Shown here: positions 1-64,000 of the stretch, one piece after another
Layout of the letters: the number at the start of each line of letters is the position of its first letter
How positions within the stretch are numbered: the stretch's first letter is position 1
Assembly (NCBI GenBank): GCA_026120035.1
Contig: JALRME010000016.1
Coordinates: 62,001-126,000 of the forward strand
Direction of reading: 5' to 3'
DNA: 64,000 nucleotides
DNA from: Coleophoma eucalyptorum
Taxonomy: Eukaryota > Ascomycota > Leotiomycetes > Helotiales > Dermateaceae
The notes under the pieces: generated by a model
Told to the model about the DNA's origin: nothing
Seen by the model: the letters and a program-made list of their open reading frames with translations, nothing else
Databases searched by the model: none
Made by a program: the position numbers and the translations under genes

Positions 1-1236
1 AAATCGGTATCTCGAATCAAAATTGGACGTTTAAACCTAAGGGCTATTCGACGATCGATGTAGTACAAAGTCCACCATATAATCCTAAGATTCTCCTGTT
101 CCCGTATAGTATTTGAAGACCATGTACGCTCATTGTTGACACCCAATGAGTATGCAAGGTCGACAGCGATTGCGATTGATTTGGATATGGTCCCTATTTG
201 ATTGAGCATTGTCATATAAATGACTTCTAGCATGTGCAACCTGAGAAGATCTAGGTTTGGAGATTCGCTCCAAGCGAATTTGGAAAGAAGCCTTCTACTT
301 TCCAAATACCATGTCAAAGACGCTTGTACAAGAATATCGTCTCCCTGAAACCATTGCTGCGCGCCAACGTCGCAGCCGAGGTAGGAACCAATTGCCAGTA
401 ACATACATGTTAAGGCGGCCAGAGAGAGGTGTTTCGCATCAAAGGGTATTCGCGTTGATCTCCCTACACATGTGCAGTGAATGATAAAAAGTGTTGACAG
501 CCGTGCATAAAATTCTGGTCGGTCTATACACGGATAAAACAATTCAAGTTCATCGAAGCAGGTCTTCAGGACTTTTCCAATTTGTGCATCTGGAAAAAGT
601 TGCGATAGGATGCAGTTGGAAGTGTTAAGTTCAGTGATATTCGTCTGAGATTGAGGCTCGAGGTTATAGACAGAGTTGGACACATCCTCCGAGAGTGGTT
701 TTGATCGCTCAAAAAATTGGTTGTTGCTTGTTTCAAATATTAAATTCGGACCTTGATTTGCACATTGTAGTGATAGGATATGCTCCTGACTTTCTAGTTG
801 CTCACAAGGCCATATTGGCTGCTGCGTAGTGTATTGTAGGTCCGATGTTTTACTATGTCAGCATAAGCTTATAAAATCATCCCTTTAGCACCTATCGACG
901 CGAAGCATACCTTTTTGATATTATATTCCGGCACTCATGATGCTGCTGAAGATCAGGTCGCATGTACGTACAAATCCTCTGGATGTTTGTTCTACAACCG
1001 CGGCAAGGTTCATCTCCAGAACACTACCGTGAGGCATCAGCTCAAGGTCACATAAAAGCAGGGTTTGCAGCAGCCTTACCCGTATTTTCCGACGCCTGCA
1101 TTCTGAACTTTGCAAGTAGAATTAGCTAAATCTTCTATTCCGTAGCAGAGTCTGCCGTATTCATCACCCACCATGCCTTTCGAGTGTATTTCATACGCTT
1201 GCGAGATTGTCCATCATCACTAACAGGGCTGGCCAT
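1..1236 (-). CDS. Zn2Cys6 fungal-specific transcription factor, 3' end cut by the window edge
   Basis: Nuclear DNA-binding regulator, read on the minus strand as four exons: 1172-1236, 1080-1107, 911-1023 and 852 to beyond base 1. All three introns are GT..AG and 55-65 nt long. The start at 1236 gives a short basic leader and then a complete binuclear zinc cluster: KACSECRRRKIRC, followed by CSGDEPCRGC and a last cysteine in ICTY. The open frame then runs unbroken to the window edge and holds the first part of the fungal_trans domain, including the typical AVDLAYSLGV and IIWWTLYYIDRR stretches. The zinc cluster is spread over three exons, so the gene is easily missed by plain ORF calling. It is divergent from the P450 at 1860, so it may be that gene's regulator (inference from position only). 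The C-terminus is not in the window. Confidence 0.9.
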
Positions 1237-1859
1237 GATTGATAACTAATAAAAGCATAACGAGATTAATCGCATCTTCATCATAATTGCAGCAACTCAA
1301 ATCATCATAGGGCAATGCCTACCTATTCTAAGAAAACTAACCTCGGCAGAATTGAAAGAAAGCCCACCCAACTCGCTTTTAGACCGTAGGAGTGAAGTAG
1401 GAGTGAACCTAGCTCGCACATTCGACTGCTTCAGAACAAAATACAGTCCTAAGATCTCTGCAATCAACTGCGAGGAAAGAGAATGAAGATTTTTTGAAGA
1501 TAATAGCTGATTGGAATTTCCCTGCATTCCATTCCGTGTGCATGCAGAAGTTTCCGTGTCTTTGCATAACGCGGGGAAGAAGGATTGTGCCGAGTATACG
1601 GCATCCACCAATCAAAAACCATTTTATGACGATGCCGACAGAGTTTCTCACATAATGGAAATCTTTCAATCTCTTTGACTTTGAATTCGGTCGATCGATT
1701 GGGTGTGGTTCCTAGCTGCAGGATGGCTGGTAATGGAAATTCCGTTCTCCTTCTAAGCTGACATTCGAAGCTCACGTATAGATATATACGAAGGGCCGTT
1801 TAATGTGCAGCCATTGTATCATTGCCTATGAATCCAAATATTATCCATCATCAGGAAAG
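1237..1859. promoter_or_regulatory. shared intergenic region between divergent regulator and P450
   Basis: About 620 bases separate the two divergent starts. No convincing coding frame is seen; the minus-strand ORFs here are short and have no recognisable domain. It must hold both promoters. A CGG/CCG-type Zn2Cys6 operator could lie here, but I did not find one I can defend. Confidence 0.4.
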
Positions 1860-3545
1860 ATGTTTCAATATTCTTATTTTCATGATTCCTTTTTGCTTCA
1901 AATCGTGCCTTTGGTCCTAGGAGTATTGACGCTCATATTAGCGTTTATATTCAACAGGCAAAGAGCGGAATTATCACATGTTCCTGGCCCATTTATCGCC
2001 CGCTATACCAATCTATGGGCCATTTATATGGCATGGAGAACAGAGAGAGGGTTGGACCGGGAACTTTACATGCGAAAACTCCAAGCATGTTACGGTGATG
2101 TAATAAGAGTCGGTCCACAAAGTGTCTCTGTTATGGATCCGGCTGCTATCTCTATGATATACGGTGTTCGCTCTAAGCTCAACAAAGTAAGTTGCTGGTG
2201 CTAGTGTGCAAGTAACATGCAATTAATTTGACAAACCTCACCTTTCAGGGCGATGCCTACATCCCATTTCGCCAGCCTGGTGTCACCACGAGTCTTCTGA
2301 GTATATTAGACGAGAAAACTCACGGCATATATCGGAAACTTGTGTCGAATGCTTATTCTTTCACTTCCCTAAAAGGCTACGAACCTTATGTTGATGAAAT
2401 GATTAATCGCCTTATCGAAGTTTGTGACGAACATGCTCAATCAAAGAATCCCATGAATCTCAGTCTGTGGTGCCACTACTGTAAGCAATTCATTCATGTC
2501 ACGATACAACCCGACTAAGATATTTCAAGATTGCTACGATGTAGTATCTAAATTGACGATGGGAGAACCTCTGGGGTTTCTTAAAGGACACGACGTATAT
2601 CATCTTATCGAGAAAACCCACGCATTCGGCACCTATGTTGGTTTGGTTTCACAAATGCCGTGGCTACACAAGATATTCCAAGACAATCCTCTAATGAGGA
2701 GAGCCAAACCCTCAGCGTTCATGGCAGTTATTCGTGAAATTGTTGAGAAGCGGCTAAAAACTCAGAACGCTGGGCATCTAATACGGCCCGACCTTCTCTC
2801 GCATTTTGTTGCTGCACATGAGTCCTATCCTGATCTCATGGATAAGCAACAGGTTATGATCTCTACATCTGGCAACCTGATCGCTGGGAGCCTGAGTCCA
2901 TCAAAAACTTTTAACGAGATCTGTTACTTTCTTACAACAGATACTGAAGCTCAGGACAAGCTATTTTATGAATTAAAAGAAGCTAAATGCACATTTCCAG
3001 CAAGCTACGACCAGGTGAGACAATTAAGCTACCTTGAAGGCGTCATTAGAGAAGCACTACGATTGCATAGTTCAATCTCTTTTAACCTACAGAGAGTTGT
3101 TGGACCAACTGGGTTGGATTTGCCAAATGGTACTCATATCCCTCCAGGAATCAATATTGGCAGCCCAGCTGGGGTAATTAATCAAGATCCTCGTGTATTT
3201 GGTACGGATACTGGAACCTATAAACCTGAGCGATGGATGAAATTGCCTGACGAGTCAAATGAAATATACGAGGAGAGAAGAAAAATCATGGAGAGGACTG
3301 AGCTGTCCTTTGGGCAAGGTTCTAGGTCATGTATTGGAAAGAACCTTGCACTTCTGGAGATTTTCAAAGTCGTCGCAACCTTGGTTGGTCAATTCAAGGT
3401 AACAATGCCTCAATTTGACACTTCTTTGCATTTGGACCACTGCCTGTTTTTGATTTATTGCTGACTGAAGGTCCAGTTCGAGCCAATTAGGATTCCAAAT
3501 AAACATGAAGTAATCGTAAATGTATACCGCAGAGCTGAGATATGA
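1860..3545 (+). CDS. cytochrome P450 monooxygenase
   Basis: Heme-thiolate monooxygenase, ER-anchored by an N-terminal hydrophobic helix (residues about 10-28). Exons: 1860-2186, 2249-2480, 2530-3398, 3471-3545, giving about 500 residues, a normal length. I chose the ATG at 1860 rather than the in-frame one at 1803 because the anchor begins right after it. Visible motifs: proline hinge VPGPF, ExxR of the K-helix in REALRLH, a PERW-type meander, and the heme loop FGQGSRSCIGKN with the ligand cysteine near residue 453. Odd: the I-helix reads AGSLSPSKT, where P450s normally have AGxD/ET-T, so the acidic residue and the threonine at the usual places are missing. The overall pattern resembles fungal pisatin-demethylase/benzoate-hydroxylase-like P450s; the substrate is unknown. 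Confidence 0.93.
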
Positions 3546-4102
3546 GTTTAGCTGCGATGGGAGAGTGCTCGTAGAATAAGTTCAGAGCCAGCTTCAGGAC
3601 CAAATCTTTATTCAAATTTGAGAGCTTGTGGAGGGTTAGCTTGTGCGTTTAAGCTATAATGAGGAGCCTGATTAAGGTCTGGAGAAATCTCAATAGATTT
3701 ATCCTTTTGTTCCTGATTATTAAGCCGATCAATATAAGATTTACGTTCTCGAAAAGGATATTTCGCAACAGCACATCCAATTATGGAATGTTTTTGGGTA
3801 TTCATAGCTAGCCTAACCTTAATTGGGTCATCCGCCGACTCAATGTATCGTTATCAATGCTCCAAACTCGTATTTTAACCTCTACTACTCTATTCTCTAT
3901 TTAGCTGGGTCCTGTGTTTGTGGTAATTTTAAAACTTGAAATAAGTGATACTCCTTTGAATTATTTTCCATTAAGAGCAAAAGGAAAAAATCCCGAATTT
4001 AGTAGCTTGCTTCCTCATTTGTGATGTTATAAAATATATTTTTAAGTTTATATTACACCGTAATTGTTGATCGCCACTTAGTAATGGCTAGAAACAAGAG
4101 CA
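3546..4102. other. intergenic, AT-rich, no gene seen
   Basis: Lies between the 3' ends of the P450 and the minus-strand proline-rich gene. Only a 65-codon chance ORF on the minus strand; no motif or repeat recognised. Confidence 0.4.
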
Positions 4103-5481
4103 CTAGGCTCCTTCACTCCTCGGTCTAGCTTTACTAAACTCCTTGCTTATAGCGCTAGAGGGACTGCCTAACATCTCTCGTAGCAAAGCTGTAGATGATG
4201 GCCGACGGGTTGGTTTAGAACTCTTCGTCTTGTGTTCATCCAACTCTATATCCCCTGCAATCGCGGCGAGCTTGGAGAACAGTTTAGTGTCCAGAATTGG
4301 ATTTGATTTCTTTCGAAGTAGATCTTTGCTTTCCACTTTGTTTGATTGCAGTGGCTTTCGCGATATCGCCCTCTTCGTCTTATCATTCAAATTGCAATCG
4401 AATGCAGCCTTTTCTTGCTCTTCCTCAGTAACAGCTAAGCTTTGCTTCTCTGGCTGTGATGGAGCATCAGGATTGGGATCTTGAAATGGATTGATATCTG
4501 TAGAGCTAGTTGATGCAGTACGCACTACTTGTGGCCCCATAATGAAACTAGAAATTCGTCTTGAAAATTTAGACCATATGGATTGGGTAGGTGGTAGTAA
4601 TGTGTCCGAATCAGGCTGAGTGTCTTGCTTTTCTAACGCGGAATTCGACTGAGATTCAGGATCTAATTTTGAAGATGGTCCGATTGCAGTATTGCTGGAA
4701 TTACATTTGAGGCGCATGCGTCGGGAGACAAGATAACCAGCGATGGCGACGAGCAGAAGAACTCCAACTTTAAAAGAAGTAGAGATTAGCATGTTGAAAA
4801 TATTTCTATAAGTAAGAGAATCATACCAACTACAATAGTAACGATGCTAGCAATTGCTTTTGGCTCCGGGCCTTTGGAAAAAGGGGAAGCAGGAGCAGAA
4901 GGACTTGTAACTCCAGCGTTGCCGATTCCTATGCTACTTGGAGATAATCCTTGATTGGCGAGCGCAGTTGCACTTGTTAGCACCGCTGTAGTCATGGTAA
5001 CCACCGTAGAAGATTGTGCTGTTATGCTTGATGTCATAGGAGACGGTATTATTGTAGGCTGCGTAGATAATGTTGTTGCCTGTGGTGATTGAGGAGTTGC
5101 TGGTGGTGAGGGAACAGTTGTCGGTGGAGATGGAGGAGTCGCCACTAATGAAGTGGGAGTTGTTGGTGGAGATGGAGGAGTCGCCACTGATGAAGGAGGA
5201 GTGGCTGGTGAGGGAACAGTTGTCGGTGGAGATGGAGGAGTCGCCACTGATGAAGGGGGTGTTGCTGGTGGTGAAGGGGGACCTCCCGGTGGTGAAGGAG
5301 GCTTTGCTTTTGGTGATGGAGCTTCCGGTGGTGCTGGGTGTGAAGGTGCAGGTGGAGGTGGAGCTCCTTTTTGGAGGTACCTATACCGTGCCCTCCTGAT
5401 TAAATTGCTGGATGAAGTGGCTATGAGCGAGCCATCTTCAGAGAGTAGCGGGCTGCCAGCGCCTGCATTCCTAAGATTCAT
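4103..5481 (-). CDS. proline/serine/threonine-rich single-pass membrane protein
   Basis: Two exons, 4827-5481 and 4103-4767, joined by a 59-nt intron inside the transmembrane helix; about 440 residues. The first part is a low-complexity P/S/T-rich stretch (roughly residues 38-140) with repeated ATPPSPP-type and TTVPSP units, then an S/T-rich linker. The membrane helix near residues 210-232 is followed by a basic stop-transfer stretch (RRMRLK) and a polar cytoplasmic tail of about 200 residues. The layout resembles fungal wall-sensor or mucin-like proteins, but I see no WSC or other named domain. Odd: no signal peptide at the N-terminus, and an in-frame stop lies 54 bases upstream of the ATG. 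Either an unseen 5' exon carries it or the topology is unusual. Confidence 0.7.
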
Positions 5482-8400
5482 GATGATACTTTGTAGAACA
5501 ATGGGAACCGAAAGACAATGACAATGAGAGAACTAGAGGATAATATGAAAACCGTTGGAAGAGCAATAAATATGTTAGACAATTGAATTATCAGTCTCGC
5601 AAATTGGAAGGGGCGTGTAGGTTAAATAACGAGATCTTCCTCGTTGAAATGCATACTCATAGATAAAAAGTGTCAGCGCCACACTTAACTGAAACCCCGC
5701 ACTGAACTAACTGTCTGTCAATTCTCGTTTGGACCATAAGAGGATACTTCAAATGTTAGCCATGATACGCCATGCGACTTGAACAGTAAAATGGGCCGGA
5801 TTTGCAAGAACCGTCCAAAGTCCACTTGTCCTATGCGTTGCTTGATGATCATCCGTTCCTCCAGCACACCACTCGGCGCTGTTGATGGCTGAGATCAGAT
5901 AATGATCGAGGTTTCACGGAGGACTTAACTAGTCATGCCATCTGAGGCATTCTAACAGGCCCACCATACTTTGGATTGACGTCTGATCGCTCGTGTGCAT
6001 GAGACAATTGAATATTATGTGCACGCAAGCTGCGATGGTAGATGGTGAAGTTGAGATCTGCTTTAGAATTAGACGATAGCCAATCAGGGCTGCAGCTAAG
6101 TCCAGGTCGGTAAAGCGTTACGCGATTAAGCTTAAGCTTATCTCTGAAGCGATCTTGTTTCTGATCCCCGGTAGTGAGACTCCATCACGCATTGATGGGC
6201 TTGGCCGATGGGTCTGCTTAATTCTGCTTCACTTTGTTTCACCTCTCGAATAGACAGGTCCGATAGTGAGGGGAAATTCCTGATTGAAAACGGACGACGA
6301 AATGTTCCGACGCCTCGGAGCTTTTAACACGGATAAAACAGTCTTCATATTCCACTGCATATTATCTATTGCCTTAGATCACAGTATTTAGTAATGGCGC
6401 ATAGTTGTTCATTTTCTGGAATCTAAAGCTAATGATAATTGTGATTTCTCTTACTAAGGCTGGCATTTAGCCAATATAGGAGCCAGAACTTTGGGGAAGC
6501 AACTTTGTCTTGCAGCTGCACTCGGATGTTCCAACCCTGCCTCCCTGTCAGGAATAAAAGCAACTTCCAGGCTCAGCCGAAGCATTCTTCCGTCCCTTTC
6601 AATAGTTGGCTAGGGTGCCTTGTGTAGAACAACCACCAAAGCCCTTATCTACGTCGTTTCAAAATCTTGACAAGAACGTGTGTTTTCTCTACTTCAGGCG
6701 GTACAAAAGTGTCTCTTCGGCACCTACGTTACTACTACTACGTCAAAGCTGCCTCTATAGAGAATATAATTATTACAAGAATCCCACGGGCTCACCTGGG
6801 CGCAAGGATAATCATCTTAGGAGGAGTAAAGAGGGTATCGTACGGGGAATATAGCAATATTTAAGCTGATGAGTATTACTTTATAACCTACAATGCACTA
6901 AGCCTTTAGTCGCCAGTAGATTCAACGACTCTGCTTCCATAAAGATGCGCTAGAATCAAGACCAAGTAATAAAGAGTCTTAGCAACGGGAGCTTGCCGCT
7001 TGGGCCTTTGGCACGTTGCAGTCGCTTCATTTGACACGGCAGCATAGCCACTTGAAGTCTTCAGGGTCATGACCTTGCTCAATAATGCTTGACAGAAATT
7101 TTTCAAAGTGCAGTGTCTTCCACCTCTCATCATTACTCAAGTCCACTAGTGTAAATCCCAACCTTTTAAATGCATGATTGTCACAATTCCTCTGAAAAAC
7201 ATAACTCCGAGTCTCTCACACATTTCTTTGACACGTGGTTGATGAATCGATGGTGTGCGGTTTAGATCCATTTGCATTCATAGATAACTTTGCAACGGGA
7301 ATGTTTTCATGCAAAAATAATTGCCTTTTATATTCCGAGCGTTATATAAAGAGTATATCAAGACTCTGCACGGAAAATGGTTTTCCTTTGATAAGGTATA
7401 TCCGAGCCGGAGGATATTATTCACGCATAGGCTAGCACAACGCCATTCTTCCAGCAAGTCCACTTTCCAAATCTTCTTTCCCACTAAGACTTTTGATATG
7501 CTGGAAGTTATCTCACAAAAAATTAGTTGTTGTTCACCTAAGCCATATTATCCCCAATATCGTGGATCCAGCTGCACCACCTATGGTACACATATTATAT
7601 CGACGATTTGCTGAAGATGATATACTGCCTATGCGGTACATTACAACATCATAATCTTCGAATTTATTTATTTTTAAGACCAGTAGGTCATAGACTATTG
7701 GAAATATAATATCTGAGAACAATAATAAGACTATAAGGCTATATACAACAGCTGCCGACCGGAGGTCCTGCTACTAAAATAGTGTCATTTACAAATTAAC
7801 TTTCGTTAATGAAGCAAAGGCGCTGAAAATTGGCAATGTGGACATCGGGCTTGAGAATTTGATGGATTTTCTAACGACTTACCAACGGGTGCTAGAGATT
7901 TCAGGGTGGCGATTGTTAATTCAGTTTCTAGGTTGGTACTGAACCTGGTACCGATATCGTACACCTTTCAACAACCCCTGACTATGATTACTAGGGAGCA
8001 CGGCAGCCGCCAGAAATACCATAGGGATTCTTGAATTATCAAGCAGGGTCCACTATTCAATTTTTCGGGTCTGCTACATATACGACTGATGATTAACTTG
8101 AATTTCAAGTTTTCTAAGATAGCAATGCACTTAATCTTAAAAGGATTAAAAGGTCATAACTGCCTAGTTTGTCATCAACGGTTAGCACCTGCCTTATCCA
8201 ACAGCATATGTCGATTATGCGCCCCAATTATGTAGTATCCCTTTATTAAAGTGGAATGCCCTCTCCCAATAAATGATGTCGAGTCTCATGAATTCAATCT
8301 GATCCTTGCTCCTGATAATGATCTTACTCCACTTTAAACCTGATCACCTCAGGGTTTAATGTCTATTTCGACTAACAAGGCCACCGACAATTCCTTATCT

Positions 8401-8587
8401 CTATTCATATCTAACTATCAATTAGGCCTTATCTACGACCTTTACGATACCATCGCAAAACACGAAACTATACTTTTTCATTTGATATATAAAGAGTTAA
8501 GGAAAGAGTCATAGAAATAAACGGCCTTATCTGCTGCCCCTTTCACCACATCTAAATTTGTACTTCTAATGATTTTACTTTTACAAC
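5482..8587. other. 3.1-kb intergenic region, no supported gene
   Basis: Several ORFs of 60-97 codons occur on both strands, but none has a signal peptide, domain, or splice partners that extend it. I could not recognise a repeat family or RNA gene. The stretch just before 8588 should hold the protease promoter. Confidence 0.35.
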
Positions 8588-10420
8588 ATGCCAGTCTCTC
8601 ATAAGGTTTACGCTGCCTTGGTGGCTTTAGCCTATCTTGATGGTGTCTTTTCTCACCCAGCCGTAGCGTCATATCAAGTGTTCGAAACGGCCAAGGCAGT
8701 TCCCAGCGGCTGGAAATTGCTGAAAGACTTAGATATAAGCCCTACAAGTCCAATGAAAATCCGAATGCATCTCAAGCAGCAAAATGTTGCTGAGTTTGAG
8801 CAATCGGTATATGATATAAGCACTCCAGGGCATGCTAAGTACGGTGCACACATGACTCAAAGTGCTATCAATGACTTTCTTCAGCCTGCAGAAGAGACGG
8901 CAGCGTCGGTCATGGCGTGGCTGGCTGCGGCTGGTCTGGGGAGCCAGTCTTGGTTGGAACAAGACTGGGTGTATGTCAATGCCACCGTATCAGATATTGA
9001 GAGTCTGCTCGATGCCCGGTACTATTACTTCCGGAACGCAGAGACCAACACAACCGTATTGCGGACTTTGAAATATGGTCTTCCAGTGTCGCTTCATGAG
9101 CACATCGACATGGTGCATCCCACAAGTTATTTCCCTGGGCGGACACTTGTCAAGCCTTTGATCACTGATCACAAGGAAAGCCCAGAAATGAGTCGACGAC
9201 GACATTGGCAGTACGCGAAGAATTTTCCCCGTGGACCTATTGGCCCTGATGGACTCGATGTTGCGGCTTGCAACATTACAGTCACCCCTGATTGTGTAAA
9301 GGCTCTGTACGGCTTCAAAGACTTCCGGTCGTCAGCGACAAATGGAAACAAGTTCGCAATTGCTGGCTATCTTCAAGAGTACGTGCGGGATGACGACCTT
9401 GAGGCATTCCTGAATATTTATGATGTAGAAGCTAACACGACCGGATACGAATTTTTCTCCGTGAATGGGGGTCTGAACACACAGTATTGGGGCAAAGATA
9501 CCGTAGAATCAGCCATCGACTTACAGTACGGTATCTCACTGAACTATCCAACGCCAGTCAGCTACTACCAAACAGCCGGCTCCCCTCCCATAAATTTTGA
9601 CGTCGACACCACAACAGATAACAGCGAACCATATCTCGAGTGGCTTACATATATGCTCGCTCTGAATGATTCCATGCTGCCTCAAGTGGTGAGCACATCC
9701 TATGCCGACGATGAGCAGACCGTCCCCAAGGCTTACGCTCGCACTGTCTGCAACCTCTTCGCACAGCTTGCCGCGCGAGGGGTCTCAGCGCTTTTCGCAA
9801 CTGGAGATGCCGGAGCTGGTGGTGCGTGCATTTCGAACGATGGGAAGAACACCACACGTTTCATCCCGACCTTCCCCGCTTCGTGTCCTTTTGTGACAGC
9901 GGTAGGTGCAACGCAACATGTCGAACCCGAAATTGGCGTGAGCTTTTCAGGCGGAGGCTTTTCCAATTATTTCCCGCGGCCGGCATATCAGGAGGTTGCT
10001 GTATCGTCTTATCTTCGGAAGCATGGAGATACTTGGGCACCGTATTTCAATTCGTCAGGTCGCGGATATCCTGATGTTTCGGCCCAAGGAACGAACGTTA
10101 GCATCATTTACTGGGGGGGGCACAGATATGAAGCTGGGACGTCATGTTCAACACCGATATTCGCAAGTGTTATATCTCTGTTGAATTCCGAGCGACTCAG
10201 TAAAGGAAAGAAACCTCTCGGTTTCTTAAATCCGTGGCTTTATTCTGAAGCTGGTAGCGGTTTGCAAGATATCATCGCGGGACGGTCTGAAGGATGCTAT
10301 GGCTGGACGACAACACCCGGTGCAGTCATCGATGGCGCAGGCTGGGACGCTGTAGAGGGATGGGATCCGGCCACGGGGCTTGGCACGCCCAAATTCAAGA
10401 AGCTCTTAGATTTAATCTGA
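8588..10420 (+). CDS. sedolisin-family serine-carboxyl protease (S53, tripeptidyl-peptidase type)
   Basis: Secreted acid protease, intronless, 610 residues, the usual length for fungal S53 pre-pro-enzymes. Signal peptide at residues 1-22, activation pro-domain to about residue 200, with an RRR stretch near the junction, then the catalytic domain. Catalytic residues are all visible: Glu307 and Asp311 in ESAID, the oxyanion Asp407 in ATGDAG, and Ser519 in AGTSCSTP, which matches GTSxxxP. The C-terminal calcium-site region is present (DIIAG, then GWDPATGLGTP). Fungal members remove tripeptides from protein N-termini outside the cell; whether this one is exo or endo cannot be decided here. Neighbours are unrelated, with a permease converging from the right. 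An uptake partnership of protease and amino-acid permease is possible but unproven. Confidence 0.96.
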   Translation: MPVSHKVYAALVALAYLDGVFSHPAVASYQVFETAKAVPSGWKLLKDLDISPTSPMKIRMHLKQQNVAEFEQSVYDISTPGHAKYGAHMTQSAINDFLQPAEETAASVMAWLAAAGLGSQSWLEQDWVYVNATVSDIESLLDARYYYFRNAETNTTVLRTLKYGLPVSLHEHIDMVHPTSYFPGRTLVKPLITDHKESPEMSRRRHWQYAKNFPRGPIGPDGLDVAACNITVTPDCVKALYGFKDFRSSATNGNKFAIAGYLQEYVRDDDLEAFLNIYDVEANTTGYEFFSVNGGLNTQYWGKDTVESAIDLQYGISLNYPTPVSYYQTAGSPPINFDVDTTTDNSEPYLEWLTYMLALNDSMLPQVVSTSYADDEQTVPKAYARTVCNLFAQLAARGVSALFATGDAGAGGACISNDGKNTTRFIPTFPASCPFVTAVGATQHVEPEIGVSFSGGGFSNYFPRPAYQEVAVSSYLRKHGDTWAPYFNSSGRGYPDVSAQGTNVSIIYWGGHRYEAGTSCSTPIFASVISLLNSERLSKGKKPLGFLNPWLYSEAGSGLQDIIAGRSEGCYGWTTTPGAVIDGAGWDAVEGWDPATGLGTPKFKKLLDLI

Positions 10421-10788
10421 ATTAAGCTACTGTTCTTTTCAATTGCGAATATAAATATATATAAAATGTGTAAAGATAAAAACTTCGGTCAACGTCAGGA
10501 CAGAGAGGCGGGCTACTAAATTAATAAAGGTTCTTTACTCTAGTATAACTTTGCAACAACCCACCATAATTGTCTAGACTAACTCAAATGGAAGAGAATA
10601 TCTAAAAGGCTATCTAAGCAAAAGAATAAAGACTATGTACAGGCCATTCCCAGAATATATAGTAGTGCTATTAAGCTTAGCTGTGCCACCCTGGCCATGC
10701 ACGCTACTTTCCACGCCTATCCACATAACTACGACTGTCCGTGAATCGTAGGAATAGTAGATGCGTTTCTAATCGTCTACCGAACATC
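10421..10788. other. intergenic region between convergent genes
   Basis: AT-rich spacer where the protease and permease transcripts meet; should contain both 3' ends. No gene seen. Confidence 0.4.
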
Positions 10789-12594
10789 TCAATCGCCTCT
10801 GGCTCGAGTCCACCACTTCTTAACAAAGTAAAGTACCAGTCCGATGGCCCATACAACGACTAGAACGAGGGTTTGCAATGGAGCAAAGGCGGCTCCTCGC
10901 ACCACGACGAACCCACTTACAGCAGCGAAAATGATGGGTATCAGAAGTAAAGGCTTGTACGGCCTACAAAGCTCCGGTTCTCGGAAGCGTAGAACAATAG
11001 CTCCAAGCACAGTCAGGAAAAAGAAAGTGTACTCTCCCAAGCCGTTGAAGGTCAACAGTGCGCGGAAGTTTCCGAGCAATATGTAGAGAGCGGAGATGAC
11101 GGTTGACAGAATCAAGGCATTTATAGGGGCATCCGATTTCGACTTAGCGAGATCACCCTCGGCAGCCATGTCACCGGCATCCTTCGACGCAGTGCCCACC
11201 TTACCAACAACAGCAAAGAGTTCGGGAAGCCAGCCTTTGCGCGCAGCCGCGACGGCCATGCGACCGGCGACGAACGAGTTTCCAAGGAGGGAGCCAGCAA
11301 CGACAAGGCAGATAAGAACTGCCGCTACAATGCCGAAAACAGGGCCAAGGAGTCGGGCTATCGCCGTCTTAATGGCCTCAGTCAGCATCGAAAGAATAGG
11401 CAAGACCAGAGAGAGAACTCACCACAGCGACGCTGTCAGTCGTTGAAACGACATCCCAAGGCAACAGCACGTAGTATGCGGTATTAGCTGCAATGAAGCA
11501 AAGTATGATAGTCGGGATAGCGGCGTTGATTGACAGCGGAAGCTGCCGAGACGGGGCAGAGAGCTCGGCCGAGATGTAGATGGCCTGCGAGTGTAAGGAT
11601 TCTTGTCTGGAACTACTGGAGTGGGGGGAGGGAGAGGCTTACCTTGTCCCACCCTGAATATGCCCATAAGGCTCCATAGAGGGCAGCAGAGTAGTGCCCC
11701 AACATCTCCCACTGTCCGATATCTCGCCAATCGATCTCGTCCCCATCCGGTGTGACGGTCTTCCGGAAATCGAACCAGTTGTGCGTGTACCAGTCTCGAC
11801 CGCCGACATCACGGTCGGGGTTGGATACTTGCATTATAACTACGCAGATACCAGCCAGCACGACGGCAAAGATGGTAAGGAACTTGGTGCCGACAAATAA
11901 ATTGTTCAGCCGGGTGCTTGCAGTCGTGCTGATGGAGTTGGCAAGGCTCACGGCCACCACGATCAAGATGGAGAACAGCTTGTGAACGATACTTCCAGCC
12001 CCATCGGTCTGGCCGGCAGCAGAGTAGATACTCTCGACAAACACAATGCTGAGGATCGCCAGGGTAGCGGGCATGACCGCGACAATCCACGTCCAAGCGG
12101 CCAGAAAGCCAAACACGTCTCCAAAGATGTACTGAAGGTAGGGCTGAACGCCACCTAGGGGTATTGTCAGTTATGATGTTCTTCTAAAGGCAAACCGCTC
12201 TCTTGTGTTGTTAATATGTTAAACTATGAACTCTTAGCCACGAACCTTCCCCAGGAATTGCGGTCCCAAGCTCTGCCATGGTAGTCGCCCCAGTCCATGC
12301 CAACACACCGCCGACGACCCAGATCAGGAGGGCGGCACCCACAGAGGGGACATTGGTGTCGATTGCACCCGGAGACGTGAAAATACCACTTCCAATAACG
12401 ATGCTTATGATGATGGCAAACGCCTCCACCGTGCCGAGGTTTCTCTGGAAGGTGCCTTCTTCCAACGCACCCTCCACGTTCCCATTGTCCTGGCGCCCTT
12501 CCTCGATGGGGGCTGGGTCTACAAGCATCAATGAAGACTGGCTGGGGTCAGCCAGCAGTGGCTGGCGCACATCGCCATCAGTAGCTGGAGCCAT
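10789..12594 (-). CDS. amino-acid permease, LAT/MUP1-like, APC superfamily
   Basis: Polytopic plasma-membrane transporter. Exons on the minus strand: 12246-12594, 11643-12154, 11423-11584, 10789-11376, about 536 residues. An in-frame ATG nine codons upstream (12621) is also possible; I prefer the second because the family starts with a short polar tail. After an acidic N-terminal tail the first helix contains the GSGIFTSPG signature of APC transporters, and about 12 hydrophobic helices follow, ending in a basic tail (KKWWTRARGD). The order of helices and the W-x-Y-x-GW motif (ALWAYSGWDK) agree with the L-type/methionine-permease group. The substrate is not determined. All introns have normal GT..AG ends and keep frame, so the gene looks intact. 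Confidence 0.92.
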
Positions 12595-13376
12595 TGTCAG
12601 TTGTTGTTGGGTACAATGCAATTCGATGAACCCTGAAGCGTTTGTATAACGATGCGGACGAAGTCACGCTGCGGGGGACCAATGGCGCTAGGGTGGGGCA
12701 TTATGGTGAAAGTCATAGCGCTGACAAACCACGCCGGTTTCGACATTTCGGCTACCAACCTCTCCTTTTCAGCCATGTTACCTGCTTAGGTATGGATCTA
12801 AATGGCCTGGAAAGGCAAAATGCAGACCCAATCCGCCGTGTAATAATAGAGCGTGGGCTTCCATATGGAGGTAGCAAAGACGTGATACTTCAAAAATAAT
12901 TCGATATCCCTTGACCAATATCTCTGACTAGGAAAGTCATAAACTTTTTGGATATATCCGGGGTCTTCATGTTGTAATGATATGTAACCATATATTTTAG
13001 ACTGTTTCTTAAACGGTTCATTGGAAGTCGTCTGCAACCACTCAGTTAATACTTGAATACCAACTGGTTCGATCTCTAACTAATGCTAATAATAGTCATC
13101 ATGCAACTCATCTGCCTGAAATCGATTTGTATGGTTTTGTCACCCCTCCCCCTAAAACTTCAAACTAGAATTATGACCAATCAAGAGTATTGGGTGACTT
13201 GATCTCATTTACAAAGCTGTAGCCAGAAAGAATGTTCTCTACAATCTCTTTCGAGAAGATATTTAGATTAAAATTTGTAATTTTAGTAGTAGTCGTCTGT
13301 CAATGTAAAAAATACTCCTGTTTGCTCTTTCGGCGAAGCGGAATGATTAACAAAAATAAGATTACAAGGCGGCTAA
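12595..13376. other. intergenic, no gene seen
   Basis: Upstream of the permease and downstream of the dead methyltransferase. Two 80-codon ORFs have no recognisable content. AT-rich from about 12,900 onward. Confidence 0.35.
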
Positions 13377-14803
13377 TTATCCATGTAACATAGAGCTATG
13401 TAATTTCGTTATTATGAGAGTCAATACAAGAATATGTGCTTCTAAAATCCATAACCGACTTCCAATAGGTTTAAAACCACCATTCCATGAGAAGCGGGGA
13501 TCAGCAAGCTAAAATAATGACCTCCACTCCTCCAACCCTCGCTCTTTTCCATATCCATCACTATAATACGGTCAGTACAGTGAAAATTTCAAGTCATTTA
13601 ACCCAGTAGATAACTTGGGCACTGAAAATAAGCAGCAACTACTACTGACCTCTCATATGCCTCACCCGCTGGCCTTCCTTCTCCCGGATCTGCCAGCCCA
13701 TGATCTTGGATCAGAATCTTTGCTTCGGGCTTTAATGTTGGTTTCAAAGAACGAAGAGCTTTGATAACTAAAGTGTCTGGGTGGTTGTGCAAGACCACAC
13801 GCCAAAAGTAGATGTCAGCGTTCTTGATAGGCTGTGGGTTGAACATGTCTTGGTTCATAAACGTCATGCGCTCTACCAAACGCTCGGGTGCTTGAGATCC
13901 TTCCGTGTGAAGATCCTGCACCACAAATTTGAGACCAGGGAACTCGTTCGCAATAGCTATACTTGCATGGGCATTGGGTCGCCCAGTCTGGGTATTTGTA
14001 TAAATATTAGCACATGCCTTGACGTTTTCTTGGTTGTAGTGGCGACGTACATCAACAACAGTTCCATTCCCAAAGTCTCCCCATGGGTAATTATCCACCA
14101 AATAGCTATCTTCCCACCCTTCACCCTCACTCAGGATTTGCATAGGTTGTCTGAAAGATTCAATGCCTCTATCGGCGGCGGCTATTTCCGCAGACCATGT
14201 CGACTCACGACTTCTCTGCAACGACACATCTACCTCTTTGGGGTCCTGACTCCCAGGTCATTTCTGCAAATCGTCGACTGTCTTCGCCGCTAAGGGCCAA
14301 AAATGGCCATTCAGGAAATAAGTCCAAGAATCCATCCGAGGGTCTTCCGTTAACAATCTTGATGCTTCTGTATGCGCTACCTGTCCCTTTTCTGGCTCAT
14401 AGAATATGCTATTCGTCATTGCGTGTCGGACAAGACGGCGAAACTGGGACTCATTGACGGAACAAACTGCGGAGAAGTTTTTGTAACTGATTGAACCATC
14501 AAGTGGTACATTTTGTGCAATCCTGAAGCGATTGATCGCTTGTAAAGTTACTAGATTGAGGGGCTATAAAGTCACCCAGGTCAGTTAGAAGGCGGTGATG
14601 GTCGGGTATTGCACTCTCACACTCCATGTCATATTGCGAATGGTATCGCGCTCTCCAATCAATACACGCTGTAAGTCTGGGATCATATCTATGATATCCC
14701 ATCGCGCCGTTCGCCCAGCTTTATCATGCACAACTGCTTCCAGCGATTTAGATAACGTAGTGCGCATAGTAGCAGCAACCGCAACAAGACAATTCTCAGG
14801 CAT
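13377..14803 (-). pseudogene. O-methyltransferase (plant COMT-like, family 2) pseudogene
   Basis: A full-length relic of a fungal SAM-dependent O-methyltransferase reads along the minus strand. The N-terminal dimerisation part (IDMIPDLQRVLIG, then LQAINRF, RRLVRHAMTN) is followed by the catalytic domain (RMTFMNQDMFNPQP, YFWRVVLHNHPD, KILIQDHG) and an ending GLEEWRSLF with DPRFSW. It is broken by an in-frame TGA at 14258-14260, at a place where relatives have tryptophan, and by an in-frame TAG at 13509-13511. The glycine-rich SAM motif, after removal of a 67-nt intron, reads DTGRPNAH instead of the usual DxGGGxGH. The first exon probably begins at 14803. Introns near 14,550-14,630, 13,980-14,050 and 13,560-13,650 are still recognisable. 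Decay looks moderate, so inactivation is fairly recent. Confidence 0.85.
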
Positions 14804-15519
14804 GGCGATGCACTTGTTCGGTGATGATCACCTGATGAGTTTAGATGGAATTAGTGATATCTTCACACGGAATAAGTCTAAGAGAGCAAAGACCTATCAT
14901 AAGCGCATATGCCTTTGCATACGGACTGGAGAATCAATTGGTCAAAATTATATGGTGAAGCTTAGCTTTGCGGCGTTAACTGGTACTCTGTCACAAAACG
15001 CGATCTTTTGAAGGTATCGACAGATGCAAAACAATTATCCGAAGTTACAGGCTACTGCTTGAGTATGGGGGAGATTTGCTTGCTAAGAGGCTCTAACGCA
15101 TGGCTGGGACTTTAATTGGGACAACAAGGAATCTTGTATAAGTTTCAGACGCCTTGCTGATCTCCAGCAACTTGATAGGACTCGAACTTTGCTTGGCCAA
15201 CTTTTTCTGGCTGGCCTGCTCGATCACAGCCTTGTCAAATTATCTACTGCTACGTCTTCGACACGAAAATTATCGACCTACACAGCGCCGAAGACTGGCA
15301 TACGAGAGCTGATTCTTAATATTATAGCAAGTACAAATCCACCTGAAACGTTCTAAGTCTATATAAGAGTTTGTTTTATGCTCTACTTTCATTATGGAAA
15401 TCTTAGTATATTGAAGGCACGTGCCGTATGAACGGACCTTTTTTGTCTCCAATCACGTGCTTCTACCCCGTTCTATTCATACGGAGCCTGGATCATACAT
15501 ATTCATAGGATACGTACAG
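14804..15519. other. intergenic, no gene seen
   Basis: Upstream of the methyltransferase relic. Short ORFs only; no motif recognised. Confidence 0.35.
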
Positions 15520-16135
15520 TTATATTCCAATAGAAAGTCTATTTATTAAGTAGGAAATTTTAGATTTAACATTAGAATAAAATAATAAGGTTAAATATGA
15601 AAACAAGACAAGTTGTTGCAAGCAACGATGCAAGGGATCAATAGAGAGAGAGAGAATTGAGGGTATTGACATTGACATTGTAGAATGAAGGTGAAGGACT
15701 GCCTGGAGGTCTATTTACATGTAGATGCCCGTCGCGTGATCACATGACCCCTTTCTTTCAACTCAAGTTATTAAGACGACTTTATTGGAAAGTTAATTTA
15801 TATGAAGGAAAGTCTATTTACTAAGCAGGAAATTTTAGATTTAATATAAAAATGAAATAATAAGGTTAAATACGAAAACAAGATAAGTTATTGAGGCTTA
15901 ATTGGAAAGTTAAATTGTATTAAGGAAAGTCTATTTAATAAGCAGGAAAATTTAGATTTAATATGAAAATGAAATATCAAAGTAGAATGCGAAAACAAGA
16001 TGAGTTCTTGAGGCTTAATTGGAAAGCTAAATTATATTAAGGAAAGTCTACTTACTAAGTAGGAAAATTTGGATTTAATATGAAAATGAAGTATTAAGGT
16101 TTAATAGGAAAATGAAATAATAAAGTATAGCCTGA
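15520..16135. repeat. AT-rich tandem repeat, about 118-bp unit, roughly four copies
   Basis: The phrase AAAGTCTATTTA followed by AGCAGGAAA and GATTTAATAT recurs near 15535, 15810, 15927 and 16044. The last three are spaced 117-118 bases. The first-to-second distance is 273, which is one period plus exactly 155, the length of an inserted LTR (150) and its 5-bp target duplication. Units differ by scattered transitions. No coding capacity. Confidence 0.85.
15614..15763 (+). mobile_element. solo LTR-like element, family A, copy 1
   Basis: 150 bp starting TGTTGCAAGC and ending TTTCAACT, flanked on both sides by CAAGT (15609-15613 and 15764-15768), a perfect 5-bp target-site duplication. It interrupts the first unit of the tandem array. 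A second copy of the same family lies at 40937-41085. No internal region is present, so it is a solo LTR or a very short LTR-derived element. Confidence 0.85.
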
Positions 16136-16298
16136 ATAATAGCTCTACGATTTCATAGAAGAAGCAGCTTCCTCTCCCACTGTCGAAGGAATTTTTGATA
16201 TTCAAGTAACTACTTCTACACTATTCTTTAGACACCCATATCAAAACTTGTCTCCAAATCATTTCCCTTTTTAAACAAGGACCTCTTATCCTATCAAT

Positions 16299-16662
16299 AT
16301 GCAGATTCACGTAAATCGCTAGAGTTGAAGAATCGCTGCAGTGAACTGGCTAATGTTACTTCAAGGCTCCCCTCGTACTCATTGCCCTGCTCCCGACCCT
16401 TGGCTGGTCTTGCGCTACATACGCCTTTTGTCTTTGTCAGAATGGCGACAATAGTTTTAACGATGCCATTACAAAGAAAGCTTGTGGCAATTTTGGGGGC
16501 AACTATATGAAGTTTGACGATGGTCGCCATTACTGCGCAGCCGGATCAGCTAGCGCCGGTATCGGTGGAGTACAGCCATTACTCTTAAGCAACTGCCGCT
16601 TCAGACAGGCATGCAACAACTATGGTGCTGCTGGTGACTCTAACTGCTGGGCGAAACAATAG
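16299..16662 (+). CDS. small cysteine-rich secreted protein (effector-like)
   Basis: Two exons, 16299-16310 (only four codons, MQIH) and 16366-16662, separated by a 55-nt GT..AG intron with a CTAAT branch site; 102 residues. The spliced N-terminus gives a clean signal peptide (MQIHAPLVLIALLPTLGWS). The mature part of about 80 residues has seven or eight cysteines (CATYAFCLC, KKACGNF, HYCAAG, SNCRF, QACNN, SNCW) and many Gly and Asn. I recognise no family. Size, secretion signal, cysteine content and the repeat-rich surroundings match the usual profile of fungal effector candidates or small secreted antimicrobial proteins, which is inference. The start is the only ATG that puts a signal peptide in frame. 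Confidence 0.7.
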
Positions 16663-17041
16663 AGGGAGATTAGAGTATTAAGGGTAGGGGTTCTCACAAT
16701 GTATATACTAGGAAATGAGTAGAGGCGGCTCTTGCCTGGACTTTGTATATACTTAGAAACACGGTATAAACTATTGAACTCTGTAAATCCATTCCGAAGG
16801 GAAATTTCTACCAAGTATGTGTAGGAGGTCTAGTTCCCTTTATAAATATATGTCTTTCTCATGCTATTGCATACTAGTTCTCCCTAGAGACCTGTGTATT
16901 CTATTGAACTATGTCCAATGTCTCTAGTACTTCTTTCTAAGGCGAGCGTCCGCGCTCGCTCTTGGTCTACTTTTGGATATGCGTAAAGCACAAACTATAT
17001 ACAACGAAGAATTTAATATATAGGATATATAATCGAATTAG
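16663..17041. other. intergenic, no gene seen
   Basis: Runs from the secreted protein stop to the family B LTR; holds its 3' region. Bases 17037-17041 (ATTAG) are the LTR target duplication. Confidence 0.35.
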
Positions 17042-17363
17042 TGTAAGGACACAGGTTTGAGCAATGGCAGGATAGAGGTGTTTGGGAGCACAACAATAAC
17101 CTTATATTGACTATATCCTATAGGTCTCGTACGAAGGACACAAAAAAGATAAGAAGGAGAAGAGAAGAAAGAATCCAAGTTCCATAACAAGTTCCCTTTA
17201 TATGCTTCCTGGGTCCGAAACCCCTCCGAATCTGCTCATACTCGCTTATGCCATTAGGTCATGTGACATACCGAATGTTAGGTGACAAGTATCAAATCAC
17301 ATGACATATGTCCAATATCTTCGAGGATCCAATCTCATACTCTGGGTAGATTAGGTTCTTACA
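17042..17363 (-). mobile_element. solo LTR, family B, copy 1 (inverted)
   Basis: 322 bp beginning TGTAAGGACACAGG and ending GGTTCTTACA, with TGTAAG/CTTACA inverted ends. It is flanked by ATTAG at 17037-17041 and 17364-17368, a perfect 5-bp target duplication. It is the reverse complement of the copies at 19173-19453 and 39251-39519, sharing long stretches such as GTCCTTCGTACGAGACCTAT. Confidence 0.88.
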
Positions 17364-17368
17364 ATTAG

Positions 17369-18568
17369 TAAAGTTGCCTGTACGTACTACTTAATTATAT
17401 CAAGTGATTAAGTTATAACAATTTACGCTTAAGAAAATACCTAGCGAAATTTAGTATTATATAAAGCTTACATGATATAGCATACTACCCCAGTCTCACT
17501 ATACTTAATATGTATACGGCAAGTCATTAGCTTGTTCAATTGGTATTTCATTAGTCTACTTTAGAAAGATAATGTCCCATCCTCCCTTACATCTCATCCA
17601 CTTTCGCCGTTTAGTTTAAATCTTTACTAACTTCTTACAGATAGATATAGGAACTCTTACCTCGGAGTGGAACTTCTTCATACTGTTCCCCGGAAGACTT
17701 GACAAGCTAGAGGCATAACTGTAATCAATAAGAGTCGAAACCCGACGCTATGGCTTATATAATCAAATTAGGTATAATGACCGCACTTGTAAGCAAGCTT
17801 AAGGTTCAATTGATATAGAATAAGTAGTGTTTTCTTAAAGGTGTTGTTATATTATACTCAAAATCGTAGCATTTTGGTGTCTTAGGGTGGCGGTTCGCTT
17901 GGAGTTCGCTTGTGAAATACGTTATATATATTCCTAGTGTATTATAACCAAACTATGAAGAAGCAAGTTCGTAGAGGAGTTCAATAGTCTATAGACCATC
18001 GTATACGTTTAGCTGAGCTCAACTTGTAGCCTTTATAGCGTTCCACATTTTCCTATATTAACAGAATTTCTAGTACAGATTTCAATCATAGGGGAGATGC
18101 ATAATTTTGATAGAGGGTAAGTATTTGACTGGAGCTTTGCGTTATGAATCTCTAGCGTTAATTTCTACCGATGTGCTTTAGATTTTAATTTCTGTGCAAA
18201 TATATTGCTTTGAATTCGTAAATAAAACAAGTGGAGCATCTCGGGCAGAAATTTCGTACGTCAGAAAAGGTAGGTGTAAGAAAAAGTGAATCTAAGAAAA
18301 ATACCAGGTAACCACCGTGGTCGCTACACTCACCTTTCCTCACCTGTGCTTATCTATGATCACCTTTAAACAGCGAAATGAGAAGGCCAAAGAGAGCAGG
18401 TGAGAAAAACCGCCTTATGAAATCTGAGGCTTATGTACGGCAGAGCAGATGGGATGCCCAGTTCTCCTCAGTCTATGGTCATATGTGATAGTTCTTCCTA
18501 CTACTTGAGTCTATATTCCAGGTCCAAGATAACAAGACGTGTAAAGCAAAAGAAAAATAGACAAAAAC
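17369..18568. other. AT-rich non-coding stretch
   Basis: No ORF above 60 codons and no recognisable protein. Base content and TpA-rich texture suggest an old repeat altered by RIP-like C-to-T mutation, but I could not assign a family. Confidence 0.35.
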
Positions 18569-18701
18569 ATACAACAGTAGGTATTTTCTGGTGGTCACCC
18601 ACCTAACTACTCATCTACCGATCTAAGGCTTTCATTAGATTAATGCTCGGAAAGGCCGCTCCTAGCTTAGATGGCGAGCACACTACCCTACCAAATTGAG
18701 T
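18569..18701 (-). rRNA. 5S rRNA-like sequence, probably a pseudogene
   Basis: On the minus strand the 3' half matches fungal 5S rRNA closely: GAGTAGTTAGGTGGGTGACC followed by ACCAGAAAATACC and CTGTTGTATGT, then a T-run that would be a Pol III terminator. The middle has AAAGCC at the right spacing and CCGAGC near the expected A-box side. The 5' third is strongly diverged (TAGGGTAGTGTG is recognisable, but the usual ACATAC start is missing) and contains about 13 extra bases, so a functional gene is unlikely. Fungal 5S genes are dispersed, so a lone copy is normal. Confidence 0.65.
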
Positions 18702-18959
18702 AGGCTATATAAATAGGAGGTGAAGTAAAACCCCTCTAGGTGATTATAGTAAGTCGTGGTGATCCGAGGTAATCCGAAGTAATCCCTTCGTATGTGATAT
18801 ATAGATAAGTAGGCCTGTACCTACGGGTCAAAGAGGTGATTCGGGGGAACGTAAGTAACTAATACAAGTTTCTATAAGTATAGACGTATATCCTATAGAT
18901 AAATAGTAGCTTCTTGCTTTTAGATATAATTATATGTAATCTATAACCTTAGAAAATAA

Positions 18960-20480
18960 CGCCTAAAAATATAACTCTAAAAGAGCGGATTGCTCGTGCT
19001 ATACTACGAGGTTATACTCAAGAGAGTATAACTACTCGTGAGTCAACCAAAAGTTAGGTTGAGCTCCTAGAACTTACGCTAGTAACAAAAGATAGGTATA
19101 TTAATACTTAGGATATATGGATAGAGTAAGTATAATCTATATATCTTATTAATATTAGAATATTTTGCTAACTGTAAGAACCTGACCTGCTCAGAATAGA
19201 CAATTGGGAATCCAGATATATGTCATGTGACCCAAGATAGTATGCGTAAGCGAGTATGAGCAGAGTCGGAGGGGTTTCGGACCCAGTAAGCATATAAAGG
19301 GAACTTGTTATGGAACTTGGATTCTTTCTTCTCTTCTCCTTCTTATCTTTTTTGTGTCCTTCGTACGAGACCTATAGGATATAGTCAATATAAGGTTATT
19401 GTTGTGCTCCCAAACACCTCTATCCTGCCATTGATCAAACCTGTGTCTTTACACTAACTACTTTTTAGATTCCCATCGATTAGAGAATTCAAAGAGCTAG
19501 ATATTACTTCTTTCCCTTCTACCGAGCTTCTAAATTTTTTTATAGAGTACTATAGTGCTTCTAGAGACAGCCGAATAAACGATCTACCTACTATAGAATC
19601 AGTCTATAATATAATATCTAAGTTCTCTAGTGTATTCTACTAGAGAACCTTAATATCTATTCTAAAGCTACTTATTAATAATGTTTATAATATTAGTTAG
19701 TACTTGTTTTTGAAAAGATATCTACTAATAAAGTAAGGCTATTCGAGGAACTATCAAACGAAAACTCAATCTTACTATAGAAAAGGTTAAAAAATTCCTT
19801 ATTAGCTAGAAAGACCTAGACGTTATAATAGATTACCTATATTATAATAATACTTACGATTTCCCGTACGAGCAATATCAAGTCTAGCTATCCTTTTTCC
19901 TTATGCTATTATCTATAATTGATGCTAGAGCTTCTTATTTGAAGTTGCAAATTATTAGTTATCTACGAGGTACTCTCCGGTTTGATCCGAACTGTTATTA
20001 ATGGCACATAGGTTATAGGGTGTAACATTTAGATTGTTTATTGCGACGTCATACCACACAATATCTATGACAGCAGCAGTTGGTTTATTAGGGACTTCGA
20101 CATATGTATACCTGAGGAGGGTGAGCTTTGGTTGAAGGCTGGGACTTCGGGCTGGAGTATAGTTAATTGTAAGGTTTCGAAGCGTGAACACGATTCGTAT
20201 TTCTTCTCGAAGCTTAAGAAGTTCCTTTTCCCTTTAGAGGACGTCGAATAATTACTAGCTCTAAAAAGACCTCTATCTAATTAAAAGTACTTAGACCGTT
20301 TTCTTCGTCAAGGTATTTATTAAATAGGTACGAAGCTATATATTAAAGCCTACGAATTAGACTAATACTAGTTGGTTGCCTTAAACAGTACCCTAGATCG
20401 ACGTGTTAGGTATTATTTAGGTATTATCCAAGCTGGAGAAAAAGCGTGTAGATAAAGATGTCTTGAACGTATCAAAAAAG
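18960..20480 (+). pseudogene. relic of a DUF3435/FluG-type tyrosine recombinase gene, split by an LTR
   Basis: Heavily decayed coding sequence on the plus strand. Before the LTR, frames read RGYTQESITTRESTKS and then VELLELTLVTKDRYINT. After it come STELLNFFIEYY, TIESVYNIISKFSSVFY, KDLDVIIDYLYYNNTYDF and QLSFFLMLLSIIDARASYL (the last with an in-frame stop just before). This last block lines up with the conserved region of fungal DUF3435 (FluG-domain) proteins, the family to which Starship captain recombinases belong. Many stops fall where Trp or Gln is expected (TGG or CAG to TAG), as RIP would produce, and there are frame changes. Further downstream, KYLDRFLRQGIY and RRVRYYLGIIQAGEKACR look like more of the same or a second relic. 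Family assignment is by memory of motif order, without alignment. Confidence 0.55.
19173..19453 (+). mobile_element. solo LTR, family B, copy 2
   Basis: 281 bp from TGTAAGAACC to GTCTTTACA, flanked by CTAAC at 19168-19172 and 19454-19458 (perfect 5-bp target duplication). Inserted into the DUF3435 relic; opposite orientation to the copy at 17042, with 1.8 kb between them. Confidence 0.9.
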
Positions 20481-20582
20481 GTATATCTAAGTAGCAGTCA
20501 AATTGGTATGAACATAAGCCTTGTAGCATAAATTCACATGGAAATGTACTAATTCAAGTCATAGAATTGTTGTAACGCCGAG

Positions 20583-22442
20583 CTACAAAAGCCCTTGTAT
20601 CTCAAAGGAGTCCGCTACCGACTCTATCTTAGCCTTCTCGCAGCACCGGGCTGGTATGAGGAAAAGCGCAACACACCCGGAGAGTGACACCAAACTGAGA
20701 GTCCACCACGGCAGAATGGCATTTCCGACGCTCGAGCTGACACTATATATGTACCCACTTGAGATTGGTCCTAGTGTTCGGAATGCTGACGATACGACCA
20801 TTCCTATCGCGTGGATGGTGCTCAATTTCGAAGGGTGGGGTACGCAGCTGTTAAGTAGAACTATGGCCGCGGGAATGGAGAAGACGCGCCCAGTGACTTG
20901 TAACAGAAGGACCACGGTGATTCCAACCCATAAAGTTGCAGGTTGATGGTTTGCAGCCGAAACTGTTGGGGCTGAGAAAAGAGCGAGAATAGGAGCTAAG
21001 GCATATGCTATAGGAGCAAGAATAGAAGACCACTGGTAGCATTTGACAGAGCCGAACCGAATGGTCATTCGCGAGTAAAGGGTTATTTGTCCGATAAGTC
21101 CGATCCCACCTATCATTGCGATCACGAAGCCTACACTGCTGCTCGATAATCCCAGGCCCGCTACTTTGCGAGATTTAGTCGTCTGCGCCTGAGCATTGTC
21201 GGTGGCGGGTGATGGTGTCGATAAGAAGACTGGCCAGAGATGGTTGAATGCTCTATCCAAATTTAATTATGCTACAATTCAACTTGATTCCAGTTTCATC
21301 CCAGACTTACGCGATATGAAAATCTAAGCTGGCTTGTGCTGCAAGTACCAAGACCATCCGCTTAGTCCAGATTCCGAAGCGCGTGGATGCATTTTCTTCT
21401 CCAATCTTCATGGTATTGAAGACATATGCCTGATTGGCACTGGTCAAGACATCAGGAATTCCTCTATCCAAAGACTGTTCTTTGTTCAAGGTCTTCGTTG
21501 TGTTAACTTGGCCTACTCCCTAGGATGGACTCGGCTCACCTCTCGAAGCCCAAACAAGACACAAAAACCAGCCGCCATAAGTAACCCGGCACTCAGGAAG
21601 TTTGGCATCGAAAAGGGAAATTGCGTAAAGAATGCAAATCCCAGATTGTTTTGCATCAAATTGTCGAGGTGCTGGAGGTGCTCACCCGTTCTTGCTATGT
21701 TCATGGATCTGCTCCCGATGACTACTCTCTCATATTGTTGTCAGCCAGTATTCAATAGCAAAGCAGGAGATTAGGGATAGAACCTGGTCCAATGAGAGCT
21801 GCGGAGTTTTGGGCAAGTGTCAACAGAAGGAATGCATGAGGTTGTAGCCTGAAAACAGTCAATAACTTCTCTCCAAGTCCTAGATCTGTGTCAATTCACT
21901 CCTCTTCTTGCACGAGTTCTGCAAGCACGACAGTTCTATAGAATAAAATTGAGCAAAGACTTCAAGTATAGCTGGAAGGGCGACAGTGCCGACAGGAATA
22001 CTTACACGATGGTACCTGTTGCGTTCATAGTTCCTGCCAAGATTCTCCAGCATGCTATCTGCCCAAAAGATTTGGATAAGCCAATTCCCACACAACTCAC
22101 ACAATTGCCGAAAAGACCAATCCACAAGGAATTTTTGCGCCCAAACAGTTTACTATCAGCGAGTCGTGCCCAGATCAAAGCTGTAAGTGCTTGTGCTGCT
22201 GCAAAAATGCCCAATACCCATCCTATTTTAGTGGAAATAGTTGTATCTGGGCTCTCAGGCTGAAAGGATTGCAATTGATAATAGATGTACGTTTGTAAAG
22301 AGGTGTTTTGGAAGACGTCAGCGAAACGAGCGAAGAACAATATTGCAAGCTGCTTTTTATTTGGTAGGGACTTCCATCTGGCTGTCTTGCTCTCTGCAAA
22401 CTGAGCTTTCGAAAAATGCATCTTTGCTAAAAGTCGCTGCAT
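20583..22442 (-). CDS. major facilitator superfamily transporter
   Basis: Plasma-membrane or vacuolar drug:H+ antiporter-like carrier. Six exons on the minus strand: 22006-22442, 21900-21935, 21784-21848, 21540-21724, 21311-21492, 20583-21252; total 524 residues with all phases agreeing. The N-terminal half has the MFS motif A region ARLADSKLFGRKNSL after helix 2 and GIGLSKSFGQIACWRILAG in helix 4. The C-terminal half carries HLWPVFLSTP and six more helices. The pattern fits the fungal ZIF1-like/multidrug MFS group. It is divergent from the M1 aminopeptidase, with about 530 bases between the starts, and lies next to the UstYa-type cluster, so it could export that product (inference). One exon is only 36 nt long. 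Confidence 0.88.
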
Positions 22443-22973
22443 GACAGTCCTATGAGTGGTATAGCATGAGGAAGGAGGAAGACGAGAAAGAGGGCAAGTG
22501 GGTTTGAGCGAAGGCCGAGAGAACGCGGCAATCCTACCTTAGCAGCACGAGCCATCCAGAGTGCTCCGATAATTAACAGTTTCTAAGTATTTGTATAGCA
22601 CTAGCAAGGGGGTATCACGCTTTACCTAATAAAGTATATAACAGTAATTCTGACCTAATTAGCGTATAAATCCGCACGCGATATTACTCGAATATATGCC
22701 TAGGGTGCGCCCCTACTAATGCCGTGCGATTACGAAGTAGTTAGGAACTGTACCGGGGGCCTTGTTACTACCTCATGCACACGGCTCCCAGCCACTGCAT
22801 GCCATTCAAGGCACCGTGATATTCTGACAGGGTGTAGCCCATAGCGCGCTCACAATTCACGTTCGTCTCTATTATTAGCCTTAATCTTCGCATTGTCGAC
22901 TTCTCCGCAACACAGTTCAAGCACAACATTCAACAAGAATTAGGTGACAAACACACGACAAGCACAGCCCGGG
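22443..22973. promoter_or_regulatory. shared promoter region, MFS transporter and aminopeptidase
   Basis: 531 bases between two divergent start codons, with no ORF. It must carry both promoters, which suggests possible co-regulation of the two genes. Confidence 0.45.
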
Positions 22974-25900
22974 ATGGATCGTGATACCCTTCCTACGACG
23001 TAAGCTAGAGCAGAAGCTTGAAGTCCACCGTGTAGCTCTAACGCATCTCTTACAGTTTCAAGCCCTCAAACTACCATCTTGCTATTGATGGCATCACCTT
23101 CTCCCCAACCTGGACCTATGAAGGTCTCGTTACCATCTCAGGCTCAGTAGAAGCTGCAAAGGAGATTGTCATCAATGCACACCAGCTCAAGATTTACGAA
23201 GCTCAGATCAAGACCGAGGGGACAATGAAGTCGGCCAATGTCCAGTACCAAGAGGAGCAGCAGCGAGCAAAGCTGGTGTTTGATGAGGGCTTTCCTTCAA
23301 GCCAGAACGCCGAGCTCATCATTCGATTCCAAGGATTAATCAACGACGTAAGCCTCACCTCCTTCCAAGATACACTGCGACATACGCTAATCTACAACTA
23401 CAGGAGATGGCGGGATTCTCGCGGTCAAAGTACAAGCCCGCCGCCCCACCAGCTCCCTCAGTCGCGCATCACGCCGACGCTGAGCATCACTACATGTTCT
23501 CCACCCAATTCCAGCCTTGCGATGCCCGTCGCGCATTTCCTTGCTTCGATGAGCCGGCAATGAAAGCTTCGTTCGAGCTCTCCATCGAGATTCCCGACGA
23601 TCAGATAGCTCTTTGCAACACACCCGAGAAGGAGACGACAGCTTCGCCGCGCCCCGCAGGCTCGAAAGACTACAAGTGGAAAGTCATCAAGTTTGAGAAA
23701 AGCCCGGTCATGAGCACGTACCTTTTCACATGGGCATTTGGTGACTTTGGGTACGTCGAAGCAGAGACGGAGAGAAGGTACAATGGGAAACGGCTGCCAG
23801 TCAGGGTATACACAACGAAAGGCCTGGAACAGCAAGGACGATATGCTCTTGAGCATGCGTGGAAGATCATAGATCTGCTCTCCGAGGTAAGCACATCTGG
23901 CCAGGTTCTGCAAGATCATGACGCTAATCATCTATGCAGATATTCCAAATCGTATTTTCGTCTCCTCCTCGTGCACATGAAGCATGTCTAACAAGCTCGT
24001 CAGGATTACCCTCTACCCAAGTGTGACTTGCTGGCTGTTCATGACTTTGTAAGTGACTTGTCTGCTCTGTTGGTGGTTGCGAACACCCAAGATCTATTCT
24101 AATTTGTTCCTCAGGCTACTGGTGCCATGGAAGGGTGAGTACTGACACTCCTCGGCCTGCGGTGCCTTGTCTCTGGTCGAATCTATCAGCTTGGTCATTG
24201 TCTTCTGGAACTCTGTCTTTTGAAAGGGAGATATGCGCTAACTGGTACTGATTATAAGGTGGGGATTGGTTACTTATCAGTGAGCATCCCACTCCGCACA
24301 TTCAGTAGCACAAGCTAACCTTCTCAGAACTATCGCGGTGCTCTTCGATGAGAAGAACTCGGATCTGCGATTTCGAAAACGCATTGCAGATGTGGTCGGT
24401 CACGAGCTTGCTCATCAATGGGTATGTACTTCTTGTTTTTCCAACTGTCGTACCATACGCCTGAACAATAGCGTTGTTTGATGCAAATTCCGGGCTGTGT
24501 TAGAGACCGATGTGCTACGTAAATGATGGACATATGCTGACCTTACGACTCGCGGTAGTTTGGAAACCTAGTAACGATGAATTGGTAAGTACCATTCGAT
24601 CAATGCCATCCTTCAAGGGGACTTGTTCACTTGGCATCTACCGACTCTACGGAGCCTGTGGCAGCTCAATTAGCCATGTCCATATCACCCTTTCAAAACA
24701 GCGGCTGATTTGTATTGTTTGAGAAAGGTGGGATGAGCTGTGGTTGAATGAAGGTATCTTTTTAATGATGCAAGCCTGCTTTCTATACTGACCTGGCTGA
24801 ATGCAGGATTTGCCACTTGGGTTGGCTGTTACGTCACTGATAGACTCCATCCAGGTAGGAAGCTCTTTCCACAAGTCATCTCAAAACGTGTGAGTGCTTC
24901 AAAGCTCTGCTAATGTTAGTAGAATGGTCTGTATGGGCACAGTTCGTCGTACGTACCGGCTCAAAGGCATCCACTTCGATTTTCACTGAATAGTCTAGGC
25001 CGAATCCATGTCTGAGGCCTTCAACCTGGACTCCATTCGTAACTCACACCCCATAGAGGTCCCGGTTCAGAGTGCTCTGGAAGTTGCTCAGATTTTTGAT
25101 GCCATCTCCTACCTCAAGGGTTCCTCGGTCATTCGCATGCTCAGTGCCCATTTAAGCGATAAAGTCTTCCTCCAAGGAGTCGCGAACTACCTCAAGAAAC
25201 ACGCTTACGGCAATGCGAAGACTGATGATTTGTGGTCGGCCTTGAGTGAGGCTTCGGGACAAGAAATCAATCAAATGATGGACCATTGGATAAAAAGAAT
25301 TGGACTGCCGGTCGTGACGGTGGCAGAGGAGCCTGGTCAAATTACTTTGCGCCAATCTCGCTTCTTGCTCTCTGGCGACGTCAAGTCAGAGGAAGATCAA
25401 ACGATCTGGACAATTCCTCTAGCACTTGAGACTAGCCCCCAAGCCAGCAAAACCAGCATTCTGACTGTCAAGGAAGACACCATTTACAACGTGAATGGCT
25501 CTTTCTACAAGATTAACAAGGATAATATAGGCTTCTATCGTACAAACTACCCGCCGGAGCGACTGTCGAAACTCGGATCTCCAAAATCTAGGGCAAGACT
25601 CAGTACTGAGGACAAAATTGGTCTTGTTAGTGACGCCGCTGCTCTTGCTAACTCAGGTTACAGTACTACGCCTGCTCTGCTTGCGTTGATCGAAGGTTTC
25701 GGAGAAGAGGACAACTATTTGGCCTGGAGCTCGGTCATGACTGCGCTGAGCCGAGTTCGCTCCGTCTTTTCCGATGATAGAACAAGTGATGGCTTGACGG
25801 CTTTCACGTTGAAGCTCATCACACCTGCGGTAGAGAGGATAGGCTGGAAATTCAACCCAGAGGAAGACCTCTTACAAGGGCAGCTGCGTGCACTTTTGAT

Positions 25901-26522
25901 CGAATCAGCTGGCCTGGCTGGTCATCAACCAACCATCAAGGAAGCTCTTTCGCGATTCGAGAGATATACTGGAGGTGACATGTCCGCAATTCATCCTAGT
26001 CTTCGCAGCGCCGTATTCCGCATTGCAGTCAAGACCCAGGGCAAGCCAGCATTTGACGCATTGCAGAAGGAATTCTTGACAAGCAAAACGTTTGACGGAG
26101 CTCTATGCGCCCTCGCAGCCATGGGCCACATTCCAACAACCGATCTTGCTCACGAGTACCTTCAATTCGCCTTCGACGGCAAGGTCAAGTCCCAAGACGT
26201 ATACCAAGTAGTAGCATCTCTTGCAGCGAATTTCACGGTCAATATCGAAGTATGGAACTACATCAAAGAGCACTATGATAAACTATACAAGCTCTTGTCT
26301 TGTAACATGGGCGTCTTCGACCGCTTCCTACGCATCGGGTTGGCCAAATACTCGAGCAAGAAGGTTCACGACGACATCAAGGACTTCTTTGCCGACAAGG
26401 ATTGCAAGGGTTTCGATCGAGGTATCGGAGTGGTGCTCGATCAGATCGCAAACGCGAGCGCATACAAGGAGAGAGACTCCAAGGCTCTGGAGGAGTGGTT
26501 GGAAGCACATAGCTACTTGTGA
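22974..26522 (+). CDS. M1-family zinc aminopeptidase (Ape2/Aap1-like)
   Basis: Removes N-terminal residues from peptides; likely cytosolic because there is no signal peptide. Thirteen exons: 22974-22999, 23056-23347, 23404-23886, 23940-23951, 24004-24048, 24115-24134, 24259-24279, 24328-24421, 24559-24584, 24728-24753, 24807-24854, 24923-24948, 24999-26522. Together they give 880 residues, as expected for the family. Zinc ligands sit exactly right: HELAH at 325-329 and the third ligand Glu348 in LNEGFA, 18 residues later. The catalytic Tyr is in ISYLKGSS, and the ERAP1-like C-terminal domain ends at LEAHSYL. Two oddities: exon 4 is a 12-nt micro-exon (residues IFQI), and the exopeptidase motif GAMEN reads GAMEG. 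It shares a promoter region with the MFS gene and lies beside the RiPP-like cluster, so a peptide-trimming role is possible but unproven. Confidence 0.93.
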
Positions 26523-27040
26523 CTACGACAAGGTAACGACGGGTTAATAGCTAGGAACGGGACAGGAATTCGTCGTTAAGATTAGCAGCAGAGGCCAAAA
26601 AACAGGGCTCTGGAAGTAAAGTTGAAGCATGATACCTGTCAACGTTATGCCGATTGAATAACCAATATAAACATATACCTGTCGGGTTGCGATATCATTT
26701 GCTGGAGTTTTCGTTCGCGAGAACGACTGGCCGAAAAACTCGGAGTCGAAGCATGAAGACGAGTGTGCACCCAGATTGGAGGTAAGGATATAGTTAGAGC
26801 TCGATGAAACTTACCAATGCCCATTGTCTCTGCTATGCATTTTGTGGTACAGGCGTATGGTTTTTCGCAGACCTTCCTCAAATCGCAAAATTCAGTAATG
26901 CAGAGTCAGCTCGTGTTGTTGTCCCCGCATCTGACAAACTCTCATGCCATTATCTATCACTCGCTTCTACATCTCTTTCCGATTGAGTATTTTGGCGTCT
27001 TGGGGAGGGGGTGCCTCGGTCTCGGTGCCTGCATGGGTAA

Positions 27041-27093
27041 TAGTGGGAGTTGGCCTTACCATATGGGTCCCTGCCGATACGGTGAGCAACCAA
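27041..27093. repeat. MITE terminal fragment (TAGTGGGAGTTGGC family)
   Basis: Contains TAGTGGGAGTTGGCCTTACC and then CTGCCGATACGGTGAG, that is, two opposed terminal sequences with almost no interior. The same terminal sequence bounds the element at 36666-36806. Confidence 0.6.
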
Positions 27094-27206
27094 CATCCCT
27101 AGCTGGTAGCTGTTATACAATCCATTCATCTCCTTCAACACAATCAACCAAAAGACGATAATCTGTCATAATCAACACCAGGAAATTTACGCGCCGCGAC
27201 GTCAAC

Positions 27207-27347
27207 ATGGCTTCTACGACGCCAGAAAAAGAGCATGGGAGAGCTGAAATCGACACCGTCAAGAGGACACGATATTTTGATTTTTTTAGCGCTGCTTACG
27301 TACTTATAGCAGTGCTAGCTGTGACAGTATTTAATGACCAATCATAG
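27207..27347 (+). CDS. 46-residue ORF with one membrane helix, unrecognised
   Basis: Starts MASTTPEKEHG and ends with a hydrophobic stretch FSAAYVLIAVLAVTVF before the stop. The polar-head-plus-helix layout is like the start of a UstYa-type protein, so it may be a truncated remnant of one; no downstream exon with an HxxHC motif was found. It could equally be chance. Confidence 0.2.
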   Translation: MASTTPEKEHGRAEIDTVKRTRYFDFFSAAYVLIAVLAVTVFNDQS

Positions 27348-27372
27348 AGCTCTATCTATTTAAGCGAATTTC

Positions 27373-28188
27373 TTATATGGGCATCTCTCCCCTCTCACAC
27401 GTGCTTGGTAGAGGCGGATCTTTCCAGCCGTTGCGAATATAAACTTCTTGCGCATCACAGGCCTGCTTAACAAGCTTCGAGGAATCTCGACATGTCCTTA
27501 CGGTGTTCATGCCTGTAATCTGCTTCGTCCGCGGAATTGTTGGTATTTCCCATTCTATCGTGTCATCGGCAGAGCAGCGCAGCGTCTATGAGATCAGAAC
27601 CTCGTCAGCTTCTCGAACAATGGCTTCAAATTCGCAGGAAAGCCCCAGTACCTGGTACATATAGTCAAGACAGTGTCGCGCGTGCGGAATCTCCTTCTCG
27701 CCGCGGCCTATATCTGACCCGTCTTGTTGCACTTGTAGTGCTTGTCGAAAAACAGCGAGACATTGCGCTTGGTGAAACCTGAGAGGACTGTCAACATCTG
27801 TAGACAGCTATGGGCAGAGAACGCACATGCTGATCATGCCTGCTGTATCTGGGTTCTCCTTGTATATCAATCCGAACCCTGTAATTGGTTCGAAATCATT
27901 CCACATGTAGTCGTACTCATGATCGAGGCTCATGTGGCTTGCGTTCTCCCCGAGATATGTCTTAGACACACTCCAGCCGTTGTTTTGCACTGGACATTGA
28001 CGACTTGCTCGTGACGTCGCAAACAGCAAGAGTAGCAGAAGAACAGAGATCAGTGTTGTCGAACTCAGCACAAGTAGTGTGAGGATGGACACAGAGATGC
28101 GTCTCTGAGATGAGTGAAACTGTTCATTCTCAGAGTCCTCGGCGGTAGGAGATTGGGTATCCTTTTGAGAAAGGATTTCGTAACTCAT
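27373..28188 (-). CDS. UstYa-type (DUF3328) oxidase-like protein 1
   Basis: Three exons on the minus strand, 27827-28188, 27652-27778 and 27373-27585, giving 233 residues. A polar N-terminus is followed by one strong membrane helix (about residues 34-60, SILTLLVLSSTTLISVLLLL) and an extracytoplasmic domain. UstYa-type proteins carry two HxxHC motifs, thought to bind metal, and work on RiPP precursor peptides in dikaritin pathways. Here the second motif is intact (HARHCLDYMY), but the first reads HQAQC with Gln for the second His. Spacing between the two and the DxxW-type region before them (YDYMWNDFEPITG) fit the family. It ends the left side of the precursor-centred group. The Gln change may alter or abolish activity. 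Confidence 0.85.
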
Positions 28189-28373
28189 TTTGAATTTCAG
28201 ATCGTAAAGGCCTCACAGTGCTCAGTTTGAATGAAGGAGGAATTGAGAGGAAGCAGAGAAAGAGGGGGATCGCAGACTATTTGGAAAAGTGAGCAACGCT
28301 ATTCCTTTTCTGCTCGTCATCAGCGAGAATACAGACACGATAGCATATAGATAATCACACCTGACGATTCATA

Positions 28374-28531
28374 CACTGTTACAAGGGTAATAATTGTTAT
28401 TATAGTTGTACAGGATTCACAGGATTCTACTATATGGTACGTAAGCTAGGGGTTTATCTAATAGTACAAGGGGTACTCCCTATGTCCTATTAACTAACTT
28501 GTGATAACAATTATCACCCCTGTAATAATAT
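28374..28531. repeat. MITE, ACACTG-TIR family, degenerate copy
   Basis: Starts ACACTGTTACAAGGGTAATA and ends with ACAATTATCACCCCTGTAAT; the two ends are near-perfect inverted repeats. The interior GTACAGGATTCACAGGATTC and CTAATAGTACAAGGGG match the copy at 28944-29090 in reverse orientation. Confidence 0.75.
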
Positions 28532-28943
28532 ATATAGTACCTACAGTCGCTAGTCTTGTTAAGTTTAGAGCTACGCGGCATGCGGCTAAAAGGAATACGA
28601 AGATGACAAGGTCTTGGCACAAGAGCGGTTATGATAAAGTGGGATTCTGTGCTCCTAAGCATAGCTAGCGGTAAGAGAGGCAGGGCACTGGGCAGGCATG
28701 ATATCATAATTACTCGCAATCACTCGTATTCCTTCGAACCTCTCTCAGCTAATATAAGGGTTAAGCTTTTTCTACTTTTTACAGTTCTTTTATAGGTTCT
28801 TCATACGACATGTAGTCAGACTATACGATCAACGGTGCTGCATGTAATATACTAATACATGGGTAATGATTATTATCACAGTCCTAGAGAATTTGCAGGA
28901 TTCTACTTAATCGGCTCGGGCTTTATCCAACTAATCTTCTATC

Positions 28944-29090
28944 ACACTGATACAAGGGAGATGATTGTGAACGGGTTAATTAATAGGGCTACCCCTTGTA
29001 CTATTAGATAAACACCTAGCTTATGTACTACGTAATAGAATCCTGTGAATCCTCTATAATTGTAAGCACTTATTACCCCTGTATCAGTGT
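28944..29090. repeat. MITE, ACACTG-TIR family, better preserved copy
   Basis: 147 bp bounded by the perfect 10-bp inverted repeat ACACTGATAC / GTATCAGTGT. The interior shares CTATTAGATAAACACCTAGC and AGAATCCTGTGAATCC with the inverted copy 400 bases to the left. No clear target duplication. Confidence 0.8.
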
Positions 29091-29773
29091 ACTCGTATAT
29101 GTCAGTCCTCAGCCGTGGCAGTCAGACCTTGAGAATATCCACCGGACATCGCTTCCGATCTGCAACTAATTGACAAGCGTGGAGTCTCATCAATTTACCT
29201 GATGGATAACGGTGGTGGTTGGTTTTTCCAAGTTGTTTGACCAAGCTTCACTACGTTAGCATCTTTATGAATCGGCTGTTCGAGGTCCTCAATAACACCG
29301 AGCGAGCCTCCGTGATGCATCTGACACAGTTCCAGGGTCAACAACCCTCATTCATCCTCTTGCTTCCACAGAAGATCGGCTTGGAACAGGAGCCTAATAT
29401 TCTTTCCACCAACAGGCTACTCTAGAGTCACATTGTCTCACAAGCCTGGCGAGAAATTCTTGACTCAAAGTCGGCTTGGCTGACCCAACTCTTTGCCATG
29501 CTAGCAGAGCTTAGCACAAGGAGTTTTTGGATTCAGCGTTGAGATTCGGCTGCATGCCCTAGTATCGAATTTTGGACAAGAAATCAGAAGTGAGAGCTCA
29601 TTGAGGAGCTAAAAGAAGTCGATTGAGTCTATACAAATAGGCGTTGCGGTGTAATAGTATAAGATCGGGAATTTGACACCTATTGCCCCAAGTATCAAGA
29701 TGCTGAATTATTGTTATGAAGCTACACATTCCCCACTTCGTGACACGGTTTCAATAACTTTACAGTCGATGGC

Positions 29774-30403
29774 CTAGCACGAATTCCATCCTATATCATA
29801 TATATCTCCCTTACCGCTAACTCGCGTGAGATTCTCTCCAAAACCAATGCGCGCCGCGTTCACCAGCACATCCAAACAATGCCTCGTGTGTTCATAACCC
29901 ATAGATTTCGCATCCGCAAGTTTGCCGGTTGTTGCTGCATCATGTACCCGCAATAGCATCCATTCGCAGTGGTACAAATGGGCCTCAGAGGTCGAGTAGT
30001 AATTGGACCCAGCCGGAAGAAATGATAATGCTTGGTAGCCCCCAAGCTCATGCAAACCGCTTGGGTCTGCCCAATATTGCCATGAACTATTACCAATCTC
30101 CTGAAACTCTTTTGCACCGTACAGTGAACACTTTGGATGCAGCCAGGTAAGACTGAGGGGATCCCATGTGCAGCCACGTTGATGAGCCTCGTCGAATGTT
30201 TCTCCGCAAGAGAATTGTTGAGACCTATGTTCTTCTTTTGCGTTTCCTTGTATTGCTTTGACCGAGGTCATGACGCCGAAAGTAGCCATGCTTGATAGAG
30301 CACTTGATAGTGTAGCTATGAGTACCGCTGCAATAAGTTCCCTTTTCCACGTCCAGCCACGTCCTTGCCGTTCTTCGTCGACGCTGGTATACTTGTAGTC
30401 CAT
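29774..30403 (-). CDS. UstYa-like single-pass membrane protein A
   Basis: Intronless, 209 residues. I use the ATG at 30403 rather than the ORF start at 30490 because the paralogue at 33396 begins at the matching place (MDYKYTSVDE here, MHYEYANIDD there). One membrane helix follows at about residues 23-46. The outer domain starts CGETFDEAHQRGCTWDPL and TWLHPKCSLYG and has both HxxHC motifs intact: HLYHC (in YHCEWMLLRVH) and HTRHC (in YEHTRHCLDVL). This is the UstYa double motif in a shorter, cysteine-bearing variant. It is transcribed in the same direction as the precursor gene 1.2 kb away. I infer a role in modifying the precursor peptide in the secretory pathway. Confidence 0.75.
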   Translation of the reverse strand: MDYKYTSVDEERQGRGWTWKRELIAAVLIATLSSALSSMATFGVMTSVKAIQGNAKEEHRSQQFSCGETFDEAHQRGCTWDPLSLTWLHPKCSLYGAKEFQEIGNSSWQYWADPSGLHELGGYQALSFLPAGSNYYSTSEAHLYHCEWMLLRVHDAATTGKLADAKSMGYEHTRHCLDVLVNAARIGFGENLTRVSGKGDIYDIGWNSC

Positions 30404-31626
30404 AGGTGCGAATTTGAGGTGCGAATTAGAGGGGTTCCAGTGTTGTTGCCAGATTCTGGGAGCCGACAGTCTAATAAGAGTGTGCTTCACTCAATCGAAA
30501 GGCTCATCTGACACCAGGGGGTCAAGGCTAGCATCTAGTAACGTACTACCTACCATGATGCTGGCTGGCTGCTGACTCTCGAAACCAATCTAATGCCGCC
30601 TACGCCTCAATCGACTTCACGTACTGTGACCTTTTTCCGAAAACCTTGCAAGAGCATGACGAGCCAAGCTTCGGGTATTGACAATGCATTAGCTCGAGAT
30701 TCCACAGCTCGCTCTAGGCAGCCATCCCACTTTGGGGGCTACGCCGCGACATGACAGCAGTCTCTGGATATGAGTCGAACGAAGATCTTTTCTTCTGCAT
30801 GATGACCTTGGCTACAGGATCAGACCATACTTCGTACAGGATGTAAATAGCTAAGGTTTACCGTCAAAAGGGGAGAAAATAAAGGATTTATTTGTGAAAA
30901 CTTTATTCTAAAGTATACTGATGTTACTCTCGATTGCATAGTGCTATCTAAGAGGTCTAGGAATTGATTATATATATATAAATTCATGAGTTAATTTAAG
31001 GCATATCTAACCGATGTCTTACTATATTTCTAGTAAATGGAGGCTACTTCGTATACAATATACTAGGGTGGAGAATAAAATAAGCATTCCTTCATTGATC
31101 TGACTTGCATTAGCGTAAGATTAAGAGACGTTGGTAATAATCCGCTGGTGTCGCGTGTATTTATTTAGCGGGGTCATTTTATACGAATTGTGAGACCTAA
31201 GCGAATTACGGAAGGCCGCTTTGACAGTAAAACTTATATATTTTCTTATTGGACAGCACGACGTCGGACGACCAGCATGATCTGCAGACACAGCAGCCAA
31301 CCGGAAGCTTTTTCAGGAACAGAATCGAGTACCCCCTGAATACCACACCGTCGGCAGGCATGAGAGGCGTTCCAGTACCGTGATGGGCATGCCTTAATTC
31401 GACCACATGTCATGATTTAGCTCGGGTTCAGGCATTCATTAAAGGCAAGTTAGTTCTACGAAATTGTATTCTTCGCTACTACACTACGGACACAACGGAC
31501 ACGAAGCTACCGTTCATACAAAATTCGTAGAGATCCGCACTCTGCCACTTCCAATCACCTCCGACAATCCTGCCCCTGCTATACCTCACTTCGCCTATAG
31601 CGGTTCTATTATGACTTAACCACAAA
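30404..31626. other. intergenic, no gene seen
   Basis: Between two minus-strand genes. It must hold the promoter of the UstYa-like gene and the 3' end of the precursor gene. One 66-codon ORF without features. Confidence 0.35.
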
Positions 31627-32235
31627 TTAGCTTATGTACTCCAACAAGGACGGCCTGGTACCAAATACATCGCGCTTTTTGTAGGCTTGCGTTCCCATCT
31701 GAGCGGGCTCGGCCTCGCGTTTGTAGGCTTGCGTTCCCATCTGAGCGGGCTCGGCCTCGCGTTTGTAGGCTTGCGTTCCCATCTGAGCAGGCTCAGCCTC
31801 GCGTTTGTAGGCTTGCGTGCCCATCTGAGCGGGCTCGGCCTCGCGTTTGTAGGCTTGCGTGCCCATCTGAGCAGGCTCAGCCTCGCGTTTGTAGGCTTGC
31901 GTGCCCATCTGAGCAGGCTCAGCCTCGCGTTTGTAGGCTTGCGTGCCCATCTGAGCAGGCTCGGCCTCGCGTTTGTAGGCTTGCGTGCCCATCTGAGCGG
32001 GCTCGGCCTCGCGTTTGTAGGCTTGCGTTCCCATCTGAGCAGGCTCAGCCTCGCGTTTGTAGGCTTGCGTTCCCATCTGAGCAGGCTCAGCCTCGCGTTT
32101 GTAGGCTTGCGTTCCCATCTGAGCGGGCTCGGCCTCGCGTTTGTAGGCTTGCGTTCCCATCTGAGCAGGCTCGGCTGCTGGCGCCGCAACGACCAGAGCG
32201 ATGAGAGTAGCGAGAGCTGCAAGCGTGATCTTCAT
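31627..32235 (-). CDS. Kex2-processed repeat precursor, probable RiPP (dikaritin-type) precursor peptide
   Basis: 202 residues, no intron needed. Signal peptide at residues 1-18 (MKITLAALATLIALVVAA). Then 12 identical copies of the 14-residue unit EAEPAQMGTQAYKR (the last ends in KKR) and a 14-residue tail after the final KR. Each unit ends in KR, the Kex2 site, and begins with EA and EP pairs, as dipeptidyl-aminopeptidase trimming sites do in alpha-factor-like precursors. Kex2 cleavage would release a dodecapeptide; trimming of EA/EP could leave a shorter core ending in GTQAY. Dikaritin precursors have this layout with an aromatic residue in each core, here one Tyr. The five UstYa-type neighbours support that reading. 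An alpha-pheromone is less likely because no PGQP-like core is present. The product is unknown. Confidence 0.88.
   Translation of the reverse strand: MKITLAALATLIALVVAAPAAEPAQMGTQAYKREAEPAQMGTQAYKREAEPAQMGTQAYKREAEPAQMGTQAYKREAEPAQMGTQAYKREAEPAQMGTQAYKREAEPAQMGTQAYKREAEPAQMGTQAYKREAEPAQMGTQAYKREAEPAQMGTQAYKREAEPAQMGTQAYKREAEPAQMGTQAYKKRDVFGTRPSLLEYIS
31678..32175. repeat. 42-bp tandem repeat array inside the precursor gene
   Basis: Twelve units, each encoding the same peptide. Nucleotide differences are synonymous and occur at only a few sites (for example GCGGGCTCGG versus GCAGGCTCAG, and CGTTCCC versus CGTGCCC), which gives mosaic unit types. Confidence 0.95.
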
Positions 32236-33395
32236 GTTGCCTGCTAGAGGTAAGGATGGGCTTGAAGAAAGAAGATGTAAAAGATGATGTGAAAGATGAT
32301 ATTGAAGATGATGTTAAAGATGGTATGTGTGACGAAGAGAAGAAAAAACTGGTCTCGCGCGGACCTCAAGTACTTATGTCTAGGTCGTTATGGATGCCAT
32401 TAGGAATTTAAGCATCTGCGCGAACCAGATTAGCCGGAAGACAACGAGGAGTCGTAAGCCGTACCTTCAAGAAGCCGCACCTTAAAGCAGCAGCTTTGTG
32501 TGGACTGCTAGCTTCCAGCTCCTCTTGAACCGTCTGACTACATTGGCGTCACTTCGACTTGAATAACGTGAAGCGATGTTGTGGTCGGGGGTCGGGTCGA
32601 CGATGCCCACTGTAGCTAAGGGGGCGTAAGCTTACTCGGCTAAGTCCTCTGCTGAGTCTAGCAAAACCGTTGTTAACGTCGTATCTCGCTGACCGCTCTA
32701 ATTTAGCCCTTAGAATACATCCAATTGTACATGAGTTGATACCTTGTATCTAGGCAACTCAGTGGCACAGCGATATGTCTTATATATATTGTATAGTAAT
32801 GCATAGTACCTAGCAGATATGCAAATGCACCTGCTTGCTTTTTAAGGAAAAACGGCTCTATATTATGTTCTAATGTATTACTAGGTACACCTACCTACTA
32901 AAGCTTGTCGCCCGTTCGATGAACAGCCTTAATTACCTTAGAATATGTCCAATTGTACATGAGTTGGTACCTCGTATCTAGGCAACTCAGTGGCACAGCG
33001 ATGCATCTTATCTATATTGTATAGTAATGCATAGTACCTAGCAGATATGCTAATGCACCTGCTTGCTTTTTAAGGAAAAACGACTCTATATTATGTTCTA
33101 ATATATTACTAGGTACACCTACCTATCAAAGCAGCGAACAGCACCTTGGTTCGCTAGGCATATAAATAATAACCGCTCTGATTTAGGAGTTATATCCTCT
33201 TTCAGCCTGATCGTCTTAGTCATCCCTCCACCTTCATCATAATGTCCACAACCTCTCCTACACTTTGTACTTTGCATTTTGGTCATTCCAATCTCAGATA
33301 AGCCATTCAGAGAGACATCCACGCACTTTTCCATCCAAATGCCTTCTTCACCTACTGAGAGCACCATAGATCTTTTAGAGCCATCTTGTCGAGCT
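32236..33395. other. divergent intergenic region between precursor and UstYa-like protein B
   Basis: 1.16 kb between divergent genes, so it holds both promoters. Just upstream of the precursor start is a purine-rich GATGATGTGAAAGATGAT-type microrepeat (32,275-32,335). Its centre is taken up by the direct duplication at 32705-33133. No gene seen. Confidence 0.45.
32705..33133. repeat. direct duplication, two copies of about 197 bp
   Basis: 32705-32902 and 32937-33133 are about 90% identical, offset by 232 bases. They share CCAATTGTACATGAGTTG, ATCTAGGCAACTCAGTGGCA, GTAATGCATAGTACCTAGCA and TTGCTTTTTAAGGAAAAACG. Differences are mostly transitions. No terminal inverted repeats or coding frame. 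Confidence 0.85.
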
Positions 33396-34001
33396 ATGCA
33401 CTACGAGTACGCCAACATCGACGATCCAAAGCGAGCGCGGTGGCGGCAGTGGAGATGGAATATCACCTCAGCGATACTCATTGCAATTCTGTCGAGTATA
33501 GCAACATTCGGCATCACATCACTGCTATCGCATAGAGGCCTGGAAACTCAACCCGTCAGTTGTGGGAAGACATTCAAAGAGGCACACGATCATGGTTGCA
33601 CGTTTGATCCCCTCACGCTCACCTGGCTGCGTCCTGAATGTTCGCTGCATGGTCAAAAAGAGTTCCTAGAGTCCGCCGGCAGTGAGACGTGGCGATATTG
33701 GGAGAACAAGGACGGTAGTTTGGTCGAACTCGGAGGCTATGAATCACTTGTCCACCTTCCGCCTGGTTCTCTCTATTTGGCAACGTACGAGCAGTATCTG
33801 AGCCATTGTATGTGGATACTTTTACGAGCGCACCACGCGCTCGAATATGGGGAGCGCCTGGATTTCAGGACGATATCGTATGAACACTCAAAAGATTGTC
33901 TGGGCCTATTGTTGAAGGAGGCAAAGCGTGGTGTCGGAGAGAATCTCACACAAATTAGCACCCGTGCAGAGGCACCAGAAATAGGCTATGGTGTGTGCTA
34001 G
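33396..34001 (+). CDS. UstYa-like single-pass membrane protein B (paralogue of A, motifs altered)
   Basis: 201 residues from the ATG at 33396, chosen by alignment with paralogue A; longer starts at 33279 or 33339 are possible. One membrane helix (ITSAILIAILSSIATFGITS) and an outer domain closely similar to A: CGKTFKEAHDHGCTFDPLTL, TWLRPECSLHG, GGYESL. Both positions equivalent to HxxHC are changed: YLSHC in place of HLYHC, and HSKDC in place of HTRHC. If the motifs bind metal as in UstYa proteins, this copy may be inactive or may act as a partner subunit. The open frame itself is intact, which argues for a retained function. It is divergent from the precursor gene. Confidence 0.72.
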   Translation: MHYEYANIDDPKRARWRQWRWNITSAILIAILSSIATFGITSLLSHRGLETQPVSCGKTFKEAHDHGCTFDPLTLTWLRPECSLHGQKEFLESAGSETWRYWENKDGSLVELGGYESLVHLPPGSLYLATYEQYLSHCMWILLRAHHALEYGERLDFRTISYEHSKDCLGLLLKEAKRGVGENLTQISTRAEAPEIGYGVC

Positions 34002-34798
34002 ACCATTAATTGTATAGCTCTCAATTTACGAAATCTGAACAATTCTCAGTCTCTCTCTCACAGGCCAGCTCGTAAAAGCTATCATGCGTCACGACTCCCG
34101 CTAATATACGCTTACTCATTGATGACGATGTTGAGAGGGTAGGGATCCAACGAAAAAGAAAAGGGCACAGAAGTGGGGTGTCGTGATCAATTCGTGTAAA
34201 AAGTGGGAGTAATTAGTTGTAAAAGTCAAGTGCGTGGCACGGAAAAATAAGCTACTTCTAAAGGGTTAGGGTTAGGCTCGCCAACAACGATAGCGCAACG
34301 AGGGTAGCACTTAGAGGATGCTGCTGAGGTTTCCGCTTACTTTGCGATAGATCTTCCGCCAAGACAATGGGCGCGCTCGCTGATGCTGATACTAGCGCTA
34401 TACAGTACCTAAAAGCAGCCAGATATAGAGGCAGGCAGAGGGGCCAAAATCTGTACTTCAATGATATCCTGGTTTTCTGTGTCTAAGGATCAATTATATT
34501 GCTTACGCCCCACTCTATTACACCGCAAGTATTACGACTTCAGTCGATCAGGAAAAGCATCTGCCTGCTGGCTTGGGCCTTTTCCCTGTTCGGTTGAAAA
34601 TAGATCCTTCGTGTACTTGCTTGCACGAGGCTGAATTCGAGATTACGTCCGTCCTGCCTGCGCATACCGTCGGTCGATAGCGACTGTACCCTTCGTCAGC
34701 TCTCGAAGTTTGCGTCCTTAAGCCAGCCGAAACATACAGTGTTGAATTTATGTCTGATCAAAGACGAATCTCTTATAGCCTCAACAGCTGTGTTAACC
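34002..34798. other. intergenic, no gene seen
   Basis: Between two plus-strand cluster genes. Only a 67-codon antisense ORF without features. Confidence 0.35.
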
Positions 34799-35937
34799 AT
34801 GGAGAAGCTTCCATCATACACCATTCCGGCTTCAAAATGGAGATCAAAGTACGCGGAACTTGCTCAATCTAGCGACAATGAGCATGATGTCTGTCCTAGC
34901 TGCAGTCATTTACAGAACAGAGCACATTCAAGCAGCAAAAGATCATGGCTGGCTCTATGGACAATTGCTACCGTCCTCTTTGGCGTCTTGATAGTCTCTA
35001 TCCTGCTCCTGGCGAAGCAGTATACATTTCATTGCTCATGCGTGGGCGAGTCTTCTTGTCCCAGTTCCACTAGTCTACTGTCTGACCAGGCCTTCCCTCA
35101 CAGTGCGTTAAAGTCAGCAGAAGATATCGTGAATAGACATGACTGACATATTCGTAGTTCCCCTACGCCGAGTTGTTTGGAAGGAGGAGAAAGAGTTTGT
35201 CGATGCAGATCCGACAGATGGACAACATTGGGGAAATCCTGGCGACGAACCAGATCCCAAAGCGTGGACGGCGTGGGACGATATTTATGACGGTGAGCTA
35301 CTTTTGATCTTGACTCAAAGCAAGAAGCGTTTCGAATGCTGATGTCAATCTCCAAACAGGCTCATGGGTTTTGGTCGAGCCCGACGAGACGCTGGACATT
35401 CCCCCAGGCGTGCCAATCCAGAACTTCTCTGTGGAAGGAGGAGGCTCGTGGAGAACACCTAAGCACGGCTATTCTCCCTCCATCAATCACCAAATCCACT
35501 GTTTGGTGAGTTGTTCGCCAGCAAGACACCGAGGCGCAAAGAGTCTGACATTCAGTCACAGGGATGGATGAAGCACTATCTCATGCCTAGCAGGACCCAA
35601 GACATAGATTATGAGCATGCAAGTCACTGCGTCGAGTACATTCGTCATGTAGGACAATCCCAAGCTTGCTCTACTGCTTTATCAGCTGACCCGTAGCTAG
35701 GCCATCATGTGTCAAGGCGACCTGACCCTCGAGCAGCCCGAAAATCCCACCAGGTGGCATGTTGAATCTATAGCATATGATGAGACAGTGCATGTCTGTC
35801 GAGACTGGACGGCCCTGTCGAGTGCTCTCCGGGCAACGTCTTTGGGCTTTGAGTACGCTGAAGACCGCTCACTCCTACCCTTTGACAATTCCGATTGGCA
35901 GCCCGTGCGGCCGGTAGTTCCATTTGAAGCTATCTAG
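34799..35937 (+). CDS. UstYa-type (DUF3328) oxidase-like protein 2
   Basis: Five exons, 34799-35102, 35158-35292, 35360-35505, 35562-35648, 35701-35937, giving 302 residues with all phases consistent. The start at 34799 has a good ACCATGG context; the first exon's end at a GTGCGT donor was chosen because it alone keeps frame into RRVVWKEEKEF. One membrane helix (WTIATVLFGVLIVSILLL), then the canonical domain order: VVWKEEKEF, WTAWDDIYDG, NHQIHCL (first HxxHC), YEHASHCVEYIR (second HxxHC) and C-terminal CQGDLTLEQP. Both motifs are intact. Of the five relatives here this is the most typical UstYa protein, so it is the best candidate for the peptide-cyclising oxidase. Transcribed in line with paralogue B and protein C. 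Confidence 0.87.
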
Positions 35938-36050
35938 ATCACTTTTTGGGATCAGATCATTGATCAGGAGGGAAAGCCAAGATAATAATTGGTGAAGCCC
36001 AATGCACTGAACAAACGAGATGTCATTTCGGATTTAGAATCGTATATACT

Positions 36051-36458
36051 TTAGTCACCTTCAGCGAGGCTATCTAGAAAGCAGTGAATGAGAAATTTGT
36101 TAGGAGCAATCAGCAAAGTACTGTAGCGGCATGGTGTAACTATTTGCTTTACTGTCATCCTTCGCCAGAGGCATTCTCTGTCGCACACGTTGTGCACATA
36201 AGCATCAACTGAGCCGAGCACAAATTTCAAATCAGCTTGCCAATACGTTCTGAATAGGGAAGGCAACTTTGGCAATGCATGTCCGTCCACCTGAAGTTTG
36301 CTTATGGACCGCCTGTATCTATTCTGATAGCGATCATGCAACTCAAGCGAGCGACGTGACAAGTCGTTCTCTGGGCCAGGTTCAGCCGTAAGCTGGCGTG
36401 TTCTCCAAATCCCTTCCTTATCCGGTTGTCTCGGCTCATGACGTTGGCTGTCCTCCAA
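36051..36458 (-). CDS. unrecognised ORF, about 135 codons
   Basis: Open frame rich in charged residues (HEPRQPDKEGIWRTRQL, then RYQNRYRRSISKLQVDG, FRTYWQADLKFVLGS). It has no ATG at its start; the open frame continues upstream (YIKPGLKILEDSQ), so it would need another exon. No domain, signal peptide or membrane helix recognised. It may be a gene fragment or chance. Confidence 0.2.
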   Translation of the reverse strand: MEDSQRHEPRQPDKEGIWRTRQLTAEPGPENDLSRRSLELHDRYQNRYRRSISKLQVDGHALPKLPSLFRTYWQADLKFVLGSVDAYVHNVCDRECLWRRMTVKQIVTPCRYSTLLIAPNKFLIHCFLDSLAEGD

Positions 36459-36665
36459 AATCTTTAGACCTGGCTTGATATACGTAAGTAACGGTCTTGA
36501 ATACCGTACCGTAAATCGCAGGGGCTAGGTGCATTAGTTTGCGGCCAGGGACCCCCTGTAGATGTCATCAGCTAGATCTATAGCAGGCATGCTGTGCCCT
36601 CGCTCTAGTATTTACAAGTTGCAGCAATACGTAAAACACATCATGCATCGTTGGGTTTGTGGCAA

Positions 36666-36806
36666 TAGTGGGAGTTGGCGTTATCGCATAGGTCATGGAT
36701 GCATTGCAGATACGAGCAGTGTTGTGTGAGGTAAGTCTTACCTACCGGTTTGATATTGGATTCAAGGCTGTTGGTCCCTGCCCATACGGTGAGGCCAACT
36801 CCACTA
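36666..36806. repeat. MITE with TAGTGG-AGTTGGC terminal inverted repeats
   Basis: 141 bp bounded by TAGTGGGAGTTGGC and GCCAACTCCACTA, with imperfect inverted ends and TA at both edges. The ends match the fragment at 27041-27093. It lies just upstream of protein C and contains an in-frame ATG (36750) that should not be taken as that gene's start. Confidence 0.7.
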
Positions 36807-36878
36807 TTAGATTTCATCCGCCTTTCTCATAAGTGCTGTACTTCTTCTGTCGAACTTCAGCAGTTACACCACGATAAC

Positions 36879-37736
36879 ATGGCTATACTCTCGAATCCCT
36901 TTCGGTTTGGAAACCGTGCCTCTCAAACAATTATTTTATCGTCCGACAAGGACGGCGGCCCTGACGGCCATGATCGTAAAGCTTTGCTCGCCGGCGAGGA
37001 GGACGACTACGGAAGTGAAAGTGAAAGTGTTCCTTCGTATCGATCTACAACAAAGCACTGGCGTGTGATCAGTTTGTATGGCCTCGGCACCGCTTCTGCT
37101 CTCCTCATTGGGCTTCTCACATTGTGTTTCTTCTGGCACATAACCGTGCACAAATCTAAGTCGGCATCACACGAAATGCAACCATCCAGCATCATGACGT
37201 CGCCATTACATGAAACGCAACCATCCAGCATAATACCAGCAGAGATATTAAACGCCCTGGATGATGCCGAGGAATTAGAATCAGATTTTGATGAGAACAT
37301 ATTTGCAGACTGGCAAGACTGTGGTTCTAGTGTGGAAGAAGCCCGCGCAAAGGGATGCTTCTTCGACGTCATGCTCCACTCATGGATCAACCAAGAGTGC
37401 GCTGACAAGGAACTCATGGACGAATACCTCAACAAAGTACCCTATCACTGGTATCGAGACTGGAATTCCAAAGAAGAAATCACAGTTGATGAAATGAGAC
37501 TCGGCGAGCACGGGGTTGCTGCGGTGAAGCTGGAAGAACACGGCACACACTGCGCCTACGTGTTGGAGAAAAATATGAGGGCTCTCATGAATGGCAAGCC
37601 TCTTGCGCGCTCGATCTATTCCGTCAAGCATGCGGTGCACTGCCTCGGGCTTATAGTTGATCCCAGTACTATCCCAGGCGACTTCACTACTGTTGTCGTA
37701 GAATTTGATCAATGCGGCATTCCACATTTTGACTAA
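36879..37736 (+). CDS. UstYa-like single-pass membrane protein C
   Basis: 285 residues, no intron. The ATG at 36879 is preferred because the longer frame begins inside a MITE. A polar, acidic cytoplasmic head (ALLAGEEDDYGSESES) leads to a membrane helix (GLGTASALLIGLLTLCFFW), a stalk with two copies of a HEMQPSSI/HETQPSSI unit, and an outer domain of the A/B type: CGSSVEEARAKGCFFDVMLH, SWINQEC, then HGTHC and HAVHC, both intact HxxHC motifs. It is more distant from A and B than those are from each other. As the rightmost member, it closes the group centred on the repeat precursor. Role in peptide modification is inferred from motif and place. Confidence 0.75.
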   Translation: MAILSNPFRFGNRASQTIILSSDKDGGPDGHDRKALLAGEEDDYGSESESVPSYRSTTKHWRVISLYGLGTASALLIGLLTLCFFWHITVHKSKSASHEMQPSSIMTSPLHETQPSSIIPAEILNALDDAEELESDFDENIFADWQDCGSSVEEARAKGCFFDVMLHSWINQECADKELMDEYLNKVPYHWYRDWNSKEEITVDEMRLGEHGVAAVKLEEHGTHCAYVLEKNMRALMNGKPLARSIYSVKHAVHCLGLIVDPSTIPGDFTTVVVEFDQCGIPHFD

Positions 37737-38057
37737 AGGTTGAAGAGTGCGGTAGTTTAGCAGAAAGAGTAGTGGAGCGAAGAAGTAAAGAATCATCATC
37801 ATATATAATCTTCATGCCTGAAGCTGTGAGACTTGGAAAACATGACTCTGCCATGAAGCTGCCTTGATAACCTCTGAGCGCCTACCTACCAGAACCATTC
37901 TCGACGTAGCTTCCTTAAATTAGTAACTAGCCTGGAGCCGCCGCTCTCGTAGAAGAGCCACCTATCTACAATGTTCATTTCGAGGCATATATGCCTCCGG
38001 GTCATAGGCCAATCAGAACCCCAGTTATTTTGGCGGATTTTTATTTCTAGGGGATAG

Positions 38058-38597
38058 TGTAACAATCGCTCGGGTGTTATTCCTGAGTAACGAAAGCTGG
38101 TTGGTTAGTTAAGGTAGGAGCTTAAAGTATCAGGTGCAATTACTATTAAATAGTATATATTATAGTAGTCACAGTATACTTAAGTAGTTGCCTTAATATA
38201 TAAAGATACTATATTAAGTTAAGTATAAAGATTCTATCTAAGGAAATCTATTTATTTATATAGAACCTTCTTATTCCTTAATCTTAGTAATCTTAGCAAC
38301 TATTAAGATTAGTTATATAATATTAAATTATATAACTTAAATAGTCTAGATACCATACCGACACAAGCGAGCACGTCTCGCATTAGAGGTATATAAGAGT
38401 ATAGTAGTGAAGGGTTATCAGACTCTAAGCTTATAGGTCTAGTTCAAAGAATACAAAAAGGATTATAGTTATTAAATGAGAGTCCATAGCTATATGTATC
38501 CTTATTTCCCTGCTTCAGCTAATTGACGGTTCGGAGCCTAGGCGGAGTCTTAGGTTTAGTTATATGATTCTTATACTAGTATAGGCAAGCTGTTACA
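38058..38597 (-). mobile_element. LTR of a Ty3/gypsy-type element with internal remnant
   Basis: 540 bp with TGTAAC/GTTACA ends. Directly outside its right end, on the minus strand, is a polypurine tract (AAAGAAGGGGGGTAA). Before that is a frame ending GQINFLKKGGNVTA with an in-frame stop, which resembles the end of a gypsy pol. So it is the 3' LTR of a minus-strand element whose body is lost. No target duplication can be checked. Confidence 0.6.
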
Positions 38598-39250
38598 TTA
38601 CCCCCCTTCTTTAAGAAGTTGATTTGTCCTCAAATGAGGGTTGTCGGTTCTGAGGGTCTCCGGAGTTGTAGTTGTTCAGTGTTATTTTGTAGTGTTATTG
38701 GCGGATATAATCGATTGTAACAAAATCGTGAACAACAATAGTAATGACAATAGTAAGGGCCTATTGAAGAACAAGGGCGAGATCGATTAGAATTAATAAG
38801 GGTCGAGCTTATCCTAGAACGAAGTAGAAACTAATAATAACATGTTTCCTTTATCTATTCATATTGTCAATTTCTTTATTTATTACTATTGTCGACAATT
38901 CCTTTGTTAGACAACGTCTATAAATCCAGCGACGATCTCTAGTTTCTTGTCCTTTCTTTTTCAACCTTTACAAATATCAAACTTGTAAGTAAGAAGGCAC
39001 TCGGCTTAGTTTCGAAGTGTTTACTAACTTGGTCAAAGTTATATACAAAAAGCTAGACTCTTTGTAAGTACTTCCTAGTTACACTTTGTCGGGCCGGCGA
39101 TGTATTAGTAAGGTGCCGGGACCGTATAACTTAGCTAACATAATATATAGGAAATGCCTATCCCAACTCCCCCAGGAGCCCTTCCAGTGGCCCACCGGCT
39201 CTGCTGCGTGCGCTGCCTTTGGTAGAAGAAGACTGTTCCAGTATACGAGT

Positions 39251-39519
39251 TGTAAGAATCTGCCCTACTTAGTTGGATTATCCAGTATCAAGTCACGTGA
39301 CCACATGGCCAACATAAGCGAGTATGACCAGAGTCGGAGGGGTTTCGGATCCAGGAAGCATGCTTATAAGAGGGATATGACGTGGAAATTGGTTCTTTCT
39401 TCTGTTTCTTCTTATCTTTTTTGTGTCCTTCGTACGAGACCTATAAGATTTAGTCAATATAAGGTTATTGTGCTCCCAAACACCTCTATCCTGCCTTTGA
39501 TCAAACCTGTGTCCTTACA
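39251..39519 (+). mobile_element. LTR, family B, copy 3
   Basis: 269 bp from TGTAAGAATC to GTCCTTACA, clearly the same family as the copies at 17042 and 19173 (shares GTCCTTCGTACGAGACCTAT and CCAAACACCTCTATCCTGCC). Flanks CGAGT and TTACA do not match, so this copy has no target duplication and may be a rearranged or recombined end. Confidence 0.8.
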
Positions 39520-39845
39520 TTACACAAAAAAGATCACGCCCACCGGGGACGGCCTGCTGCAATATCCCAATTCGAGATTCCAATCCGTATCAGAGGACAT
39601 TCGGTGTCGCCTCACCATTGGAACTCAAATAGCTGTGATTCCCGAGATCTCACAGACAGCTGGTGAATCAGGGTTTGATTCTGTAGAGAGCAGCCAGTAG
39701 AAGTCGTTAGTGCTTAACGCCAAAGAGAGTATTCAGAGACTCTTAAGAACCCCCTCCAACAGAGGAAATTGTCAAGAAAGAAGTGGAAACAGTCAAGAGG
39801 ACCTATCTATTCTTTTTCAAACACCTACCCCGAAAGTGCTCCGAA

Positions 39846-40307
39846 TCAGAGCTCATTGGTGTTGGCAATTAAATAATCAAAGTAAGCGTTGGTAAGTGCC
39901 TTATGAAGTATAGCACGGCGAAGCTCAATGGAAAGTTGAACGACCATTCCGCGTACTAACTCAAATGCTTCCAGCGTAACAAGGTCACCATAGAAGCGTA
40001 GCTCTCGCAAGCTGGCTACCGACTTGATCACTAATGAAAGCATCTGTATATCACCTGCTAGAAATGCAACCCCGTAGTTGACAGCCTCGATTCTCGTAAT
40101 GTGTGCGCTTTGCTTATAAGCTACGACAATAGCCGTAATTAACGAGATCGTACTAGAAGAACATATTTTCAGATCCTTTGTAGGGCCTATGAGACTTAGA
40201 TCCTCCCCTTGATCACCTATTCTATAGTACCTGCTTCGTAAAATAGTATAATTGCCAATATTATATGGAAAATTGTCACGCGGTAGCTGTATAGCTATAG
40301 AAGTCAT
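39846..40307 (-). CDS. unrecognised ORF, 153 codons
   Basis: Open frame from MTSIAIQLPRDNFPY to YFDYLIANTNEL, with a fairly normal amino-acid mix (ELRFYGDLVTLEAFELVRGM). No domain, signal or membrane helix recognised. It lies in repeat-rich sequence and may be a fragment of an old gene. Confidence 0.25.
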   Translation of the reverse strand: MTSIAIQLPRDNFPYNIGNYTILRSRYYRIGDQGEDLSLIGPTKDLKICSSSTISLITAIVVAYKQSAHITRIEAVNYGVAFLAGDIQMLSLVIKSVASLRELRFYGDLVTLEAFELVRGMVVQLSIELRRAILHKALTNAYFDYLIANTNEL

Positions 40308-40785
40308 CCACCCTATATCGTTCCAATGGCTTAGTGACTAGTTAAGGTTTAGTCTAGAACTACTTACGGTAGTATACTTACGAAGGGTATTAGTATTAGG
40401 AGTTTTTCTACTATATTAGATAGTACTATCTAGTTAGCGACCGGTTGTAGACTAGACTTAACGATATACTTATCGTAATTATAGGGTATCGTACTACGAG
40501 TAGCGAGTCTATAAATATTAGTAACTAGTATACAACCGGATTATAAGAGGGAAGAGTATCTCGTATGCTTTAATAACGAGGTCGTAGGTTATATCTTTGA
40601 TCTTCGACCAAACTATAGCCGGTTAGTAACTAGATCCCGATTGGTTAGGAACCATATTCCGTAGGGCTTATAGATAGCGTCGGCCTTATAATGAATGGTT
40701 TCCTTCGTTATAATAGGTAACTAGTTTACGACCGATTAGTATCTAGTCTTTCAATAGGGGTAAAGGTAAGCTAGGGTGAAGATGA

Positions 40786-40889
40786 GCGTAGCTATAAAGG
40801 CTATATACATCAGCTTGGATGTATAGGCTATATCACCCTACTATATAGCCTACGCATCCAAGCTAATGCATATAGCCTTTATAGTTACG
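40786..40889. repeat. large inverted repeat (hairpin), arms about 46 bp
   Basis: The left arm around GCTATAAAGGCTATATACAT and the right arm ending ATATAGCCTTTATAGTTACG pair over about 46 bases with only five or so mismatches, all transitions, and a loop of about 8 bases. AT-rich, no ORF. Confidence 0.8.
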
Positions 40890-40936
40890 TAGGAAGGTAA
40901 ATTATAATAATTATATGTTTACATGAATATAGAAAT

Positions 40937-41085
40937 TGTTGCGAGCAACGATGCAAGGTCAATAGAGAGGGTGGATTGAAGGTATCATTGACATTGGCAT
41001 TGTAGAAAGAAGGTGAAGGTCTGCCTGGAGGTCTATTTACATGTAGGTGCCTGTCGCGTGATCACATGACCCTTTTCTTTCAACA
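40937..41085 (+). mobile_element. solo LTR-like element, family A, copy 2
   Basis: 149 bp with perfect TGTTG/CAACA ends, flanked by GAAAT at 40932-40936 and 41086-41090. It matches copy 1 (15614-15763) along its length, including CTGCCTGGAGGTCTATTTAC and GTCGCGTGATCACATGACCC. Confidence 0.9.
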
Positions 41086-41770
41086 GAAATAGTAGAGAAA
41101 GCTAATATTCATACATTTGGAAAGTGGTGATAATAAAAGAAAAGAAAGAAAGAAAGGAAGAGAGAACGAGATATTATCTGGATTTTATCTAGACTGAAAA
41201 CACCCTAGGCTATAATAAGACTAGTATAGAGCTAAGCCCTATTAGGAAGGTTTGTTGTGGGTTTTGCCAATGTGCGCCGTACTCTCACAACCCGCTAGAC
41301 CTATTTCGTTTCACAACATCCGGCCCCCAATGGCGTCCTTTCCTCAGCATTGGCGACATCGAATCTACCATATTATCTCGCTCTTCTCTCCTAAAGCCAC
41401 AGCTCCTTGTGCTATATGCATCTGCGAGGTGGCTGGCTGCTCTGCTTTTAGGCTTCAATTATGATGTTGCCCCTCAACCGCATCCAAAGATGTCGAATAG
41501 GGGCCAGAAAGCTAAGATACGGAACATGCCGAGAAAGTGGATCTGCGCGTCACCTATAAATACGAACTCTCCGCTTCTCATCCAACTAGATACCTGCTGC
41601 CTGACAGCTCATTTTGGTCGGATCATTGAGTAAAGAGCAAATTGTATCTGAGCTCAATGAAAATTATAACTTCGACAAAACCACTTTAACTAAGCGCCCG
41701 TCGGGCTGGGCCGAGAGTCCTAACGGCCTTCATCTCGGTTTGCGGCTCATCCAAATACTAACCATCAGTC

Positions 41771-44700
41771 ATGGTGTGCCAGTTAATATCAAGCCAGGAC
41801 TTATGGCATAAGGCCCACAACTCACTAAGTCCACAACTCCAAGCCAGTTTAGATCTGGTGAAGACTGGCAAACGCGATATCTTGGCGGCAGTCCTGAAAG
41901 CGGCGGAAGAGAAGAGACAAATCTGTCTTTTGAAACGGTGGAAATTCAAAAATTCAAAAGGCGAAGAGGTTATTGTCCGCGATGTTTTGGAGAAAATCGC
42001 TGGATGGATCAAGAAGTTTAAAGAAGTCGGTGATACCATCGTTCAATATGACCCTACCTATGCCGCGCTACCATGGGCAGGTGTACGTTTTCTGCTCCAG
42101 ACAAGTGTAAATGACGTGCAAACTTTTGGAGCAATGGTCTTCGATCTAGAGGTTTTGGCTTGTCTTCTTACTCGCTATAGAGCGTTTGAGCATCTCCATC
42201 TGAACCATCAGTCCATGGTGAAAGTGGATTTGGAACAAGCTTTGACTCGCCTGTATGCAAACGTACTGGTATTTTTAGCCAAGGCCGTACAATACTTTCA
42301 AGAATCAACCGCCAGCAAGTACAGCATGTATCCCTGGATTTCAGAATACTGATTTCTACAGCCCGCCTTGGGAAGAGTGTATTTCACACGGCGAACGAAC
42401 AGCTCCTAGAGAAGATTCTAGCCCAAGAGACAGAGATTCTAAAATTTGCTGATCTGGTTGACACCGAAAGACTCCTTGTCCCGGAAACCGCAATGATACG
42501 CTTGGCAGATCAGACACTTATATCTGAAAGGGCTTTGGAGGAGTCTCAGTATCTTGAAATGCTTCGCTGGACATCTTCGACCCCATTCTTCCGACACCAT
42601 GATTACAATTCTGAAAAAAGACTCCCAGGGACGGGGATGTGGCTTCTAAACCACGCAAAGTATAAGGAATGGATGTGGTCGAGCTCATCTTCTATTCTGC
42701 TTCTCAGCGGAATTCCTGGCTCCGGTAAAACAAAATTGTGTTCCGTTGTGGTGGACAAATTTCTCACCGAGGCTTCTACCTACGATCTTAAGGCTCCGTT
42801 AGCGTACTTTTACTGCACGGACTCCCAGTCTGAGCCAGAAAGATCTTCTCCAGATGGAATCTTGCGAAGTATTGTTAGGCAGTTAACGATAACAGCTGGA
42901 CCCAATCCAAAAGTTTGTGACATTCTTCTGGATGACTTTGAACGGAGGAAAGCCTTAGCCAGAATAGATGGGTTTGAGTTAGATAGATTGGGGATACATG
43001 AGTGCGTACAGCTTATCTTGAAGATTGTAGGGACAAATCCAGCGAACATTGTCATTGACGCAATTGATGAAGTCAGTGAATCTCGGATCCACGAACTAAT
43101 CGAGGCTTTGAATCAGATCGTGGCAGACTCTACAAATGTTGTCAAAGTCTTCTTAACTAGTCGAGATGATAGTTACATCTTCGGACTCCTGCCTAAAGTA
43201 GCGGAAATTCGCATTACTAGTGGAGTTAACAGAGATGATATGGTAGCTTTCGCACAACGTCAACTAGAAGAGATAAAACTGGAAGAACGTTTACAGAACA
43301 AGGATGAGCTATTAGGTCTAAAAGAAGAATTGGTATCCATGCTCCTCGAAAGAGCGGGTGAGATGTCAGTGGTTATAGTAGCATTGGCCTCTCGCTGACT
43401 TCAAGCAACAGGTTTCTGTGGGTCGATTTACAGATCCATCGCTTTCGTGGTATGAGATATAAGCAGGATATTATCAACGCCATAAGAGATTCTTCAATCG
43501 CCATGATGGACCCGAAGTTGGACCAACTATTTGCTGGAAGTTTTGGATGCATCTTAGAAGCCGAGCCAATGGCCCGTAGCATCGCGATTCGCACATTCTC
43601 CTGGCTTCTTTTTGGCAAAGAATCTCTATCGCCATCCGCCTTCATTTCTGCCGTCTCTTTACCGAACACTACGAGCGATCCTATTCACCTAGAGCTTTGC
43701 GAATTGATAAACATATGCCACAACCTGATCATTCTCGATTCGAAATCAAACGTTGTACGCTTTTCTCATCAGACTGTTCAGGAGTTTGCACGGAAGCAAG
43801 CAATTTTTGCAGCACCTGATGCTCACAGGGTTCTGGCTGAAAGTTGCCTGCATATATGTATGCTGGGCCCGACAGACAACGTCGAATCTGATCTGAGCAT
43901 AACAGATAATTTTTACAATTATGGCTCTACATACTGGGCAGATCATTATCAGAGTGTTGAGGCCACGTCCTCTGATTACATGAACACTGAGATATGCGAT
44001 CTGATGCTTCAGTTTATCTTTGAACATATCTTGTCATTTACTGGTTGGCTTGACAGGTGTCAGGATTTGGCAACAGCTCTTCCCAGAGACCACTACAAAA
44101 AGATAGCTTTAAGTGCACTTTCAAGCTCAGATTCGTCGCCGCTATTCACAGCTTGCGTCTTTGGCCTCAAAACACTGCTTAACCATATCATAATGACCAA
44201 AGAGATCGATTTGCAGCGAAAAAATGACCTTGGCTATACCGGACTGTATCTTGCAGCAGCAGCCGGCCATAGTGACATAGTTTGCATTCTCGCCGAAAAG
44301 GGTGCGGATGTGAACATGAGCTGCGGGAGGCATGGTAGCCCAATTAATGCGGCCTGTTATGGGGGTCATACTAGTGTTGTGCAAGTACTCATGGACCTTG
44401 GAGCTGAAACACGGTTTGACCATATTTCTCAAAATCCCCTTCAGGTTGCATTTGCTCGAAATCAAGAAGATGCTGCTATGCTTCTCCTTAATAGTGGAAC
44501 CGAGGATTTGGATCAGAATTCATACGACTTGGCCTTGTTGGGAGCCTCACGGGCTGGATTTCTTGAAGTAGTGGAACTGCTTCTCAAATCTAAGAATTCC
44601 TACATCAAAACAGCCGATCCGTCTCACAGTAGTAAGATAAAATCAGGAGTCACCGCTGCAATCAAAAATGGCCACACAAAAGTCCTTCAAACCTTCTTGA

Positions 44701-47700
44701 AAAGTGCGTCCAATTTAGACGGAGTCTTGCCAGATGATGGTGTTTCTCTGGCAGCTTTGTATGGGAAGGAAGACATGATGACCCTGCTACTTAATAAGGG
44801 ACTTAGCATAGAGAATCAAGGCTCACTAGGTTCACCTCTTCGAGTTGCAAGCCTTATGGGCCACGAGTCTATTGTGACTAACTTATTGGCAAGAGGTGCG
44901 AGGGTTAATTCATGTGATTTGATTGGCTCTGCGCTCCAAGCTGCGGCCATGAGAGGGCATATATGGATCTCGAGGCTTCTAATACAGAATGGTGCAGATG
45001 TTAATCAACACGGTGGGTATTACGGAACTGCGCTCCAGGCTGCTGCCTTTCATGGTCGCACTGATGTTGTAAAAATCTTGCTTGATGCCGGTGCGCGGGT
45101 ACACGACCGTGGTTTAGCAAAAGATTCCTTTCATGCCGCTGCGGAAGGTGGACACCAGGAAGTCATCTTACTTCTACTCCAACAAGGATTTAAGTTTCAC
45201 CATACACCTCCCGGACCTATGGTCAATTGGGCACAGCCGTCGCCATACAAAACGTTGATACGAGATGCATCTCCAGAACGTGACGGGCACCCAGGTAGCA
45301 AGCATCGTGGCGATAGGCATACCTTTGACGAAAATAGCGATTCTCAGACTCAGCTATATGCCTCTGTATCCAATTTCGATCAGATTTTCGATGTTATGAG
45401 CAAATCAAAGACACCTACCAGCAGGAGCACCATTCAACGTTATCATCAGACAGTCTATCCCGTTTCACAGCTTGAAAACTACCCGCTGCAAGTGGCAGCC
45501 TCAATGGGTCATGCATCAGTTGTTAGGATACTTATTGAGCAGCGACAAACTTTGGGAATTCCAGATGAAGAGATTGGCTGTGCACTCCAAGAGGCGGCTC
45601 TAAACAATCACGTCGGTGTTGTCAAGGTCTTGGTCGAGGCCAAGCTAAATTTGAAGCCGCATGTCCGAAAAGCACTGGAAGGCGCAGTCTCAAAAGGGAA
45701 TGTGGATATTGCCCATGCTTTATTGACTTATGCGTCAGTCAACGGATGTATCGAAGTGTGCATTGAGAGTATGCTCAGCTTAGGATGCCGCGGAAACATC
45801 CCTATGCTAGCACAGGCTATCGACTTGATAAGCCACCAGAGATCCAGCAATGGCTCGGAATCAACGAGGCAAACTGCATTGTCGGAAGAAATGTGGCGAA
45901 CTGCATTGTTGGATGCTGCTAAGCACAACTTCCCGCAGGCAATCAAGATTATACTCGAGTTCAATAAAAAAATTCGCAAAGATGCCATGTCAAGGGCTTT
46001 CACTAAGGCATGCGTTGCGGGTAGTACTGTAGCAGTGGTCACATTTCTACAAAATTTCCCCGAACTCCTTGAGTGTCAAGATTTAAGCGCCCACCTAGCG
46101 ACAGCTGCACTCAAAGGAGATCACGAGCTCGTGCAGTTCTTTGTCAAGCCACCAAATCATATATTCAAAATTCCCATGACCGCTAAATCGCTAATTTTCG
46201 CTGCTGGAAATGGCCATACAGATCTTGTCCGATTTCTGATGGAAAACTTCAATGGCGAACAAAGTTTTAGCACAACAATCGCACGCGCACTGAATATATC
46301 TTCTCGAAATGGACATGATGAGGTGGTTAGTCTCTTAGTTCGGGGTGGAGCTGATGTCAACGCTGTTGTAGACGAGGTTCTGTTTCCTCAGAGCGAGACC
46401 GGCTATCCTGGCCTGTCGAGGTATCGGATTAGCTCGGATGGCCCGCTATCTCAGCGACGCAAGACAAGTGCACTGCATGAATGTTTGCAAGGCTTTAAAA
46501 GATTTGAATCGCATCGTTATCCGCTTTACTCCAGGAATGAGTGGAATGTCTCAAGCAAGGAAGCACAAGAAGCGGCCATTCAGCACCTACTCGAGGGTGG
46601 CGCAGATGTCAATGCTTTGGCTAACCAAGAAAACTACCCGATCTACATGGCGGCTAAATACTGTTCAGAAAAAATTGTTACATCTTTTATTAAGGCAGGA
46701 GCGGATGTCAACGCAGTGGTGGGCAAAGACTCGGCACTTTATGCAGCAGTTGGGCGAGAATTGTCATCAGCTGCAATAGTGCAGCAACTCATTCAAGCTG
46801 GGGCAGAGTATTCTTCAGATAAACTGGGTCCGAGCTCATTATTGGAAAATACGCTCAAATTCTTCGTCGGTAAAACGACTCGGAAGTCTTTCCATAGCTA
46901 CGATGATCCAGACGGCCACTTTCTAGAAGCCGAGTCTATTGAGTATGTGCTCCATCAAGGTCCTGGGGCCGTGATAAAAATTTTGCTTTCAAAATTTCCA
47001 GGAGAAACAACAGATCATGAGAGATACGGCTTATTGTTACAGATGGCCGCGGTTATTGACGATCGGGAGTGTATTGAGTTACTGCTCGAGAGAAAGACGA
47101 ATATCAACTCGACTGGTTACTATTATGGAACAGCCTTACAAGCTGCATGTCGATTCGGACACCATGACTTGGTGCGCCGCTTACTGCAAGCCAATGCTGA
47201 TGTCAACATTATTCAAGGAAGATATCAAACTGCTCTACGTGCAGCTGTCGTCAGGGGCCATCTAGGCATCGCGGAAACTCTAATAAGCTATGGCGCAGAC
47301 GTTGAATTGCACTTCGACAACGACCAATTGTATATAAATGCTAGGGAAGGCGTATATCTCAACGCATTACACTTAGCTGTGGAGCGTGGCTATGTTGAGG
47401 TTGCGCAAAGACTCCTCACTGTTGGCGCAGATGTGCATCACGACCCACCTGGCTTTCCGCATATGTTGATCACTGCTTCGATGGCTGGTAATATTGATAT
47501 GGTGGAACTCTTAATTGCAGCCGGAGCACATGTCAACGTTCGTGGGAAAAAGAAATCGCATCGGGGTAGCATCCCAGCCGAAGAGGCAAGCCCTATTCAT
47601 GCGGCTTGTGCACATGGTCACCACGATATTGTCACTATTCTCCTCAATCACGGCGCAGACGTGAATGCGGAGGTTGACACATCAGACACGCCCCTCGGGA

Positions 47701-49995
47701 TTGCATCTCGAAATGGTTATTTGCGCATTGTTCACTTGCTCCTCAATGCTGGAGCAAATATTGACCACAATTTAGGTGGTACTGCACTATCGAAGGCCTG
47801 TTATAGTGGACAATTAGATGTTGTAAAAGAATTACTCTCCCATGGGGCAACAATATGGAAATCTGGAACAATTCCAAATGCACTTGCTAAAGCGTGCTCT
47901 TTCAGGCATTTTCCAATCATCGAGCTCCTACTAGAAAAGCTTTCTGGCACTGAAATGGAAGGGCCAGCTTTAACAGAGGCCATGAATATTGCATGCAAAA
48001 ACCACAATTATAAAGTTTTCGACCTCTTACTTGAGTACAGATCCAGCAATACCGATATCCTTATTCAGTCGTGCAGAGCTGGCTCGGTGTCCGCCGTCAG
48101 GAAGGTTCTTGAGGCCGGCGTACCTGTTGACAGCCAGGATAACATAGGCGTTCGCCCCCTACATATTGCAGCATTTCATATGCAGGTAGAAATTGTACAC
48201 CTGCTCATTGGCCTAGGAGCAAATGTTGACCATAAGATTGATAAATACGGAAGTCCTATCATGGCGACCCTGCAAGGGTGTGTAGTACCAAAGCTAAGAA
48301 CGACGATAGACCCAAAAGCCAAGACTCTCGCAGCTAATCTACCAGAGCTATCAATCCATCAAGACCCTGGTACAACACCGGAACCTGGATATAAGCATCT
48401 CCTTGAGTGTGAGGCGATTGTGCAGTCCTTGGTGGATCACGGCGCAAATGCTGACACTGATTGTGGGAGTTTTGGTAGCGCGCTGCATCTTGCATCATTT
48501 ATGGGAAGCGAGAAGCTCATCCACATGCTCTTAGATAATGGTGTTGATATCAATAAGTGTGGTGGTTACTTCGGGAGCGCACTCTTTGCTGCTATTGAAA
48601 GTCATCACCCAAGCGTCGCAGAAATACTTATTGGACGAGGAATCGATCTCCAGTACATTTCTTCTACCCATGGCTCAGCGTTGCAGTATGCATGTTCTCT
48701 GGGAAACAATGCCATAGTAGAATTGTTGTTGAAACAGGGGGCAGACCCGAACACAACTGTAGGTCCAAAATTCTGAGATTAAATATGTCCCTTCTGATTT
48801 GAATTATCCCGTCTTGTTTGTAAAAACTATCTTCTCTTGCTTTTATTAGTTATTTGATCTGGATAACTTCTGATTCTTGTTTAAGTTAATCTAGAACGAG
48901 TAAACTAACTTTGAGTAGGCAGGCACGGGCTGCAGTCCTCTCACGACGGCCATGACTAAATACCAACATAGGCTTCCCCCCTTTTCAGACGACAAAGAAT
49001 CCATTGTTGAGCTTATCCTACGATATGGGAAGGAGGTGAAAGTCTCCGAAGCTGATCTCATAGCAGCAGTAAAAGATAAATCCCGATATCGAAAACATAA
49101 TTTGGAACGCCTGCTTGAGCACGACAAGATGGTAACAGTTTCTGAAAGCGCTCTTATCGCCTTCGTGGATGATTCCCACCCGGAAAACAAGCTTCTACTT
49201 ATGCTGCTTCAGCGGAGTGGAGATATTGGAGTGACAGAAAAAATGCTCAAGCACGTCAAGAATGATAAAACACTACGATTACTTCTCAGCCAGGGCCATA
49301 AATTCAAGATTACATCAGAAATACTTGAAGCAATGAGAAGTGGACAACTTGTTGAAACCCTGTTGGAGTACAACAATACCCTCACGCCAAATGATACCGT
49401 TGTCATCACTATCCTAGAATCCGACCCCAACCGCGGGAGACATTCACACCACGACAGAAACAAGAAAGATATTCTTGACCTCATATGGGAACGCAACCCC
49501 AATCTCGAAGTCACCAGAGATATGCTCAAAGCCGCAAAGAGGGTGAAAGACCTTTCATTCCTTCTCGCCCACAGCCCTCCCACCTTACGTATCTCAAAGG
49601 AAGTCCTTGATAACATTGCAAAATCTTACACCGAATGTTTGGAACTTCTCCGCCTGGTATTTCAACATGAGCCAACAATTAAAATTCCCACCGACACGTG
49701 CATCCGAGCTTTATTGAACCACAACAAAAAGGAGATCCTGAATACAATTTTAAAGCATGATCCCGATATGCCTATTACTGAGGAGATTTTCCTGACCTTC
49801 TTTGGGGAATTCCCAGGGGCAAGGGACGAGAATCGGGTAGAGTTGGCGGTGTTGTTGAAGAAGTATGGGAAGAAAGTTAGATTTACAGATACGATTAGGA
49901 AGAAGATTGATAACGCGTATCAAAGTACGCATATGGCTGACATGAAAGAGATGTATTATAGTCTTGCAGAAGAGGAAGAGCCGGTGCAAAGTTGA
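41771..49995 (+). CDS. fungal NLR-type protein: NACHT_N, NACHT, long ankyrin array, C-terminal repeats
   Basis: STAND-type NTPase, the fungal counterpart of plant and animal NLRs, thought to act in non-self recognition and cell-death signalling. Segments: 41771-42318, 42345-43364, 43412-48758, 48919-49995, about 2,663 residues in one consistent frame. The N-terminal domain (DLWHKAHNSLSPQLQ, then YAALPWAGVRFLLQT) is of the NACHT_N type. NACHT follows: Walker A GIPGSGKT near residue 304, Walker B IVIDAIDEV, sensor FLTSRDD. After a linker come dozens of ankyrin units (GxTxLxxAAxxGHxxIVxxLLxxGADVN) over about 1,500 residues, then a 355-residue region of non-ankyrin repeats. Introns 2 and 3 are ordinary (47 and 160 nt). 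The first gap is only 26 nt (42319-42344) although it has GT..AG ends. An upstream exon is possible. Confidence 0.88.
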
Positions 49996-50459
49996 TTAAC
50001 TGATATTTTTAGATACGCATGTGTGTGGCAGATAACAATCTAGGAATAGTGATTTAATCATCAAGGCTAACAGAACTATTGTGATAACTCTCCTCTGTGA
50101 ACTTTGTGTGTACATGGATATCGTGGTACTTTAAAATGTCTGTTGGGTAGGTATTGCGATATTCTCACAGCAATGACGAGGTTTAAGAGTGATTCGTTCT
50201 CCTTTCTCTGCCTTGCTAGGAAACTGTTCTATGTTTACTTGCCTGCATGAACTAAAATAGATTTCGCTATTAGTACATTTATTAAAGGTTACATGCAGTT
50301 GAGAAGAGATAAATATATTGGGACCTCGTTTAATATTGCTACCAAGTACAACCCCCACCAATCAGAGCACGCCATGCTCCTCTATTATTAGCGGGCAAAA
50401 AAAAATAAGTGACATCCCACCAAGAGAAAAAGGTGCAAAAAGGAAAAATTATATGCGCT
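49996..50459. other. intergenic, no gene seen
   Basis: 3' region of the NLR gene up to the tRNA. Short chance ORFs only. Confidence 0.35.
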
Positions 50460-50557
50460 TGAGAGCCGCAGGATTCGAACCTGCGCCACGAATGACTGCG
50501 GTTTTGAGTTCTTTTCAGAGCCTAAACACAGCGCCTTAACCACTCGGCCACTAGTTA
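50460..50557 (-). tRNA. tRNA-Leu(UAG)-like gene with intron and a broken acceptor stem
   Basis: On the minus strand: D-arm GGCCGAGTGGTTAAGGC, anticodon stem CTGTG/CGCAG with loop TTTAGG..C (anticodon TAG), a 19-nt intron one base after the anticodon, a long variable region as in tRNA-Leu, T-arm GCAGGTTCGAATCCTGC, and acceptor 3' strand GGCTCTC plus A. The 5' acceptor strand should be near GAGAGCC but reads TAACTAG and pairs at only one position. So all internal parts look sound, but the 5' end has been replaced. Probably a pseudogene or 5'-truncated copy. Confidence 0.75.
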
Positions 50558-50706
50558 TTGTTAGTTCTGGGACTGAAAATCCATGAGTGTGAGTGATGGT
50601 AACTTACGACTCCCTTTTCGAGTGAATTTTGATAAGAAAATCCTTATCATAAATATATTTACCTTGGATATTGAAAACCTCGAGTAATATTTTATCTTGA
50701 AATTCA

Positions 50707-51610
50707 TTACGCTGTTGGAATATCAAGGCAACTCACTTGGCCAGGTCCGGGATTTGTAAATGCATCCATTGCCAGAGCAAAGGCTCTGGAATTATACAAC
50801 ATACCCTCGTGGGTGAAATTGCCCCCAGCAGCTTGGCTTGGGCATGTGGTTTGAACTTGTGAGTTGGCCACACCAAGGTTATTTCCGTCGAGGAAAAGCG
50901 CAGAAGCTTGGTTGCCACGATCTTGTTGGAGAAGCTATAAATAGTTGTAGTCGGCACTACAGCTGAGTCACCACCATTCTCACGAAGTGTAGCAATAAGT
51001 GTGGAAGTATCTTCCTGCTGCAGAAGTGCTGGGGCCAGTAGGGGATCACCCGTGAGGTCAAAGAGGGCTGCGGCGATATTTGTTCCTTTAATATCCGGAG
51101 AAACAGCGATGAAATCACTCATGGCTGAGCGAGTAGAAGGCCTGTACTTAGTAGCCCATTGCATATTGATTGTTCCCTTAGACCACGTTATAATGCTGAC
51201 ATTATTTTTGTTTGACACACTGGAGACATAACTAATGGCGTACGCGACACATTCCGCCTTAACTTGGACATCGTTGAGGAGGTTAGCCGGCATGTCGAAC
51301 ACAAATGGATCAACCAGGCTGCTGTTTGTTAGAAGCTTCATGAAGTTTCCAGGGTATGTCTGCGTCCCTGTAACACCAGTGCCTCGTCAAAGAATTACTG
51401 GCTTCTTCCGTCCAATCGTAAAATCCTAGGGAATTTTTATAGCAGCTCGAAGATTACAGACAGGGTATGGTGCGTCGGTAGCGCTCTTTGTTGAATATAT
51501 GGTTTGATTTGGCTCTGCCCCCGTAGTTTCTCTGTAGACAAGTTGTGAGACTGATATGAGGGATGCGAACACCATATAAGCCAGCGGTAATAGAAAGGCA
51601 CAGAGAATCG
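50707..51610 (-). pseudogene. CalB-type lipase (alpha/beta hydrolase) pseudogene
   Basis: A secreted lipase relic reads along the minus strand: signal peptide CAFLLPLAYMVFASLIS, then the CalB-like core RAAIKIP, RGTGVTGTQTYPGNF, AECVAYAISYVSS, nucleophile motif TWSKG, SDFIAVSPDIKGT, and an ending NFTHEGMLYNSRAFALAMDA that contains the catalytic His. Breaks: TAG at 51426-51428, TGA at 51387-51389, and a frameshift between the block ending SSTEITL and the His block (near 50870). The Asp of the catalytic triad is Asn (YSFSNKIV where relatives have a D). The start codon position reads ACG. Several independent lesions show the gene is dead. Confidence 0.85.
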
Positions 51611-52532
51611 TTTAGGCCGCATTTTATATAGTAGTGTAGAGCTGTGAGGTTACCAAGAACATTTGGAAGATGAAAATTTGCGTCTAATTTAGTTCTTCGT
51701 TATGAAGAAGAGAGGAGACTAGATCAGATTTAAACTACGAGATCTGCTACCTTTTGAGGTCATAATTAGAGCATTAAGACAAGAAATGTCTACTACGTCA
51801 TAATAAACTGGAATATTGGCTTTCGCAATGACTTTACTGTAAATTGAGTAGTAAAGCCACTTGTCATGGCAGCATTTACAATCAATGATCGCTTCTAGAG
51901 TCACAAAACACATGTAAAGAGCTCGAGTCCATTCGGCTAAGTTACTTGACATGTATAAAACTCATTTTGCGACGAAAAATATGCTACCCCGAGGGATCGG
52001 CATCCAGGAATGAATGACTATAGCTTAGTCAAAAATGCACAGACCAGTTTTGTACAATGGCCCTTGATCAACTGATCTGTTTGCCGGTTTCAAAATCTTG
52101 GCTTGAGACGATCGAAGCGATCAGGAGGTAAGAAAAGAGGGCACTGACCTTTGCATGATGGAATGAACTCTCAAACGGACGATTGTTGGCATGACACGAC
52201 CACTAGATAAATCAATATACCTCGTAGAGTCGTAATCTCCATAGTAATTTCAAGCAATGCCGTCTCATTGATCTCTTACTTAAGATGCGAAGTCAATTTT
52301 ATAAGGTCAATGAGTGTGCACAAAAGTCTTAGTGGGGTTCTTTGCTATGATTTAATAGTCTGCTTTACCAGCCACGATTCAAAGCATGAGGAATATGTCA
52401 TATTCGGTTCTCTCTATCCATCTACTGACAACTCTCCTTTTGATTGCATATCAGAGGTTCATTCAATGACTGAAGCGATATGTATTTTTCATCCCTGAAT
52501 ATCAGCATTGATGGAGAAAGGATTGCGGAATT
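51611..52532. other. intergenic between two pseudogenes, no gene seen
   Basis: About 900 bases with ORFs of 76-77 codons on both strands and no recognisable content. Confidence 0.35.
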
Positions 52533-54245
52533 CTATGAGAAGTTAGACCCACAGCTAAGAGTGAAGGTAATTGACAGTACCTTGAGTAGAACAGCAACTT
52601 GGTTGATGCCCATGTATTCAGAGACATATATTAGTCTGGCCCTTAACCACTCGCGGCGAGACTCAATTGTGAAATCAGACGTAGCCGCTACAAAGATAGG
52701 CCAAATGGTGAAAAGCCCCGACAAGGCTCTGGGGGTCATTCCTGCATTCTCCCCACAAGCGAAGTTCGACCTGGTAATTCTGGGTCCAGCTTTCGCTCTC
52801 GGATTTCCAAGCAAAGAAGTATGGGATAGTAGCTACAAGATCATCGATGAGCTGACTTGAAACACGCGCTGCAGTTGTGAACTCGGGTGTAAGTATATAG
52901 TCCAGCGGTGAACACAGCCTTGCCGCACATCGGAGGATAGTCCTCTGAACAAGGAGCCTCGATGTTAGTGCTATAGCATATTGACCAGCGCTCCAAATTT
53001 CAACGAGCGAATCGACTCTCCCTGGATAGCAATTTGACCGAAGCAGATCTTTGTTAGGTATAAAATCAACCCATGCTACCGTTTGAGGTCTCCAAGATGA
53101 TGGTAAGTTTTCAAACCACTGGGCATATCGTTGATCCAACCGTTTTGCTTCATGAAGAAGTTTCGAAACATTCTCGATGTTTTCCGAGGACTTAGGAGAC
53201 ATTGACATAAGTTTCTCGGTTTCTGCTCGAAGATTACCGAGTCTTCGGTTGAGTTCAGTTATAACACTTTGGGTTTCATCTTGTGGTATCATATCTACCC
53301 ACCATTCAACACCAGCTTCGACGTAGATTGAGTTTGCAATAACGGCCAGGACCTATATCGATGGTAAAGATGGTAGTATTTTATGGTTGTATAAGACAAT
53401 TAGCAGATTGAACTCACCATATGGCCTCTGATCGCATAAAACAGGTCACGCCCAACTGGTGTTTCTATTTGGCTCTTCCCTCGGGACTTTTAATATTGTA
53501 ATATCGCCATCAAGGTGAGATAGCTATCCGTTCATAGCTATATGTGTCGACGTAATTGTGTGGAGATATTAAAATCTGTTTCTTGCTCAGAAGAATTGTA
53601 TCTTACCTCAAAAAAGCCTAAAAGTAGTACTGAAGCAAGTGTTGAGTCTCTTAATAGCAATGTAGAGCCTTGTAGGACAAAGTTGATATGATGGATTGCT
53701 TTCACGCAGAGTGCATCAGCTCGGGGTAATAGTGACCTAGAATTGGGCCGCCTTTGCAAAAGCAGCCATAGCAACGGCTGAGAAAGCAGTCTCCAAAACT
53801 AAGTCAGGTTCTTTATTCGTAAACAATGGAATCATGAAGTCGAGATAGCCTCTTTTTGTGCTTTCGTCGGGAAGCAGGACAAAATTGGCAGGAAAGTAGC
53901 ATCGAGCCTGTTGTTCAAGATGGTTTTCGACGTTTCGAGGAATGCTTGAAATTGCTCTCGTATTGTTTGGATGTACGGAGAACGTAGACTTCATCTTATT
54001 CTCGAACTTCATTTTCTATAAATCGCGGTACCCAGGGCAAATCTTCCCTAGTTTCTCGCACCGCATACACTGAGGCTTTGATTCGTCACACTATAATGTC
54101 TTAGTGTATGATTCATACACTACAGGTTTGGAATGATTTCGCAGTTAAATCGCGATAATTGGGATAAGAGTTTGGTAACTCGCACCTTAACATGACGAGC
54201 ACGACACAAGTAACACCCTTTCGAAGGCTTCCCTATGTTCACCAT
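52533..54245 (-). pseudogene. Zn2Cys6 transcription factor (Fungal_trans_2 type) pseudogene
   Basis: The start at 54245 gives MVNIGKPSKG and a complete zinc cluster across one intron: CYLCRARHVKC, then CDESKPQCMRC and a last C in KICPGYR. The middle and C-terminal parts are typical of the PF11951 group: LLPRADALCVKAIHHIN, STLASVLLLGFFE, EWWVDMIPQDE, WVDFIP, and ending FVAATSDF, REWLRARLIYVSEYMGINQ. Breaks: TAG at 54016-54018 just after the cluster, a frameshift near 53,760 (before RRPNSRSLLP) and another near 52,820 (between IPYFFAW and GNPRAKAGP). Normal introns remain near 53,470-53,600 and 53,360-53,420. No single reading frame can restore it, so it is non-functional. Confidence 0.85.
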
Positions 54246-56243
54246 TGCTGCGAAGTATTCCCTAGGCTAAAATATGTCCTAATGTGATTGAGAAGGGGTC
54301 TGACACCACTTCTTAAGTATGAAGGGCGCGGCTCAGCCGGATTTGTGGAAAACATTAGTAAATACTTGTGTGGTAGGCTTTAGCTCAGTAATTCGATGTT
54401 TCAAGAACTTACATCGCTGATACGCTGAAATCATTACTTCAGATATACGCCAAAAATAGCAAACCCCGTAGCCCATCTACCCATGCCAAAGCGCAGTTGA
54501 GACGAAACCTAGGAAGCAACAACATATATAAGCCACGACATTCAAAAAAATCCCGTCATTAAACGGTACTGTTTCGGGATTTAAACCGGTATATTATTAC
54601 ATGATCAGCTGTACGTTCGAAGACGGCGACATGAATCGATGCGCATATCATCAAATTAAAAAGCTAAAAGATAGCGGGCTCAAAGTCGATGGTTATAACT
54701 CGTGGAGGCCAGTAACACCACTGATTGTCTAATCTTTAGCTTATGAAAAAGAGTTACGTTCAAAGTTCAAGATCCGTACCAAAAATACTCGAGTTTGTCT
54801 TATTTACTGGGTAAGAAATATAGGCCTCTGAAGTCAAGGTACGAGCGCTAATTTTTACTGTTGACCTGGGCAGGTTCCCGGTGACAGATTAGAAACAATG
54901 GAGTTTGATGGACTGGAAACAAAACTCGCTTCTAAATGGCTCACACTTGACCGGATCCTGACACCCGCCCACCAACATGTGATCACGTTACCGGCAATCA
55001 TAGGAACTCATAGGATATTATCTGTTTTTTAAATCTCTCCGTGGCTACAACAATTGTTCCTTCTACAACAAGGATTATATAGGACGGGATATGCGGCATA
55101 TGGGCATAGTACTGAATGCTATTCCCAATGGTAGGTAGCTTGATGAAAGTCAAGTACACACCTTTGGGTTTGCTATCATTATTGTAAGTGCATCATAATA
55201 TAGGATGAAAGCTATATGTAGCTGTCAATATTCATAGCTTGTATCTAAAACTTTAATCTGATCGAGAGCATAACACCCTATCATAACCCCGACAATTGTT
55301 ATTGGACAGTCACATGACTTCGTCTATTGTTTCATATTTACTCCGCTTTTCCGCGTGCTACCTCTCGAATTCAGTGTTTGCCTTTCTCTGATTTGTTGGT
55401 CTTATGCTATCTATGGCTTAGCCTGTGCTTGTGACATTTCGAGAAATCTCAAACCGTCTGGCTTTCGAGCAGAATAGAATCATGTCACAAGAGCAACCAA
55501 CATCACATGACCAATCACTCACATGATCAATCACTCACTGGAAGGTACCTTACAATTACATGATCCACTCTTATTAGCTCAGGCGCTCTACCGAGCTCCC
55601 TATTTAATGAGCAGTGCTCACACTATAGAGAATACAAGTTTACAATACTCAATGCTATGCTCTACTACTTAGTGTGTGACAAATCATTTATAACAGTGTG
55701 ATATCTTATGTGTGATGTCTTATTTAGCAATGCGTTGCGATGAGAGATAAACCTAAAAAGCTCCCCAGCCATCCTTTGCTTGCTTCTAAACTCTAAGTAT
55801 CTGCCTCAGGTTCTATGCCCGCTGTAGTGAAATGAGAATCCAATCCAATAAGCAGACCTACGACACGGATGAGGCGTTGCGTTGTTTCAAAAATTAGAAT
55901 ATGTAAGTTTCCATGGTAGAGACAGATTCTACCAGAAGTAGGAGAAGATATAAATACCTGTCAAACATACTTCAAGTTTTAGGCTATAGGTTACTACTTG
56001 TCGCGGTCAACTCAGGATCCTCACAGTCCCTCAACCGATAGCACCCTTCACCTCGGCCAACCAGGGTTCCGACGCCAGTGGGAGCTCCCGCACCAGGACG
56101 CAGGCAGCTCAATCTAGTGTCAACCTTTCAAAAAGTCATGCGGCAAAGACGAAGCGGGTTGAGTTAGAGCGGGAGACGTATTATGATCTTGTCGTTTCCG
56201 GCAGCTGAGCTACTTTGGATTTCCTTATAATTGGTTTCTACAT
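54246..56243. other. 2-kb intergenic region, possible old LTR
   Basis: No supported gene. Bases 55432-55682 look LTR-like (begins TGTGACATTTCG, promoter-like CTATTTAATGAG, ends GTGTGACA), but no target duplication or second copy is seen. Near 56,150 a short frame YYDLVVSGS recalls a flavoprotein start but ends at once. Confidence 0.35.
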
Positions 56244-58007
56244 CTATACAAAAGGCAAAATTACGTAGGACGCTAAATCGCCACCGATGTGCACTTTGTG
56301 TGAGCCCTTCGAAGCCAAGTGAGCAAATGGGTCTTGAATAGCAAAGTCTCCCCTTAAGGAAGGGTTATTTCCATGAACCTCAACCCGTATACTCTCCCCC
56401 TCATCATATTCTACACCCATGGCCCAGATACCAATCTCCAACTTTACAATCTCTCCAGGACTAAGATATTCATCTTTATCATGCGGGTGGAATGGATAAT
56501 TCTCGTGAATCGATTTGGTTGGGTCAATCGCACGCCGAGAGGCGCGGAGGATACCAAACGATCCGCCATGAAACATCAGGTTGTTCATATTGCGTGCTGG
56601 AACGTTATCTGGGAAAACACCCTGCGCAGCAATCGACGACCAGGGGATATTAAGATTGAAGAGTACCTTGCCGTTGAGATCTAATTTTCGGAGAATCACA
56701 AATATGTCCATATTATTAGAGTCAAGGGTCGACATGTAAAGCACTGCTTTCGGAAGGCCAGCGAGACGTGTTGTTTTAGGGAATGCGTATGTGAACGAAG
56801 CACAATCGAGGTACTTCTCCGAATTATATGAGACTATCCCATCTTCCAGCGGCGGTGAGAAGTCAAGTTTATTTTCAGGAGCGAAGAATAGCTTTTTATA
56901 CTCTGTTCGTGGAATGGGATAATCATCTTCGGCGATATCGTAAATTGGATCGCCTGAAAATTTCAAATAGCTGATCCGAACACGAGGTGTTTGCTCAAAA
57001 CCGTTGTCCTTGCCATTGAGGAAACGATCGAAGAATTTGACCATTTCTTCCATAGACTCTTCGCAGTTCCAGATATCAAACCATTCCTGCCAAGGACAAA
57101 TACGCAACCACTTGTGGGGTGTTTTAACCTGAAGCCAACCCCTTAGTGAACCCATTGTATGTACAAAGCTTGTGTATGATGCCGAGATAAATGTGGGGAT
57201 TTCGATCTTCTCAATATCCGGTCGTTTGTCCTTCCAATACAACCCATCCGCTGTCGGTGATCTCTCATACATTGCTTTGAAGTCTTCAATGGCGAGATTT
57301 CCTTGGATGTTAGTTTTGATAATGAAGTTGAAGAGGCCGGCATCAAAGATACCACCTCGAACGAATTGCTCTCTGTAGAGGTCTCCACAGGCTTCCCACG
57401 GAGCAATGGCCTTCAGTGAAGGGGGCTTCAGAGCGGCGATGAACCATTGCACAATAGCTAGGTGAGAATTGCCAGCCATACCAATAGATCCACTACACCA
57501 TGGCATCTTTGCGAGAGCTTCAATCACATCGTATCCATCCTCGGCTTCTTGGCTGCCCATGATGGCAATCGTGCCTTCAGAGTCACCACAGCCTCGCGAG
57601 TCCACATTAACCACAGCAAATCCTCGATCACACAAAATGGCAGGGTCCGGGCCTTCAAACTTTTCCAGACCGCTGAGTACACCATTTGGGATCCCAAGTC
57701 CCCAAGGGAGGTGCTTCAGGATGGTGATGCCATTGAATTTCTTCCCGTAAGGGCTCCAAGCCACTATGGCTGATACCGGCTCTTTTGTATTAGTAGGCCG
57801 GTAAATGTCGCAGTATAGTGTACACCCGTCGCGAACCCTGATAGCTACATCGTGTGAGACGTGAATGTCGCATGAGAGTGGCCGAGAATTATAGCCATTC
57901 CAACCTGCGGGAAGAACTTCCTCGCGAGGGTTGAACTGCTGGTAATTGTTCCGCCCTACTGAAGGCTTGTCAATTGGCTGAAGGGCGACTTGGACGGGTG
58001 GTGGCAT
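56244..58007 (-). CDS. CocE/NonD-family alpha/beta hydrolase (S15 X-Pro dipeptidyl-peptidase type)
   Basis: Intronless, 587 residues, no signal peptide, so probably intracellular. The catalytic domain has the family's entry region (VRDGCTLYCDIYRP), AWSPYGKK, DSRGCGDSEG and the nucleophile elbow GMAGNSHLA with Ser181. The cap segment follows, then a jelly-roll C-terminal domain (from about residue 390) ending VHIGGDLASYVILPF. Members cleave esters or X-Pro peptides; fungal relatives of this length are mostly uncharacterised hydrolases, so the substrate is open. Divergent from the PhyH dioxygenase with 567 bases between starts, which suggests shared control and perhaps a common pathway. The frame is intact and the length is full. 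Confidence 0.92.
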   Translation of the reverse strand: MPPPVQVALQPIDKPSVGRNNYQQFNPREEVLPAGWNGYNSRPLSCDIHVSHDVAIRVRDGCTLYCDIYRPTNTKEPVSAIVAWSPYGKKFNGITILKHLPWGLGIPNGVLSGLEKFEGPDPAILCDRGFAVVNVDSRGCGDSEGTIAIMGSQEAEDGYDVIEALAKMPWCSGSIGMAGNSHLAIVQWFIAALKPPSLKAIAPWEACGDLYREQFVRGGIFDAGLFNFIIKTNIQGNLAIEDFKAMYERSPTADGLYWKDKRPDIEKIEIPTFISASYTSFVHTMGSLRGWLQVKTPHKWLRICPWQEWFDIWNCEESMEEMVKFFDRFLNGKDNGFEQTPRVRISYLKFSGDPIYDIAEDDYPIPRTEYKKLFFAPENKLDFSPPLEDGIVSYNSEKYLDCASFTYAFPKTTRLAGLPKAVLYMSTLDSNNMDIFVILRKLDLNGKVLFNLNIPWSSIAAQGVFPDNVPARNMNNLMFHGGSFGILRASRRAIDPTKSIHENYPFHPHDKDEYLSPGEIVKLEIGIWAMGVEYDEGESIRVEVHGNNPSLRGDFAIQDPFAHLASKGSHKVHIGGDLASYVILPFV

Positions 58008-58574
58008 TGTTTATCTGGAGTACTTAACTAGTGTGAGTTTCCGTGCCAGAAGATGTAGTGCAGATCAAGTTCTTTTTAAATATTCTTGAATTTCCCTACA
58101 CTTTTTCCATTCTCCGTTATACATAGCAAAATTGGCGCCAAATGAACTAATCCCCCACATCGGAAGAGACCCCTCCACAACCACCCCGCCCAGATTCAGA
58201 TTGCCGTTGATCTCTCCTCGTCAGCCTTTCCATGTACCCCAACGCATAGTATAGATTTGGGATTATTGCAGAGAAATAATTTTAGCAACGGCCGAGCTCG
58301 GGCGAGTGGCTCCCCGCAATCTCCATCGCTATTGCTCATCTCCCAATCACAGACGCGAGGAACCACGTGCAATGAAGCTCTCGCGTTCATTAAGATCCAA
58401 GCTTCTTACTCCCCCATCGCAGAGTGGTGGGACTTGAAGAAAAATATAAATGATTCAACTTTGACGCACCTCTTTGGAGAAGAATTTGAATCTAAATCAT
58501 CATTAGCACCCTTTACAACATCTTAAAACGATCATACATGCTTAACACCTAAGATTTACATTGTATAACTCGTA
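58008..58574. promoter_or_regulatory. shared promoter region, hydrolase and dioxygenase
   Basis: 567 bases between divergent starts, no convincing ORF. CCACATCGGAAG and CCACCCCGCCCAG are CGG/GC-rich spots that could be regulator sites, but this is only a suggestion. Confidence 0.4.
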
Positions 58575-59668
58575 ATGGCACCCTCACGCAACGCCACTCC
58601 ACCACTCTCCGAGAGCCCAATCACCAAAAAGGCATCTATTGCTGCTCCTACAACCACAGGCTTTAAAGATTGGCGCGATGACTTTTACCGCGATGGTTAC
58701 GTGGTGATCAAAGGTGCTGTGCCAAAAGAACGAGCTACAGCATATCAAGATGATGCTCTTACATGGCTCGAAGGTTTCAACCTCGGGTTCGATAGGAACG
58801 ATAAGTCAACCTGGAAAAAGGAAAATTTACCTCAGAGTTGGAAAGGTGGAATGTACCTACACTTTGCTGCTGCTCATGAAAAATATGTTTGGGATGCGAG
58901 ATGGTATGATCATTATTCCCCAGTCGAGTAAACTCTAGAACCTAACGGGATGACAATAGTGAGCCTGGTGTAATCGAGCCATTTGCCAAGCTCTGGGGGA
59001 CGGACGAGCTTCTTGTCTCATTCGATACCGTGAATATCACCCTCCCACAGTCCATCGTAGGATCGTACAACAGCGACCCTTGGCCACACTGTGATCAAGC
59101 CCCGGAAAAAAGGGATCTTGCTTGTGTCCAAGGTATAATCCAGCTCTCGAATGCTGGACCTTCAGATGGTGGTCTCCTTGTTATGAAGCACTCGGCACCG
59201 CTATTTAGAAAATTCTTTGAGGAGAATCCAGTCTCTGGCCCAACACCATGGCGCACAGCGAAGCACCAGGACTTCCATCCGTTTACTCTTGACAACCTAG
59301 AATGGTACAAATCTCAAGGTTGTGAATTGATCAAGGTATGCGCCGAGCCTGGGGATTTGATCATGTGGGACTCAAGACAAGTGCATTGGGCGGAATTCGG
59401 GGCCTCGGAGGTCATTCGCACCTTGATATACGCTACCTATACCCCGGCTTCTTGGATGACGGAGGAGAACCAGGTTTTGAAGAAGGCCATGTTTGAGAAG
59501 AGGCAGACGACAACACATTGGCCACATTGTAATTTGTATACACATGGTGGTGCGACCATAAAGGTTGACGGGGTAGAGGTCCCAGATCCCTTAGAAAGGT
59601 CGGGGCCTGTTACTCAACTGGTGGAGACAGAGAAACTCTTAAAATTAGCAGGGGCCTTGAGCTATTAG
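58575..59668 (+). CDS. PhyH (phytanoyl-CoA dioxygenase) family Fe(II)/2-oxoglutarate oxygenase
   Basis: Two exons, 58575-58903 and 58960-59668, joined by a 56-nt intron; 345 residues. The double-stranded beta-helix fold is marked by DGYVVIKGAVP at the start, the iron-binding HxD in PHCDQAP, DGGLLVMKHSAP, and the distal His in SRQVHWAEF with a following Arg for 2-oxoglutarate (SEVIRTLIYATYTP). All iron ligands are present. The group hydroxylates small molecules; fungal members are common in secondary and catabolic pathways. The neighbours are a CocE-type hydrolase (divergent) and a Zn2Cys6 regulator (convergent, 73 bases away), so a three-gene unit is possible. No targeting signal is evident. 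Confidence 0.92.
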
Positions 59669-59741
59669 TATTAGTTCAGTATGGACTATGCCTTGAGTCT
59701 ATTAAACAAATACAACAGATATTTAGTCGGCGGATTATTAA

Positions 59742-62077
59742 TCAATACATCTGTTCTTGATCAATAAAACCCGAAAGAGTGTTCCCCAACCATTCAGAGC
59801 TCGCCTCTGAAGATAAATTCGCGAAAATGTCAAAGGTGAAGCCATTGAAATCCATCGGTAAGCTCCATTCCATCCCAGTGGCACCCTCAATTCCAAAAGC
59901 TATATCATCAAAGCCTGGCGCGGGGTGCAGCCCATTAATATATTGAATTGAACTGCAGCTTGAATCGTCAAGTGGAACAGCCGTTCCGGATCCATCATCA
60001 TCCAGTTTACTCTCGGGAACTGCAGCCAAAGCCATAATATTGAACAAGGTTTGTTTGTCTACCCTTCGACCACTTATCCACCCATGAAAGATCTTCAATA
60101 GCCGTTCTAAGACCGCCGAACCCTTGTTGATTTGTTGTGGGCTGTTACGCAATAGTTTTATTACAAAGGATACACTTTCTGAGAGTACTTCCACTTCAGA
60201 AGTAGATTTAGAATCACTAAAGCATATAAGGTCGAGAGCGAGATAGATTCCAGCAGACAATAACGAGGCCCTTGGGCCCCAGGATTCACAAAAATAGCGT
60301 GAAAGCTTCTTTCTGCGCTGCTCGACAACGTTGACCGCTGCCTGCCGGCCAATTCTGATGAGATCAAATGGGTCTGTTCCTTTATCTAAGATTTCGGGCA
60401 GCGCGGCAACGCAAGTGCTCACTCGACAGGCTTCCAGAAGCTGTATGGTGAAACTACGTTGTATAGGTATCCAAGGGAATTCCAGGTCTTGTTCGAATCT
60501 ATGTGGATGATCAGAAGAGGAAAGATGGGATGGCAGCGACTCAGAGAGACTGTCGAGTTGCTGTAATGCGTTATGGACCCGTTCAGTCGATATCCTAATA
60601 CTTCGGTTGCGGAAGAGCTGGACTATGAAAGCGATTTTGCCAATTACGACGTGGTATGAAAGAGGCGATGGGACAAAATGGTAAGAGGAATTCGACGGTG
60701 GTGATAAATTAAGGATAATATCAGCATGGCTGTTGTCATCTTCAATAGATAGGTTGCTAGTGAAGGATCCAGGTGCTATCGAGGATGATCGACGTGGCAT
60801 CAACATCCTATAACTTATTAGATGCCATAGAAATGAACAGCTAGTGGAGATTTTACCAATCAGATATGACCAATGTCCACCATAACCTTCTTCCCAGCTC
60901 GCGACTAGGTCGATCGCTCCAATAAATGCTTTTCGGAGGTCTCTGCTGTATCGGCTCTTCACGACCAAGGCAATCCATTTGCAAACTCTTCGCTGTGTTA
61001 ATTGCTACACCCAAAAGAAGATATTCCTTTTCTGATTCTCCGAAGTTCCGATAGACAAGGGACAAGATTGCGATGGTTTGAATTGTGATCAAGGTTGGTT
61101 TTCCTAAGAAATCTGCATTGTTAAGTTCTTTGAGAACAGCCTCATACCAAATCCTAGATATAGCATATGCTTCTTCGACTCCAGGATTCCAATTTGGAAT
61201 GCGATTACCTGATAGTCCTTCATGAAGAAAGTGAATTTGGGCAATGACTTCTTTTCCCATAAAATAAATACCGACCTATGGCTTACAGTAAATATTGCGT
61301 ATATTCTGAGCCAAGCAAAGTAAACTTACACAAAGAACACTAAGATATAGACTCATCCAGGAATGATCTTCGAGAACACTCAAGTCACGTCTTCCTAGAG
61401 CATTCCAGAAATTCTCATGCTGTAGGAGAAATCCTGGCGCATTCAAAGCACAATGTTGCCATCCCAGAGCTTCAAGAGAAAAGTAAACAATTTGCTCGCT
61501 AGATCTCCGTATTGGAAGGAGAGATAACAGTCGGTCATTCCATTCACTGTGCAAAGTGGAATGGATTTGAGAAGACAGCTTCGATGAGTTCTCAACATGC
61601 AGCCATTGAAATGCGGAAAGCATGTCTTCTTGTGGTATACAAGGATCAGTTGTGGCATGTGCAGCCATGAAGGTGTTAGGGTGACTTGGAAAGTTCTTCT
61701 CCTTCTCTTTTTCTAGGATAGCTTCAAGATGCTGAATCCGAGAACGAAGACCCTCATTTTCATCCAGTAAAGCTCTATCCCGGCCATCGGTGGATTTTGG
61801 GAAATCCAGGTCTACGGCCCTATTTCTTCCAGTCAGGCAAATCTAGTTCACGAGCCTCAATCTTCTATGAGACAGGAGAAGTGCGTCTGAACACAGTTTT
61901 TTTTACTTACACTTTGATTTTACCATTGACACGCACAACTTCTCTGGCACAGGAAACGGAATCTCCACGTCGAACACAGGCCGTACAGGGAACGGTCTTG
62001 GAGCATTTGATCTTTCGGCGGGAGCATTCGATGCAACTCCGGGGAACTCGTTGCGAGTCTCGAACTGATTCGTTCAT
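59742..62077 (-). CDS. Zn2Cys6 fungal-specific transcription factor
   Basis: Four exons on the minus strand, 61911-62077, 61330-61819, 60857-61275, 59742-60807, giving 713 residues in agreeing phases. The ATG at 62077 leads to the zinc cluster CIECSRRKIKC, then CSKTVPCTAC and a last Cys in DSVSC. A short coiled coil follows (ALLDENEGLRSRIQHLEAIL, a typical dimerisation element), then the fungal_trans domain with AINTAKSLQMD and RRLWWTLVISDW. The C-terminal part is acidic and aromatic-rich, as in activation regions. It converges on the PhyH dioxygenase and may control it and the hydrolase; this is positional inference. All introns are normal and the frame is intact, unlike the dead regulator 6 kb to the left. 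Confidence 0.92.
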
Positions 62078-62688
62078 TGTATTTTACCGCAGTGTCTATC
62101 TGGCTTGGTGCACATTGCATCAAGAGTTATTCATTCAACCCCAGATTTTCGCCTTTTCTCCATCCTTGCTCAAATTCCCCGCTCGCTCCCCCGCTTCGGT
62201 TCCGCCGTACGCCATATTCCGTACTCCTTCTCCACTTGGAAGCCGACTACAGCACCCGAACCGATCGCATTTCCTTGGTATATGATGAACAATTTTGGAA
62301 ATATTTTTCAGTTCATCAAAGATTTGTTAGTATAGGAGACAAAATCTGATGCACGGAGCTATAAATGTAGAGAAACCACTGGAACCTCATGTTCTAATCA
62401 GGTATTTCCGAAAAGCGGTTTGAAGGCAAAAAAGTGGAAGTAGCTTAGAGGATTAAAACAAACTGCATTTAATAGGTCTTTCTTGATTCTAGATACTATA
62501 GAAGCTACCTAATTTCTTTATTTTATTCCTACTTATGGCCCCTCTTCCACCAATACATCCGTCCGGTATCCTACTCTAGACATTACAACACCCCACATTC
62601 CGTTTTAAAATCTATATAGCACCATGTGTCTTAACTCGTACCAAGTTGCACGTTTAAACCAATTCTTAACATTCTAATACATCTGAAA
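62078..62688. promoter_or_regulatory. intergenic region between divergent regulator and GH79 gene
   Basis: About 610 bases. Overlapping plus-strand ORFs are shadows of the regulator's first exon or chance. Must hold both promoters. Confidence 0.4.
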
Positions 62689-64000
62689 ATGTTAATCATA
62701 AACGTTCTAGCTAAAGTTCTTGTACTTTGGCATGTTAATGTCGTCGCCATATCGACTTTGGATCCTGCTCAGCATTTAATACAAGATATCGACAATGTCA
62801 CGCTTTGGTTCAATTATAAGGAAAGTGCTGCATATTCGACGCCGATTAATTCTCAGTTAATTTCCATGTCCATCGAGTGAGCACTTTCTTAGGCCCTATA
62901 CAACTTTCTTTCCTACTGAACACGATATCAGATTTTGTTATGCTATAGACTTTATCGGCACGGTTGAATCACCTAATATGTTCTCTTATAATTTGCTTAA
63001 GAATATTCAAGACATATCCGGCAGTCCGCCAGTACTACGAATTGGCGGCAACACACAAGATTTAGCCAAGTATTGTGAGAACTGTACTGCAGCTATGAAC
63101 AGTACTTTCAAATCAGGGTCGACAGAAGCTGTAAATGTTACATTTAGTAAAGGACTTTATGAAGCTTTGAATCAAAATTCTCTTGTCAATCAAACTTATA
63201 TTTTCGGCCTTAATCAAGGACAAAGTACGCAATTATAGTATGCTAAGTTATTACCGATACTAATCAAAGCGTATTTAGATGAGGTTGAAATTCCCAAACA
63301 GGAACTTGCAGGAGCACTTAAGTATCTGAACCAATCTATGGTTCTAGCTTATGAGCTAGGAAATGAGCCAGACAGATACTTACTTAATCAAACTGCGGAG
63401 CCCGTCCGAGATCCTAAAACCTGGTCAATTGTACAATATTCGCAGCAGCAACTTGATTGGCTCCCCCAATTACAAGGCGCAAAAGCTTTCCAACTTGGCA
63501 GTATTGCTGGATACCCTGTAACTGGCCAGGATTGGACAATGGTAGAAGCAGTAAAGCTCGGGGTTCCTCAAGCTATTAGCGCCATTAAAATCATTTCTTC
63601 CCATTCGTATATGGGAGCAGCCTGCACTCGTAAGCATACTTAATAAAGTTAGAGGAATATACTAATAGATACATAGCTTCACTAGCTGCACTTGTGCACC
63701 TTCCTGATTTCTTAAACCATTTGAATACCGTTGCATTCTTTGCCGGCTTTGATGGCGAAATCGCAGCAGCAAAATCTATTGGGGCAACCTACCATGTAGG
63801 TGAGACGAACAGTGTCGCATGTCATGGTATAGATGGTATATCCAATACCATGGGAGCAGCTCTATGGATGATAGATTATGCACTTCTCATGGCAACAAAG
63901 GGAGCCGATAGGCTTTTTTTCCACAATGGTAAAGGGGACTTTTATTACTCAATGTGGGATCCGACTCCCGATAACGCGACTACGCCAGCCCATATTAATC
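62689..64000 (+). CDS. glycoside hydrolase family 79 (beta-glucuronidase-like), 3' end beyond the window
   Basis: Exons seen: 62689-62876, 62932-63224, 63312-63629, and 63677 to past the edge. Signal peptide at the N-terminus (MLIINVLAKVLVLWHVNVVA). The TIM-barrel has the family marks: SMSIEFCYAIDFIG, PPVLRIGGNTQD, acid/base Glu in YELGNEPD, and nucleophile Glu in HVGETNS. The last visible part is AALWMIDYALLMATKGADRLFFHNG, so the barrel is almost complete and the C-terminal beta domain is missing. GH79 enzymes cleave glucuronic acid (often 4-O-methyl) from plant or fungal polysaccharides outside the cell. It is divergent from the regulator at 62077, but a link is not shown. Many N-glycosylation sequons (NxS/T) fit a secreted protein. 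Confidence 0.93.

Follow-up and report, generated by a model that had tools for sequence, protein, structure and literature searches.

Fungal repeat precursors and UstYa oxidases

The systems closest to the locus described here are the dikaritins, or ust-RiPS (ustiloxin, phomopsin and asperipin-2a), in which a secreted Kex2-type repeat precursor (KEP) with a tyrosine in each unit adjoins DUF3328/UstYa genes, as described in the available part of PMC7329392. The same excerpt places a DUF3328 gene near 22% of 7878 KEPs, and the survey gives 65.6% for a tyrosine in the repeat core, a common but not universal feature. Ustiloxins and phomopsins have the core motif EDYXI (PMC6339444, available part), and tyrosinase is a partner in both systems. 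DUF3328 proteins are binuclear copper enzymes with the motif HxxHC(x)nHxxHC, and CctR, ApnU and AprY share this plan and a transmembrane anchor (PMC12435403).

The window, i.e., the whole stretch of 64,000 nucleotides that was analyzed, likewise contains a repeat precursor with one tyrosine in the core of each unit and adjoining UstYa genes. The precursor (positions 31627 to 32235, minus strand) has 202 amino acids. It consists of a hydrophobic N-terminal segment (residues 3-21), taken as a signal peptide on the basis of its hydrophobicity, and 12 units of EPAQMGTQAY with KR-EA between them, and the last unit is followed by KKR and a tail of 14 residues. The secreted precursor that had been postulated in the preliminary description is therefore present, with its 12 spaced units and its hydrophobic N-terminus. 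The units (EPAQMGTQAYK, 42 bp) are identical at the protein level, and they vary only at three sites, the third positions of a Pro, a Gly and an Ala codon, always synonymously, in a comparison of 12 units over 33 nt and 11 units over 42 nt. The precursor has a single match in the whole 45.26-Mb genome. The spacer KR-EA-EP occurs at all 11 internal junctions. It resembles the spacers of alpha-pheromone precursors and is reported to be absent from ustiloxin- and epichloecyclin-type precursors in the accessible text of PMC6339444. The preliminary classification as a dikaritin-type RiPP cluster is partly supported. It agrees with the precursor and its two PF11807 neighbors; the spacer is not of the ustiloxin/phomopsin type. 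The locus also differs from the dikaritins in its core, AQMGTQAY instead of EDYXI, and in three companion genes that lie outside PF11807.

The two UstYa genes, A and E, both lie within 5 kb of the precursor. Gene A (27373 to 28188, minus strand) has three exons, with introns set by inspection at 27826-27779 and 27651-27586, and its spliced product matches PF11807 with an E-value of 1.7e-15 (57.9 bits, cut-off 25 bits). Gene E (34799 to 35937, plus strand) is a canonical UstYa gene of five exons, with introns set in the same way at 35103-35157, 35293-35359, 35506-35561 and 35649-35700, and reaches an E-value of 1.5e-23 and 84.3 bits against the same cut-off. The outcome that the preliminary description named as speaking against it, a lack of UstYa profile matches in all five proteins, is therefore not observed. 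Both motifs of E are intact (HQIHC and HASHC). In A the second is intact (HARHC) and the first, HQAQC, is one histidine short. Exchange of such residues for alanine abolished the activity of CctR (PMC12435403), and A as well as D, one of the companion genes, lack residues of this kind.

A companion family with paired HxxHC motifs

The preliminary description had proposed five single-pass membrane proteins around the precursor, and all five are found, two PF11807 and three companion genes inside about 6 kb. The companion genes B (29774 to 30403, minus strand), D (33339 to 34001, plus strand) and F (36879 to 37736, plus strand) each consist of one open frame with one transmembrane stretch. B (HLYHC and HTRHC) and F (HGTHC and HAVHC) have intact motifs; D (YLSHC and HSKDC) has lost two of the four motif histidines, so that neither motif is intact, and is 48% identical to B. 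Two HxxHC or near-HxxHC motifs had been predicted for each of the five proteins. Both are intact in B, E and F, one in A and none in D. B stays below the PF11807 cut-off of 25 bits (11.3 bits, E-value 0.31), D and F do not match this profile, and no other Pfam profile matched any of the three above its cut-off. NCBIfam profiles gave no match near any cut-off for the precursor, B, D or F. Because B, D and F are outside PF11807, the view that all five are UstYa-type oxidases fails for Pfam membership, which is restricted to A and E, but holds for the motif layout. The three proteins form a second family, distinct from PF11807, with the double-HxxHC layout.

A comparison of family and UstYa profiles (hhalign) gave a score of 36.7, compared to a maximum of 25.1 in 400 permuted controls, and paired both HxxHC motifs; its probability, however, is only 49%, and it covers 46 columns. 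The family alignment comprised 11 of the 15 family genes known at that time; the members C16:571k, C43, C4 and C16:622k were left out, their frames being partial, split into exons or interrupted by stops; the frame of C56:125k was trimmed before an unrelated end, and C56:33k was found later. The UstYa alignment comprised A, E and six of 15 UstYa frames from outside the window. Ahead of its motifs the family has a conserved CGxTxxEAxxxGCxFD block, for which the UstYa alignment shows no conservation. Proteins of fungi that share this CGxTxxEA...HxxHC layout are presumably filed in the PANTHER family PTHR35896 ('IG-like domain-containing protein'), which is not known to be linked to RiPPs. Searches of solved structures with E and D revealed no relative (best E-values 0.22 and 0.86). 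Two AF2 models, one of B by itself and one of B together with D and F, agree in an N-terminal helix over the transmembrane stretch and a helix on each motif; however, with mean pLDDT values of 41.7 and 44.5 they are too poor for a fold comparison.

In the 45.26-Mb genome the family has at least 16 genes, three in the window and 13 outside. A weak match at C20 was excluded because its frame has no HxxHC. PF11807 has 47 matches in the genome, and one of them lies within 5 kb of nine of the 13 outside family genes (eight of 12 before the last gene was added). The zones of 10 kb on both sides of the 47 matches cover only 1.2% of the genome, and the binomial probability of this co-location is 4e-15 by gene, where genes of one cluster are not independent, and 7e-10 by locus (six of 10 outside loci; numerators and locus counts in this and the following statistics were counted by hand). 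No PF11807 match was found within 10 kb of the remaining four outside members (C90, C4, C16:622k and C56:125k). The PF11807 profile itself matched only two of 11 family members at E-values up to 1, the best being 0.14. The co-location supports the view that B, D and F are part of UstYa-type peptide pathways.

KEPs adjoin family members at four of 11 loci, including the window. The three others are C7 at about 966 kb, C56 at about 30 kb and C56 at about 126 kb; the precursor at the last of these has tyrosine-free DILSQD repeats, and no PF11807 match lies within 96 kb of it. In a scan of loci of about 3 kb, the 22 stretches taken from family loci (59 kb of unique sequence) contained four KEPs, and the 23 stretches taken from 15 UstYa-only loci (62 kb of unique sequence) contained none. 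The stretches overlap and were taken from 30 loci of the PF11807 search and 15 others; 17 of the 47 PF11807 matches had no cut-out locus and lie outside the scan. The contrast of 4/11 versus 0/15 loci has a probability of 0.02. The precursor of the window was given beforehand, and its stretch was included because of it, so that it is not an independent find; without the window the contrast is 3/10 versus 0/15, with a probability of 0.05. This difference between family and UstYa-only loci is weak. KEPs were absent from stretches of 10 kb at C16, C26 and C89 and from the loci of about 3 kb at C43, C90, C4 and C16:622k.

Proposed pathway and alternative explanations

We consider it probable that the locus is a RiPP cluster of a dikaritin-like kind and that its UstYa oxidases, together with the unnamed UstYa-like family, modify peptides of the AQMGTQAY type; the nature of the product, its cyclization and its activity are inferred. 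The precursor would enter the secretory pathway, where Kex2 and Kex1 would free EAEPAQMGTQAY from the repeat units, and removal of EA and EP by a dipeptidyl aminopeptidase of the STE13 type would yield AQMGTQAY. E, as a membrane-anchored copper oxidase of the UstYa type, probably with A, would then oxidize or crosslink the peptide in the lumen of the secretory pathway, and the simplest site for this would be its single tyrosine. B and F would contribute to this modification, either as additional copper enzymes or by forming heterodimers, and D would be a non-catalytic or substrate-binding partner.

The spacer raises the question whether the precursor instead encodes a linear signal similar to alpha-pheromones, with KR-EA-EP trimmed by STE13 and other substrates for the neighboring oxidases. 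Ascomycete alpha-pheromone precursors have the same architecture, a signal peptide and Kex2 sites followed by XA/XP dipeptides, and according to the excerpt of PMC6339444 such spacers are generally reserved for alpha pheromones in Ascomycota and do not occur in cyclic-tetrapeptide or epichloecyclin precursors. In addition, a genome search for KR-(E/D)A-(E/D)(A/P) gave 27 matches (17 in the reversed control), and the precursor of the window, with 11 of them, is the sole cluster, the others being scattered. No other pheromone gene could be confirmed in the genome by three pattern searches, that for the spacer included; of the two others, one gave four matches and one gave 26, of which the only cluster was read. 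A match at C90, which has no in-frame stop, was rejected because its frame resembles a Zn2Cys6 protein, and so was the cluster, at C10, which lies in a Pro/Gln-rich protein without KR spacers. However, the window differs from pheromone genes in the sequence of its peptide and in its setting among UstYa genes: AQMGTQAY has neither the two cysteines nor the PYGxPxG core of two dothideomycete groups, which may not be the groups of the host, and the DUF3328 genes A and E adjoin the precursor, in contrast to none of 227 yeast-type mating factors and only three of 216 fungal pheromones with such a gene nearby in the available part of PMC7329392. A pheromone function seems unlikely.

It is also improbable, in our view, that in a RiPP cluster the peptide is modified by A and E alone and that B, D and F are unrelated membrane proteins which share secondary-metabolism neighborhoods by chance or by common location. 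It would fit with this that the three have no Pfam match above cut-off, that D lacks two of four histidines, and that the 47 PF11807 matches may be situated in cluster-rich regions, for which the binomial calculation is uncorrected. Yet the co-location by locus, the KEPs adjoining four family loci, the alignment of the double HxxHC with UstYa, and the C56 locus at about 126 kb, with its KEP, its family member and no PF11807 match nearby, all argue against it. A hyphal-surface or effector-type KEP, comparable to repellent-like structural peptides and unconnected with a modified natural product, appears very improbable, given that two PF11807 genes and three genes of the companion family lie within about 6 kb, even if 78% of KEPs have no nearby DUF3328 gene (PMC7329392) and a function is known for few of them (PMC9769878), as stated in the excerpts of both sources.

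The dikaritin-like cluster can tentatively be taken one step further, to a reading that we regard as having somewhat less than an even chance. B, D and F would be a second family of peptide oxidases that use copper, a sister of DUF3328 that is missed by the Pfam model. This family would be as good a marker of fungal KEP-derived RiPP clusters as UstYa and could act without UstYa, as at C56 at about 126 kb; the window would then make a crosslinked peptide from an STE13-trimmed precursor of the pheromone type. Mining of fungal RiPPs relies on DUF3328/UstYa. A double-HxxHC companion family that Pfam misses and that adjoins KEPs at four loci of a single genome would widen the search, would supply further candidates for copper enzymes that crosslink peptides, and would account for clusters that now seem minimal. 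Since intact proteins (B, E and F) occur alongside proteins that have lost ligands (A and D), the idea of heterodimers can be tested directly. A spacer of the pheromone type within a UstYa cluster also bears on the shared processing of cyclic and signaling peptides.

Neighboring genes and upstream regions

Among the open reading frames scanned in the block, a set in which spliced genes are not exhaustively modeled or annotated, no match to a P450, a gamma-glutamyl transferase, an S41 peptidase or a tyrosinase was found. The preliminary description had already noted that the first three are missing, and the lack of tyrosinase and P450 matches among these frames would be a further difference to the dikaritins. 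Upstream of the block lie two genes that are candidate members of the cluster. An M1 aminopeptidase gene of several exons (23042 to 26522, plus strand) matches Peptidase_M1, ERAP1_C and Peptidase_M1_N. An MFS transporter-like gene (20583 to 22442, minus strand) has an MFS_1 match (E-value 6.1e-10) on the frame 22002-22442 and no Pfam match on the frame 20583-21266; it might encode an exporter.

Among the six upstream regions compared, at most four had any given 7- to 10-mer in common, and no clear shared promoter motif emerged. Eleven 8-mers were present in three of the six regions, compared to a mean of 3.9 in a crude shuffle, and some of the counts were a little above the shuffled ones.

Precursor gene and its processing

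The block around the Kex2 repeat protein (KEP) gene is a real RiPP-type cluster of a known kind. According to a survey of 7878 KEPs, a DUF3328 gene is present near 22% of them, with an average of 1.7 such genes, and therefore the combination of a KEP with UstYa (DUF3328) genes is of a known kind; ustiloxin has two DUF3328 genes in its pathway, phomopsin five, and asperipin-2a one (PMC7329392). The window cluster differs from these clusters in its peptide core and by an unnamed family of double-HxxHC proteins, the companion family, which is linked genome-wide to UstYa genes and, with less certainty, to KEPs. This family and the pheromone-type spacer of the precursor are the two features of note, while cyclisation, a role of copper, and bioactivity are putative for the window cluster.

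The precursor gene (32235-31627, minus strand) encodes 202 residues, with an N-terminal hydrophobic stretch (residues 3-21), 12 copies of EPAQMGTQAYK, KR-EA at the 11 internal junctions, and KKR between the last unit and a 14-residue tail. In the genome of 45.26 Mb (101 contigs), of which the window covers C9:62001-126000, a whole-genome search with the protein revealed one matching place, and all 11 matches of the repeat DNA pattern are at the precursor gene. The 42-bp DNA units vary at three positions, all of them third codon positions and all synonymous, which fits a coding sequence held constant at the peptide level; gene conversion could be an alternative homogeniser of the array, and three variable sites are few.

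Under the processing rules in PMC6339444, cleavage by Kex2/Kex1 would release EAEPAQMGTQAY from the precursor units, and subsequent trimming by a STE13-type peptidase would yield AQMGTQAY, which we infer to be the exact core. For the precursors of cyclic tetrapeptides and epichloecyclins the same article states that a STE13-type spacer is absent, in contrast to the window precursor. In the KEP survey, none of the 227 mating factors of the yeast type has a DUF3328 gene nearby; such a gene accompanies 3/216 fungal pheromones, in contrast to 17/76 KEPs resembling putative basidiomycete pheromones (PMC7329392), and thus such spacers paired with DUF3328 are rare, but not unheard of.

Flanking genes and other features of the window

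Five genes (A, B, D, E, F) for membrane proteins, each with one TM-like stretch, flank the precursor gene; introns in the window's genes are short and of the fungal type. Genes A (28188-27373, two introns) and E (34799-35937, four introns), which were spliced by inspection and have GT-AG borders in 6/6 introns, match the UstYa family PF11807 with 57.9 and 84.3 bits, respectively (cut-off 25 bits), and both are missing from an unspliced genome-wide PF11807 search. B, D, and F each consist of one open frame; B reached 11.3 bits, below the cut-off, and D and F did not match PF11807.

In PMC12048977, a double HxxHC serves to recognise DUF3328 proteins of the dikaritin type. The motif pairs are HQAQC/HARHC in A, HLYHC/HTRHC in B, YLSHC/HSKDC in D, HQIHC/HASHC in E, and HGTHC/HAVHC in F. 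CctR, a dimer with two coppers per monomer, loses its activity when the conserved His and Cys are changed to Ala (PMC12435403). If the same rule holds, A and D appear to be weakened or dead as catalysts, and B, E, and F appear to be functional. The juxtaposition of intact and degenerate proteins suggests that heterodimers might be formed.

A MITE-like inverted repeat (28400-29065; 76-nt arms, 87% complementary, 514 nt apart) lies between A and B, and the interval between the precursor gene and D contains a tandem duplication (32708-33132; period 228 bp, 93%). Two copies of a 34-nt direct repeat (82%), 9.6 kb apart, are located past the 3' end of A, just outside the block (27036-27069), and immediately upstream of F (36661-36694). 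An NLR-type protein is encoded at 42190-48776 (plus strand), with a STAND NTPase (NPHP3_N, AAA_22) and then a 1804-codon frame that is ankyrin-repeat-like by eye. Genes for a P450, a pro-kumamolisin-type peptidase, an amino acid permease, and an O-methyltransferase-like protein are found at 2457-14257, at least 13 kb from the block. X-Pro dipeptidyl-peptidases (S15) take off XP dipeptides, and a gene of this family is present at 56244-58010 (minus strand), about 24 kb from the precursor gene.

The companion family and its genomic location

Searches of the genome with F, D, B, and two outside members identified 13 further companion genes outside the window (one each on contigs C90, C4, C26, C89, and C43, two on C7, and three each on C16 and C56). 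Common to the 11 aligned members are CGxTxxEAxxxGCxFD, a later Cys, and two HxxHC motifs. A full HxxHC is present at motif 1 in 9/11 members and at motif 2 in 8 of the 10 that have this region (the C56:125k frame is cut before it), D and the C90 gene being the exceptions in both cases. In Pfam, PF11807 was the sole family with weak matches to two or more of these 11 members (n = 2, best E 0.14), and the best match of any kind was isolated (E 0.0075). A profile-profile comparison with eight UstYa proteins of the same genome brought both HxxHC motifs into register (score 36.7, probability 49%); the maximum in 400 trials with the UstYa alignment shuffled by column and by five-column block was 25.1, and the reversed alignment scored 15.6. 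This supports a common plan of the two families and weakly supports a common ancestry, short of proven homology. No description of the companion family was found in searches of open-access literature on dikaritins, UstYa/DUF3328, HxxHC, victorin, and KEPs, and a search for the PANTHER accession PTHR35896 in the same literature gave no hit.

In the first set, 8 of 12 outside companion genes have a PF11807 match at a distance of at most 5 kb; a later find (C56:32770-33420) is about 4 kb from one, giving 9/13. PF11807 neighbourhoods (±10 kb) make up 1.2% of the genome, and, assuming random placement, the co-location has a P of 4e-15 by gene and of 7e-10 for 6/10 loci. The lack of a PF11807 match within 10 kb at C90, C4, C16:622k, and C56:125k is soft, because introns are not taken into account in this search, which also missed A and E.

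KEPs beside companion genes

On C7, a KEP with the 18-residue KR repeat AKSKRDPEFSNYGEYSVT is located between a PF11807 match and a companion gene, and the DP after KR is an XP dipeptide, too. At about 30 kb of C56, a signal-peptide-like start precedes GEQSVDPEGMFSTSVD(V or NA)KR units; companion genes lie at 24.6-25.4 and 32.8-33.4 kb, and a PF11807 match lies at 28.7 kb. No KEP was found in the 10-kb stretches at C16, C26, and C89 or in the 3-kb loci at C43, C90, C4, and C16:622k. In stretches of the same kind, four KEPs were present in 22 from companion loci (59 kb unique) versus none in 23 from UstYa-only loci (62 kb unique). By locus, this is 4/11 versus 0/15 with the window included (P 0.02), and 3/10 versus 0/15 without the window, the KEP of which was given beforehand (P 0.05), an excess that is suggestive only. 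The KEP at about 126 kb of C56 (positions 2667-3234 of the locus stretch L041) has its signal peptide in an exon of its own (MKVSTLLMWLSLAAATLALPRAPG), then a likely intron and 17 DILSQD units, which are without an aromatic residue and are spaced by KR or KKR. It adjoins a companion gene, and the nearest PF11807 match is 96 kb off; this is possibly a UstYa-independent cluster.
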